A stretch of DNA of 64,000 bases, from contig NC_088789.1 in the NCBI RefSeq assembly GCF_949628265.1, forward strand, positions 28,451,883-28,515,882. Direction: 5' to 3'. Shown here one piece after another: positions 1 to 64,000 of this stretch. How positions within the stretch are numbered: the first letter of the stretch is position 1; every line of letters begins with the position of its first letter. The stretch is from Cloeon dipterum. Taxonomy: Eukaryota > Arthropoda > Insecta > Ephemeroptera > Baetidae. Made by a program: the position numbers and the translations under genes. The notes beneath the pieces were generated by a model. That model was not told where the DNA came from, did no database searches, and saw nothing but the letters and a program-made list of their open reading frames with translations.

Positions 1-2458
1 AATTTTGTTCTTTTACTAATGGTGAGCTGCTGAATGAGGACAAACAAGGCTCGCCAGAATGCGCCCAATCACTGGAGGCATTGCAAAATGTGCGTAAAAC
101 GTGTTGAATCTCGAAACATGAATAAAATCTTTACCCAATGCGCAGATTGTCAAATCGGAGAATGACATCATTCACGATCTTCTCACCACCATGGTGTCGG
201 AGGAACGCGATAGTTTCAGGTGAAAAAAAGACCCTCAAAGGCCCCTGCCTGCTTAATATATATAAGCAAATTGATGTTTTATTTCAGAGTGAGCCACGTG
301 ATGCTGCACGCTATCGACACAAAGTTGACTCAGGTGTATTCTCCGATGCGATCCGCGACCTTGAGGAATATAACACCCAATTGTCTTATTCCAGCATCAG
401 AAAGCACTGAGCGCCGTTTTGCACAACATTTTGGATCGGATGCGGCTGAGCGAGGGCGCCACCACTTTCGTCGGCACGTCGATCAAATTGGAAAATGTAA
501 ACGTGCAAAAAATTAATGAATTCACCAGTTGCATAAACCCTAAGTGTTCGAAGCCGCCAACAGATGGCGCCACCGTAGACTTTCGATTTTAAGGCACTTC
601 CGCTGCGATTTCAGACTCAATCTAGCTACTGTGCATTCTTCAATTAATTTGCTAATTTTTGACGTGCTGATAACCAAACTCGGTTCAGCCAATCGCCGTA
701 GAATCGTGAAAAACTATTTTTTTAAATAAAAAAATCTTTCCCAACGTTTCTACGGCGAATGGCTGAACCGATTTTGGTTTTCAGCACGTCAAAAAATAGC
801 AAATTAATTAAAAAAAAGCAAAATAGCTAGATTAAGTCTGAAATCGCAGCGGAAATGCCTTAAAACCGCTTTAAACAAAATTTTTAAAGAAAGTCTGTGG
901 TTGCGCCATCTGTTGGCGGCTTCAATAACTAAGGGTTTATGCAACTGGTCAATTATAGACTTATTTTTGGCCGAAATCGCTAGCAAGATTAATAATAAAA
1001 AAAACTAGATTTTTTGGCACCAATTAAACCCAAATCTAGTTTTATTTTTTGTTTAATAATCTTGCAAGCGATTTCGGCCGAAAACCAGTCCATAATTGAA
1101 TTTAATTAACTTGATTCCAGGCTGAGGAGGAGGACAACGCCGCCGCTGCAGGTTGCTCCATGTTAAACTTTGTGTTAACAGAGAAAGCCTAAAATTTTGT
1201 AACTTCCAGCAGGTGTCCCAACTGCGATTGATGAGAAATACTACATTAGCTCATCGGACGTAAGTTATTAATCTGTTGACATACTTTTTGACTCGTGTGG
1301 ATGATGCGATCTATTCAGAATTAAAATTAATTCCTAAAATTGGGGTCACTTCTTATTATTTAACTTGGTCAAAAGCTTGACTAACACTCTCGATAATTTT
1401 ATTTAATTATGAGTCCTGGTTAAAACCATTTCAGATTAAATTATTTTTGTTATTCTGGCTGATGTAGAACCTTAATACGTACTATTAAAGTGGTTCGTTA
1501 CAGGGTCACAATTGAAAAATACTTGAATTGTTGGATCGATTAATAAAAAAAGGACCTTGCTACAGTCAAAATTTTCAAATTTTCTCCCAAATTTCCAGCG
1601 CTTGACCACATTTTCTTGGCAGATTTCGGTTCCTCTCGTCGAGATCTGTCCAACAGCGCATGAAACCTTTAAGGGAAACTCTTTGTTATGAAATAAAATC
1701 AGAAATTCAAGTAAGGAGCCACTTTTCTCAAAAATTTACAATGCTTCTTAGGTAAATTTTGGCTTCAACTCGATCCTAAGGGATGAGTTCATGCATTAAA
1801 AATAAACAAGACCTTGATTTAAATACTCAATGAAAAATTGAACCGTTTAAAATAATTAATTTGGATTTTTTACACAGTTAGCAGTTTAATTCCGGACCGA
1901 GTGACAGTTAAATATAAGATTTTTCCAAATTTTTCGCTTTATTTCGATCCCCCGTCGCGATCTCCAACGGTGTGCGAGTTTTTTTTAAAGAAAAATTCCC
2001 TAAATAGGTAAATATTACAGCTCAGAAATTCAGGAAAATTTAAGTTCTTTCCCAATTTTAATTTTAAAGGGTTTCAAGTGGTCGGCGGCTCTGGAATTCT
2101 GCTCGTCGCACAACTGGAGTTTGGCCAGTCCTCGCACCATCGAAGAACTGTCTCTAATCTGGAGTATGGTCCCAAACAAAGGTAAATAAAATTTTCTGTG
2201 CCTTTTTTTATCTAAAACCGTTGCTGAAATCGCGGTACAGATGGTTGGTACTGGACGTCAGCGTGCGCCGACGCTGGACAGTCTGCCGGTCGCTTTTTCT
2301 GGCACGGCACTTTGAGCGAAGTTGCGTGCGATTTGTGGGCCAAAGGACAGCCCAACGAGCTCATCAGGGACTCGAACGCCTGCGCTGCCCTCAACAACGG
2401 ACACCTTTTCGACCAGGAATGCTCCTTCTCCAACCACTTCATTTGCCAAAAGTTTTAG
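1..2458 (+). CDS. C-type lectin domain protein, 5' end outside window
   Basis: Spliced exons that keep phase throughout: 1-89, 146-219, 288-333, 395-496, 1121-1151, 1213-1259, 2070-2181, 2241-2458 (stop TAG). They encode at least 239 residues. The first roughly 115 residues are polar and helical with heptad-like hydrophobic spacing (ALQNIVKSENDIIHDLL, HQKALSAVLHNILDRM), so probably a coiled coil used for oligomerisation. The C-type lectin domain starts at FKWSAALEFC and runs through YWTSACAD, WAKGQPNEL, NACAALN, FDQEC and HFICQKF, with the paired cysteines expected of the fold. At the position that sets sugar specificity it reads QPN, neither EPN (mannose type) nor QPD (galactose type). The WND calcium motif is not recognisable, so calcium-dependent sugar binding is doubtful. 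Intron 497-1120 holds a MITE and a second palindrome. A second lectin gene follows on the same strand. Family call is firm; ligand unknown. Confidence 0.85.
523..950. mobile_element. Palindromic MITE, copy 1
   Basis: A roughly 430-bp near-perfect inverted repeat inside a lectin intron. It begins CACCAGTTGCATAAACCC and ends with the inverse (GGGTTTATGCAACTGGT). The arms meet near 730. Each arm carries the block CCAACAGATGGCGCC (left arm 558-572; slightly altered in the right arm near 903-917). It has no coding capacity. The element matches three other copies in this window and is closest to the inverse of the copy at 16346-16748. The superfamily is not clear and no convincing target-site duplication was found. 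Confidence 0.85.
950..1097. repeat. Second, unrelated palindrome abutting MITE copy 1
   Basis: Arms near 951-1015 and 1033-1097 are inverted copies of each other: GGCCGAAATCGCTAGCAAG on the left and CTTGCAAGCGATTTCGGCC on the right, with a short T/A-rich centre. This is probably a separate small MITE or hairpin element. It lies directly next to the larger MITE, so one may have inserted at the edge of the other. Confidence 0.6.
1500..1803 (+). repeat. Dispersed repeat family A, copy 1
   Basis: Non-coding sequence in lectin intron 1260-2069, marked by CCAGCGCTTGACCACATTTT, then CTCGTCGAGATCTGTCCAAC and CTTAGGTAAATTTTGGCTTC. The same ordered blocks recur at 5196-5450 (inverted), 40580-41000, 59948-60300 and 62716-63135. 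A shorter degenerate piece follows at about 1925-1990. No open frame and no clear terminal repeats. Confidence 0.65.
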
Positions 2459-3116
2459 CTTTTCAAATTATTATTGAATTTGTGATGTAAAAAAATTTTT
2501 AATTGGCAGGGTTGCATTACCACTCGATTTTTACCGAGTTCTTTTGTGCAAGAAATGAATTTTACCCATTTTTCCCCGGGAAAAACTAAAATTTGCGGTT
2601 GGAGTGGTCAAAATTTCCCTCTACTGAGCAGATTTTTTTCTTTTAAATTGCCACTTGCTGCCTCAATTTCTCAAAAAATTTATATCTGGCAATTTTTCAA
2701 GTTGAGGTCATGAGCAAATAATTAGAAAACTGCAAGAAACTGGGAAAAATTGAAAATAAAGCATTTTTTAAAAGCGCATTTATTGCAACCCTGTTAATTG
2801 GAAGCCTCTAAAACGCTCACATTAATTAAAATATTGAATTCTTTAAAAAATCGCTTTTAAACTATTTAATTAGTAAGGCAATCCTCGAAAAAATTCCATC
2901 AAATTTGTGACAATATTTTATTTTTTATTCTCCTTCCTGTTGTTTACATCTCTGTTTCATTCACTTCATTTCCTCACAATCAGAGTTCAATGGTAGAAGA
3001 GTTTTTTTGAATGAAAGTCATGAGTCAAGGGAGAAAAATAGGATATATATGCATCGTGGGATGGCATTCGCAGCTCATTATCAGTCGTAGATCCCTTATT
3101 GTTAGCTCTAGTCAGA
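2459..3116. other. Intergenic stretch with repeat family B and lectin promoter
   Basis: The first half (about 2505-2795) is a copy of dispersed repeat family B: AAATTTGCGGTTGGAGTGGT, a T-rich stretch, then TTTATTGCAACCCTG. Related copies lie at 14820-15062 and 61795-62115, and inverted copies lie in the third introns of the BTB array. The rest is AT-rich with no gene, leading into the promoter of the next lectin gene. Confidence 0.6.
3041..3090 (+). promoter_or_regulatory. Candidate core promoter of second lectin gene
   Basis: A TATA-like run (GGATATATATGC, 3041-3052) lies 30-39 bp upstream of TCAGTC at 3081-3086, which fits the arthropod initiator TCAGT with +1 at about 3083. That would give a 5' leader of about 34 nt before the ATG at 3117. 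Inferred from motif and spacing only. Confidence 0.45.
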
Positions 3117-4356
3117 ATGCGTAGGACTGTCTTTGCATTCATCCTTCTGGCTTTTATATCTCTTACTTCTTCATCAACGGTGAGTTTTTCAATATTATTT
3201 TTCAGTGTTTTTTACACTCTTTAACAGCAGCACGCGCCTAGTTGCAGCGACAATGTGGCGACGCAGAAGTATTTCGCGAAAACCCACGCTCAGCTCGCAG
3301 ACTATTTCAGGTTTATAATTTTTATTCCTCTTCTTAAATTCTTTCACAATCGTATTTTTTTAATGCAGAACCATCGAGACGTATTTTATCTCAGTCCTGA
3401 CCGTTGGCAACCAGGTAAAGATTTAATTCTAGATTTTTATATTTAATTTTGTAACACGTTTTGCTCTCAGAGGCTGAATAAGGTCGACGAGAATCTGGAA
3501 AAGGTTTTACAGCTTTTAAATCAACTCAGAAGCAATCAGGGGGTGATTTCAACAGAAAAAGAGGCGCCAGGAGCAGGAGAACCCACGAACTTAGTCCTGA
3601 CTGATGATCAGGAGATTATTAAGGTTAAAAAAATGAAAACGGTTTGATATTCTAATAAAAAAAATATTTTTCAGCCTCCGAAGTTGGTGTCCGTCGAGGA
3701 AGATGCTGAAATACCAGATTACGAGTCACCACTTGGAAATGGTGAGGCTTAATATTTACTTTTTACACGGAATAAAAATTAAAAAAATTATTAGAAACCA
3801 TGGAAGCACCAACAAACCAGACCGAGGAAGAAACCGAGCTTGTTCTGGAAGAAAAGCAAGTCAACCACAACTACTATTTCAGCGAGGAAGTGGTATTACT
3901 ATTAATTTAGGTTATAATTATTTGAAAACACTTCCAATTTTGCCTACAGAATACCTGGTACGCTGCCGAAGAATTCTGCGAATCGCTGAATCTGACCCTT
4001 GCCTCCATCAAAAGCGAGGCGGAAATCAGATTACTCTGGGATTTGCTCCCTCATAAAGGTAACAAATTTAATATTCGTTGCGACAAACTGAATTTTAATT
4101 AATTAATTTTCTTCTTCATTAAGGTGAGTGCTACTGGACGGGAGGAAGTGATTTCGGGCGTGTGCCCGGACAGTTCCATTGGCGAGACCGAGACGGCAGT
4201 CCGGGAGAACGGGTTGAGCAGCGATTCTGGGGAGTCGGTCAGCCGAGCAACTACGACAAACACTCGTCGACGTGCATTGTTATTTGCGGCAAGAAACTGT
4301 TCGATTTCTCCTGCCTCGACTCGGTCAACTATTTCATCTGTAAAAATATCGACTGA
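3117..4356 (+). CDS. Secreted C-type lectin with N-terminal helical/acidic region
   Basis: Exons 3117-3179, 3231-3310 (or from 3228, also in frame), 3369-3414, 3471-3623, 3675-3741, 3795-3892, 3950-4058, 4124-4356 give 282 residues. Residues 1-20 (MRRTVFAFILLAFISLTSSS) form a signal peptide. Residues 22-95 look helical (RLNKVDENLEKVLQLLNQL is heptad-like). Residues 95-165 are acidic with one N-glycosylation site (NQT). The lectin domain covers about 168-282: NTWYAAEEFCESLNLTLASI, then ECYWTGGSDFG, FWGVGQPSNYD, TCIVICG, and SVNYFICKNID at the end. The specificity triplet reads QPS and no WND motif is visible, so sugar binding is uncertain. Layout and exon pattern resemble the lectin gene upstream, so the pair is probably an old tandem duplication. 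A polyadenylation signal AATAAA overlaps the stop codon (4356-4361), and a second lies near 4368. Confidence 0.88.
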
Positions 4357-4601
4357 ATAAAAGAAAGAAATAAATCGATGGGCTATTTTTACATTATTCA
4401 TTTAAACTTGAGACAAAAAAAATGAAAGTGCGATGTCATAGTCCCCTTAGCGACAAATAATAATATTCTTAGAGGTCGTTTCGTGCGTAAATTATTTACA
4501 TACTTTGTATAATAGTGTCGCTCAGCAATTAAAATAGAGATCTATGCCGCATCTTCAATTCAAATTCTGCTGCTTGACTGTGGCGGACAGCATTGAATTG
4601 A

Positions 4602-5147
4602 TTATTGCTCTGGTCGGGAGCGGTTTCTCTTCTTGAAATTCATTCCGTCGACAATATACACGAGATCGACGTCTTTAAAAGCAGCAGGGGCGAAAATTGC
4701 ACTTACTTGACGGCCACTTTTACGACGAACGGTATTAGACTGATGTCCGTGCCGTGATTCAACAACTCCATTGTTCACAATAATTGCCGTTTGATTGACC
4801 GCATTAAATTTATTTAATTGAAGATTGCAACGGCTGCAATGCTGAGATTTTTGAACCGAACATTTGTAAAATTTTAGAATAATAAATATTTGATTCCATG
4901 AGTGGAAGTGGTGGAAGAAGGAACTCTGTCCATTTTTTGATTTGCGGCTGCGTGTATCAGCGCTGAGTTCCTTATGCAAAGCGGAGAGGAATTTTCTGAA
5001 TTTCATTGCTGTGACATAATATATTTTGTCGCCAGTGTCTGCTCTTGCCTGCCTCAAAATGCGTGTCATCTCATCAAATTGGTTCAAACCTCGACGGTTT
5101 TCGATGGATTTCCCAAGGAACGCCAAGTTGTGAGTAGCCGAAATCAA
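4602..5147 (-). CDS. Unrecognised open frame, 181 residues, doubtful
   Basis: An uninterrupted frame of 181 codons in AT-rich DNA, longer than expected by chance. It reads through segments such as LNQFDEMTRILRQARADTGD, KIYYVTAMKFRKFLSALHKE and VDLVYIVDGMNFKKR. I recognise no domain. A strong splice-donor match (GTCAA|GTAAGT on the minus strand, near 4705-4715) lies inside it, so only the N-terminal part may be exon. Its start lies next to the inverted family A repeat. It could be a decayed gene fragment, one exon of a gene, or chance. Confidence 0.2.
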   Translation of the reverse strand: MISATHNLAFLGKSIENRRGLNQFDEMTRILRQARADTGDKIYYVTAMKFRKFLSALHKELSADTRSRKSKNGQSSFFHHFHSWNQIFIILKFYKCSVQKSQHCSRCNLQLNKFNAVNQTAIIVNNGVVESRHGHQSNTVRRKSGRQVSAIFAPAAFKDVDLVYIVDGMNFKKRNRSRPEQ

Positions 5148-5195
5148 AGAGCAGCGAAATAGTCGTGGCGAATTCCTTCTGAATGCCGCAAAATC

Positions 5196-5450
5196 CTGGA
5201 AAATCTTTGTTGCCGATGCATAAATTCAACCGTTAGGAATCAGTCGAAGCCAAAATTGACCTAAATAGCGCTGTACCTTTTTAAACCTGATTTTATTTCA
5301 AAACAACAAAGAGTTTATTGACGAGAATAATCGAAATCTGCCAAGAAAATGTGGTCAAGCGCTGGAAATTTCGGAGAAAACTTGAACAATTTAAATTTTT
5401 ACTGTAAAGCACGTTCCTTTTTTTATTATTGAAATTTTTTATCGATCAAC
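5196..5450 (-). repeat. Dispersed repeat family A, copy 2 (inverted)
   Basis: The reverse complement of the family A blocks: GAAATCTGCCAAGAAAATGT and GGTCAAGCGCTGGAAATTTC, preceded by the GCCAAAATTGACCTAAATA block. Same order as the other copies but shorter. Confidence 0.6.
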
Positions 5451-5942
5451 TACTTATTGCATTCATAAAAATAATTATTAATTAACTTGTACACTTGCTC
5501 TAGTAAGATAAAAATTATTATTATTGTTTATTCCTCCTCTACAAAGTAATACAAGCATAATAATAAAAATCCAATTACGTCAATTTGATCACAAAATTTT
5601 AAAGTAAATATTTGTAATATAGCCTCTTTAGAATTGCGTTGAGCCAATAAACAATTATTAAATATTTACACAATAAACCATGCAACCGTCTCTGTTTATA
5701 TTTAACAAATTGTGTGGTCATGAAAAAGAATTATTTTGTGGCGTTTTCGGGTGCGGAGGCGCACACGTACGTGGGGCGCGAGGGAACCTTTAAAGGCTGC
5801 GAGGCGCCGCCCCCGCACTGGAGGGGCTCGAGCGCCGTACGTGCATGCACACTGCTTGCTTTTTGACCATCAGTCGTGCTCGCTCCACACCACAGCTAAA
5901 CGCGCCGCCGTGCTGCTTTTTCACCGACTCGCGCCGCGCAGC

Positions 5943-8900
5943 ATGCTGAACAAGGTGCTACCCAAGACCTGTCCCCGCTGCACCGCCTCCGGGGGTAGCA
6001 GCAGCTTCATCCCTCGCCGCCTCCGGGCTACCATCTCGCACGCCGCCGATATTACACGGTAAAAAAATAATATAATACAGGGCTTGATGAGGACACTGTG
6101 GAAAAATACGTCCATTAAGCGAGTAGTGAGGTTTCTTTTTTAATTTTTTTTATTTTTTACTTGCACTGGTTCAACCAAAATGAGTTTTTAAAAGTACAAG
6201 AGTCGACAGATTAGATAGGCTTGCATGTTGACATTGAATTTCAAAGTTAAATTCGGAGCACCTTGATTTTATCTTAATTTTTAACAATTTCTGCGTATTT
6301 ATTCATTGTTATCAGCATGGAAAATTTTAATCGTTGAAAGGAAAAACACGCCAGGTTTAGCGTTTGGACAGATCTGGCGGCAAAATACACAAAAGGTGAT
6401 TTGTGCGTCGGCAGTCAATGGAGCCGGCGGAGCCAAGGGGAGGGTGAGACGGTCAATTGCAATAAAGCACAAAAGATTTCGGCGCTGGGTATAAAAAAAT
6501 TCAGTCTCGACCAATTCATCTTTGCATCATTAACCAATTTTACGGTGCATCTCTCGGCGAGGAATTGAAATCACGCATGCCGCGCGCGTTTGCTGCTCTC
6601 TCTGCGCAATAAACGTGCACCGTTACTCGCTCCAACTGAAATAAGCGCTTCGGTATTCCAAACAATTCTCTTGTAACACCTCCTGATATAATAATTATTA
6701 TGACATGTCTGTTATTTTATTTTAAATTAATTTCAGCGATGCAGTGGGCGTGGAGGTGGTGCGCGAGCCTCCTGCCCCCCGCGGCCTGCCCTTGGTGGGC
6801 ACCACCCTGTCGCTGCTGCTGCGAGGGTCGACCGCCCAGCTGCACCGGTACGCCGACTTCAGGCACAAGCAGCTCGGCCCCGTCTACCGAGAATCCATCG
6901 GACCCGTGGATGCCTACTTCGTGGCCGAGCCGCTCGAGATGCGACGCGTTTTCCAGCTTGAAGGCAAACACCCTCGCAACACCTTGCCCGAAGCCTGGAT
7001 GCTCTACAACGAACTTTACGGATGCAAACGCGGACTGCTCTTCATGTGAGTCGCGAATTTATTGTAGAAATTTTTTGCTGACCGTCAGGCCGACCTTTGC
7101 GTAATTATAAATTAATGAATCATCGCCGAGATAAAATAAAAAGCTGCAGCGGATGCAAAAATATTTATTTAAGTTTGAATATTACGTCTGCCAGGCCAGG
7201 GGTAAATTATTATTACTCGTTATCTCTGCAGCAGACAGCCTATTCATACTGGCATGGCGAAAAAGAGCTGTGTTTTAGCGAAGGCGCGCAATTGTCTCGT
7301 TAAATGTGACCCGGCGGAGGTCGGCGCAAGGACTTTTCCAATCAGCTGTAAACAAACTTGTAATCAGCAACTGCGGCAGCTCCACACAGCACTCTCTCAA
7401 AGTCCCCGATGACTCGGCGGCTTCGAATTTTTCGAATTTGTTGGCACATCAGGATTAAAGATCTCTTCCACGTGTCATAATTGCGTGGCACGTGCGTTTC
7501 TAAAAGAGTTGAATGAAAGTGACCTTGACCTGTGACCGAGAACCCGTGGTTGCCAAGGGCACGGACGCCGGCCGGCCGATATTATTATTATTTAGTGATG
7601 TCACCGCAGCCGACGCGACACCAGACCGCACGCGCCTAAATTTTCACTCTCATATTTACATAAAAAAGATATCGAGACGCGCGTTTCAATCTCGGCGGTC
7701 GGCGCGTCTCTGCATCACTGAATATCAAAAATTGCGCTGACAAATTCCGTCTGTCCATTTGCAAGTGAGAAGAAGAATATAAATAAAAAAAAGAGTTGTT
7801 TGTATCTGAAGGAAGGCGGATCCGCAGCAGCGCGCGCGGTAGCGGTTGCTCGCGAACGTTCACCTCGCTCATTTCGCGCGGCCGGCAGGGTTCATTCATC
7901 GTGTTTCAGCCAAATATTTGTTTCTTGTCACCTGCAGTGCTTTCAAATTAAAAGGGAAAATACGAGCCGCGAGAAAGCGATTGAATTCTCTCACTAAATT
8001 TCTCTCCGTGTTGCATTATTCGATGCACAGGAATGTCTATTTTTACCTGGATCCAGGGTTGCGGTGGACGGGGGCAATTCTCGGGAGAAAAAATAAGCGG
8101 CAGCACGTGTCCTGTCATTGGTATACTGGCCGGCAGCTGCCGCGCGGCAAATAAATCGAATTATTGAGCATAGCCTTGGTAAATCTCACCTTTTCAAAGG
8201 CGCGCGCGAGCTGATTTTTCAAACCAAGTGACCTCTCCGATCGCGAACGCGAGTCTATTATCAGTGTAAAAAACGACACGATATGCCTGCCTGCCTGCGT
8301 GTGGGAAGCACAACAATGAGCTAAGGATTTGGCTCTTGTATAAGCGCCGAGATCCTGCTCCTTCGCGGCCTCGCTTTGTGCTATTAGAAAAGTCAATCTA
8401 AAAATTATTGTTCGTCTGATACGCGGCTTCCTAGATCATTCATAACTGTCCAGTAAATGGCTATTTTTATTTTCGTACATACATGTAATGAATTGGAATT
8501 TTTGAAGCGTCGAAAAAGGGAAAAAACATGCTCGTTTAACAGGGTTTTATGGGCCGTGAAAATGTAGCGTAATAAAATGAGCACCTGAACAAAAATTTTG
8601 TGGGGTCGACGCACCTATTAGGGGATGAGCAAATAGGGGTGGAAGCTTTTTTTTGTTAGCCTTGCCTCGAGTCAAAGAGTTAAAATGGATCACATTAAGT
8701 GTGCACCGTGATAAAGCATAAAAAAACAATGAAAGTGTTACAACACTTCAGCCAGTTTTGTTTGTTTATTTATTTTTACTTGGAGCGTGGAAAGATAATT
8801 TGTTATATAAATTTATCTTTGTGTACGAGAAATTCCGCTCAAAACAAAATTTTAAAATACCCAAAGAGTGCAGTTTTAAGGCACCAAAGCGACCCTTTCC

Positions 8901-11900
8901 AACCCCCACCCCCTCGGATTTGTTTAAATTCTTCGCTCCAGGTAAAGCTACACAATTCCATTTAATTTAGACGATTGACTATTTTTCTGAGCAAATGAGC
9001 ACGAATCGTGAATTTTAAGCCATTTGAACCATACTTTAAATCGACTAAAACCGTGTAGAGCGTCTCAAATCGTCTAAATTGAAACTAGTTGTTGCTTTTA
9101 TCCTGATTGGAAATGGAGCCAAAAGAAATAGTTTACAGAGATTTCCAATGAGAGAAAAATTACCGCGTGGTGTTTATCGGCGTGGTAATGCAAGAACGAG
9201 TATTAAAAAATTAATTATCAGATATTTTATGATTGTTCATAGCTTAAAAATAGATTTAGCGCTTTTTTTGTTACAATTTCGCAAACGAAGAGAATAACTT
9301 TTAAAAATGTGCTTTTATTTGATGCATTTCTCACTAGGAAATTGACGTTCATTGAAAAAAATGCAAAAATCGTTACATTTTTTGTAAATATTGCAAATTT
9401 GAGCCGGTAATTTCTAAAAAAACGTCTATTTTGCACTAAATAACAGTGTTGTGCACTCTTTGACCCTAGAGGCGCCATGACCAGGCGCCCGTATCAAGAA
9501 CCATTTTAATCGGCTGCTTTGTTGTGTGCGGCAAGGCGGGTCACAGAGTACAAGAAACTGCCGCAACAAACAGTCTAAAAATAGTAGACCATTTCCAGAA
9601 AAACACCGTGTTATTATTTTCACAGCCCTACACAATCATTTCATATATTTTATTATAGATCATCCCCGAGGTCACTTTCGGTGACCCCCCAAGGACATTC
9701 AAATTTGACAAAGAAGGTCCCCTATTTTTTGCTCAAAAAGTAGGCCAACTAAGTGGGCAAAACATAAAAAATTGCATTGGTATTTTTAAAATTTTTTTTT
9801 TGCTCTTTTTATCCGAGAACCGGAGGACCGGGAAGGGCGCGCACTGCACTGGCACGAATGCTGAAACCCGGGTCCCAATAACACCGCGAACGGATAACAT
9901 GGGCTCACCAGGCCGCACAGGGACCCAGCCCACTCAAGGGCCACTTGCCTCCGCACCGAGGACTTTTTTTTTAAAGACGTGAATTTTGCAACTCGACAAA
10001 ATAATTGTTTTTTTTTTTTTAAAAAAACTAATTTTTACGCGGGTTTAGTTATAAAATTAACAAAAAATAAATCAAATTCACGAGTTAATTTCCCCCCGTA
10101 CCTCGTGGGGTGCGATTTCATGAAAACATACTGGTTTAATTTTTACAGGAAAGCGCGAACTTTGAATTTGATAGTAATTTCACGCTTTCAAAATTGCCAA
10201 TTTGGATAGAATAAAATGAATTGTGAACAAATTGAAATGTTTATTTTGCCTGGTGTGTTGCAGGAATGGCGAAGAGTGGCTGCACTTCCGTCGAATCATG
10301 AATCCCATAATGCTGCGAGACGACAATGCGTTTGAAGAGCCGTGCCGCCTGGTTGCCGCCGACCTGGTGTCCAGCTGGCGTCAACACGCCAACAAACAGG
10401 TCCCCCGGCTCGAGCAGTCCCTGTACCAGTGGTCCACAGAAGGTTAGTGTTTCGTTTGCTACCCTCAAATGCAGGCTTTTCTTACAAAAATAATTCCAGT
10501 GTTGGTCGCCAGCTTGGTCGGCGGAAGCAAATACAAAGAGAACGTGGCGGCCATACGACAACTGCCGGGCATGCAAAGGCTCAGCGAGCAGGTGCGCCAG
10601 GTCTTCTGCGAGTCGGCCAAATTGTCGCTGCTGCCCGCCAGACTGGCCAGGGCGATCAAACTACCCGCCTGGTCCAGATTCGAGCTGGCTGTCGGTCACG
10701 CCGTGCACGGAGGTAAAAAATCATCAACGTCACTGCTTGGTGTCTATTTGTATCACACTACTGGTTGAAGACGCACAACTATTTGTTGAGCCTATCTTTT
10801 GTGATTAAAATATTACAAAAAATATGTGAAAGTGAATTGATATCGCACTAGTCACGAAAATATTTCAAAATGTAGGTCACTTTACTCAGATTTTGGTGTT
10901 TATTTATCAATATATAACGGATTATAAACAATTTTCAGGTGATTAGTATTAATATGTTTGGTTTAATCTCTTCACAAAGCCTTTTTATGTAAGAAAAATT
11001 CCACTAAAATAATACACCAGTTGTATAGGCCGCCAACAGATGGCGCCACCGTATACTTTATTAATAAATTTAATTTTAATTAACTTCCGCTGTGATTTCA
11101 GACTCACTCTTGCCACTGTGCATTCTCCAATTAAAATGCTTTCTTTTGACGTGCTGAAAACCAAAATCGGTCAAGCCAATCGCCGGAGAGTCGAGAAAAA
11201 CTATTTTTTGAAATATAAAATCTTTTTCAACGTTTCTACGACGCATGGCTGGACTGATTTTGGGTTTCAGCACGTCAAAAGAAAAAATATTAAGTGAAGA
11301 ATGCAGAGTAGCAGGATTGAGTCTGAAATCTCAGCGGAATTGCTTTAAATTAAATTTATTACGAAAGTATACGGTGGCGCCATCTGTTGGTGGCTTCGAG
11401 CACTTAATTTTGAGAAAACCAGCTCACAAGCTTGCATACTAATCTCCCTACTGTAAAATCGAGATTTATTACAAAATTAAGATATTTTTTCTTCAAATTT
11501 CGCACACCAACGAAATCAATAAAAACTCTTTAATTTCGCAAATTCTAAAACTTAACCATCCATGAATGAAAGTTAATTCTGTTGCCTTTCCGCCACGACA
11601 GCCTCGGCTATGGTGCTGGATCTGCTTCCTTTTTCACGCGGCGGCGACGGAATGCTCGATAGAATGCTGGCCGCGGGTGTTGAACTCAAAGACGCCGTGC
11701 GAATCATCGCCGACCTAATCTTGGCGGCCGGAGATACAGTAAGCCAGGACTTGCACGAATTTTCGCGCTCGTAACTCTGGTTATTTTGCAGAGCGCGGTC
11801 ACAATGCAATGGACGTTATACCTGCTGGCCAAAAATCCTGAAGCGCAAGAACGCGCCTTCAAGGACCCGAGTTTGCTGCGCGGCGTGCTGAAGGAGTCGA

Positions 11901-13124
11901 TGCGCCTCTACCCCGTGGCGCCGTTCCTCACGCGAATTTTGCCGGAAGAATCTAGGATCTCGGGATACAGAATTCCAGCTATGGTACGTTTGAAAAATAA
12001 AAAAGATGAAATAAAAATTGGGGTGTGGGTTTAAAAAGGAATTAAAAGGGTTTTTGTAAAAAATGAATAGGAAAAGTCATCCAACTATTTTAAAAACATT
12101 TTTCAATAATAAAAAGGATTTTTTTGAAATGAAACTATGCTCCGGGGAGAAATCCCCAATTTTTACAAATTTGCGAGATTTTTAGTTTTTCCCTAAATTG
12201 GTTCAAATTGGTCGTAGACCAAAAATTCTGACACCAAAAAACTCGTCTCATTAATTTGAATAACTTTCCTGTTGACCTTAAAGTCGCAGGCCAAAGGTCA
12301 AGGTCACTAAAATCAAATTTTCAAAATAAAACTCAAATTTTAAAATGAAAAAATTAAAATATTTTAATTTCGATATTGCCATTTTGTAGAGCACGAAAAA
12401 TTAGTTAAGATGGGTAGAAATTTGGAACAGAGTTTTACCTGATTTATTTATTAAAAAATTAAAAATGAAAAAATTGTGCTTTTTCGGGTTTTTAAAAATT
12501 GTTTGCATTCCCAAATCTTAGCTTCTAATGATCAGATTTTCAAAAACAGCACACCGCTAGACTATTCTCGCCCTCCACTAGACAGTCAACCCCTTGAACC
12601 CCATTTTTGCACCCCTAAAATCGTAATTTTTTCACGATATTTTGATGTGGAAAGGGTTTTCTTCCTGATTGGCATATTCAGACAACAAAAAATGGACAAA
12701 TGCTGACTGATAACCTTTTTATTTCAGAGTTTAGTGCTACTGTCGTTATTCACGAGCGGCCGTGATGCAAACAATTTCCGAGACCCGCTGCGGTTTTGGC
12801 CTGAAAGGTGGTCGCGCAAAACAGCCCAGCAGAATGGCCTTTTGGGGGTGACGCAGGCGAGTGGCGCCATTCCTTTCGGTCTGGGCGCCCGCTCGTGTAT
12901 CGGACGCAAACTTGCCGAAACACAAATCTTTGAACTTCTAACACAGGCAAGAGTTTATAATTTAATTTTAATAAATTATAATTTAAACGTATTTTTGGTG
13001 ATTGCAGTTGATGAGTGAGTTCAAAATTGAGTTGGTCAACCCGAAGAAGGAGGTGGACATTGTTTTGAAGATGGTCAGCGTGCCGAACCAGCCCCTGGCG
13101 ATCCGGTTGGTGCCCAGGAAGTGA
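5943..13124 (+). CDS. sad: Ecdysteroid 2-hydroxylase, mitochondrial cytochrome P450 CYP315A1 (shadow)
   Basis: Eight exons keep phase: 5943-6058, 6737-7045, 10264-10442, 10500-10712, 11602-11738, 11792-11983, 12728-12946, 13008-13124, for 493 residues. The N-terminus is Arg/Ser-rich without a membrane anchor (RRLRATISHAADITR), as in mitochondrial P450s. Landmarks: RGLPLVGT near the start, GLLFMNGEEWLHFRRIMN in helix C, the I-helix AGDTSAVTMQW, KESMRLYPVAPF (ExxR), FWPERW, and the haem loop FGLGARSCIGRK with the Cys ligand. Order and wording match Drosophila shadow as I remember it (HKQYGPIFRE versus HKQLGPVYRE, RSCIGRRVALKQ versus RSCIGRKLAETQ). CYP315A1 acts at carbon 2 of the ecdysteroid nucleus, a late step before 20-hydroxylation, in the mitochondria of steroid-producing tissue. 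The last intron appears to use a GC donor. Intron 2 is about 3.2 kb. Confidence 0.93.
7046..10263. other. Large second intron of CYP315A1
   Basis: About 3.2 kb with no supported exon. It holds a GC-rich stretch at about 7550-7880, a copy of repeat family C at about 8940-9090 (TAGACGATTGACTATTTTTC and relatives, shared with 40275-40380 and 41265-41375), and a GC-rich island at about 9820-9960 with no coding sense. The rest is AT-rich. It could hold enhancers, since first or second introns often do, but nothing in the sequence proves it. Confidence 0.5.
11015..11422. mobile_element. Palindromic MITE, copy 2
   Basis: An inverted-repeat element inside CYP315A1 intron 10713-11601. The left arm has CCAACAGATGGCGCC at 11032-11046 and the right arm the inverse GGCGCCATCTGTTGG at 11376-11390. 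The centre contains TTTTGACGTGCTGAAAACC and its inverse. It groups with copy 4 (44142-44560) rather than with copies 1 and 3. Right terminus is degraded. Confidence 0.8.
12947..13007 (+). other. GC-AG intron in CYP315A1
   Basis: The last intron starts CAG|GCAAGA and ends TTGCAG. With this donor the protein reads FELLTQ-LMSEFKIEL, the same length as the matching stretch of Drosophila shadow. A GT donor six bases downstream (AGA|GTTTAT) would add Ala-Arg and fits less well. Confidence 0.6.
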
Positions 13125-14195
13125 AGTGGACAAAAAAATATTAGACGACCAAAATTTCCTTTCTATGGCAAAGGAGTTTTAATGATTGAACTACCAAGTT
13201 TATGAGTACAAAGCAAAAAGTATCACTTTGAAATCTCGTCCTTTTAAGATTAGATACGTAATAAATTAAGCGGTGAAACGACTTTAAGCTGATATAAGTC
13301 TGCGAGGAATTAAAAGCAGTGCTGAATCACACAAAACGACTTTTATTATTCCACACCTGTATATTTATATTTTTTCTGTTATTATTACAACCAAAGAGGC
13401 ACGCTCTTCAAGTTATCATTACACTGAATTGCATGTATTTTTATTCTGGCCTTGAACAAAGCATGAAATATATTTTTGCTGCTCCGATTAAGTGACCTTT
13501 TTCTCTCTTCATTCGAATATAAACGAGTGAGCATTTTTGTCTGCTTAATGCGGTTGACTCTGCATGATGTCGCGGTTTTCCATTGCAGACGAAGATTATG
13601 TTACGCAGCTCTAGGTTTCATTTTATTAAATAAGCTTCGAATTTTGCTGTCGGACTTTTTACTGAAAAATAAAATTATCTCAGCCCTCTTAAAGAACGTC
13701 TTTGACGAAGTTTCTGAGCACACCAATCGATTCCTGAGGGTCGAATTAGGTTAGGTGGGTACTTTCCGACCAAAAAGTCCAGCAACATTTTTCCCGCCAA
13801 AACATTATGAATGTGAGAACTGCGCATGCGTCACAGCTGGCTGAATCTGAAAAAGGAGACATTCATACAGGCTCAAACCAGCTCTGACGCATGCGCACTT
13901 TTCGCATTTACGTTCATATTGTTTTGGCGGGAAAAAAGGTTCGCACGTTGCGCGGGACTTTTTGGTCGGAAAAAATATCCATTTTACTTAATTCGACCCT
14001 CGAAAATCGATTAGTGTGCTCAGAAACTTTGTCAAAGACGGTCTTTAAAAATGAGAGAGAATGAAATAGAAAATTAATTCATAAAATATCGCACCTGGGC
14101 GACCAGAGGTAAATTTTGGCGCTGAGAGTTTATTAGTTTGGAAGAGTATCTTCAGATGACGCGTGTTAACCGCATTTTTCCATTTGGACCGAGTC
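13125..14195. other. Intergenic: CYP315A1 3' end and fold-back element
   Basis: AATAAA near 13258 is a candidate polyadenylation signal for CYP315A1. The second half is a fold-back element (13690-14050, listed separately). Nothing else is recognisable. Confidence 0.5.
13690..14050. repeat. Fold-back (inverted repeat) element
   Basis: Arms of about 150-170 bp are inverted copies: GACGAAGTTTCTGAGCACAC ... CAATCGATT on the left against AATCGATTAGTGTGCTCAG ... CTTTGTCAAAGACG on the right. Inner blocks TTCCGACCAAAAAGTCC and GGACTTTTTGGTCGGAA, and GCGCATGCGTCA and TGACGCATGCGC, are also inverted. No coding sequence; probably a non-autonomous DNA element. Confidence 0.75.
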
Positions 14196-14385
14196 TATAA
14201 AGGTCTAAGGAGAGTAGAGGCTCGCAATTTATATTCTCTCCTTATCTGACTGAGTACAGACGTTTCGCGTGGTTCATCGCAGTTCGAGTTGCACCTGAAA
14301 ACTAATTTGTATTCGTCGTTCTTTTAACGTGCTTAACACGCAGTTTTATTTTTTCCTTGATTTTTTTCTGTAAGAAAATCTGAAA
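14196..14385 (+). promoter_or_regulatory. TATA-box promoter and leader of BTB-BACK gene 1
   Basis: TATAAAG at 14196-14202 sits in GAGTCTATAAAGGTC. Transcription would begin roughly 30 bp downstream, near 14228, giving a leader of about 155 nt to the ATG at 14386. No upstream intron is evident, unlike genes 2-6 of the array. Position inferred from the motif only. Confidence 0.5.
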
Positions 14386-15925
14386 ATGTCAGGTGATAAC
14401 GAAGTAGTCGACTGGCGCAGTAAAAAAACCTTCACCGAACAGCTTTGGGGCATGTACGAAGCTCAACACGGGACTGATCTCAACATTGTTATCTCGGGTG
14501 ACGGAGAAAAGGTTATTATTTAACTTATTTATTTTAATTTTGATTGATTTAAATGCATTCAACGTCTTTTTATTTTTAGTAGCTCGCGTGTATGTAATTC
14601 AACTCGGGTCTGGTATTTAATTAAATTTATCTGATTTCAGGTTTTTCGTTGCCACAGCTTGATTTATCAAAGGCTTGTAACCGAAGAAATTGACGTACAG
14701 CCTCAGCCAACTATTTTTGAGGATATCGGTGAAATTGATCCTGAAGTTTTCGAAGTCATTTTGAGGTGAGTCCTTTGTTTTAATCATATTCACATGGGCT
14801 CACGAAAGCTCATTGGGAGAAGCTTTTACCTCTAATTTCTTGCGCGGATTTTTTCCGTTTCCGTGAAAATCTAAAATTTCCTGCTGTGCAGATTTATTTC
14901 TTTAAAATTGCTTTTTTCTGCCTAATTTCCTCAAAAATGTCTCTATGAGAAATTTTCGAGTCGAGTTCATGAGCCATAATTAAAAAATTATTAAAAACCA
15001 AGGTCAGCAAGAAACTGGTAAAAATATTTTCTGAAATAAATGCGTGTTTGTTGCAATCCTGGGAGAAAAGGACCATCGCCGCATTGAGGGATTTTGATGA
15101 AATGCAAGGAATTATAAAATTCTGGATTCGAAATGCTCAGAATTGCTTCCGCAGAGCATTCCGAACATCGCTCGGATTTTGAAAATTGACAAATATGCGC
15201 TCAACAATTTCCCCTGTGAGTAACACATTTTTTGATGGCATTCAGGTTTGGATACACGGACGAACTTAAGGCTAAAGACCTGCAAGAGCTCATCGCAGTC
15301 AGCAGAGTGGCCAAGATATTCAACATGAACAGGGTCAGTAAGGAATGCGACTGGTTGATCGAATTGGAAGTTAGCGCAGACAACATTTGGTACCTCATTG
15401 ATTGCATGAACGACGACGAGCCAAAATTGCAGGATTTAGCAAGAAGAGTGAGCAAATCCGCATTTTCCTTTCTAAATTTGTATGCTGATATTTATTTGTT
15501 TTGTTCAGGTTTTAGCCGAAAACATTGACGTTTGTTTGAAGTCTCCAAAATTCAAGGACTGCAGCCTAAAAGCGCTCGAATTCGTTCTGGACCAAGAGGA
15601 GCTGTCTGTCCCCGAAATGACTTTGATCCAGTCTGTGGTCCTGTGGGCCAAAAACAGGGAGCCTAATCTGAATGCGGAAAAATCGAAACAACTTTTGGGC
15701 CCGTGCTTGGGAAAAATTCGCTTTTTGTCTTTGACATCGGGTCAGTTCAACGAAATAACCCAGAAGCACGAGTTGCTCCCGCCAGGAGATTGCCTTTCTA
15801 TTTTAGTTTCAATCATAACTAAACAAGTCTCGCATCTTCCCGATTACATTTGTAAACTGGACACTCCCAGGACAGTCGTGAATCGAGGACATAGACCGAA
15901 CTTCCGCTGGTGGCTCTTAAAATAG
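14386..15925 (+). CDS. BTB-BACK protein without PHR domain (array gene 1)
   Basis: Exons 14386-14511, 14641-14765, 15246-15447, 15509-15925; 289 residues. The BTB domain spans about residues 9-125 (DWRSKKTFTEQLWGMYEAQ, DLNIVISGDGEK, VFRCHSLIYQRL, FGYTDELKAKDLQELIA). BACK spans about 150-255 (LEFVLDQEELSVPEMTLIQS, VVLWAKNREPNLNAEKSKQL, LLGPCLGKIRFLSLTSGQF). The chain stops about 25 residues after BACK (LPDYICKLDTPR then WWLLK), where the five genes downstream go on into a linker and PHR-like domain. BTB proteins of this class dimerise and recruit Cullin-3; here the substrate-binding module would be missing. Exon boundaries are those of genes 2-6, so it is part of the same expansion but the most diverged member. 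It may be a natural short form or a truncated copy; no later PHR exon was seen downstream. Confidence 0.82.
14820..15062 (+). repeat. Dispersed repeat family B in BTB gene 1 intron
   Basis: Intron 14766-15245 contains the family B order: TTTCTTGCGCGGATTT, GTGAAAATCTAAAATTTCC, GCAGATTTATTTCTTTAAAA, AGCAAGAAACTGGTAAAAA, GTTTGTTGCAATCCTG. It is the same orientation as 2505-2795 and 61795-62115. Confidence 0.6.
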
Positions 15926-17150
15926 AATTAACTGCGATCGCGAATTCAATTTAAATATGTACTCCAGGAGAGATTTTGTGATGTTTAAATCGTAATTTAT
16001 ATATATAAAAAAACAGTATGAAAATCGTTTTGTATACAAAGAGTGAGACCAGGAAACATTAATGTGGGCATGATTGTTTATCTGCTGTAAGTTGACAGCA
16101 AGAAAATCCACTTTTCATGCTCTTCTGGAACTCCCTCAATGATCCAATTCGATTTAGCCTAATTTTTTTCGTTTTTTTTTTTACAAAACAGACGAAGCAC
16201 AAAACATATTTATTTAAATAGGATATATTAATTTAAATAAATTTTAAAATTATGGCTCTTTGATCATATTGTCAAAAAGCACTGCTATATATCAAATAAA
16301 ATTTCAAATCTTGCTTGAATTTCAGTCTATTATTTTTCCCCGCTATTATTGAAGCCGCCAACAGATGGCGCATCCAAAGACTTTCTTCAAAAATATTGTT
16401 TTAAGCAATTTTAAGGCATTACCGCTGCGATTTCAGATTCAATCTAGCTATTTTGCTTTTTTCAATTAATTTGCTTTTTTTGACGTGCTGAAAACCAAAA
16501 TCGGTTCTGCCATTCGCCGTAGAAACGTTGGAAAAGATTTTTTATTTCAAAAAATAGTTTTTCACGATTCTACGGCGATTGGCTGAACCGATTTTGGTTT
16601 TCAGCACGTCAAAAAATAGCAAATTAATTGAAGAATGCACAGTAGCTAGATTGAGTCTGAAATCGCAGCGGAAGTGCCTTAAAATCGAAAGTCTACGGTG
16701 GCGCCATCTGTTGGCGGCTTCGAACACTTAGGGTTTATGCAACTGGTGAATTAAGTAATATTAATTTAAATTTTATATCGAGGATTCATTAATGTTTAAA
16801 AAAGGCATTTAATGGCTCACTTTAAAACAATTTTAGCTACTTAAGTTGCAACAGGGGATTGAAAGGGGTGGAAAATATACACCCATAAACGTTGCAAAAA
16901 TTTGTGTACTGAGTGCAACTTCCAATAAACAAAAAAGAAAAACCACAAAAAATTTACACGTCATTCAACAGCTTTTAAGCACATTTTCTTAATTCCAAAA
17001 TCATTAGGAGCTAATTTTTCCCAAAATTGTAATTGAAAACAAAAATAGACACCATTGCCCTTTGACATATTTCAATGCCGAAAATATTTTGTAAATTTTG
17101 CTGAGTTTGCTTGAACCATGCCAATTTTCAGTCAGAATGGGAAGAATCAA
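15926..17150. other. Intergenic between BTB genes 1 and 2
   Basis: AT-rich. ATCAAATAAAATTTC near 16290 is a possible polyadenylation signal for gene 1. MITE copy 3 fills 16346-16748. From 16750 to 17150 I see only A/T-rich sequence; CAGAATGGGAAGAATCAATG near 17134 has a short match near 32178. Confidence 0.45.
16346..16748. mobile_element. Palindromic MITE, copy 3
   Basis: Nearly the reverse complement of copy 1. The left end is truncated (begins ATTATTGAAGCCGCC), while the right end is full (GGGTTTATGCAACTGGT). Motif blocks CCAACAGATGGCGC at 16358-16371 and GGCGCCATCTGTTGG at 16700-16714. It lies between BTB genes 1 and 2. Confidence 0.85.
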
Positions 17151-17578
17151 TGCTCTTATAATAAAATATATTAATTATCCCTTTTCTGATTGAGGAGTGC
17201 GAGACCTCCCCGCCAAGAGCGAGAGATCTGCACGCTACCCATTTCTCCACCATGCGTTTTTATTTTCCTACCCCGCCGCCCACGCACAGTCACAGTCGCT
17301 CATTGTCAGTCTCACACCGCGCACACTACTCACTGGCTGCATTTTGCGATTCTGGTGCTCAACCCATTGTTGCAGGAGAAGTTACCTTACTTAAATTCAG
17401 CTTCGTCAGCTTCAGACAGCAATGCGCGTATGATTGTTCACATTATCTCGCTTTTAAAACCCTCTAACCTTTTTGATTTGCATGTTGCAGAGTCGGATTA
17501 GTGCCCTGCATGTTATTCTCAGCTATTAGTATTGAGGCTCTACTTGACAAATTCCACAAATTCTTCACTGCCGGCAAG
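17150..17578 (+). promoter_or_regulatory. Leader of array gene 2 with 5' intron
   Basis: A leader exon similar to those of genes 3-6 (GAGAGATCTGCACGCTACC, then ATGCGTTTTTATTTTCC at 17252) ends AATGCGC|GTATGA. A 63-bp intron (17428-17490) follows, ending GTTGCAG. In this copy the frame opened by the ATG at 17252 stays open across the splice and joins the coding frame, so a form with about 108 extra N-terminal residues is possible. The leader region of genes 3-6 does not allow this. Confidence 0.5.
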
Positions 17579-19972
17579 ATGTCTAGCGAGGAGGAATTCG
17601 AAACCGTCGAACTATCCGACTGCGACTGGCGCAGCGGAAAGACTCTGACAGAACAGCTGTTGTTCATGTTCGAAAACAAGCTGGGGGTCGATTTCGGAAT
17701 CACTGTTGTCAGTGGCGACAAAAAGCATATTAAGGTATTATTTTTTTGGTGCAGATTTAGACGAAATTTGCTGAAAGGTTGCCGCATATTATTCCTGAAT
17801 TCCAAGAATTTTCTATTTTATAAAGAGCGGGCCTTTGATTTTTGGGATTTTTACAAAAATTAAATTTAACCTGGTCAACAATGCAACTTTTATTCTGATT
17901 GAGGCAAAATTAAATATTTTTGTTGTCTAAAATATTATTTTTCCCGTCAAACAATTGTAGGTCATAAAAGAGAGGTAAAAAAATGTAGCAAATCAATTTT
18001 GAGCATTTTAAATAGCCATAACGTTCCCCATTTAATTGGGAATGACATAAAAAATGTTTAAACCTCATTTTAAAATTAAATTGTGGTTTTTGCACCCTGA
18101 ATATCAAGATTTTTTTAATTGTGCGGATTTTATCATTGTTTATCGTTCAATTCACATAATCAAAAGGGGCTTTGACCCTATTTTGATTGAAAATAATTAT
18201 TTTCAATATTCAAGGCAGTGGTTGGAGCACTGTTAAATTAACTGAATGTTTTTGGTGTCGTTTCATGATTTTTTCAGTTCTGACTTGATCTTATATTTGT
18301 CTCACTTCCGTTAAGTAATAATTTTCTAAAAAATGGAATTTTAACAATAAAATACCTCTATATGTTGTGATTTACAGACGTTTCTATGCCACAAATTGAT
18401 CGTTCGGAGGCTCTCCCCAAATTTCGACGCGAATCTCGATGAACCTGACGGTGGTTCCCTTTCTTTGTCCATTGACAACCTGGATCCTGACATTTTCGCT
18501 GAAATTTTGAAGTATATATGACTCACTTTTCAATCAAAAAATGCTTTATTTTAATTTGATTGAAATTTTAAGGTTTGCATACACGGAAAAGCTAAATGTT
18601 GAGGAGCTACAGGACGTTTTTGCAGTCTACGAGTTTGCCAATTTGTACAACATGGACGTCGTCAAGAGGCAATGCAACAAGCTGTTTATGGTCAAGATGA
18701 ACAATGACAATGTTTGGGATTTGCTAACTTTCATGGAGAAGCAGCCGCCGGATGTGGATTTGGAGCGCTGTTTGAGCTTGGTGAGTGTCACGAATAAATT
18801 TTCACAGCAGGGGAAAAATGTAAAAAATTCATTTCTTGAATTTCTTGCGCAAGAAATTAGTAAAAATAAAGCAAATTTAATGCCACACTGCTCTTCATTG
18901 TCCTAATTTCTGTTTCCAGTGTCTTTCCACGAGCGACATTGGTTTTCTGAATACGCCCAAGTTCCTCGACTGCAGCCTCAAAGTGCTGGAATTCATCTTG
19001 GGCCAGGAGGAGCTGCCTGTCGCTGAAGTGCATTTGGCTGAATCCGTGATTCGTTGGGCCAAACACAAGGAGCCGGAACTGACTCCGGAAAAGTCGATAG
19101 AGCTTCTTGGCCCGTGCTTGGGGAAAATCCGCTTTTTGTGCCTGACTCCGGCCGAGTTCACCGAAGTCGTCGCCCTCAGCGGATTGCTGCTCCAAGAGGA
19201 CTGTTTCTCCATTCTGATCAACATCATTTCTTCTGGAAACAAAGCGATGCCTCTACCAGATTACATTTGCAAATTGGCCACTCCCAGGATGAGCCTGGAA
19301 TATATGGAACTTGAGACAGATTCGTCCACGCCTTCCTCGGAGGAACAGCGAGAAAGTTCAACGTCTCCTCCAAAAAAAGTGGAGCCCAGTGCAGCAGCTG
19401 CTGTGGAGACAAATCCAACAAAAACAAATGAGGTCGAGAATAAGAAGGCTCCTTCGACGTCTACGAAGCCTGATTTTTTGCTTGTTTGCCGTGATGCTGA
19501 TCCCAATCATGAACCCAAAATGTTATCAATTAGTAAAGATCCAGGAGAGATTAAAGTCAACATCGAAGTGTCAAAAGCAGTAGGTATCAAAGGAGTTAGG
19601 ATCACGTCCCAATCGACTCCAGATAAGTGCGAGCCTGGCAATTACCAGGAGGCCATGTTTGTCAGACTGCTGAAAGTCACCGACAAAAAGAAGTCGCAGT
19701 GTGCCTATATGGCCTACACTCAAAATGCTCCAAATGGACAAAACAAACATTTTGATGTGATGTTCAAGAAACCCTTTTGGTTGGAAGCAAGAAAGGTGTA
19801 CATATTGGAGGTGGTTTTGCGCAAGTCAGGAAATTACATGCTTTACACTCGACCGAGTTCGGTTTCTGTCGACGATTGCCACGTCAAGTTTAAGGTGAAT
19901 GAATCTAAAAAAAGCACACATGGCGCTGACCCAATTGAAGCCATATTTTTCAAAATCAAGGAGCGCACATAG
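17579..19972 (+). CDS. BTB-BACK-PHR-like protein (array gene 2)
   Basis: Exons 17579-17734, 18378-18511, 18573-18780, 18920-19972; 516 residues. BTB about 16-140 (DCDWRSGKTLTEQL, FLCHKLIVRRLSPNF, FAYTEKLNVEELQDVFA), BACK about 170-275 (VIRWAKHKEPELTPEKS, LLGPCLGKIRFLCLTPAEF), a charged linker about 285-345 rich in Ser, Pro, Thr and Glu, and a PHR-like beta domain about 350-512 (VGIKGVRITSQSTPDKC, NKHFDVMFKKPFW, GADPIEAIFFKI). BTB-BACK-PHR is the layout of BTBD1/2/3/6 and fly lute, which act as Cul3 adaptors; the same role is inferred here. The start chosen is the ATG common to the array; an in-frame ATG lies upstream at about 17510 (MLFSAISIEALLDKF). It is the most distinct of the five long copies. 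Confidence 0.87.
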
Positions 19973-20760
19973 ACTGAAAAAAAAACTAAAATTTCGTGTT
20001 TGTTTCTCATCGCTTTTGTTTAACAAAGCAATTATTTTTTTCCATCATGTCAAAGAGAGGATGTGATAAATTAAGAGGACCGTATTCTAAAATTAATAAT
20101 TAGATCACCCAACTAACTCTTGGCTCGTGTCATCTGATTTCAATGAAATTTGTTACTTGTGTTGCCCTATTAGTGATCCTTTGTTGAAACCTAAATTTAA
20201 GGGCAAAATCTCCGAAATCGCCTATTTTATAGGGGCTCAAAGTTTGAGTTTTTTTTTCGTGTGATTAATGACAGCTGTGAAACTTTTGGTACAAATTAAA
20301 ACTTGAAAGGTCTGGGTTTGGAACTCACCTCCAGCCTTCAGAAAGAGCTTTTGAGCCTAATTTAAACGCTCGCCTTCTGTAGTTCCACCAGAAACCCAAA
20401 TCTGAACTCGTTGCCGATGTATCTTTTGCGCCATTTGTTCGTTTTTCAAATATTTTACACTATTTCTGAAATTTCTGTGATCGCTGGAAACGTTCAATAT
20501 TAATGCTCAAAGAAATACATGTTTTTGATTTGTTGTATGGTAGCAAATTTGTAACATTCTTGTCATGAAGAAAATGCTGAATAAAATTAAATCGATTACT
20601 AAAAATATTTATTCTTCCTACAAGCCATATTCACTTTGAAATAAATTAAAATATTATTTTGTGTCTTTAAAACACGACTTCTGTTGCCATTTCTTGCATG
20701 ATTTGAATTTGAATTTTATGTATTTAAGAATAAACAAGTGGCAATAGCGCCGCTTGGCTC
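19973..20760. other. Intergenic downstream of array gene 2
   Basis: AT-rich, no open frame of note. AATAAAATTAAATCG near 20580 could serve as a polyadenylation site, which would make a long 3' UTR. At about 20735-20760 the sequence turns GC-rich into the upstream block of gene 3. Confidence 0.4.
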
Positions 20761-20838
20761 TCCGGGCGGCCGATGGGCGCTTCCTGCCTGCCCTTTGGGC
20801 ACTTCTGGTCCGTCGACCGGCAAAACCACAAAACGGAT

Positions 20839-20858
20839 CTCAGGTCACGTGACCTGAG
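20839..20858. promoter_or_regulatory. 20-bp perfect palindrome with CACGTG core
   Basis: CTCAGGTCACGTGACCTGAG reads the same on both strands. It contains GTCACGTGAC, the form of E-box favoured by Mitf/TFE-type bHLH-zipper factors. It also contains AGGTCA and TGACCT nuclear-receptor half sites as an inverted repeat with a 2-base spacer. It lies about 975 bp before the ATG of array gene 3. Which factor binds is unknown. Confidence 0.45.
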
Positions 20859-21129
20859 GAAGTTCGCAGAAGGGCAAGGATGAAAAGCCGCGGCCAATTA
20901 TCGACAACTTTGCTCGAAATTAATTAAAAAAAGCAATAAAAACCGCCCTCGGAACGGATCTCAGGTCGTGGAACCCTGAAAAAGGTCGTTTGGGCATATC
21001 AGGTAAGAGTCGGAAAAATTGCCAGCCAGATGAGGCGTCGTGGTCGACGATGCGATGAACGGTCGAATTTAAATAGAAAGAAAACCATTTTCGGGTGTGC
21101 ACTTCACGTGTGGCGAAGGCGAAAAAATC

Positions 21130-21420
21130 GTAAAAAATGAAATTTAATTTTTCTATGGGCGCGAAAAATCTGAAAATCGGTTTCCAGACCGGCGTTGGAC
21201 ATACACGTGCGATGGAACAGATTAAAACCTATAGTAAGTCCTCTTGCGTAAAAAATGGCGAATTTTGGGATTTCCCATGTTATTCTTATGGAGAAAGTGC
21301 AAAAATCACGTTTTTCAAAGTTAAAAAACATAATCCTCGTAGGATTTTGAACGGATCGTCTCGTATTTGGTTTCAAAATGTTCCCAGATAAATTTCGCGT
21401 TTTTTCCCCGATCACGATCA
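21130..21420 (+). repeat. Dispersed repeat family E, copy 1
   Basis: GGGCGCGAAAAATCTGAAAA, TCCAGACCGGCGTTGG, GGCGAATTTTGGGATTTCCC and AGGATTTTGAACGGATCG recur in inverted order at 42500-42760 (CCAACGCCGGTTTGGGAACC, GCGCCCATAAAA). Non-coding. Confidence 0.55.
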
Positions 21421-21815
21421 TGAGAAAAATTTATAATGCCTCTTCTCCCCGCATAATTAAACTTTGAAACTGTGCTCAGTGTTCAGTCTCGCGCCAACAG
21501 CGAATGTGTAGTGGAGCGAACGATCTGAAGAGGACGCACGCTACCAGCACCATGCGTGTTTATTGTCCAACTAACCGCACCCACTGCCACTGGTTGCTCC
21601 TTTAGATTCTGGTACTCAACCAAAGTTTCGAGTTGTTACCTTTAAAATTCGCAGCTTCAGATAACAATGCGCGTATGTATGATTCACATTATCACTTTTT
21701 TTACACGCCTTACCTTTTTGATTTGCATTGCAGTGTCAGACAAGGACCCTGCATGTTGTTGTTGTCAGCGATTAGGGAGGCTCTAGACAAATTCTCCACT
21801 GTCGGCATCGGCAAT

Positions 21816-24791
21816 ATGTCGAGCGCGGAGGAAATCGAAATCGCCGAAACAACGGACTGCAACTGGCGCAGCGGAAAGACTTTGATGGATCAGCTGTGGT
21901 TCATGTACGAAAAGCAGTTGGGCGTCGATCTCAAAATCGCTGTTGCCAGTGACGACAAGCGAATTAAGGTAAATTATTACATATTCTTTAGAATTTTTGT
22001 TTTGGTGCATGGGTCCTGGGTTTTAGACCAAAATTGCTGGAGGGGTTGCCACATTTAGTCCTGTGTCGCTCCTTAAAATGTCCGGCCAAAATTCCAAGAA
22101 TTGTCGTTTTTACAGGGGTTTAAAATTTGCCACTAACTAAAATAATTGTGTTTTTTAAGTTTTTTCTAGGCAAATGATGCAACTTTTGTTCTGATTAAAA
22201 AATGCAGTTTTAAATCTTCTTTATTTTAAGCCCAACATTATGGCCATTTTTGTAGGTCAAAGGTCATGGCCATAAAAAAGTGAGGTCAAACGTTTAAAAA
22301 AATTAGCATAATCCATTTTGAGCATTTGAAAGAGCTAAAATGTTCCTCATTCAATGAGGAATGATATATTAAAAAATTATGTTACGTTTTAACCCCATTT
22401 TTGAGCTAATAGCGTTAAAAAACGGGAAATTTTAACCGCCCTGACAATCAGGGTGCCTTGCAATGCGAGTAGTTTTGCCCCAATTTCGGTAAAATTCGAT
22501 CCAACCGTGGTCTATCATGGATATTTAATACTTCTGAGGTGTAAGAAACCCATTCCTTCCAGCTGGGTTCCGCAGGGGTGGTTTTTGGGGGTAAATTAAA
22601 CGAGATTGATGTTTTTATAATTATTATCAGAAACTCATATCTACCGTTGATGTTTGTGCAAATGGCTCCCTTCATTCTATGCATTAAAAATAAATTTTTG
22701 CACCCTGATTTTTTTTAATTATTCCATTTTTGTGTGTGGATTTCGTTGTTTGTTCATTTCCCGTAAATACAAGTTAATAAGCGGCTTTGACCCAAACTTG
22801 ATTGAAAATAATTTATATTGTCTTTTTTAAGGGTGTGTTTGGAATTTGGAAGGCTGTTAAATTACCTGAGTATTTTTGGCCTCGTTTCATATATTTTTTG
22901 CCACGAAAAATTCAATTCTGGACTGGATTTTATTGTAAATCACCTCCTCCCCCACTTCATCCTTAAGTCATTAATTGAGTTGTGGGTTAAATCGGAAGAT
23001 AAACAGTAAAATACCTCTTCCGTTGTGATTTACAGACGTATCAATGCCACAAAATGATTGTGCGGAGGCTCACCGCAGCGTTCGACCTGACTCTGAATGA
23101 ATCTGGCGATGGCTTCCTTTCTTTGGACATTGGCAACCTGGACCCGAACATTTTCGCTGTGATTTTGACGTATGGTTTTCTTTTCATTCCAACTAAATGG
23201 CATTTTATTTTATTCAACATTTTAGGTATGCATACACCGACAAGCTAGATTTTGAGAACATGGACATGAAGGACGTTATTGCAGTCCACAAGGTTGCAAG
23301 TTTGTACCAAATGGACGCCATCAGGCAGCAATGCAACAAGACGTTTTTGATCAAGATGAACAAAAACAATGTTTGGGATCTCTTAACTTTCTTGGAGGAG
23401 CAGTCAGACGTGGATTTGGAGCGCTGTTTGAGCTCGGTGAGTATCAGGATTACTAATAATGTACTTTTTTACCAAATGCAGGGCAGTTTTTTTCAATTTT
23501 TATCAGTTTCTTGCAGTCAATGTTTGAACCGTTGTATTCAATTACTTGCTCATGAACTCTGCTTGAAAATTTGAAGGAGAAAATAAGAATTTTCAAGACA
23601 AAATTTTGCATATTAGAGGAAATTTTGGCCAGTCTGACTCAAATTCTAGATTTGCACAAGGGAAAAATGGAAAAAAATTAATTCCTTGCGGAAGAAATAA
23701 AAATTGAGTGGTGAAAAAACGGGTGGTAAGCAAATGCAACCCTAATTATTGCTGTTTTATAGTTTCTTTCCATGAGCGTCACTGGTTGTCTGGATTCGCC
23801 CAATTTCCTCGACTGTGGCCTAAAAGTTCTGGAATTCATCGTGGGCCAGGAGGAGCTGCCTGTCGCTGAAGTGAATTTGATCGAATCCGTGATCCGTTGG
23901 GCCAAACACAAGGAGCCGGAACTGACTCCGGAAAAGTCAAAAGATCTTCTTGGCCCGTGCTTGGGGAAACTCCGCTTTTTGTGCCTGACTCCGGCCGAGT
24001 TTTCAGAGGTAGTCGCCCCGAGCGGATTGCTGCCACAAGACGACTGTCTCTCCATTTTGGTCAACATCATTTCTGGAAACAAAGCGATGCCTCTGCCTGA
24101 CCACATTTGCAAACTGGACACTCCCAGGATCAAACTGCAAGATGAGCCACTGGAGCCAAATTCGCCCACCCCTTCCTCGGAGGAGCAGCTAGAAAATCCG
24201 ACATTTCCTGCAAAAGTGGAGCCCAGTGCAGCTCCTGTGGAGACATACCCAACAAGTGAGGCTTCTTCGACGTCTGAGGAAATCGACTGTTTGCTGGTTC
24301 GCCGTCCTGCCGATCCCAAGTTCCAGCTGACAATGTTTTCGCTTGAAGCACCTGGAGAGATTGGTGTTAACATCGAAGTGTCGAAATCAGCAATTTTGAC
24401 CGGAGTTAGGATCACATCTCAAGTGACTCCAGTTGGGTGCGAGCCTGGCAATTACCAGGAGGACATGTACGTAAGTGTGATGGCAATCTCCAACGGAAAG
24501 CAGTCGCAGTGTGCCTTTCAGTCCTACGGTCTAAAAGCTCAGAATGGACAAAACAAGTATTTTGATGTGATGTTCAAACATCCATGTATGTTGCAAGAAA
24601 AAAAGGTGTACTTACTGAAAGTGGTTTTGCGCAAGCCAGGAATGTACATGTTTAACAAACGGCTAAAATCAGTTTCTGTTGATGGTTACCAGGTCAAGTT
24701 TAGTGTGGTTGGATGTAAAAAAGACACAAATGATGCTGACCCAATTCAAGCAATATTTTTAGTGGATTTTGATAAGGCATTGTGTGCTTAA
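21816..24791 (+). CDS. BTB-BACK-PHR-like protein (array gene 3)
   Basis: Exons 21816-21968, 23036-23169, 23226-23436, 23763-24791; 508 residues. BTB about 15-140 (DCNWRSGKTLMDQLWFMYEK, YQCHKMIVRRLTAAFDL, YAYTDKLDFENMDMKDVIA), BACK about 168-270 (VIRWAKHKEPELTPEKSKDL, LLGPCLGKLRFLCLTPAEF), acidic Pro/Ser/Thr-rich linker about 280-330 (EPNSPTPSSEEQLENP), PHR-like domain about 335-500 (AILTGVRITSQVTP, NKYFDVMFKHPCML, DADPIQAIFLVD). An alternative in-frame ATG lies upstream (MLLLSAIREALDKFSTVG). Exon 1 is nearly identical to that of gene 6, exon 2 to that of gene 5, and the PHR part to that of gene 4. Intron 3 holds an inverted family B repeat (about 23460-23750). The predicted role is a Cul3 adaptor choosing its target with the PHR domain; this is inferred from layout only. 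Confidence 0.87.
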
Positions 24792-25818
24792 GAACAATGG
24801 ATAATTAAAATTAAATATATACTTAGTGCACTTACACTAAAAAAATGCTCAAAAATCATTTATTTTTTATCTCATTTTTCCATCATGTCAAAGAGGTACA
24901 ATAATGGTAATGTGAGTGGCGAGGAGCCGTGCTTATTTGTTTCAGTTTTCGTCTGATTTACTACTTGTAGCATTTGAAGTATCAGTAAATTAAGATCAAT
25001 TTTAAGACCGAAATAACACTATAAAATTATTGCGGGGATGTCGTTCAGCGGAATCAAATAATGTGAATTCCTTTTGGTAGTTGGTTTATTGAACTTTATA
25101 ATTTAGACTTGGACTGAAATTTAATTTTACAGCAATTATAATTATGCAAACAGCTTTTCAATAATATAACAATAGGCGGCTCCTGGAATGTATGTAGATT
25201 TAAGAAAAAACCAGTGCGGGCGGCCGATGGGCTGTTCGCGCCTGCCCTTTGGCCACTGGTCCGTTGAGGCGGCGGAGGAATGGAGCAATAGACTTTATGA
25301 ACGACGGCGCCGGCAAAACCGCAAAGAAACAGAATCAATGCCCTAAATCCTTATGAGATTTTTTTCTCTCTGTATAATTCTCCTTTGAAATGTGCTCAGT
25401 GTTAGAATTGCGCCAAGAACAAATGTACGAATTACGAATGTAGTGGAGCGAGGCATCTGAAGAGGACGCACGCTACCATAAATGCATGTGCGTTTATTTT
25501 CCTACAGGAGAGTAGTTCGTTATTGTTAGTCCTACCCTACCGCACGCGCACAGGTCGGGTCGCACGGTCGCACGCACTACTCACTTCTTGCTTTTCAACC
25601 TCTACTTTCAAGGCACAAGTTACCTTACTGAAACTCATCTTCGTCAGCTTCAGACAGCAATGTGCGTATGATTGTTCACATTATCTATCTTTTAAAACCC
25701 TCTAACCTTTTTGATTTGCATTTTGCAGAGTCGGAATTGAGCCCTGCAGGTTTTAGTCAGCTATTTGCATTGAGGCACTCTACTCGAAAAATTCCACAAA
25801 TTGTTCGCTGCCGGCAAG
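24792..25818 (+). promoter_or_regulatory. Intergenic and leader region of array gene 4
   Basis: From about 24880 on (CATCATGTCAAAGAGG, then GGATGTCGTTCAGCGGAATC) this is nearly identical to 28360-29300 ahead of gene 5. It includes the GC-rich block GGGCGGCCGATGGGC...CCCTTTGGCCACTGGTCCGT (25217-25266), GACGGCGCCGGCAAAACCGC, the leader ACGCACGCTACCATAAATGC, a short upstream frame (25486-25515) and a 5' intron (25666-25728). An in-frame stop at 25771 rules out an N-terminal extension, so the ATG at 25819 is the start. Confidence 0.5.
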
Positions 25819-28255
25819 ATGTCTGTCGAGGAGGAATTCGAAACCGTCAAAATATCTGACTGCGACTGGCGCAGCGGAAAGACTTTGATGGATCAGTTGT
25901 GGTTCATGTACGAAAAGCAGCTAGGCGTCGATCTCAAAATCGCTGTTATTAGTGACGGCAATAAAAAGGTATTCTTTATTAAATTTTTGCAAAAAGATAT
26001 TAGGTGCATGGGTTTTTGGATTTAGATGAAATTTGCTGCAAGGTTGGCTTTTGTTGATATGAATTTGCGAATATTATTCCCTTCATTCATTACATTAAAA
26101 TTTTAATAAACTTAATATTGCGATTTTTCCACCCTGAACTTCGAGATTTTTTAAATTGCGCCATTTTGTGCAATATTCTTTCATCATTGTTTATCGTTCA
26201 TTTTACATACAAATTAAAAGCGGATTTACCCATTTTCGATTGAAAATAGTTAATTTAGACTTCTTTAAGCCCAGTGGTTGGAGGGCTGTTGAATTAACTT
26301 GGTTAGAACTGACAATGAGGTTTTTTTTTGGTGTCGTTTTTCATAAATTTTTCGCCACAAGAAATTCTATTCTGCTGGACTTTATTTTATCTCACTTCCT
26401 CATAAGTCATGATTTTCAAATTATTGTTGAAAAATTCAAACTTTCACGAAATAAAACACCTTTTTGTTGTGATTTACAGACGTTTCAATGCCACAAAATG
26501 ATCATTCGGAGGCTTACCCCAGTATTCGACAGGACTCTCAATGATCCTGGCGATGTTTTCCTTCCTTTGGACATTGGCAACCTAGACCCTGACATTTTCG
26601 CTGAGATTTTGAAGTATGATTCACTTTTTAGTCCAATACATGGCTATTTATTTTCATTTGATTCAATTTTTTAGGTATGCATACACCGACAAGCTAGATT
26701 TTAAGAACATGGACATGAAGGACGTTATTGCCGTCTACAAGGTGGCAAGTGCGTACCAAATGGACGCCATCAGGCAGCAATGCAACAAGGCGTTTTTGGT
26801 CAAGATGAACGAAAAAAATGTTTGGTATCTGCTATCTTTCATGGAGGAGCAGTCAGACGTGGATTTGGAGCGCTGTTTGAGCTTGGTGAGTATGAGGATC
26901 GCAAAAAATGCACTTTTATTACAAAATGCAGTGCAGTTCTTTTCAATTTTTATCAGTTTCTTACAGTCAATGTTTGAACCGTTATTTTCAATAACTTGCT
27001 CATGAACTCTGCTTGAAAAATTATTAGAGAAATTGAAGAAGAAAATGACAATTTTAAAGACAAATTTTTGCATATTAGAGGAAATTTTGGCCAGTCTGAC
27101 TCAAATTCTAGATTTGCACAAGGGAATAATGGAAAAAAAATTCATTTCTTGCGCAAGAAATTGGTAAAATTTTAGTGGTGGAAAAAAACGGGAGCTTATA
27201 AGCAACTGAACCCTAATTATTGCTGTTTATAGTTTCTTTCCGTGAGCTTCAATGATTGTCTGAAATCGCCCAAGTTCCGCAACTGCAGCCTCAAAGTTCT
27301 GGAATTCATCGTGGGCCAGGAGGAGCTGCCTGTCGCTGAAGTGAATTTGATCGAATCCGTGATCCGTTGGGCCAAACACAAGGATCCTGAACTGACTCCA
27401 GAAAAGTCGATAGAGCTTCTTGGCCTGTGCTTGGGGAAAATCCGCTTTTTGTGCTTGACTCCTGCCGAGTTTACCGAGGTCGTCGCCCTGAGCGGATTGC
27501 TGCTCCAAGAGGACTGTTTCTCCATTTTGGTCAACTTGGTTTCTGGAAACAAAGCGATGCCTCTGCCTGACCACATTTGCAAACTGGACACTCCCAGGAT
27601 CAAACTGCAAGATGAGCCACTAGAGCCAAATTCGCCCACCCCTTTCTCGGAGGAGCAGCTAGAAAATCCGACATTTCCTGCAAAAGTGGAGCCCAGTGCA
27701 GCTCTTGTGGAGACAAACCCAACAAGTGAGGATGAGAATAAGAAGGCTGCTTCGACGTCTGGGGAAATTGATTATTTGCTAGTTCACCGTCCTGCCGATC
27801 CCAAGTTTCACCTGACAATGTTCTCGCTTGAAGCACCGGGAGCGATTAATGTTAATATCGAAGTGTCAAAATCAGCAATTTTGACCGGTGTTAGGATCAC
27901 ATCTCAAGTGACTCCAGTTGGGTGCGAGCCAGGCAATTACCAGGAGGACATGTACATAAGTGTGATGGCAATCTCCAACGGATTGATGTCGCACTATGTC
28001 TATCAGAAGTACGCTCGAACCGCTCAGAATGGACAAAACAAGTATTTTGATGTGATGTTCAAACATCCATGTATGTTGCAAGAAAAAAAGGTGTACTTAC
28101 TGAAAGTGGTTTTGCGCAAGCCAGGAATGTACATGTTTAACAAACGGCTGAATTCGGTTTCTGTTGACGGTTACCTAGTCAAGTTTAATGTGGGGGGATC
28201 TAACAAAAGCACACATGGCGCTGACCCGATTCAAGCAATATTTTTTAGACGATAA
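25819..28255 (+). CDS. BTB-BACK-PHR-like protein (array gene 4)
   Basis: Exons 25819-25968, 26480-26613, 26675-26885, 27233-28255; 505 residues. BTB about 14-138 (DCDWRSGKTLMDQLWFMYEK, FQCHKMIIRRLTPVFDRTL, YAYTDKLDFKNMDMKDVIA), BACK about 168-270 (VIRWAKHKDPELTPEKS, LLGLCLGKIRFLCLTPAEF), linker with NPTSEDENKKAASTSGE, PHR-like domain about 335-502 (AILTGVRITSQVTPVGC, NKYFDVMFKHPCML, GADPIQAIFFRR). Exon 1 is almost the same as gene 5, exon 2 matches gene 6, and the PHR part matches gene 3. The BTB part differs from the closest copies mainly at surface positions such as SAYQ for SLYQ. The frame is intact throughout, so the gene is presumably functional. Confidence 0.87.
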
Positions 28256-29307
28256 TGATAAAAAGGAATTGTGTGCTTAAGATCAATTAATCATTAAAAT
28301 GAAATATACATTTAGTGCACGTACAATAAAAAATGCTCAAAAATCATTTATTTTTTATCTCATTTTTCCATCATGTCAAAGAGGTCCAATAATGGTGATG
28401 TGAGTGGCGAGGAGCCGTGCTTATTTGTTTCAGTTTTCGTCTAATTTACTACTTACTCGTGGCATTTGAAGAATCAGTAAATTAAGATCAATTTAAGACT
28501 CAAATAACACAATACAATTGTATTGCAGGGGTGTCGTTCAGCGGAATCAAATAATGTGAATTCCTTTTGGTGGTTGGTTTATTGAACTCCATAATTTTGA
28601 ATTGGACTGAAATTTAATTTAACAACAATTATAAATATGCAAACAGCTTCTCAATAATAGTATAACAATAGACGGCTACTGGAATTTATGTAGATTTAAG
28701 AATAAACAAGTACGGGCGGCCGATGTGCGGTTCGCGCCTGCCCTTTGGCCACTGGTCCGTTGAGGCGGCGGAGGAATGGACCAAAAGACTTAATGAACGA
28801 CGGCGCCGGCAAAACCGCAAAGAAACAGAATCAATGCCCTAAATCCTTATGAGATTGTTCTTTCTGTATAATTCTCTTTTGAAATGTGCTCAAGTGTCAG
28901 AATCGCGCCAAGAACGAATGTACGAATTACGAATGTAGTGGAGCGAGGGATCTCAAGAGGACGCACGCTACCATAAATGCATGCGCGTTTATTTTCCTAC
29001 AGGAGAGTAGTTCCTTATTGTTAGTCCTACCCTACCGCACGCGCACAGGTCGGGTCACTGGTTGCTTTTCTCGACTCAGGTGCTCAACCTCTAGTTTCAA
29101 GGCACAAGTTACCTTACTGAAACTCATCTTCGTCAGCTTCAGACAGCAATGTGCGTATGATTGTTCACATTATCTCTCTTTTAAAACCCTCTAACCTTTT
29201 TGATTTGCATTTTGCAGAGTCGGAATTGTGCCCTGCAGGTTTTTGTCAGCTATTTGCATTGAGGCACTCTACTCGAAAAATTCCACAAATTGTTCGCTGC
29301 CGGCGAG
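28256..29307 (+). promoter_or_regulatory. Intergenic and leader region of array gene 5
   Basis: A near copy of the region ahead of gene 4: same spacer, same GC-rich block (28714-28765), same leader (28940-29154), short upstream frame MRVYFPTGE (28981-29010) and 5' intron (29155-29217). This marks the gene 4 to gene 5 unit of about 3.5 kb as one of the youngest duplications in the array. Confidence 0.5.
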
Positions 29308-31776
29308 ATGTCTGTCGATGAGGAATTCGAAACCGTCAAAATATCTGACTGCGACTGGCGCTGCGGAAAGACTTTGATGGATCAGTTGTGGTTCATGTAC
29401 GAAAAGCAGCTAGGCGTCGATCTCAAAATCGCTGTTATTAGTGACGGCAATAAAAAGGTATTATTTATTGGATTTTTTAAAAAAAATATTTATGCGCATG
29501 GGTTTTTTGATTTAGATGAAATTTGCTGCAAGGTTTGCTTTTGTTGATATTTATTTGTGTATATTACCCCCTTCATTCATTACATTAAATTTACATTAAA
29601 CTTAATAATGCGATTTTCCACCCTGAACTTCGAGATTTTTTAAATTACGCCATTTTGTGCAATATTTCTTTCATCATTGTTTATCAGGTTTATCATTAAT
29701 TTTGCATATACAAAATAAAGAGCGGATTTGACCCAATTTTCATTGAAAAGTTAATTTAGACTTTTTTAAGCCCAGCGGTTGGAGGGCTGTTGAATTAACT
29801 TGGTTAGAACTGAGACAATGAGGGTTTTTTGGTGTCGTTTTCGCATATTTTTCACCACGAGTAATTCAATTCAGGACTTTATTTTATCTCACTTCCTCAA
29901 GTCATAATTTTCAGTTGAATTGTGGGTAAAATTGGAATTTTAACAATGAAATACCTCATCTTTGTTGTGATTTACAGACGTATCAATGCCACAAAATGAT
30001 CGTGCGGAGGCTCACCGCAGTGTTCGACCTGACTCTGAATGAATCTGGCGATGGCTTCCTTTCTTTGGACATTGGCAACCTGGACCCGAACATTTTCGCT
30101 GTGATTTTGACGTATGATTCACTTTTCAGTCCAATACATGGCATTTTATTTGATTCCATTTTTAGGTATGCATACACCGACAAGCTAGATTTTGAAAACA
30201 TGGACATGGAGGACGTTATTGCAGTCCACAAGGTGGCAAGTTTGTACCAAATGGACGCCATCAGGCAGCAATGCAACAAGATGTTTTTGGTCAAAATGAA
30301 CAAAAGCAATGTTTGGGATTTGCTCACTTTCATTGAGGAGCAGCCGAATGTGGATTTGGAGCGCTGTTTGAGCTCGGTGAGTACTTAATTTTCATCCTTT
30401 ATCAGTGCTGAAAAAAACCACATTAAAAAAATTCAATAATTTTCACCAGTTTCTTGCAGGCAAAATGTTTTGTTCTTTATTTAACAATAATTATTTCAAA
30501 ATTTGCTAATGGTCGCGAGTTGAAAAATTGTCGGAGATAAATTTTTGGAGAAATTGAGGCAGAAAATAGAAAAAAAATTGCACAGTAGATGAAATGAAAC
30601 TCAATCAGCAAATTTAGGTTTTTCACAGAGATAAAGTGAAAAAAATTCATTTCTTTGTCTTGCACAAGAAATTGGTAAAATCAGGTGGTAATCATATGCA
30701 AATCTGCTCTTCATTATCCTAATTGCTGTTAAAAGTTTCTTTCCATGAGCGTCACTGGTTGTCTGGATTCGCGCAACTTCCTCAACTGCAGCCTCAAAGT
30801 GCTGGAATTCGTCTTGGGCCAGGAGGAGCTGCCTGTCGCTGAAGTGAATTTGATCGAATCCGTGATTCGATGGGCCAAACACAAGGAGCCGGAACTGACT
30901 CCGGAAAAATCGAAAGAGCTTCTTGGCCCGTGCTTGGGGAAAATCCGCTTTTTGTGCCTGACTCCTGCCGAGTTTTCAGAGGTAGTCGCTCCGAGCGGAT
31001 TGCTGCCCCAAGACGACTGTCTCTCCATTTTGGTCAACTTGGTTTCTGGAAACCACCCGATGCCTCTGCCTGACCACATTTGCAAACTGGAAACTCCCAG
31101 GACCAAACTGCCAGATGAGCCACTTGAGCCAAATTCGCCCACCCCTTCCTCGGAGGAGCAGCTAGAAAATCCGACATTTCCTGCAAAAGTGGAGCCCAGT
31201 GCAGCTCCTGTGGTGACAAACCCAACAAGTGAGGATGAGAATAAGAATGCTGCTTCATCAACGTCTGGGGAAATTGATTATTTGCTAGTTCGCCGTCCTG
31301 CTGATCCCAAGTTCCAGCTGAAACTTTTTTCGCTGCAAGCCCCAGCAACGATTAGTGTTTACATCAAAGTGTCAAAATCAGCAAGATTCGGAGGTGTAAG
31401 GATTGCGTCTCAAGAGACCCCTGCTGGGTGCGAGCCTGGCACTTACAAGGAGGACATGTTTGTACATGCGTTCTCAATCGCCAGCAATGATGAAATCACG
31501 AATACCCCAATTAAATTACGAGCTGCGTTTATAACCTTTGCTCGAGAGGTAGAAAATGGACCAAATAAATATTTTGATGTGATGTTCAAGACACCATGTA
31601 TCTTGGAAGCAAACCAGGAGTACACTTTGCAGTTAACTTTCCGCAAACCAGGACAGTACCTGTTCAGTAAAAGGCTTGATGCTGTTACTATTAATGGCTA
31701 CACATTCAACTTTAGTCTGGTTAAACCCAGCGCACATGGTGCAGACCCAATTGAAGCTATTTTCCTTGCGGTTTGA
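29308..31776 (+). CDS. BTB-BACK-PHR-like protein (array gene 5)
   Basis: Exons 29308-29457, 29978-30111, 30166-30376, 30736-31776; 511 residues. BTB about 14-138 (DCDWRCGKTLMDQLWFMYEK, YQCHKMIVRRLTAVFDL), BACK about 168-270 (EFVLGQEELPVAEVNLIES, VIRWAKHKEPELTPEKS), linker NPTSEDENKNAASSTSGE, then a PHR-like domain about 340-510 clearly different from genes 3 and 4 (SARFGGVRIASQETPAGC, VENGPNKYFDVMFKTPCI, TFRKPGQYLFSKRLDAV, GADPIEAIFLAV). It has an extra loop of about 7 residues (SNDEITNTPIKLR) that the others lack. Exon 1 copies gene 4, exon 2 copies gene 3, and the PHR half pairs with gene 6. Confidence 0.87.
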
Positions 31777-32700
31777 TCACAAGAATACCTATGAGATGTA
31801 AGTTGAAAAACTTTCTTAATGACTGAATTTTGTTCAAATAATATACAGACTGAACAAATGAAAATATACAACAATTCTATATTTTATTAGAATTTTTTAA
31901 AGAATATTTTAAGTAAACTCAGTGAACCAATAAAAAATATTGCAGCTCAATCCTACAGTATTATTTATATCCGTTTTAATATAAAAATTGATAAAATTGA
32001 TTGCAACAATATGTTACTCCTGAGGGCAATCATAAAAAATGGAAGGAATGCTGGGCAAATAAGGAAAAATGAAAATTAATATAAATCACACAACACTCTA
32101 TACACATTTTATTTAATTTAAATTGCATGCGAAAGCTGTGTACTTATATCGAGGACTCACACTTCTCGCTCTCTGATGGGAAGAATCAATGTAATGACCT
32201 ATCCTAGCGAGAAGTGTGAGTCTGCCATAATATTATTTTTCTTTTTAAATTCATAATATAGGCCTTATATTCCTTGCAAATTTACTTTTAATAAGTTTCT
32301 TGAAAACATAAGTCCTAAATATTTCTTAAATATATTTTTCATAAGTTTATTGATTAGCCAAATATTTTCGATTGAAAAAAATGTAAGAACGGAGAAAAAG
32401 CATTTTTAGGTTTTGTGCAAAAAATGCTATCCAATTAAATTGATCAAAATTTGGACCGACGAGAATTCATCACTATCTTCCGAATGGGTGCATGGTTCGC
32501 GCCGCCTGCCTTTATTTAGGGCACTGGTCCGTCGAGGTGGCAGCGGCGGAACTGACCTAAAGGCTCTCGTTTTAAGTGACGGCGCCGGCATTCGGCAAAA
32601 CCACACAGAAACAGAATCAATAATGCCCCACATATTCTAAAAATACTGTTCTTCCTGCATAATTCCTAACTTTGATAATTATGTGCTCCGCGCCGTGTTG
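31777..32700. other. Intergenic between array genes 5 and 6
   Basis: AATAAAAAATATTG near 31928 is a likely polyadenylation site. A hairpin insertion lies at 32148-32230 (listed separately). The flanks AAATTGCATGCGAAAGC and GTGTACTTATA also occur downstream of gene 6 (35640-35668), so this intergenic DNA was duplicated with the gene. The upstream block GCCTGCCTTTATTTAGGGCA...CTGGTCCGTCGAGG and GACGGCGCCGGC at about 32500-32590 belongs to gene 6. Confidence 0.5.
32154..32222. repeat. Hairpin: 17-bp perfect inverted repeat, 35-base loop
   Basis: GACTCACACTTCTCGCT (32154-32170) and its exact inverse AGCGAGAAGTGTGAGTC (32206-32222). The segment of about 80 bp is missing from the duplicated region downstream of gene 6, where the flanks are joined directly (near 35668). 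It could be a tiny fold-back insertion or a structured RNA element. Confidence 0.7.
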
Positions 32701-33029
32701 TACTCGCGCCAAGAGCGAATAGCGAATGTTGGAATTTAGTGGAGCGAGTGATCTGAAGAGGACGCACGCTACCAGCTCCATGCGCGTTTATCGTCCACCG
32801 CACTCATTGGTTTCTTCTTTAGATTCTGGTACTCGACCAAAAAATCGAGTTACCTTACAACTCGCAGCTTCAGATAACAATGCGCGTATGATTATTCTCA
32901 TTTTATCACTCTTTTAAAACCTCTCACAGATTTGCTTTGCATTGCAGAGTCAGAAAAGGACCCTGCATGTTGTTGTTGTCAGCAATTAGGGAGGCTCTAG
33001 ACAAATTCTCCACTGTCGGCATCGGCAAT
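32700..33029 (+). promoter_or_regulatory. Leader of array gene 6 with 5' intron
   Basis: Leader ACGCACGCTACCAGCTCC with the conserved upstream ATG (32780; MRVYRPPHSL), donor AATGCGC|GTATGA, intron 32886-32947, acceptor CATTGCAG. The part after the intron, up to the ATG at 33030, is almost the same as in gene 3 and unlike genes 4 and 5. Confidence 0.5.
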
Positions 33030-35414
33030 ATGTCGAGCGCGGAGGAAATCGAAATCGCCGAAACAACGGACTGCAACTGGCGCAGCGGAAAGACTTTGAT
33101 GGATCAGCTGTGGTTCATGTACGAAAAGGAGCTGGGCGTCGATCTCAAAATCGCTGTTGTCAGTGACGACAAGCAAAAGGTATTATTTATTGAAGTTTTG
33201 CAAAAAAATATTTTTGCGCATGGGTTTTCGGATTTAGATGAAATTTGGGAAATTTGCTGCAAGGTTGGCTTTTGTTGATATGAATTTGCGTATATTATTC
33301 CCTTCATTCATTACATTAAAATTACAATAAACTTAATAATGCGATTTTTCCACCCTGAAATTCGAGATTTTTTAAATTGCGCCATTTTGTGCAATATTCT
33401 TTCATCATTGTTTAACGTTCATTTTACATACAAATTAAAGAGCGGATTTACCCAATTTCGATTGAAAATAGTTAATTTAGACTTTTTTAAGCCCAGCGGT
33501 TGGAGGACTGTTGAATTAACTTGGTTAGAACTGACAATAAGGGGTTTTTTGGTGTCGTTTTCATATATTTTTCGCCACGAGAAATTCAATCTGGACTTTA
33601 TTTTATCTCACTTCCTTAAGTCATAATTTTCAAATGATTGTGGGTAAAATTGGTAAAATTTGAATTTTAATAAAATAAAACTCCTCTTTGTTGTGATTTC
33701 AGACGTTTCAATGCCACAAAACGATCATTCGGAGGCTTACCCCAAAATTCGACGCGACTCTCAATGAATCTGGCGATGGCTTCCTTTCTTTGGACATTTG
33801 CAACCTGGACCCGGACATTTTTGCTATGATTTTGAAGTATGATTCACTTTCCAGTCCAATAAATAGCTTTATTTTAATTTGATTCAATTTTTAGGTATGC
33901 ATATACCGACAAGCTAGATTTTGAGTACATGGACATGAAGGACGTTATTGCAGTCCACAAGGTGGCAAGTTTGTACCAAATGGACGCCATCAGGCAGCAA
34001 TGCAACAAGACGTTTTTGGTCAAAATTAACAAAAACAATGTTTGGGATCTGCTAACTCTCTTGGAGGAGCAGCCGGATGTGGATTTGGAGCGCTGTTTGA
34101 ACTCTGTGAGTATTTTTGCTCTTCATCAGAGTTAAAAAAACACATTAAAAATAGTAATTTTTTAACATTTACCAGTTTCTTGCAGCAGGCAATATTTTGC
34201 ACTTTCAATTTTCTATCTGCTTGCTAATGACGGCGACTTAAAAAATTGTCACACAGAGAAATTGAGACAATAAAAATTAGCAATTTTAGAGGCCAAAATT
34301 TTAGGATTTTCGCGTGGAGGGAAAAATTAATTTCTTGCGCAAGAAATTGGTAAAATTTTAGTGGTGAAAAAAACGGGAGATTATAAGGGAACTGAACCCT
34401 AATTTTTGCTGTTTTTAGTTTATTTCCGTGAGCGTTAATGGTTTACTGAATTCGCCCAAGTTCCTCGACTGCAGCCTCAAAGTGCTGGAATTCATTTTGG
34501 GCCAGAAGGAGCTGCCTGTCGCTGAGGTAAAATTGGTCAAATCAGTGATTCGATGGGCCAAACACAAGGAGCCGGAACTAACTCCTGAAAAATCGAAAGA
34601 GCTTCTTGGCCCGTGCTTGGGGAAACTCCGCTTTTTGTGCCTGACTCCGGCCGAGTTTTCCGAGTTAGTCGCCTCGAGCGGATTGCTGCCCCAAGACGAC
34701 TGTCTCTCCATTTTGGTCAACATCATTTCTTCTGGAAACAAAGCGATGCCTCTGCCTGACCACATTTGCAAACTGGACACTCCCAGGATCAAACTTCCAG
34801 ATGAGCCACTTGAGCCAAATTCGCCCACCCCTTCCTCGGAGGAGCAGCTAGAAAATCCGACATTTCCTGCAAAAGTGGAGCCCAATGCAGCTCCTGTGGA
34901 CACAAACCCAACAAGTGAGGATGAGAATAAGAAGGCTGCATCGACGTCTGGGGAAATTGATTATTTGCTAGTTCGCCGTCCTGCTGATCCCAGGTTCCAG
35001 CTGACGATGTTTTTGCTGCAAGCGCCAGCAATGATTGGTGTTAACATCGAAGTGTCAAAAACGGCATTCATCAAAGGTGTTAGGATTGCGTCCCAAAACA
35101 CTGGCACTTACAAGGAGGAAATGTTCATTGAAATCAAGTGTGCCCCAAATGGAAAACGAGTTGTGTATCATTTCTTGTCTCATGAGGTAGGAAACGCATC
35201 AAATAACTATTTTGATGTGATGTTTAGGAAACCATGCATGTTGGAAGCAAACCAGAAGTACTTAATGACTGTTTGTTTCCGCAAATCTGGACAGTACCTG
35301 TTCAGTAAAAGGTTTGATTCTGTTATTATTAAGGGTTACACATTTAAGTTTAGCGTGGTTGACCCCAGCGCACATGGTGCAGACCCAATTCAAGCCATTT
35401 TCCTTGCCTTTTGA
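33030..35414 (+). CDS. BTB-BACK-PHR-like protein (array gene 6)
   Basis: Exons 33030-33179, 33703-33836, 33895-34105, 34419-35414; 496 residues, the shortest of the PHR-bearing copies. BTB about 14-138 (DCNWRSGKTLMDQLWFMYEK, DDKQKTFQCHKTIIRRLTP), BACK about 168-270 (GQKELPVAEVKLVKSVIRWA, LLGPCLGKLRFLCLTPAEF), linker NPTSEDENKKAASTSGE, PHR-like domain about 338-494 (AFIKGVRIASQNTGTYK, SNNYFDVMFRKPCM, FRKSGQYLFSKRFDSV, GADPIQAIFLAF). The loop that holds TPxGCEPG in genes 2-5 is shortened here. The gene mixes a gene-3-like exon 1, a gene-4-like intron 1 and exon 2, and a gene-5-like PHR half. AATAAAAATC near 35502 is a likely polyadenylation signal. Confidence 0.87.
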
Positions 35415-36280
35415 TCACAAGAATGCTCGTCAGATTTAATTTTAAAAATTATTTTATAAACTGAATTTTGTTCGAATGGACTGATCAAATGAGCTCACAA
35501 TCAATAAAAATCATTGCAATAATTTAATAAAGGCAATCTAATCCTAAATTACAATATAATACCTGTATATATTAGTGGATTTAAAAAAATATCACACGCA
35601 TGGAACTCATCGAACGAATAAAATAAAATAATATTAATTTAAATTGCATGCGAAAGCCGTGTACTTATAACATTATTTTTCTTTTAAAATTCAACTGCCT
35701 TCCAATCCTTGCAAAATCAATTTTAATGTTTCTTGAAAAAAATATAAAAGTTATGTATGTATTATGTCGATATGTGTTTTTTTTAAATATTATATTTTTC
35801 ATAAATTGATCGTCCGCCGATGTAAATATTTTCGATTCAAAAATATTTGAAACGGAGAAAAAGCATCTTTAAGGTTGCGCAAAATGCTATCCGAAATTTG
35901 TCAAAATTTTAACTGACGCGAATTCGTCATTATCTTTTGAATACATCCAAAATCACATTCGTATGGGATAAATGTGTTCTAAAGGGCAATCCGATCATTT
36001 TTCAGCTTGTGGGGTTGAAGGGAATAAAAATGTAGGTCATCAGGAAACTAAAATTAATCATATACCTTTTTAGATCCGTGGATATCTGATTTCTTGGCGT
36101 GTGTGGTAAAATACATTTAATTTAAAATGAAATTCAGCTTTTCTCTAACGTCCAATATTTTCCAACACTCAAAAACGAATGTTCGTTATATTGTGCGAGC
36201 GCACCATTTTCCACCAGCTTCCTGCCGAACGGGAAGCGACTTTCCGCACAATTCAAATAGAGTCGCAGTTTGGTGCAGAG
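35415..36280. other. Intergenic between array and secreted protein gene
   Basis: AT-rich. The first half repeats the DNA downstream of gene 5 (AAATTGCATGCGAAAGC, then TTATTTTTCTTTTAAA, CGATTGAAAAAATG-like and AACGGAGAAAAAGCAT). No gene seen from 35700 to 36280. Confidence 0.4.
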
Positions 36281-37558
36281 ATGTCTCCCTATAAGCTACT
36301 CCTGCTGGTTCTCTCAGCATCACTGGTAATTTTAAAATATTTCACATTACGGCCACAAATTCTCTAATAATAACAATAATCTTTTAAGTTCTCCCTGCTG
36401 CAAGCTCAGTCAACCACCGGTATTTATCACAAATATAAAAATTCGCATGGATAGAATTAAAACATTACTGCGTAGATGACACGAAATTGAAGATCCAGGA
36501 AAAGAAACTGTCGATCAAAAGCCTGATTGCCAAAATCAGAGCGAGAATCGATAAAAAATCCTCATCTAAAGGCAAAGCAGCAAAATTGATTCAGGCCGGC
36601 ATCGATTGCGCCGATTCCAATATTCAGGTTTGATATATACAAGAGAATAAACCGCACTGAAAATGTATGTAGGGCGTCGATTCCTGCTGTCCGGGCATCG
36701 ACAAAGCGCTGAAAGTTGCGCTGAACAGCAAGAACTGCGCTGCTTTGGGGTCAAAAACGATTCAGGCGAGCACTTACACCAAATACTCGCTCAACTTGCT
36801 TCAAGACTTGGCCTCCAACAAACTGAACTTGGAAAAATTTAACGACACTCTCAAGGAGCAAGTGGTATGATATTATTGATTTAAAATTAAATAATGTCAA
36901 TCTCGCAAATTTCGGCAAGCATAATCCTTTGGTACATATTTTTCTAAAAAACAAAAGGACAATGTATCATACGAGTTTTTATCAACCTCTTTATTTTTGC
37001 GTCTCGCTTGAAAATCATGCAAATAATATTTTCAGTGCGCCAGCGAATGTCTTATCAGAGGAATTCGAGCAAATTCGGTGCATTTTTCAAAATGTTTGTT
37101 ATAATGCAATATTTGATAATAAATAATTAGCGCCAAATGGATATTCTTCCCACTGGGAAAAAAGGAAAATCTTACAGCCAAGACAAATTTTTCAAGGCAG
37201 CGTTTGACGAATGCAAAACTCCTGCAAAGGGTTCGTGCGACTATAATTTATAAAAACTAATTTGCTGATCACCTTTCCAGATTTTCTAAAAAAGACCGTG
37301 GATTTTAAAACTAAAAAATGCAGCGTGGCAGCATACGTGCAACTTCAGTGCGCAATCAGGAAATCACTGCTGGTATAATTACAAATTTTTAGATAAATTT
37401 TAATAAAAAAAATATCTAAAATAGGAATGCAACTCTTATTCTACTGGTAAATTAATTAAAATTAAATTTTGAAAATCATGCTGATAATTTTTTCCATAGA
37501 GGACCTGTGCATGGCTCAAAAGGAACAACTCCTCTTCTGCGATCCATTCAAGTTCTGA
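36281..37558 (+). CDS. Small secreted ten-cysteine protein, family unknown
   Basis: Eight exons keep phase: 36281-36325, 36389-36419, 36476-36627, 36673-36864, 37131-37230, 37281-37372, 37425-37446, 37500-37558; 230 residues. Residues 1-23 (MSPYKLLLLVLSASLFSLLQ...) are a signal peptide. The mature chain is Lys-rich and looks mostly helical (KIQEKKLSIKSLIAKIRARI), with ten cysteines in the order GIDCAD, DSCCPG, KNCAAL, DECKT, KKCSVA, LQCAI, ECNS, LCMAQ, LFCDP. I do not recognise the family. The helical, disulphide-linked secreted form is reminiscent of odorant-binding or related carrier proteins, but the cysteine spacing does not fit the classic six-cysteine pattern. Polyadenylation signal AATAAA near 37576. 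Confidence 0.75.
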
Positions 37559-37735
37559 GTGTATCATGCTATCAAATAAAAGTTTGGTTATTTTAAAAAC
37601 TGGAAATCAACCGCGCAGTATTTGCTTGTTTTTGTGTCCCAATAAATTTTCCTCTTGTCAGAGAGATAAAGTGGCGGAGTCTTTAAAGTGTTGCAGCGTC
37701 CTCAGCCGAGTTTCACACTACTGTCGGCAGCGAGC

Positions 37736-40700
37736 ATGGAGGTAACAAAACACAAAAACAAAAAGTGCGACGCGGAAGAAAAAATTTGAAATTTTGCAGG
37801 GCAACTTTTCCAGCGTGACCTTTTCGTCGGTGAGCCGGCGGATGGGCGGCGTCGACCTGGCCGTCTTTTCCACCATGCTGGCCTCGTCGGCCGTGATCGG
37901 CTGCTACTTTGGCCTGTGCGGCGGCCGCCCCAAAGACAGCGCCCAGGAGTACCTGATGGGCGGCCGCAAAATGGGAATGCTGCCCATTGCGCTCAGCTTG
38001 GTCGCCAGCTTCATTTCCGGCATCACCGTGCAGGGAGAGCCGGCAGAAATCTACACTCACGGCACCCAATACTGGTTACAATTAATTCTAGCATTTTTAA
38101 AATGATCATTTTGTTTTTTCAAATTAGTTTTATTGAAATTTTATTTAAATTAAGTCGAGCCTGTTTGAATTAATTCCTTCAAAAATTTAAAAGAGCTGCT
38201 GATCGATATTTTCTATTTTATCTCGTAGTTAAATTATTTTTTTCTCCTCGATTTTAGCGTTTTTTGCAGCCTATCAGTCTACAGGGTTCGCAGAAACCCG
38301 CATTTTTTCCGTTTTTTCTGCAGTTTTGCACATTTTTCGAAACACGTGAATTTTTATTGAAGATCAAAAATTCTCGTGACAGACGACCAAAAATAGGGAT
38401 TTTTACAAAATCAGGATAAAAGCTACAGGTTTTTACCATAAGACCAAAGATTTTAACACTTCGACCATCGTAATTTAACAAAAATTTGACCATTTTGGCG
38501 CAAAATGTGATCTTTTTGGGGTTAAATTCAGAAAAATGCGGACTGGTGTTTTTTCCAGCTGGGTTTTGCGCAAAAAACAGCGGGGAATTTTTGCGCATTG
38601 TAAAAGAGGTCATTTTTAAAAGTAAAGGAATGAAATTTGATCGCTTTTCAAATTTGAAAAATATTCTTTATTAATTTTTGAGTGCAATTTTAATTTTTCT
38701 CCACTAAAGTTCACGGCCCCCAGTTATGAAATAATTAAAAAATTGCGCAAAAAGTGATTAAAAAGTTTGAGATCTAGCACAGGTTCAGTTTTTTTCATTT
38801 TTTCCCCTTTTCATTATATACTTTTTACAGTTTAAATCCATTTTTCCTTTAAAGGTGTGTCCTGCTCGTGAGCTACTTGGCCAGTTTCGTCGCCGCGATG
38901 TTCTACATCCCAGTTTTCGTGAATTTGCAACTCACTTCTTGCTACGAGGTGCGTTTTTAAAATTGACAAACACTACACTGTTACTGTTTTCCGGATGAAC
39001 GTGTCTGTTTCAGTATCTTGAGCTGCGATTTGATACCAAAGTGCGAAAAATGGCATCTATTTGTTTCGTTATCGGGCAGGTCTGTCCAAAACAAATATAA
39101 AACAGCAGCGAAATGACGAAATATTTTTCCAGATTGTTTACATCCCCGTGGTGATTTACATCCCGTCACTTGCCTTCAGCCAAGGTTACGTAACATTTTT
39201 TTATATTTTTAAAATGCCAACCTTAATTAAAACACGCAGTTACCGGAATCGACGTGAACTTTGTGGTGCCGGTTGCTTCCGCGATTTGCATCTTTTACAC
39301 CACAATTGTGAGTTTATTTAAAAGAAAACACTGGTTGAAAATTCAAATTTAAAATTAGGGCGGCTTGAAAGCAGTGGTGTGGACGGACACGCTGCAGTCT
39401 GTGCTGATGATGGCCGCGATGATCACCGTGTTCGCCATTGGCCTCGGAAACATCGGCGGCTGGGACAAGGTTTGGGCAGCCGGCGAACGCGGCCAGAGGC
39501 TCGAGTTTTTCAAGTATTAACAAAAATCTATCAAGGAACGTTCTAATTTTATTCTCAAACAGCTTCGACCCGAATCCGATGGAGCGCCACACCTTTTGGA
39601 CCCTGCTGGTCGGCGGCTTCTTCAATTACCTGTCACCTTTCACGACCAATCAGGGCATGGTGCAGAGATATTTGGCGGTGCCAGACCTCAAAACCGTTTA
39701 CAAGTACGAGAAACGCGAGAAAATTTAAAATTATAATTTAATTAAAATAAAATAAAAGGTGCATGGCTTGCTTCGCCACGGGACTCGTTCTGTTCAAGTC
39801 GCTGAGCATCGCGACAGGTCTGCTCCTGTACGCCACCTACGAAGGGTGCGACCCTGTGGCGGCCAACCGAATCCAGCGCCACGACCAGTTGATCCCGTTC
39901 TTCGTCCTCGACGTCGCTGGACACATTCCAGGGCTCGGAGGACTCTTTGTTGCTGGCGTTTTCAGCGCCGCTTTGAGGTAAATAAATAAATTTTTGGTAA
40001 TGTTCATTGGGGAAAAAATTGCAGCTCCATGTCGACCGGCCTGAATGCCCTTTCTGGAGTGCTGGTGGAGGACCTCTTCGAACCCTGGCTCCGCGGCGGG
40101 AATAAGATACTCTGGCTGAGAACCGCGGCGGCCGTTTGTGGATTCATTTGCCTCATGCTCGTCTTCGTGGTGCAACACTTGGGCGGAGTGCTGCAGGTAC
40201 ATTTCGACATACAAGCAACACTTGCAGGGCTGTGAAAACAAATAGTCGTCTTTAATTAGATGGTTTTTACGAACAATTTAATTTTTTTAGTTTGGTATAA
40301 ATGGCTTAAAATTGTACAATTTGTGCTCTCAATAATTTCAAGCTCAGAAAAAAATAGTCAACCGTCTAAATTTCACAGCCATGCATGTGATAATTGTAGC
40401 GTTTTTGCCTTTTGTTTATCCATTTTTAAAATAGTTGAGCTAAAGAACTTAAGTTCCATTGTACAGAGAATGCGCCGTCAAATTATTTTACTACTTGCCT
40501 TCCGATGGATTGAATTTACGGAAGAGTTTTGATGATGAGCCACGATGACTAACAATAGATGTCTCTAAATTACTTAAAGTGGATCGAGACAGTGCAATAA
40601 TTGAAAATTGTTTGAATTGTTGACTGCAATAAGCAGTTGATCGATAAAAAATTTGTTCTACAATTTGCAATAATCAAAAAAGGACCTTGCCATGCGCTAA

Positions 40701-42027
40701 AAATCAAATTTTTCCAATTTTCTTCAAAATTTCCAGCGCCTGCTGACCACATTTTCTTGGTAGATTTCGGTTCCTCTCGTCAAAATCTGTCCAATAGAGT
40801 ATGAAACCTTTTAGGGAGACTCTTTGTTGTGAAATAAAATAGGATTTCAAATAAGGAGACAGTCCTTAACTTTGCAGCCACTTTTCTAAAGAATTTGCAA
40901 TGCTATTTAGGTCAATTTAGGCTTTAATTAAATCCTAAGGGATGAATTTATGCATTGGCAACAGTCATTTTCCATGATTTTGCAGTATCAGTCCTCTTTA
41001 AGAGAAATAAACCGTCGTGATAGCGCTGAAATTGCGCATCGCACAACAAACAACCAAATTTTCACTGTTGAATTCATTGTTGCCCTTTCCTTGCAACAAG
41101 GAAATTCGTGTTAGGTTGTTGAGCAATGCACAATTTTTCCACTACGTACATAGACGAAATGTTTTTTAATTTACCACTGTTAAATGTAAATGATTAAAAT
41201 GAGCTGCTAAATTTTCATGTATTTACGCTTTCCATGCAAGGGAAATATTTGAGATTTAAACGTTTTAGACCATTTTTAGTTTAGTTTAAGTGGCTTAAAA
41301 TTGCATTATTCGTGCTCATTTGATGATTTTAAACTCAGAAAAAAATAGTCGATCGTCTATGTGTAAATATCATAAAATTCCAGGCGGCTCTGAGTTTGTG
41401 TGGAGTCACGATTGGCACTTTGCTCGGCGTTTTCACGCTGGGAATGTTCTTCCCGAGAGCTTCCAGCAAAGTGAGTTAGATCTCGTCCTCTCTCTTTTCC
41501 ACATTTAAAAAATGCATGTTCTCAGGGAGCCTTCGTCGGTTCGATCGTGTCTCTGCTGATAACAGGTTTCATCGCGTTCGGGGCTCAAATCGCGATTTTC
41601 GCCGGGAAGCTGCGCCACCCCATTCTGCCCATTTCGATCAGTTCCTGCGCCGACAACAGCACCATTCTCACGGACTTCCACAAATTGCACAATCCGTAAG
41701 TCGCGCGTTAAAATTAAAAAAAAATGTAATAATTAATTACTACCCGTTTTGAAAAGGCACGACAACAGCGGCGTTTGGCCCATTTTCCGCATTTCCTACT
41801 GGTACTACACGGTGGTCGGCACCATGGTCGTCATCATCGTCGGCTACCTGGTGAGCGTCCTCGACGAGGACGACTCGCGCCCCAGGCGGCCGGTCAAAAG
41901 GAACCTCTTCTCGCCCGCTGTCCAGTACTTTTTGCCTCCGGATCAAGACGTCCAACCTGTCCCGGAATCGGATTTGCTGGTGTCGGATCCCCTGCCAGAC
42001 ACGATTGGAATCACGCTTGTAAAATAG
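37736..42027 (+). CDS. SLC5-family sodium-coupled solute transporter (monocarboxylate/vitamin type)
   Basis: Thirteen exons keep phase: 37736-37741, 37800-38074, 38855-38948, 39014-39079, 39133-39184, 39240-39307, 39359-39513, 39563-39703, 39759-39977, 40025-40196, 41384-41470, 41526-41695, 41757-42027; 591 residues. About 13 hydrophobic segments. Family marks: DSAQEYLMGGRKMGMLPIAL, SFISGITVQGEPAEIYTHG, GGLKAVVWTDTLQSVLMM, FTTNQGMVQRYLAV, SSMSTGLNALSGVLVEDL. These match the SLC5A5/6/8/12 branch (iodide, multivitamin, monocarboxylate carriers), which insects have expanded greatly. Substrate cannot be told from sequence. The sodium-dependent cycle and plasma-membrane location follow from the family. 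The first coding exon holds only Met-Glu. AATAAA near 42185 is the likely polyadenylation signal. Confidence 0.92.
40197..41383. other. SLC5 gene intron 10 loaded with repeats
   Basis: About 1.2 kb. Family C copies lie at both sides (40275-40380 and 41265-41375; TTTAAGTGGCTTAAAATTG, GAAAAAAATAGTC) in the same orientation, with a family A copy between (40580-41000). The layout suggests family A entered a region already carrying a duplicated family C element. Confidence 0.5.
40580..41000 (+). repeat. Dispersed repeat family A, copy 3
   Basis: CCAGCGCCTGCTGACCACAT, CTCGTCAAAATCTGTCCAAT, GGAGACAGTCCTTAACTTTG, then TTATGCATTGGCAACAG and CATGATTTTGCAGTATC. This is the most complete copy in the window. 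Confidence 0.65.
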
Positions 42028-43844
42028 CCGCCATTGGAAATAAAAATTTTGGTTTTGGAAATTGTCTGAACCAGTCTGACCAGTGCGCTTTGGGGATTTG
42101 AAAGTTGGGGTGATATTCGTTGTAATATTGTTCAACTTAGAGGGCGTTATTTAACATCTGTTTGGTCGCGGTGCATTTTTAGGACAATAAATATAAATCA
42201 TGATGACGATTTTGCATTAAAGATCTGGTCTGTCTTTATATTTATACCCTGAAAATGATTCAACATTGATTCGCCGAATTTTCAGTCTCCGCACGCTGAC
42301 TAATGCGTATTCCCCCTTAATATAATACGCGTGCCGGACAATAACTCATGTTTCCTTCCACGGTAGCTCTCTTAAAGACGAATCGAAGCGGTCCAATTAC
42401 GGTCCATTTGGGCCCGCAAAAAAATTAGTCCGAAGGAAAACGACAAATTTTTATTTTTGTGTGGCCAACGGGGCCCGAAATAAAATTCGACAAACCCCCG
42501 TTGTAAAAAAGTTTTGAAATTTATCTGGGAATCTTTTAAGACCAATCACGACCCGATCCGATAAAAATCCTAGAAATCATTTCTTTTTAAAGTTAAAAAA
42601 AAACGTTTTTATGCACTTTTCCCATAAGATAACATGGAAAATAGAAAATTCGCCATTATTTTTTCCACAAATCGACCCAGATTGCTATCTTTGCTGTTCT
42701 AGGAGGCCCAACGCCGGTTTGGGAACCAATTTTGAGATTCCTCGCGCCCATAAAAAAAATTAAATTTCGTTTTTTACGGTTTCCCGCTTGCCGACTCGAA
42801 AAAAAATGGTTTTATTTTTGTTAAAATTCAACAGGTTGACGGATTTCAAGTCACAAAATCTTAAACGAAAGGTCTCACCAAGCTCTACAAACTGATTTAC
42901 CCTGATGACCTTTTTCAGGGTATCCCACCCTGAGATCGGTCCTGGAGCCACTTTTCTCGATTATTCCGACGCCAATCGGCTGAACCAAACGTCAAGTGCG
43001 AAGCGCTTGTTGAATCGCAATAAAAGACCAAAATAAAACAACACCGCGCAATCAATTATTCATATCTAGATATATCCCAATATTTAATCTGCATTTCTGA
43101 AGGATATGAATCACTGCGAGTGCATAGAGGCAGCTTGAATAGAAGCCCAAAAGAGAGCACCAGCTTGGCGGTTTTGCGATAACAAAGTCAGAGCCTGGCA
43201 CGCAGATTATGAGAGTTTCCCTTTAGAGGAGTTCACCGCGAGAACGCCCTAGCACCCATCCTCGTCATTTCGCCGCTAGATGAGTAATCATGCAGTGCTG
43301 CACTAAACAGTACCTCAATTAAAATGGTACTCTCCGAAAACAGCATGATTTTAGCGGATTAGGCCCAAACACCAACCTCCGGCGACACGTTAGGTAACTA
43401 TATATAAATTTGTTTTAATTTAATATACTTGCGGTTGTAATTAAATTATTTTTTAAGTCGACACATCACGTTAAATTGTTTCAATCAACTCATCGTCTCG
43501 ATAAGCATTCTTAATTATAGAGATGAAAATAGGAATAATCCAATAGCGGCAGGCCCATATTTGCTTATTGAGTCAGATAACCGCGCGCACAAGCTAGAGG
43601 TAAAGCTGACACACACTCACACACTCACACACACCGCTCGCAGCTTTCTTTATCTTTGGAGCAGGCACAGCGAGAATGATGAGATAAAATAATTGCTGCT
43701 CTAAAACTCGCACGGCGGCGGGCGGAAGATGTGTGGGCGCCTCCTCTCTCACGCATTAATTTGTTTGTTTGTTTGTTCGTCTGGCAATCGACTGATTTTG
43801 AGTGTGACTGGACCCTTGCTTATTATTTTGTCGCAGCGGCGAGG
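42028..43844. other. Intergenic region between SLC5 gene and first LRR gene
   Basis: Contains an inverted copy of repeat family E (about 42500-42760) and otherwise no recognisable element up to about 43580. A CA-rich microsatellite lies at 43608-43640 (ACACACTCACACACTCACAC). From there the sequence is GC-richer and is probably the promoter and leader of the LRR gene. Confidence 0.5.
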
Positions 43845-46596
43845 ATGCAGGGGAGCAGCGTGCTGCTGATGCAGCTCCTCATCGCGAGTGCGGCCGCGGC
43901 CAGCGCGTCGATGCCCGCCATTCACGCCCCTTGTCCGGTCGACTGCGTTTGCGAGTTGAGCGGCATGCCTCGCAGGGTGGACTGCGCAGGACGGCATTTG
44001 CAGAATTTCCCTACTGATCTGCACCCCTCCACGCAGGTACTGTAATAAATAATTTTCTTAAAATAATTACATAGCAGATAAATGAAAATGAAAAATAAAT
44101 TAATCATATAGATAAATAAAAATATTAAACAAGCGAAAATACACAAGTTGTATAAGCCCTTAGTGTTCCAAGCCGCCAACAGATGGCGCCACCGCATACT
44201 TTCGTAATTAATTTATTTTTAAGGATTTATCGCTGTGATTTCAGATTCAATCTTGCCACTGTGCATTCTTCACTTAATTTTCTTTCTTTTGACGTGCTGA
44301 AAACCAAAATCAGTCCAGCCATTCGCCGTAGAAACATTGAAACAGATTTAATATTTCAAAAAATAGTTTTTTCCAGATTCTATGGGGATTGGCTTAACCG
44401 ATTTTGGTTTTCCGCACGTCAAAAGAAATCATATTAAGTGAAGAATGCACAGTGGCACGATTGAATCTGAAAGTGCCTTAAAATTAAATTTATTACGAAA
44501 TTATACAGTGGCGCCATCAGTTGGAGGCTTCGAACACTAAGTAGTGCTTAAACAACTGGCGAATTTATCAAAATTCTGGGTGTCTGAAATTAGGTCAGAT
44601 CTGATTTCCTTATTTATATTTCAGATTACAGTTAAAATCATTCTTTCCCTATAGTACACTTTTTTAATTTTTTTACGCGCACAAAAAAAAACATTTGTAT
44701 TGAATTTAAATGCTATAATTATGAATGTAACATTTGAGTTAATTTGTTGTTTATCTGTGCCAGCACTTGGACTTGTCAAACAACCAAATATCCGCTTTGC
44801 CACCGCGGCTGAGTCATCTCGCACCGCAGCTGGAGACGATTATACTGAAGAACAACTCGATTTCCACCATTCCCGACGACCTGTTTCGCGGGCTGACGGA
44901 CCTGCGCTCCGTCGACCTCTCGTTCAACCGACTAGGCGCGCCGTTTTCCGGCAAAATCTTCTCGTCAAACTCGCGCATCTTCGATTTCTCGCTGAGCGGC
45001 AACTGGAATTTGACGCAATTGCCAAGCTTAATCAGCTCCGATTTGGAGATTCTCGACTTGAGTTTGTGCGGCTTATCTTTCGTGGCCGGAGACGCGTTTT
45101 CCGGCCTGACGGCGCTCAGGTCGCTCAACCTGTCCTTCAACCCCCTGGAGGCGTTCCCCGAAGGACTGGCGGTGAAGACGCTGCGCCAGCTGGACGTCAG
45201 TTCGTGCAACCTGACGACCCTGGCGGCGAACAGCCTGGCGCGCCTGCCCAACATCCAGCAGCTGCAGATCTCGCGGAACAAGAGGCTGGAGCTACCTGCC
45301 GAGGCGCCGCTGCGGTCCAAGTCGCTGCTCGAGCTGACCGCCGACCACTGCGACCTGAAGGGTCTGGCCCTGTCGCAGCTGCCGGCGCTCACGCACGGCT
45401 ACTTCAGCTGCAACAAAATCACCGGCGTCCACACGGGCAACTTCGCGAGGAATTCGGCCCTGCTGGAGATCGACCTGAGCCAGAACCTGATCCGCGAGCT
45501 GCAGCACGACCTGTTCATGAACGCCAAGCAGCTCGTGTCGGTCGACCTGTCGAGCAACAGGATCGAGTCGGTGGGCAACGACCTGTTCGAATGCTGCGGC
45601 GCCCTGCAGTTCCTGAACCTGTCGCGCAACGACATCGCCAGTCTGCCCGACGTCCTCACCATGCCCTCGCTGGTGATTTTCGACCTGAGCCGCTGCCGCC
45701 TGCAGAAACTGCCCACGGGGCCCGACTTCCTCAGCCGCATGAGCAACCTGAACACCCTCCACCTGGGCCACAACGAACTCAAGTCGATTCCCAAACTCAA
45801 GTCGGCCTCCCTGAAGAGCCTGGACCTGAGCTACTGCCACCTGAAGCAGGTGGGCCACGAAAACTTTCGCAACCTGAGCAAGCTGCACAAAATCAACCTC
45901 TCGGGCAACCGGCTGACCAACCTGAACGCCAGCACGTTCCGGGACAACAAAAACCTGGGCAGCCTGTTGCTGGACGACAACCCCTGGTTCTGCAACTGCA
46001 CCGACCCTGAGTTCGTGCGGCTCTGGGAGCTGACGGAGCGGCTCTCCGAGGGCAGCAGGAACACGCTGCGCTGCCAGGACCCTGACGAGAAGAGCGGCCT
46101 GCTGTGGGAGGAGGCGTGCGGCCAGTCGCTGCCGGCCACCTCGCCCAGGGACAACACCGTCCTGCTGACCGTCATCCTGGTGGCGTGCGTGGCCACCATC
46201 GTGGCCGCCGTCATGTGCTCCAAGCGGGCCCTGCACTCGGGCAGCAAGCCCGGCGGCAGCGGCGGCCGCCGCCTCCGCCGCAACCAGCCCGCCGTCCCCG
46301 CGGCGACGGCCTCCTCGGACGACGACTCGGACGACGCCGTGTCGGTGCGCGTGCCGCGCGCCAGGGTGCGCAGCGAGGATACGCGTCAGTGCACGCCCTG
46401 CGCCGACAGGCAGCAGGCGGCCGCCGCCGAGCAGCCGCCCACCTACGAGGAGGCGGTTCTGCTCGCGGCCTCCTCGGTCAGTGTCGCCATAATTGACCCT
46501 GTTCTCAGTGCGGCCGACGCCTCGGACACGGAAAGCGGCGCCAGTGAGAGTGAAAGTAATGTTGTTGCCACAGAGTCTCGAGTCAGTGAACTCTAA
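43845..46596 (+). CDS. Type I LRR transmembrane protein A with PPxY tail
   Basis: Two exons, 43845-44036 and 44764-46596; 674 residues. Signal peptide about 1-22; LRR N-cap with four cysteines (CPVDCVCELSGMPRRVDC); about 18-20 LRRs from HLDLSNNQISALPP to LNASTFRDNKNLGSLLLDDN; LRR C-cap (NPWFCNCTDPEFVRLWEL ... RNTLRCQDP ... WEEAC); membrane span about 529-550 (LLTVILVACVATIVAAVMC); Ser/Asp-rich cytoplasmic tail with PPTYEEAVLL near residue 621, a PPxY site for WW-domain ubiquitin ligases of the Nedd4 type. Probably a cell-surface adhesion or receptor protein. No TIR or kinase domain, so not a Toll. The coding exon is very GC-rich, which produces long spurious frames on both strands. The intron carries MITE copy 4. 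Confidence 0.88.
44142..44560. mobile_element. Palindromic MITE, copy 4
   Basis: Inside the only intron of LRR gene A. The left arm has CCAACAGATGGCGCC at 44176-44190; the right arm has the altered GGCGCCATCAGTTGG at 44510-44524. The centre has TTTTGACGTGCTGAAAACC and its inverse. Closest to copy 2. Confidence 0.8.
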
Positions 46597-47585
46597 TTCG
46601 CGATTTTTTAGCTACCAATTTTGAAAGACGACTGATTTTTACCCTTTTTTCCTACAGCCACATATGTAAATCAGATAGAAACCAAATTGTCTTAATTCCC
46701 AATGCTAATAAATATAAATACATGAAAAGTTAACCCTAATTTCTTATACTTCAGACCAAAAGTGCCCCAATTATTCGAATTTTACCGGTTTCGCTCTCTT
46801 TTTTTGAGCAAAGGAAATTAATTGCTTCTGGGGGGAGAAAAATTATGAAAATTTAATAGTGAGAAGAAAAAAATAGTCATTTTTAGTGTTGAATTTTTTT
46901 AAATTGCAGATTTTTGAAAGGGTTCTGTGTCATTAAAATTCACCAGTTGATATTAGCGGCGAAAACTGCCTAAATTCAGAAAGCTGATTTAATTTCCAAT
47001 TTTTTTCTAAAGAGCAAATTTATCTCAAATTTGATATTTTCGCACGAAATTCGTCTGAAAATTTCAACTGGCCTTTGGAGAATTATCTGGGAAAAACCAA
47101 AATTAAGTTAATTTATTCGAGAATCATCGCAGAATTTTTTTGCATTGATGACATACAGAGAAAAAACTTCTGAATTTTAAAACTTGTCCATTTTATTTAC
47201 ACGACGACCTGCAAAATACATATCGGTGCATTCACACAAAGAAGCAAAAAGAAATGAACGCGTGCAAACAATAAATCCTCTATCATATACATTTTATTAA
47301 TAGCATAATAAAATAGCACTAACTGTAAATGTATGCAACCTGCGCGACATGACTGATGGGCGCGGTTGCCTACGCCGAACAAAACTTGGAGCGCGCGCGC
47401 AGTGCTGTGACGATTGATAAAATAATGTTAAGTAAATAAAAGACTGCGTCTACACTCGGACTTTAATCATTTGGGACAAACACGCGTATTTCTCCATTAT
47501 TTTTTTTGTTATCTGCTAATTTGATGCTTCACGTCTCACTTCTTGTACACTTAAAAAAACCTAATCAAGGCTATAATATAGCACT
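46597..47585. other. 3' ends of LRR gene A and of the minus-strand gene, with repeat D
   Basis: AATAAATATAAATAC near 46706 is the likely polyadenylation signal for LRR gene A. Repeat family D covers about 46735-47135 (CAAAAGTGCCCCAATTATTC, AGCAAAGGAAATTAATTGCT, AATTCAGAAAGCTGATTTAA). TTTATT motifs near 47190 and 47295 could end the minus-strand transcript. Confidence 0.5.
46735..47135 (+). repeat. Dispersed repeat family D, copy 1
   Basis: The same sequence of blocks appears at 56320-56770 (same strand) and 55165-55535 (inverted), both in RagC introns: GAGCAAAGGAAATTAATTGC, TTAATAGTGAGAAGAAAAAA, AAATTCACCAGTT, TTCAACTGGCC. No coding frame. Confidence 0.65.
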
Positions 47586-49142
47586 TTACTCCTCCTCTCC
47601 GAACGGGTTTGACGAATTTCCGTTGCTGATAACGCGCGGCACCTGCGGCGACATGTCGACCATTTTCGCGTGCACCAGGGTGGGCGAGTTGGGGCTGGAA
47701 CGCTCCGGCTCGTCCGACGACGGCACGTGGATGAACTTGCGCGGCGGCTTCTCGACGGCGTTGTTGACCGGGCGGGGCGACTCCTGCGGCTCCACCACCA
47801 CCTGCTCCAGGATCTCGTCCATCTCCTTGGGCACGAAGCGCTTCAGCTGCTCGTCGTCGCAGTCCTCGTCGATGAAGCGCGACACGCGACTCTCGAGCGG
47901 CGAACTCGGCGTGCTGAGCAGCGCCCTGGACATTTCCTTCATCTCGGTGCCCTCCTCGCCGCCGCTCGGCGGTGGCTTCCGGTTCTTGGCCACCTCGACC
48001 GTGCTGATTGTGGCCACCTTGGCCACGCCGTCGGGTCTGTCCTCCACCTTGCCCTTGATGGCCGCGTACAGCAGCACCCCGACGAACATGGCCAGGATGA
48101 TTCCGAGGATGACCCACGACGTGGCCGACTGTTGCGGACTGCTGTCCGCGTCCTCCTCCGGCGCCTCGTCCACCTGCATCTTGCCGCTCATCTCGGGCGC
48201 CATCATCACCAGGTTGTTGGTCTCCACGTTGTCCACCTTCTTGTTCACGATCGTGACCGGAGCGTCTTCTTCGTCCTGCTCGGGCACGGGCGACGCCACG
48301 TCCTCGGTGCTGCCAGAATCCTCCACGGAATCGTTGAACACCAACGGCACGTCGGGAATTTCCGACTCTTCGGAGGAAGGATAATCCGGTTTATTCGCCA
48401 GAGGGCTCAGACTGGCGGTGACCTCGGCCACGGTGGGTTCCGGCTCTTCCTCCTTGTCCACGGGCAAACGGAATTCGTCCTCCTTGGCGGCGGGGGTGGC
48501 CTCGAGGTCCTGGACACTGGCCGCAACGGCTTTTTCCTCCGGCACGGCCTTTTCGGTCGGCTTCTCGGACGGCACGGCGTCCAGGTTTTGGTCGACCTCT
48601 TCGGCAATCTCCGGGTTTTCCTCATCTTTGTAATCTACCACCTTGTGCTCAATAAATTCGTGCTCCGTGACGTTTTCGTCCTCGTCCACGCCGTCGACGG
48701 GCTGGTCACTCAGCATCAGGTCTTCGTCCTGGGGCAGCATGAAGTCTTCCTCCTTCTCCGTGACGACGGCCGGCGTGACAGCCTTGAACTCTTCCTCCAC
48801 GTCGTCTTCCGGAAACTGCAAGGGAATGTCCTTTTCTTGGGAAATCTTCTCGGGCGGAGGAGCGACGTCCAGGTGGGCGTCAGACGCGTCGCCGAGCAAC
48901 TCGACCTCTTCGCTAGGGTCGACGTCTTTCGGCGGAGAGTCGTCTATCCTGTCGATGGTCTCCTCGGTGGGACAAACGACCTCGATCTTGTCCTCCAACG
49001 GCGTGCAAAAGCATTGTTCCGGGCACGTCTCGTTTTTCTCGATGTATTTCACTGGGGCCGCCGTGGGATAGCCGGAGGCTGCCGCCAGGGTGCAGGCTGC
49101 ACCCAAAATCAGGGTCAACAGCGCGACGCTGCAGGGCTTCAT
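47586..49142 (-). CDS. Single-pass membrane protein B: LRR N-cap, no LRRs, acidic ectodomain
   Basis: One coding exon, 518 residues. Signal peptide about 1-22 (MKPCSVALLTLILGAACTLA). Residues 38-57 look like an LRR N-terminal cap (ETCPEQCFCTPLEDKIEVVC), but no LxxLxLxxN repeat follows. Residues 60-340 are instead a low-complexity, strongly acidic stretch rich in Glu, Asp, Val and Pro, with N-glycosylation sites and one Ser-Gly in acidic context (EDSGSTED, about residue 275), a typical attachment site for chondroitin or heparan sulphate. Membrane span about 342-362 (WVILGIILAMFVGVLLYAAI), then a 155-residue tail with many Ser/Pro sites, ending NPFGEEE. An acceptor TTTTAG lies five bases before the ATG, so the leader is spliced. 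It lies between two LRR genes that carry the same cap. Fly windpipe, a small LRR proteoglycan, is a possible relative; I cannot confirm this. Confidence 0.82.
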   Translation of the reverse strand: MKPCSVALLTLILGAACTLAAASGYPTAAPVKYIEKNETCPEQCFCTPLEDKIEVVCPTEETIDRIDDSPPKDVDPSEEVELLGDASDAHLDVAPPPEKISQEKDIPLQFPEDDVEEEFKAVTPAVVTEKEEDFMLPQDEDLMLSDQPVDGVDEDENVTEHEFIEHKVVDYKDEENPEIAEEVDQNLDAVPSEKPTEKAVPEEKAVAASVQDLEATPAAKEDEFRLPVDKEEEPEPTVAEVTASLSPLANKPDYPSSEESEIPDVPLVFNDSVEDSGSTEDVASPVPEQDEEDAPVTIVNKKVDNVETNNLVMMAPEMSGKMQVDEAPEEDADSSPQQSATSWVILGIILAMFVGVLLYAAIKGKVEDRPDGVAKVATISTVEVAKNRKPPPSGGEEGTEMKEMSRALLSTPSSPLESRVSRFIDEDCDDEQLKRFVPKEMDEILEQVVVEPQESPRPVNNAVEKPPRKFIHVPSSDEPERSSPNSPTLVHAKMVDMSPQVPRVISNGNSSNPFGEEE

Positions 49143-51420
49143 CGCAACTAAAACAAACACAAAGAAAATAAATTTTGAGGGATAGATATTGACATTATCC
49201 AATTTAAACACGTCACTCGGTCGATAGCTGTGTTTATACTGTCCGCGCGGCCGGCGTGAATCGACACTTTCAGCTCAATTCACTTTCAAATTTGCTTACA
49301 GCGCTCGCTTAATGCAATTTTTCTTGCGGCCCGGCCTTCAACGTGAATCATCTTTCTTGAACCACCGTTAAATGGCGTGTCTCGCATCAGCGCCGCTCAG
49401 GGGAAAAAATAATCAGGTGAGATGAGAAGAACAATAAATTTCAAAACGCAAATTACGAGTGCGCGGCGATTATGGCGCGTTGATAAAACGGCTACGTGCT
49501 ACAATAAAAAAAAAACGGCGTGTTGAGCAATGCGTGGTCGTCGCGCGAACGGTCAATTGGCAAGCGCGTCCCCGACTAATCACAATTATTGTATTATGCA
49601 CAGATGCTTCAAGACTCACATGATCGCGGACCCTGCCTCGGCGGAGAGCGGCGTCAAAAGGTGTCCTGCGGGCGGTCCTCACATGTAAAGTGCTCTCCCA
49701 AAGACAAACGCAGATAAAATATTGTACTTTCCAGCGACGCGTGTGTGTGTGTGTGACGCGGCGGCAAACGAAAAAAGCTGCTGTGCGGAGGATAATCCGC
49801 GGCGCGACGCAGAGAGCGAGATGTGCAGTGCAAGAAGTCTCCTTGCCCACTAACCAACGAAAGCCATTATAACACACACACACACACACATGCACACACT
49901 CTCTCGCCTAGGCTAATCTGCCGCGGGGATAAATTTTAATACACTGCATGCACAGCCCGCGGCCGGTGGAATGTGTGCAGCGCAAATAGCCGTCGCCAGC
50001 AGTTGACAAAACCGTACAACGTCCACCCTTGAAAACAAACACTGCTTATTCACTTTCTTTATCACCCGGCGGCCCAGATCAAAATGGCAACCCACTTTTT
50101 CCGCTGTAATTTTGTTTAAAAATGGAGCGATTTTCGGCGAGAAAGTAATTAATTAATTGTAAGAAAACTGAAAAGAGCGCGAGTGGAGGACAAACCTGTT
50201 TCAAGTCGTGCCGCTGAGGAGAATTAACTGACCAAAGTGTAAGGCGAATGAAGGCAGGGGGAGCCGCGCCGAACCTCGCTATACTTGGAACTCTTTGCTC
50301 GGAATCAATCATGGCTGCAGTCAACATATTATCACCGTCACGTCGCGATCACTTTATTGAGCATCACCATAGCAACTACTCCTTATCTCGCACGCAGATA
50401 AAAAATAACAAAATTACCTGCGCTGATACCGCACGCAGCGTCGCGTCGCCGACTGTCCATTCCGGGCCGATTGTTCCAGAGGAAATTACGCACGCCCTGA
50501 CCAAATACACGCCGCGCGCACCGTTGTTGCTTCATCCTCATTGAATATCAAATCGCCGATACGCGGCCGGCGTCTGGAATAATTCTGTCACCTTCCTTTT
50601 TGACATTCAGCAATAAGTAGTGCTCATTGTCGCAAGAGGAATTCATTTAAATATCGCTCTCTCTCGCGCACAAACGCTCACGTCATTTTTCGACTGAATT
50701 AAAACACTCTAAAGTCTCAAATTCAAAAGAGACACGTGGCAGTTTGGACGAAATTCACTTTCCTCGTGATTTAATTTAATTTAAACCATGAATTCAAATT
50801 GGTTTATTTATTCGCAAATCCACAGTTTATAAATTCGAGTCCTGGACTTTTTTTGAAAAAAATAAATCAAACTTGTCAAGATTAAATTTTATTCATAAAT
50901 ACAATGTTTCAGTGAGACGCTTTTTAATTTAAATAAATACGTCTAAATATATCTTGAACTGTGTAGTCGTTTTAAAAATAATACAAATCCATCAGATTAT
51001 AATTTTTTTAAAATAATTATCGTCCGACATTTTTCTTTCGAGAATTAAATTCCAAAACCTTTGCTGCATCACTCGACGTTCCAGAAAATACATAGTTGAC
51101 AAAGCCTGCATTACAGCACAAATCTTGGGTCAGGTTGCGAGCGAGGGCTCAGGTAGTGAAGTAATAGAGATACTTCACGGAGATAAGAAAAGTGTATTAT
51201 GACATGTTCTGACACGAGAAACTAATCGAAAATGAGGTGCACGATCCCATTGAAGCGTCCATTAATTCCAAGAGGAAAGCCGTTTTTTTATTTAAAAAAA
51301 ATTGATAAACTGAATTGATGAAACGAGCTAGGCCGAGAGATTATGTATGTATTTGGTGTGTGCCAATTTCAACAAAATTGAGAAATCAAACAGGAAAGAG
51401 AGTGTCATCGTCGTCTGTGC
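49143..51420. other. Upstream DNA of gene B, no gene seen
   Basis: Holds the spliced 5' leader of gene B somewhere upstream of 49148; the exon itself could not be fixed. Microsatellites: GT run at 49741-49756 and CA run at 49870-49892. GC-rich parts at 49540-49850 and 50400-50580 could be promoters. From 50700 to 51420 it is plain AT-rich sequence. Confidence 0.4.
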
Positions 51421-51469
51421 AAACAGCGATCGGCGCAGGAGGAAAAGGTGCGAATAAAGAGTGAGATGC

Positions 51470-52209
51470 TGTATCGTCATCAGCGGCAAGAGAGTCGCGC
51501 GCTGCTCTGCTCTGTTCGCTTATCGTGTGTGTGTGCGAGCGAGTGAGTGTGTAATCAGCGGCCGCCTCGCCCTGAAAACGCACCAACTAACCGATAGCGC
51601 GAGAAGCAAAAGAGTGAACGAACAGACGGCCGGCCGTTCATCTAATGTAGATCTCCGTCAGTATTATTCGCAGTCGCGCAATATCTGCTGGAGCAACGAT
51701 AATAGCCGTACAACAGCTCATCACCCACCGCGGGCATACATTTATCTGTCATTGAGCGGCGCAGAAGAAGCACTTCATTTTCTTTTCAAGGTAACCTCGA
51801 ACAATGCACGCGGCAGGCACATATATATGTGTATGTATTTGTCGTTAAAAAATCTGAGGCTGCGACGACAACACCTCTCGCGCCGCTGCTGGTGCTAATT
51901 TTTGCAATACAGTTAATATGCACCTGGCATAAGAAAAAAAATAGAATTTAGCTCCCTATCCGTTCTATACACATAAATTGTCAGTTGTGCCTCAGTCAGT
52001 GATAAGGCGCGATAAGTAGAGGCTGACGCGGATATTCGTTTATTTTTTTTTATACAATACAGGGAGAGGTGCAATGAAAGGCGGTTGTTTATTAATCTTT
52101 ATCTGATAGTTGGAGCAAATATGCTCGAATGAAATAATGGTTGACTTCTCAAATGAAACGTGTGGTCATGTGTGTGGTCTGGTTTGTTTCAGCAATTAGA
52201 AAATTAGCG
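51470..52209 (+). promoter_or_regulatory. Probable leader of LRR gene C
   Basis: A non-coding exon ending CTTTTCAAG|GTAACC at 51790 and an acceptor GTTTGTTTCAG at 52181-52191 would give a roughly 400-bp leader intron, with 18 nt of leader left before the ATG at 52210. The start of transcription is not defined. Confidence 0.4.
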
Positions 52210-54297
52210 ATGAGGTGCCAGCCTGCGCTCGTCCTGATTCTTCTCACCTTCGGACTTGGGTGTCAAGCGCAGGATGAAGAATTCGACGTCCCGCCCAAAG
52301 AAGAATTCGACGTCCCCAACAATGACTGCCCTGTCCATTGTGTTTGCAGCCAAAATACCGACCTGGAAGTCAGTGTCAGGTGCGAGGATCTGCAGGACGG
52401 CAATGGGCACAAACACCTGGTGGCCGACCTGACCGGCCAGATGCAGGCCATGGTCACCTCGCTGGAGGTGTACAACTCGAGCATCCATACCCTGAGGGAG
52501 AGCTTTTTGGTCGGTTCCAGGAACTTCAGCCTCCTGCGCTACCTGAGACTCAGCTTTTGCGAAATCGAGAAAATCGACCTGAAGGCGTTCAAGACCGCGT
52601 ACTCCCTGGAGGAGGTTGATCTTTCCAACAACATCCTCAAAGGCGTCCTCCACGCGGAGACGTTCAACCTGCACTGCCCCAACCTGGTGCTGTTGAAGCT
52701 GAAAAACAATCCGAAACTCGACCTGCCGGTCAACAAGCCGTTCCTCAAGTCGCAGACCCTTCAGGAAATCGACCTTTCCGACTGCGGCGTCACCCACGTC
52801 TACCAGCAGTCCTTCGCGAAATTGCAGCGGTTGACTTACCTCAACCTGGAGAACAACGCCATCGAGTACGTCCACCCTGACGCGTTCGCAAAATTGCCGC
52901 ACCTGGAGGAGCTCAACCTGGCCTTCAACAGGATCGTCAACGTTCCGCAAACCTTGCCGCTGAGTCTGCAAATCCTGAGTTTGCGCGGCAACCGCGTCTT
53001 CAACGTCTCGTCCCTGACCGAGCTGAATCCGGAAATCGGCATCAGCGACCTGGACGTCAGTCAGTGCGACCTGGACTTCCTCCCGGTCGACCTCTTCTAC
53101 TACCTGCCTGAGTTGGTCAACCTGAACATCAGCCATAACCAGCTGACCACCTTGAACGCGCCGTTCGTTCTGCGCCAGCTGCAGTACCTGGACGTCTCGT
53201 ACAACGCCCTGACAGGCACCCTGGACAAAAATCTGTTCACGCACACGTCCAGACTGGAAACCCTGAGGGTGAGTCACAACCAAGGCCTGGAACTCCCCGA
53301 ATACGGCTTCCTGGGCGACCTGACGTCCCTGTTCTACCTCGACATCTCAGGGTGCGGCCTGCGGCAGATCAGGACGGCCTCGATCGACACCCTCACCGGT
53401 TTGGCCCACCTGAACGTGAGCCACAACGCCCTGACCACCATTCCCGCCCACATCTTCCGATCTTTGTCGCACCTGAGCATCGTCGACCTGTCCTTCAACA
53501 GCCTCAAGCTCATCCCTGCCACCCTTTTCGAGGACAACGCGAAACTGAGGCACCTGATCCTGAGCCACAACGAGGACCTGGACGGCGTCTTGCAGAACGA
53601 CCTGCTGGCGAACAACGCTGGGCTGAAACTGCTGGACATCTCCTACTGCAGCTTCGACGACCTTCCCGAGAGCCTTCCCCAGAGCCTGACCAACCTGAAC
53701 ATCGCCGGAAACCCCATCGAGCAGCCGAACCAACTGCTCAAACTGGTGCAAGCGCTGCCCGAGCTGGAGAACCTGCAGGTCGGGCAGGTCGAGTGGAAAT
53801 GCTCCTTCTCCGTCACATTCCTGAGGAACGCCCTGCAGACCAAGGGGGTGCGCGGCGAGCGGGGCGTCAGCTGGAGCAACTGGCACGACGGCATCTGCCC
53901 TGACGACGCGGCGCACCAACAGATGGCCAGCTTCCCGATTTTCACGACCGACAGAAACCTGATGGGCACGCACTTCTGGTCCATCGTGACCTTCTTCCTC
54001 ACCCTGTCGATGTGCGTGGTGATCGCCGTCGGCAGCACCGTCGCCTACAGGAGCTGCAGGAACAGGGTGCGCGCCAAGGCCGCGAGCCGCAAGTACCACA
54101 CCCTGAGCGAGTCTCCGTCGGCGTCGCCGGCGCCGCACCGCATTTACAAGGAGACCACCGTGCCCATCAGCAAGGCGGACGTGCAGCCGGTCACCTTCAG
54201 CAGGAGCTTCATCTTCCCCCGATTCCCTGTGACTCAGTCCGATCTGCCGGTGTCGTACGTCGAAGGAAAATTCCACCACGACGAGCTCGTGCCGTGA
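52210..54297 (+). CDS. Type I LRR transmembrane protein C
   Basis: One coding exon, 695 residues. The ATG at 52210 is chosen because it directly starts a signal peptide (MRCQPALVLILLTFGLGCQA) and lies just after a splice acceptor; an upstream in-frame ATG at 52141 would sit in the leader intron. A short direct repeat EEFDVP follows, then an LRR N-cap (DCPVHCVCSQNTDLEVSVRC) and about 18-20 LRRs (YLRLSFCEIEKIDLKAFKT, LTYLNLENNAIEYVHPDAF, LAHLNVSHNALTTIPAHIF). The C-cap is atypical (WKCSFSVTFLRNAL ... HDGICPDD). Membrane span about 588-612 (FWSIVTFFLTLSMCVVIAVG), then an 80-residue tail without a known signalling domain (KYHTLSESPSASPAPHRIYK). It shares fold and layout with LRR gene A upstream; probably a receptor or adhesion protein. 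Polyadenylation signal AATAAA near 54405. Confidence 0.88.
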   Translation: MRCQPALVLILLTFGLGCQAQDEEFDVPPKEEFDVPNNDCPVHCVCSQNTDLEVSVRCEDLQDGNGHKHLVADLTGQMQAMVTSLEVYNSSIHTLRESFLVGSRNFSLLRYLRLSFCEIEKIDLKAFKTAYSLEEVDLSNNILKGVLHAETFNLHCPNLVLLKLKNNPKLDLPVNKPFLKSQTLQEIDLSDCGVTHVYQQSFAKLQRLTYLNLENNAIEYVHPDAFAKLPHLEELNLAFNRIVNVPQTLPLSLQILSLRGNRVFNVSSLTELNPEIGISDLDVSQCDLDFLPVDLFYYLPELVNLNISHNQLTTLNAPFVLRQLQYLDVSYNALTGTLDKNLFTHTSRLETLRVSHNQGLELPEYGFLGDLTSLFYLDISGCGLRQIRTASIDTLTGLAHLNVSHNALTTIPAHIFRSLSHLSIVDLSFNSLKLIPATLFEDNAKLRHLILSHNEDLDGVLQNDLLANNAGLKLLDISYCSFDDLPESLPQSLTNLNIAGNPIEQPNQLLKLVQALPELENLQVGQVEWKCSFSVTFLRNALQTKGVRGERGVSWSNWHDGICPDDAAHQQMASFPIFTTDRNLMGTHFWSIVTFFLTLSMCVVIAVGSTVAYRSCRNRVRAKAASRKYHTLSESPSASPAPHRIYKETTVPISKADVQPVTFSRSFIFPRFPVTQSDLPVSYVEGKFHHDELVP

Positions 54298-54840
54298 TAC
54301 GTTTGTGAATATTAGAATTGAAATAATTATTGTGAATTGCTACTAGTCCCTTAAAACTATTTTAGAAGGTGATATATATCGTGATTGTACTTAAGAATGA
54401 AATCAATAAACGTGATGATAAACATTTCATTTATTAAAGAAAATAGACGTCTGCGTATAATTTACACCAACATCAAATTAAACTGTTTTTCCTTTATTTT
54501 CTTAACAAAATTTTAGATAAACGTAAATAATGGCACTAGAGCAATAATTAAGAGGATTAAAATTAATTTACAAATAAGAGAGTGAGTAGCACACAATATC
54601 CTAGTTATTGCATGTAAGGTAAAAAAGCTAAACGATTTCTAAGATAAATAAGAATTTATTTTCCAAGGATGTGAGACAAGCCTGGCAAGCTCGCTTGTTG
54701 ATTTCCACATTTAAGAATAGCGAAAATACATTCGACAGATTCGAGGCAAGAGGAGAGAAATCAAAGTCGTACCTTTCATTTAGAAAAATAACAGCTGACA
54801 CATCCTACGAGAGGGCTAAAAGATCACATTATTCGGCGGC

Positions 54841-57800
54841 TCAGCTGTGTTGCTGGCCGTTGACGAGCTCGCCGCCCGCCTCTTCAGAGCCGACGTGCTC
54901 GGCCAAGTGGTTGCTGTTGCCCGCAAACGAGAGCTGCTTGTTGCGCACCTCAAACACCTCCTGGATGGCTTGTTTGAAGCACAGAAAGTTGTAGTCGATC
55001 GTGCCTGAGGGACAGACGATTCAATTTTTAGAAAATAAATTTGGTGTCCTGTTTCGATCCCTTTGTTTGGCTAGGTGTCAGGTTTCCATTCATTAGAGCT
55101 GTCAAAAAGTCCTTGGTTCCCACACCAAGAGATGAAATTAATAGATCGAATTTCTTCAGCTTTCAATGATTGGTTTTTTGCTCTATGATTAGAGGAATGA
55201 TAGTGAATTTTGTAGACAAATTTGCTCAATAGAAAAAAATGGAAATTTGATCAGCTTTCTGAATATAGGCAGTTTTAGACGCTAAAATTAACTGGTGAAT
55301 TTTAATGCGGCTAAACACAGACCCCTTTCAAAAATCTGCAATTTTTGAAATAAGAAAAAATATCTTTCAAGACTCAAGAGAAATATCTTTTATCTTCTCA
55401 CTATTAAATTTTTATAATTTTTCTCCCCCCAGAAGCAATTAATTTCCTTTGCTAAAAAAGGGGAATGTAACCGGAAAAATTCGATTTTTCATTTTGGGGC
55501 ACTTTTGGTCAGAAGAATATGAAAAAATTGATCAGTATTTTAAAATAAAAATCACTATCATTTTACATTAATCATAAGCCACAAACTAACTCTTTGTGGG
55601 GAATTATTAACTTTTTAAATGCCAAAAACGAAATAATTTTAAATTAATCATGAAATTTTGGGCAATATTTTCTGAAACTCTTCAAAAATAGCAAAATATT
55701 CCTATAAAAATATTACCACCCCTTTTTTAAATTATATTAATAACCTTAACCTTTTTAAAGTGGTTCACAGAAATTGCTCTGAGTTATTTGAATGATTAAA
55801 ACGCAAAACATGGATGTTTTGTCAGCAAAAGGAGAAAAAATGCAAACCTTTTCTGTCAAAGTTGTCTTCCCGGAGGATGCAGACAAGGGCAAGAAATTTG
55901 TTGACCTCCCGCAAGTAGAGGATAGTGCCGTTGTTGAGCTTGATGATGCTGGAACTCTCATTGTCGAAAGCTGCGGTGTCCGTGTCCTCCTTCAGGCTGT
56001 CAGGAAAAACAAAAATTAATGCCGAGTCGAGCGGAAATAAATTTGAACCTACGCAAAAGGGCAATAAACTCTGTTGCGATAGTTACAAAAGAAGCGCATA
56101 ATTAACGTTGTTTATTGTTGCGAATGAAAGCGATTGCTCACCCGTAGATGCAGGACACGTCTATAACCACGTCGATCATGTCGCAGCACAGCTCGTAGCT
56201 CTGCATGTCCACCGGAGAAGAGTCCGTCGCGATGTAGATCTTCGACACCACGTCGTACAAAAATGCTTTCTCAATCGCAGAGTTCTGAAAATGCAGTTTT
56301 TTTATTTAAAAAAAATGATGTTACGTGAAAAGTTAACCCTAATTTCATATACTTTAGACCAAAAGTGCCCCAAAATCCAATTTTTCGAATTTTACTTGTT
56401 GCTTTTTTGAGCAAAGGAAATTAATTGCTTCCAGGGCAAGAGAAAAATTATGATAATTTAATAGTGAGGAGGAAAAAATAGTTCTTTTGAGTCTTGAAAG
56501 TTATTTTTTTATTTTTTTAAAGGGGTTTGTGTTTGGCCTTGTTAAAAATTCACCAGTTCATAGTAGCGTCAAAAACTGACTAAATTCAGAAAGCTGATTA
56601 AATTTCCAGTTTTTTCCTACAGAGCAAATTTATCTCAAATTTACTATTTTCGTCTGAAAATTTCAACTGGCCGTTGGAGAACCTATTATTTTTTTATTGG
56701 AAAAAACAAAATACCCTAAATTAAGTTGATTTATTCGAGAATCATCTCAGAAAAATTATTTTTCCATTTTAATAATTTCTAGATGATGCTTTAAATTTGA
56801 CAAAAGTCTGAGAATGTTTAGACTTTATATCCCTCCAAAATTTCGCTTCCTAAATACGCGTCCCACTTAAATCGACCTTGTGAGAGGGCGTAACTCGCGG
56901 AATATCTTAAAGGTGCCTGCGGTTCCCCAAAAATCCTGAAAAGGAGGAGTGAAAGATGCCAAAAATCTCGGGAAATTCAATTTTTTCTGATTTTTTTTGT
57001 ATAACCTAGAAAATATTTAGGATTAAACGGTTTGTAACAAATAATTGGTTTTGAAATTGTGTCGAAATACTTAAAAACTCAAGGATTGTGCTCATTTGAC
57101 AGCCCAAACAATGAAAAATAATTTATTGCACATCCCTATGTTAGGAAACACCACATTAATTTAGAATTTTGTTTTTTCATCCAACACAGGAGTGGAAATA
57201 AAAATTATATAAGCTCTAGGTGAAAAATTGACCGTTTTTGTTGATTACAGAGAAATTTTTTAGTGCATGATGGCTATCCTTAAGGAAAAAAATCGAAGTG
57301 TTAATTTTAATAATTTAAATTAGTATTTGAAAAAGAAAAAATTTAGCTTAATTTTTTTCAGCATGCAAAAGATAATCAAGATTTTAATTAAAATTTGAAA
57401 TTCCGCGTTGCAAATACTCACAGAGATCAAAATGTTGAGCAAGTTTTCTAGGATAGGAAGTTGGGGAATGAGTTTCTGCACGACTTTGCTGAAGGCTTCG
57501 AATATGCTGTGGTCGTAGATGGAAGTCTGGTGGAAGCTCAGGTGGATTTGGTCGTAGCCTGAATCTAAATCGTTTTACAAGGTTTCACCCGGAAATTAGA
57601 AAGAAGATTGATTCGAACCTAATTCTGCGAGGTTCTCGGAGGCTCTTTGGTGGATGTCGCGCTGAGTTTCCATCTTGAAGTCGTCCGACAGGCCGTCTAC
57701 TTTGTGGATGAACACTTCAAACTTAATGCTAGGGTTCACTTTGTAGCCTTTGGTCACGGTCTGGTGCAGCTTGGCCAGCGCCTCGATGTAATCGTCCTGA

Positions 57801-58708
57801 ATAATCAAGAAAATTGGTTTCAATTATGCAAAAAGGGGCAGACCCTGAGCTTACCTGCGCGTCGATCACAAAGACGAGGGCGCCGCAGCCGCCGAAAATC
57901 ATGTCAGAGTCAAAGTTGGGATCGAAAAAGTCGATCTGACCGGGAAAGTCCCAAATTTGAAACTGGACAAACGACGAGTTGGAGATGTCGTCTTTGATTA
58001 TCTTATTCGTGCTCTCGAGGAACAGGGTCTCGTTCGGAGACATTTTGTGAAACACCACTTTTTGAATCGATGATTTGCCACTCCTTAAAGTACATACAAA
58101 AATTATTAAAATATTTTTATTTTAATTAGAGGCAAAAGGGGATTAACCTCCTGAGCCCCATGAGAAGGATTCTAGGCTTCTGCTCGCCGGAGAGAGCGCC
58201 TCCAGCTTCTCCATCCTGGTCGTAACCACCGTAACCAAAGTCCTTAGGAAACGATCCCACGTACTGATCCTCGTCGTCTTGCTCAAATGACTGCGTGAAA
58301 AAGAGAAATAAGAGCTTTTTAATTCTGTTATTTCGTTACACCAACGATAGTTAAATCGGATTTAATTTGTTTGAAAAATATTTGTAACAAAAATCTTCAA
58401 AAGAATTTCATTAAAATGTTAAATTTATTGCTCAATAGTGTCACATGCAGTTCTTTCGATTAATATTGCTGGCATACCATTAATTATGGATTTGTCGCTC
58501 ATTAAAAATTGACAAACACAGTAATTTATTTAATTGTTATATAATATCTCATTTAATTTCGCTTGTGTTTAAACAGTGTTGACATTAAATCTAGAATTAT
58601 CTGTAATTATCTTAGTCATTAAATCGGCTTAGTAAGAATAATGCATTTATGTAGAGCAAACAAAGGCCGCTTTACATTGTGTCTCCTTTTTCAGCGAACA
58701 CTCACCAT
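54841..58708 (-). CDS. RagC-D: Ras-related GTP-binding protein C/D (RagC), TORC1 amino-acid pathway
   Basis: Exons in transcript order: 58706-58708 (ATG only), 58148-58290, 57855-58083, 57619-57796, 57422-57558, 56142-56284, 55848-55996, 54841-55004; 381 residues, the usual RagC/D size, all phases consistent. P-loop [14 protein letters not shown] (G1), switch area ending [10 protein letters not shown] (G3), [12 protein letters not shown] (G4-type), and the C-terminal roadblock domain ([40 protein letters not shown]). RagC/D pairs with RagA/B on the lysosome and recruits TORC1 when amino acids are plentiful. The N-terminal [20 protein letters not shown] is typical for insects. The C-terminal tail after FEVRNKQ is short and Gly/Glu-rich. 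Two introns carry family D repeats. TTTATT near 54657 could be the polyadenylation signal on the minus strand. Confidence 0.95.
55165..55535 (-). repeat. Dispersed repeat family D, copy 2 (inverted)
   Basis: Lies in the last RagC intron. It is the inverse of the copy at 46735-47135: AGAAGCAATTAATTTCCTTT, ATTTTGGGGCACTTTTGG. Confidence 0.6.
56320..56770 (+). repeat. Dispersed repeat family D, copy 3
   Basis: Lies in RagC intron 56285-57421. AAGTTAACCCTAATTTCATA, GACCAAAAGTGCCCCAAAAT, GCAAAGGAAATTAATTGCTT. Together with the inverted copy in the neighbouring intron it forms widely spaced inverted repeats in the same transcript. Confidence 0.6.
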
Positions 58709-59128
58709 TTTGCTGCAACGACGTGAACCCGTTAAAGGCGAACTCTTTTGCTTAAGAATTCCCGATGCAGCTGAATCAAAATCTAACCAACACTACCAAA
58801 TCTACGACGGAGAAGCAAAGCGAGACGAAATTATTCCGATTCCGGCTTCACAACACTTTACTTGTTTCGGATCCACCCCTATGTAATGTTTGTAGTCGAT
58901 CATATGATTCGGCCGGATGTTCTTGACTCAAATCAGTCTCCTTGAACGAATTTTGTCCATTATTCAATTAAGAAAAGTCAACATTTTGGATTTAAAATGT
59001 AATTTGTTATTTATTAAGTTCAAAATTGTTTTATTTCGAGGGTAAATACGACGGCGAGGTGCGAATTTGACTCAAATAACAAAAAGGGGGCGAACGCAAA
59101 CGGCGCGCGCATACTCAGCTCTGCTTCG

Positions 59129-59258
59129 AACCGGTTTTATGCATACACAAAAACCTGCAATACCGGTTAGTACCGAAGCATTAAAACCAAACCGGTTGTA
59201 CCAGTGGCTTCAGTTTCTCCACCGGTTCCGGTATTTAAGAGCATACAAAATACCGGTT
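59129..59258. promoter_or_regulatory. Five ACCGGTT sites spaced about 30 bp: candidate Grainyhead cluster
   Basis: CCGGTT cores at 59131, 59163, 59192, 59222 and 59253, two of them in full AACCGGTT (59129-59136, 59190-59197). Intervals are 32, 29, 30 and 31 bp. AACCGGTT is the known consensus of Grainyhead (CP2/LSF family). The cluster lies between RagC and the candidate first exon at 59290-59498. The intervening bases are not clearly repeated, so this is not a simple satellite. Confidence 0.55.
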
Positions 59259-59289
59259 ATGCCCATCTAAAGTACTCGGTGATGTTTAG

Positions 59290-59498
59290 AAACTTTAAAA
59301 CAATCTCCGTTCATCACTGTGTATCGAAGGCCGAGCGAGTCGAGCTCGACTCGAGCGAGCGAGGGAGCCAAGGCGAGCAAAAAGCAGTGAGAGTGTCGCG
59401 CGAGAACACACTTTCACGCGAATTTCTGCATAGCAGCCCTCCGCGGACGCGTCCAGACGCGTCCCCGTCCGAAGACGCCGGCCCACGCCATCTGAGCC
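59290..59498 (+). other. Candidate non-coding first exon of a gene running off the window
   Basis: A GC- and CpG-rich stretch (GAGCTCGACTCGAGCGAGCG, CGCGGACGCGTCCAGACGCG) ends CTGAGCC|GTAAGTAC, a near-ideal splice donor at 59499. No convincing coding sequence follows up to 64000, so the next exon is probably outside. The transcription start is inferred, not seen. Confidence 0.4.
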
Positions 59499-59947
59499 GT
59501 AAGTACAGTTTTATTGTTGATGGGTCGCGGAGTTTACCTTATATGACTCACCTGCCGCTGCTGCGAGCGAGCCACCCACACCTTGCTCAGGGCCGGTCCG
59601 CCCTAATTAGACGGGAGCAGTGATATGGAAAAGGCTGGGCCTTTATTCCACCGAGTGAGCGCGGAAGTGAACCGCTCGGTTTAGTTTTTGTTCGTTCGGC
59701 TATGTACCTGCTACTGTGACTGACGACGTTAAAGATTTTTCGTAACATATATTTTATCTCGCGAATTGTTTCACTGCCTCTGGTGATGGTCTGCAGTTAG
59801 CAGGTGATACAGACCGACGAGACGAGTTATTTTGGTGAGCAGCTTTGTTTTTGTTAATTTAAAAAAAATTAAATGGGATTTTTAATTTTCTCTCATTGTC
59901 AGTAAGTGTTCTCAATTTATTTCCCTCTTAAAGTGGATTGATTATGC

Positions 59948-60300
59948 GCAGGACAATAATTAAAAATTATTTGAATTTTTTTATGCTCGATAAACAATTT
60001 GTTCTACAAAAAATGGACCTTGCTGCATTAAAAATTCAATTTTTCTCGAAAATTTCCAGCGTTTGACCACATTTTCTTGGCAAATTTCCATTCCTCCCGT
60101 TGAGATCTGTCCAACAGCGTATGGAATCTTTCAGGGACACTCTTTGTTTTGAAATAAAATCAGATTTCAAGTACGGAGACAGTCCTCAATGTTGCAACCA
60201 CGGCTACTTAGGTCAATTTTGGCTTCAACTAAACCTTAAAAGATCAATTCATGCATTGGCAACAAGGATTTTCCAGGATTTTGCGGTATCAATCCTCTAG
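59948..60300 (+). repeat. Dispersed repeat family A, copy 4
   Basis: TTTCCAGCGTTTGACCACAT, GTTGAGATCTGTCCAACAGC, GGAGACAGTCCTCAATGTTG, CATTGGCAACAAGGATTTTC. Confidence 0.65.
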
Positions 60301-61794
60301 AAGCTGCCGAAAACGAGTCATAACATTATTTTTAATCAGAGATGATTGTTAAACTGTGCTGTCAATGTGTCAATGTCCTTATTGCGTCGGTTGAATTTCT
60401 GAATTTCAATTCGGTCACAGCATGACACATTATTTGATAGCATTATCTCGAGCAGCGGTTTTTTCTGCGATAACCTGGACGTGGGCAGCGTACTACGTGT
60501 TGTTTCCTCGCATAATTTCAAAACAGCCAGGTTGTCGCGTTAATCGAGCCCAGAAACAGAAACGCGATGCAATGAGAGAAAAAGCCTTGAGATTGTTCTC
60601 ACGATTAAATTGCAGCAGCTGCCGCCGCCGCGTTTGACGCTGGATTAGCGCGCGCCGAATTATGATACAATCTGCTGCAGATTTGCGCAAACCATAATAA
60701 TAATAATACAAAAGAAGTAGTCTGCTTTAATTGCGAGCCGTTTGACGCGTTCCACATTTTCGTACGTTTCAGCCTTGGTCGGCAAAACACTTTAATTGTA
60801 ATCATGCTGATCCTTGAATTCGTTCTCACGATTTTGAAACTTGAGCTAGCACACATAGAAAGTGGTTTTAATTAAATATTAAATCCGGAAGGCGGCTTAA
60901 TCAAGTCTGCAATTTGCTGCTTTGCTGATTGTGTGTGAGTCGTGGTTTGCAGTTGTAAAAAAATAATTAGCGGTGCAGTAATTATTGACTCGAAATTATT
61001 ATTAAAATACTAGAATTCCTTTTACTTTTTTTTCGTCCGGCCAATTTCCTGGTCGTTATCGATGTACTATTTTTAGAGCTCTCCGATTAGGTTTTGGAGT
61101 GACGTGTCCAATCGATTTGACGGACAGAAAGGAAAGAAACCGCTTTTGTTTATTCAGATTTACACAAAAGACAACTTTCGTTGGCTTTTACGAAAGCGCA
61201 TTTTATTCCTCTCTCTCATTGACACCGCGCGTTATAGCTGGCTGCACGCTGGCTGTTTGTTTCAGCTCAGGACGAAATCACTCTTTAATTAGCTCGAATG
61301 TGCTTTGTAAAGGCTCGTCGCCGCCATTATTCCGACTCAGCAGAGCAGCAACAAAAAATTACTTTGTAATCGGCAGGCTCTCTTTTGTTTCAAATAATCA
61401 AGAGTCTGAAGAGTCAGTCGGCCCTTTCTAAATCCAAACGCGAGCCACCACATCTCCATCTGTTCAGCGTCTTTTCGCTTTTTTCAAACTGTGTCATTCA
61501 TTGCAGTTTCAATGCATAATTCATTTCCTCGATCGTGGTGAAATCTCGACTGCATGACTAACAGGGAAGGAAATAAATTTAGAATCGCGTTTAAGTGATC
61601 ATCGAAGAAGCCGAAGAAGCATGAAATCTCTCCTCGAGCAGTTTCGCAAGGCACGCGTTTATTTATTTATTGTTTTCGAACTGTACGGTTTTGATTTACA
61701 AACATAAACAAAAACAATCAGTAAAGCAGACGGAACAAATGAGCTAATTCGCGAACACTTCATTCTCCGTCTTACCAGCTGGTTTTTTTACAAT

Positions 61795-62115
61795 TTTACC
61801 TCTCAATTTTTACCAATTTCTTGCTCAAGAAATGCAAGAAATTAATTGATTCCATTTTCCTCCTGTGAAAATCTAAAATTTGCGGTCGGAGTGGTCACAA
61901 TTTCCTCTTCTGTGCAGATTGTTTCTTTTAAATTGCCATTTTGCTGCCTCAATTTCTCCAAAAATTTATCTCTGACAATTTTTCAAGGTAGAAAATTATT
62001 GAAAACTGAGAAGCAAACATTGCCTGTAAGAAACTGGTTAGTAAAATTAAAAAAAAACGCTTTTTACCTTGCACTGCATTTTAAATTTTTTTAATGCGGT
62101 GTTTTTTGCAACCCT
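61795..62115 (+). repeat. Dispersed repeat family B, copy near 3' end
   Basis: TTTCTTGCTCAAGAAATGC, TCTAAAATTTGCGGTCGGAG, TAAATTGCCATTTTGCTGCC, GTAAGAAACTGGTTAGTAAA, TTTTGCAACCCTGC, in the same order as 2505-2795. Confidence 0.6.
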
Positions 62116-62715
62116 GCTGCCGTGCTTTGGCCAACAGCCGAAATCAGCCGGCAATTTTTATTTCTCAGTCAAGTTTAGAAGGAAAGAATAATATTTTCGA
62201 GTTCGACCCTGCTGGACCAGTTGAGACGCGATGCTGCGGCTTCCCGCGGCAGAAACCGCACGTGCTTATCGAATATCAACCTCGCGAGCGAGCGAGCTGC
62301 ACTGGGAAACAGACAAACAGGAGCTTTCATCGTTTCGCGTGCAATTAAACGCGCTGGGAAAACGACGTGAGAAAGAAAGAAAGGAAGATTTTATATTATC
62401 ACTTTCCTTGCGACTCGCGCGCGCACACAAAAGTGCTCCCGTGACCTGCATTTGCGTTTGCCTTTGCCAGACCAAATCAATGCGCATCATGATCTGTACA
62501 AGCCGCTTTTAGAAAGGACCAAACGAGAAACTCGCGCCCCGCAACTCGACTCGACACGTAGTCTGGAGATGTTTGTCGTAATCTCTTTAGCGAATCAAAA
62601 CTCGCGGCGGCCGACAGACTGCCAGGAATTTGGTCGGAATAAACTTTCCTCATTGCACTTCTTATTGTTCCTATTTTGATTGCAGTTGAGTTGATAACAA
62701 AAAGAGTTTAAAGTG

Positions 62716-63135
62716 GAATGATACTGGGCAACAATTGAAAATTATTTGAATTGTTGGATGTCATAAACAATTTGTTCAACAATTTGCAATAGTTAAAAAG
62801 GACCTTCCTGCAGTAAAAAATTCAAATTTTGCCAATTTTCTCCAAAATTTGCAGCGCTTGAACATATTTTCTTGGCATATTACGATTCCTCTCGTCGAGA
62901 TCTGTTCAACGGTGTATGCCACTTACTGGGGAAACTCTTGGTTTTGAAATTAAATCGGATTTCCAGTAAAGAGACAGCCCTTACCATTTGAAAAGCACGG
63001 TAACTTTCCAGCCAATTTCTCAAAAAATTACAGTGCTTCTTAGGTCAATTTAGGCTTTAACTGAATCCTAACGGATGAGTTTATGCATTGGCAACAAGCA
63101 TTTTCCAGGCTTTTGCAGTATCATTCCTCTTTAAC
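62716..63135 (+). repeat. Dispersed repeat family A, copy 5
   Basis: AAATTTGCAGCGCTTGAACA, CTCGTCGAGATCTGTTCAAC, AAGAGACAGCCCTTACC, TTATGCATTGGCAACAAGCA. Confidence 0.65.
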
Positions 63136-64000
63136 AGAGAAATCTTTCCTTCACTCAACAATGACAAGTGCGGGAGACGTAATTTCTGAAAGCGGCGCAG
63201 AGCAGGTGGATCTCCCGAGGGCGTAAAAGTGCGAACCCGTATATATCGAAATAGATTTTTAATTCACTGCTCTGGCTGTTGAGTAATTTCGCTCTTGATT
63301 TCTCGTTTGGGCGTTGCTGCAAAACTAGATAAATTGGGGAACTGACAAACTGACAGGCGAAGGAGCACGTTCCCGCCTTCTCACGCATTTTTTTGTATCT
63401 TTTTAATTCAGAGCTTCAGAAAGTTTCCATAATGAAATGACACTGTTCTGGACGTGCTTGGTCATTGCTTTTGTTTACTCTCCTTGCGTGACGTGGAAAT
63501 CAAGGCGCCGCGTTTGTGCGTTTCAATGAAATAAAAACGCCGGCCGTCAGTGTGTGTGTGAGAGAAAAGAGCCAAAGTTGTTTGATGCGTATAAGGGAGC
63601 GCAATTGTTATTCCCAGCAGCAGTAGAAGCGGCGACGGCCGTTGCTCAGGGCTGAATAATCGATTGCAAAATCAGGCCAACGACAAGTGCGTTTCAAACT
63701 CGATCGAAAGCAAATAAAAATAGACAACGCATTTTACTGACTGAGAAAGTTTGGCTCAAAAGTAAGTTAGTTGTCGGTTGAGCAGACTAGAAACAGAGAC
63801 GGCTAATTGCCACGCATGGTTTACGAGCGACATTTTGCCAAGGTCGCGCCGCAGCCTGCCATCCACACCTGCATTTAATTTTGCACTCGAATAAACTTGC
63901 CTTCATGTTTATTCGTTGGGGCCCTGCTGTGACGTGAGAACAACGCCACATTACTCCGTCCAAATCGCCAAAATTCTAGGCCACACCACGATTTTAGGCT

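Follow-up and report, generated by a model that had tools for sequence, protein, structure and literature searches.

Sequence evidence for mosaic copies in a tandem array of six BTB-BACK(-PHR) genes of Cloeon dipterum

Genes that combine BTB, BACK and PHR domains number four to seven in each metazoan genome covered by a survey that also proposes the PHR domain as the substrate module of their products (PMC1257465, as given in the passages concerned). An earlier note on this DNA had called such genes normally few, which agrees with the survey counts but not with the vent snails Chrysomallon squamiferum and Gigantopelta aegis, for which PMC7736800 gives 56 and 35 BTBD6 copies, in tandem clusters. 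What does a head-to-tail run of six genes of this kind in Cloeon dipterum represent, and does the variability of its PHR part mark a system of target selection? The window analysed here is the 64,000-nucleotide stretch at positions 28451883-28515882 of contig NC_088789.1 (C4), and the genome searched comprises 190 Mb in 10 contigs.

The array spans positions 14386-35414 of the window, with all six genes on the + strand. Gene models were built from sequence and between-copy homology at the coordinates that the earlier note had proposed. Every model has four coding exons, an open frame and an exon 4 that starts in phase 0, and all 18 introns are GT-AG, so that the six tandem, same-strand genes with intact frames described earlier are borne out. 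The common exon layout holds for exon number and for exon 3, which measures 202, 208, 211, 211, 211 and 211 bp from gene 1 to gene 6, but not for exon 2, where gene 1 has 125 bp and the other five have 134 bp. The models, with predicted protein lengths, are as follows.

14386..15925, + strand: gene 1, BTB-BACK without PHR, 289 aa; exons 14386-14511, 14641-14765, 15246-15447, 15509-15925; GT-AG model; Pfam BACK 21.3 bits
17579..19972, + strand: gene 2, BTB-BACK-PHR, 516 aa; exons 17579-17734, 18378-18511, 18573-18780, 18920-19972; Pfam BTB 23.5, BACK 20.2, PHR 21.9 bits
21816..24791, + strand: gene 3, BTB-BACK-PHR, 508 aa; exons 21816-21968, 23036-23169, 23226-23436, 23763-24791; Pfam BACK 16.8, PHR 24.7 bits
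25819..28255, + strand: gene 4, BTB-BACK-PHR, 505 aa; exons 25819-25968, 26480-26613, 26675-26885, 27233-28255; Pfam BACK 21.3, PHR 20.5 bits; exon 4 modelled with AlphaFold and compared by Foldseek
29308..31776, + strand: gene 5, BTB-BACK-PHR, 511 aa; exons 29308-29457, 29978-30111, 30166-30376, 30736-31776; Pfam BTB 28.4, BACK 23.0, PHR 24.3 bits
33030..35414, + strand: gene 6, BTB-BACK-PHR, 496 aa; exons 33030-33179, 33703-33836, 33895-34105, 34419-35414; Pfam BACK 21.3, PHR 25.3 bits

Judged by eye from their translations, P450-like exons lie upstream of the array (window 11684-13018) and a sodium-solute-symporter-like exon lies downstream (window 37746-38105). Two long frames farther along (window 44743-46596 and 52138-54297) appear by eye to encode leucine-rich-repeat membrane proteins.

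The domain content by sequence is uneven. In exon-level frames, Pfam matches BACK in all six genes, over the cut-off in four (ten frames scanned), and PHR in five, over the cut-off in three of these, while BTB passes in two of the four BTB-exon fragments scanned (genes 2 and 5). The best relative of the spliced gene 4 product in the PDB is the BTB-BACK part of KBTBD2 (3.1e-10), and the BTB domain of BTBD6 is matched at 1.3e-4. A low-complexity linker joins BACK to PHR in the array proteins. Gene 1 ends at a stop at 15925, before any PHR, and has no Pfam PHR match; two genome searches with PHR proteins gave no PHR match at E<=1 in the interval between genes 1 and 2. The BTB-BACK-PHR architecture once ascribed to all six copies holds for five, gene 1 being BTB-BACK only. 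At the sequence level the link to PHR is weak and the scores are low; a PDB search with an exon-4 profile built from all six proteins turned up no PHR chain.

Predicted structures, made for one copy of each of two PHR types (genes 4 and 5), clearly point to a PHR fold of the C-terminal domain. The AlphaFold model of gene 4 exon 4 has a mean pLDDT of 54, with 11 of the 16 ten-residue blocks of its PHR part at 66-85 and the lowest at 41; its four Foldseek matches in the PDB at E<=0.001 are all PHR domains, of MYCBP2 and BTBD2 (best 8.9e-7). The model of the gene 5 PHR has a mean pLDDT of 74 and seven matches at the same threshold. The top four are PHR domains, led by the BTBD2 PHR 3no8 (E 5.6e-7, TM 0.63/0.66), and are followed by three phage-fibre and hydrolase chains. 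The comparison with the BTBD/PAM PHR fold that the earlier note had proposed thus placed PHR domains first for both models. This half, which it had described as strongly diverged, is only 11-16% identical in the two models to the solved PHR domains that they match. The PHR segments and the evidence for each are listed here.

19475..19969, + strand: PHR of gene 2, nearer to type A; every PHR tree within 4 log units of the best joins genes 5 and 6 to the exclusion of genes 2, 3 and 4
24288..24788, + strand: PHR of gene 3, type A; 90% identical to the PHR of gene 4 at the DNA level, rising to 92% in the 3' flank
27773..28252, + strand: PHR of gene 4, type A; fold model and segment identity
31279..31773, + strand: PHR of gene 5, type B; Foldseek top match BTBD2 PHR 3no8
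34962..35411, + strand: PHR of gene 6, type B; segment identity and PHR trees

The relatives of the array are dispersed through the genome. A protein search recovers all six array genes together with these relatives, and at E<=1e-5 a search with one family relative matches 20 loci elsewhere in the genome than in the window (the query itself included), several of them in clusters of two or three. The match contains no internal stop in 19 of these 20 wider BACK-family loci. A tree of BACK regions was built from 24 rows, 16 of them relatives, which sample part of the matched loci (L031 and L041 were left out, and L034 to L040 are represented by their longest frame only). In this tree the six array genes form one clade with support of 100/97, which argues that the array is not a chance assembly. 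The clade joins L025, L026, L027 and L028 (97/98), while the canonical BTBD6-like L017 and BTBD2-like L018 pair outside it (100/99), and the array genes do not group there with the BTBD6/lute- or BTBD1/2-type genes of the genome. On these alignments, the array is a divergent BTB-BACK-PHR clade distinct from the BTBD6- and BTBD2-like genes that the genome also has.

The PHR part was searched for separately. A PHR profile gives ten matches in the genome, four of them array copies. The remaining six are found beyond the window: C1 has one (1.1e-49), C2 two and C5 three. At E<=1, the gene 5 PHR finds the other four array PHRs and one C5 gene, whose domain, searched back, recovers the five array copies; L026, the neighbour of that gene, gives a weaker match to the array C-terminal part (2.7e-5, eleven loci searched). 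In eight further family members at seven loci, both C5 genes among them, the eight stretches scanned have no Pfam PHR. Among what was searched, the array appears to be the wider BTB-BACK family's largest local cluster; PHR-like ends of its type appear only there and in the C5 pair.

Smaller clusters of two or three wider-family BACK genes lie at C2:10.37, 12.15, 12.77, 22.15 and 34.01 Mb and at C5:12.22 Mb; Pfam PHR is absent from the C-terminal parts scanned at C2:12.15, C2:22.15 (one gene) and C5:12.22. In L027:4452-5519, a sister gene of the array, the linker is poly-glutamine and the C-terminal part matches no Pfam family. Big BTB clusters at C2:1.6-4.5 Mb, C2:35.1-35.4 Mb and C4:30.3-32.8 Mb were considered as members of the same family and rejected, as by eye they carry RCC1 repeats, a reading based on three stretches out of six fetched (loci L019-L024). 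Composed of short BTB exons, these large arrays seem to be RCC1-BTB expansions distinct from the six-gene array.

A comparison of the two halves of the array proteins shows how differently they have diverged. Among genes 2 to 6, identity is 70-88% in BTB-BACK and 44-82% in PHR, in keeping with the variable PHR half noted before. Gene 1 was left out of the segment identities, fourfold test, codon models and topology tests because it has no PHR and is far diverged. At fourfold sites, genes 3 and 4 differ from genes 5 and 6 by 9-14% in the BTB-BACK-linker part and by 36-38% in PHR, which agrees with a homogeneous BTB-BACK beside a more divergent PHR. This contrast is present in all four between-type pairs (permutation p 0.0001-0.0063), absent in the within-type pairs g3-g4 and g5-g6 (p 1.0 and 0.80), and mostly not significant in the four pairs with gene 2 (p 0.0048, 0.077, 0.082, 0.11). 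For the same four between-type pairs, dS is 0.62-0.83 in PHR and 0.13-0.21 in BACK, and BACK dS among genes 2 to 6 as a whole is 0.13-0.25. Since the PHR excess is also present at synonymous sites, it points to older ancestry of the PHR types together with exchange of the scaffold, and not by itself to diversifying selection. The variability of the PHR half, earlier read as a possible sign of a target-selection system, is matched by synonymous divergence.

The 5' part of the genes carries a different history. Exon dS falls to 0.00 between genes 4 and 5 in exon 1 and to 0.03 between genes 3 and 5 in exon 2 (other exon 1 pairs <=0.33). Genes 4 and 5 share 94% DNA identity in the 5' flank and 99% in exon 1, genes 3 and 6 share 97% in exon 1, and genes 3 and 5 share 99% in exon 2. 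Genes 3 and 4, in turn, are 90-92% identical across intron 3, PHR and 3' flank; genes 5 and 6 share merely 55% in the 3' flank. All 15 trees of the five sequences were compared for each segment. Within 4 log units of the best, the 5' flank with exon 1 admits a single tree, ((g3,g6),(g4,g5),g2), exon 2 admits three topologies, each with (g3,g5), and PHR admits three, each with (g5,g6). In AU tests the best trees of these segments are mutually rejected (p<0.005 each), although with five short sequences extreme topology p values are not to be read literally. Taken singly, exon 3, BACK and the linker resolve the topology poorly and are compatible with the (g5,g6) pairing. Judged from these segment comparisons, the array copies are mosaics, and the simplest reading is that conversion or unequal crossing-over occurred repeatedly in the 5' part of the genes.

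These observations are best explained, with a probability of roughly 0.55, by a birth-and-death tandem cluster of divergent BTB-BACK-PHR scaffold or adaptor proteins in which BTB-BACK is homogenised and the PHR recognition part has diverged. Each protein except that of gene 1 would dimerise through a long-form BTB and carry a BACK arm of helices, the low-complexity linker and a target-binding PHR beta-sandwich. Conversion or unequal crossing-over would homogenise BTB, BACK and linker and exchange the 5' blocks of this part among copies, while two older PHR types (genes 2-4 and genes 5-6) would persist and drift apart; a homogenised scaffold with persisting PHR types would amount to a single scaffold with several recognition domains. 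The dimers would engage a ubiquitin ligase that is probably of the Cul3 kind, by a contact that has moved or changed. The product of the short gene 1 may pair with the others without binding a target, or the gene may be heading for loss, and the array as a whole may serve in defence.

The same data may reflect neutral birth and death, with recent duplicates under relaxed constraint, ordinary conversion mosaics and no common special role, which we consider rather unlikely. Segment omega in pairs of genes 2 to 6 ranges from 0.17 to 1.33 and is mostly 0.4-1.0, and gene 1 is truncated, both as this explanation would have it. The averages from codon models are 0.72 for PHR, 0.80 for the BTB exons and 0.52 for BACK, and values below 1 in PHR and BACK speak for the adaptor cluster. 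Strong diversifying selection on PHR proved not robust, which favours neutrality: the M2a-M1a LR of 9.44 over all columns drops to 5.57 (p 0.06) away from gaps and to 3.06 (p 0.22) without gene 2. An omega>1 signal, moreover, is not confined to PHR. The BTB exons together give an LR of 11.13 and exon 2 alone 15.96 (p 0.0003), a signal that could arise from recombination; exons 1 and 3 alone give no sign of positive selection, and BACK gives an LR of 0.03 with no omega>1 class supported. However, frames are intact in all six genes, a constrained class with omega near 0.1 covers 37-42% of PHR sites (five sequences), and the near absence of internal stops from the matches at the wider BACK-family loci likewise argues against a drift without function. 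At the other extreme, the array may be a recognition library, in which a conversion-homogenised BTB-BACK has repeatedly been joined, at or upstream of the linker, to PHRs of different types, producing new target specificities of ubiquitin adaptors, possibly against proteins of parasites or selfish elements; this we hold to be very doubtful.

The link to Cul3 calls for separate weighing. Binding of KLHL3 to Cul3 depends on a phi-x-E motif, and its E85A substitution leaves binding too weak to measure, in the account given in PMC3616122. The motif lies 20 residues past a conserved His-containing motif in KBTBD2 (LSE) and in the genome's BTBD6-like protein (LAE), yet alignment and a spacing check find it at standard spacing, in the alpha3/beta4 region, in none of the six array proteins. 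This, together with the missing PHR of gene 1, would suit BTB-BACK-PHR dimers acting as scaffolds or decoys, by which a target is clustered or sequestered with neither Cul3 recruitment nor ubiquitination. A look-alike triplet four residues earlier in four of the proteins (LDE in gene 2; LNE in genes 3, 5 and 6; gene 4 has LND) tells against such dimers, as does the genome's canonical BTBD2-like protein, in which phi-x-E is likewise missing at the standard place. The remaining Cul3 contact regions, furthermore, differ among adaptors, according to the same source. We regard scaffold or decoy dimers of this kind as unlikely and prefer the homogenised scaffold with diverged PHR types, in which any contact with Cul3 would be shifted or altered.

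Known systems resemble the array in part. BTBD1, BTBD2, BTBD3 and BTBD6 (the BBP family) have the domain order and PHR fold in common with the array genes. The array differs in its BACK clade, separate from the genome's BTBD6- and BTBD2-like genes, in its six tandem copies, in its low-complexity BACK-PHR linker, in a phi-x-E off the usual spacing and in the low identity of its PHR models to solved domains. The vent-snail expansion is alike in its multiple copies and tandem clusters, but concerns snails and genes named BTBD6, as PMC7736800 describes them. The MATH-BTB proteins of C. elegans are likewise BTB scaffold adaptors with a variable substrate domain, but have MATH in place of PHR and BTB on the C-terminal side (in the description of PMC1257465). 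Strong positive selection is stated for their substrate-binding and not their cullin-binding domains (PMC4334554, attributing this to Thomas 2006), whereas the signal in the array PHR is not robust.

The array adds a further tandem BTB-BACK-PHR expansion to the reported snail case, and as a gene-family expansion it is interesting but not unprecedented. What is new here is the mosaic make-up of its copies; a limited search of the open-licence literature found no report of the array, nor one of mosaicism driven by conversion in BTB-BACK-PHR genes. Should the mosaic pattern have a functional meaning, the array would offer a compact example from an animal of an adaptor family whose scaffold half and recognition half have separate histories at the DNA level. 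Such separate histories make the PHR domain as an interchangeable target binder a testable idea.
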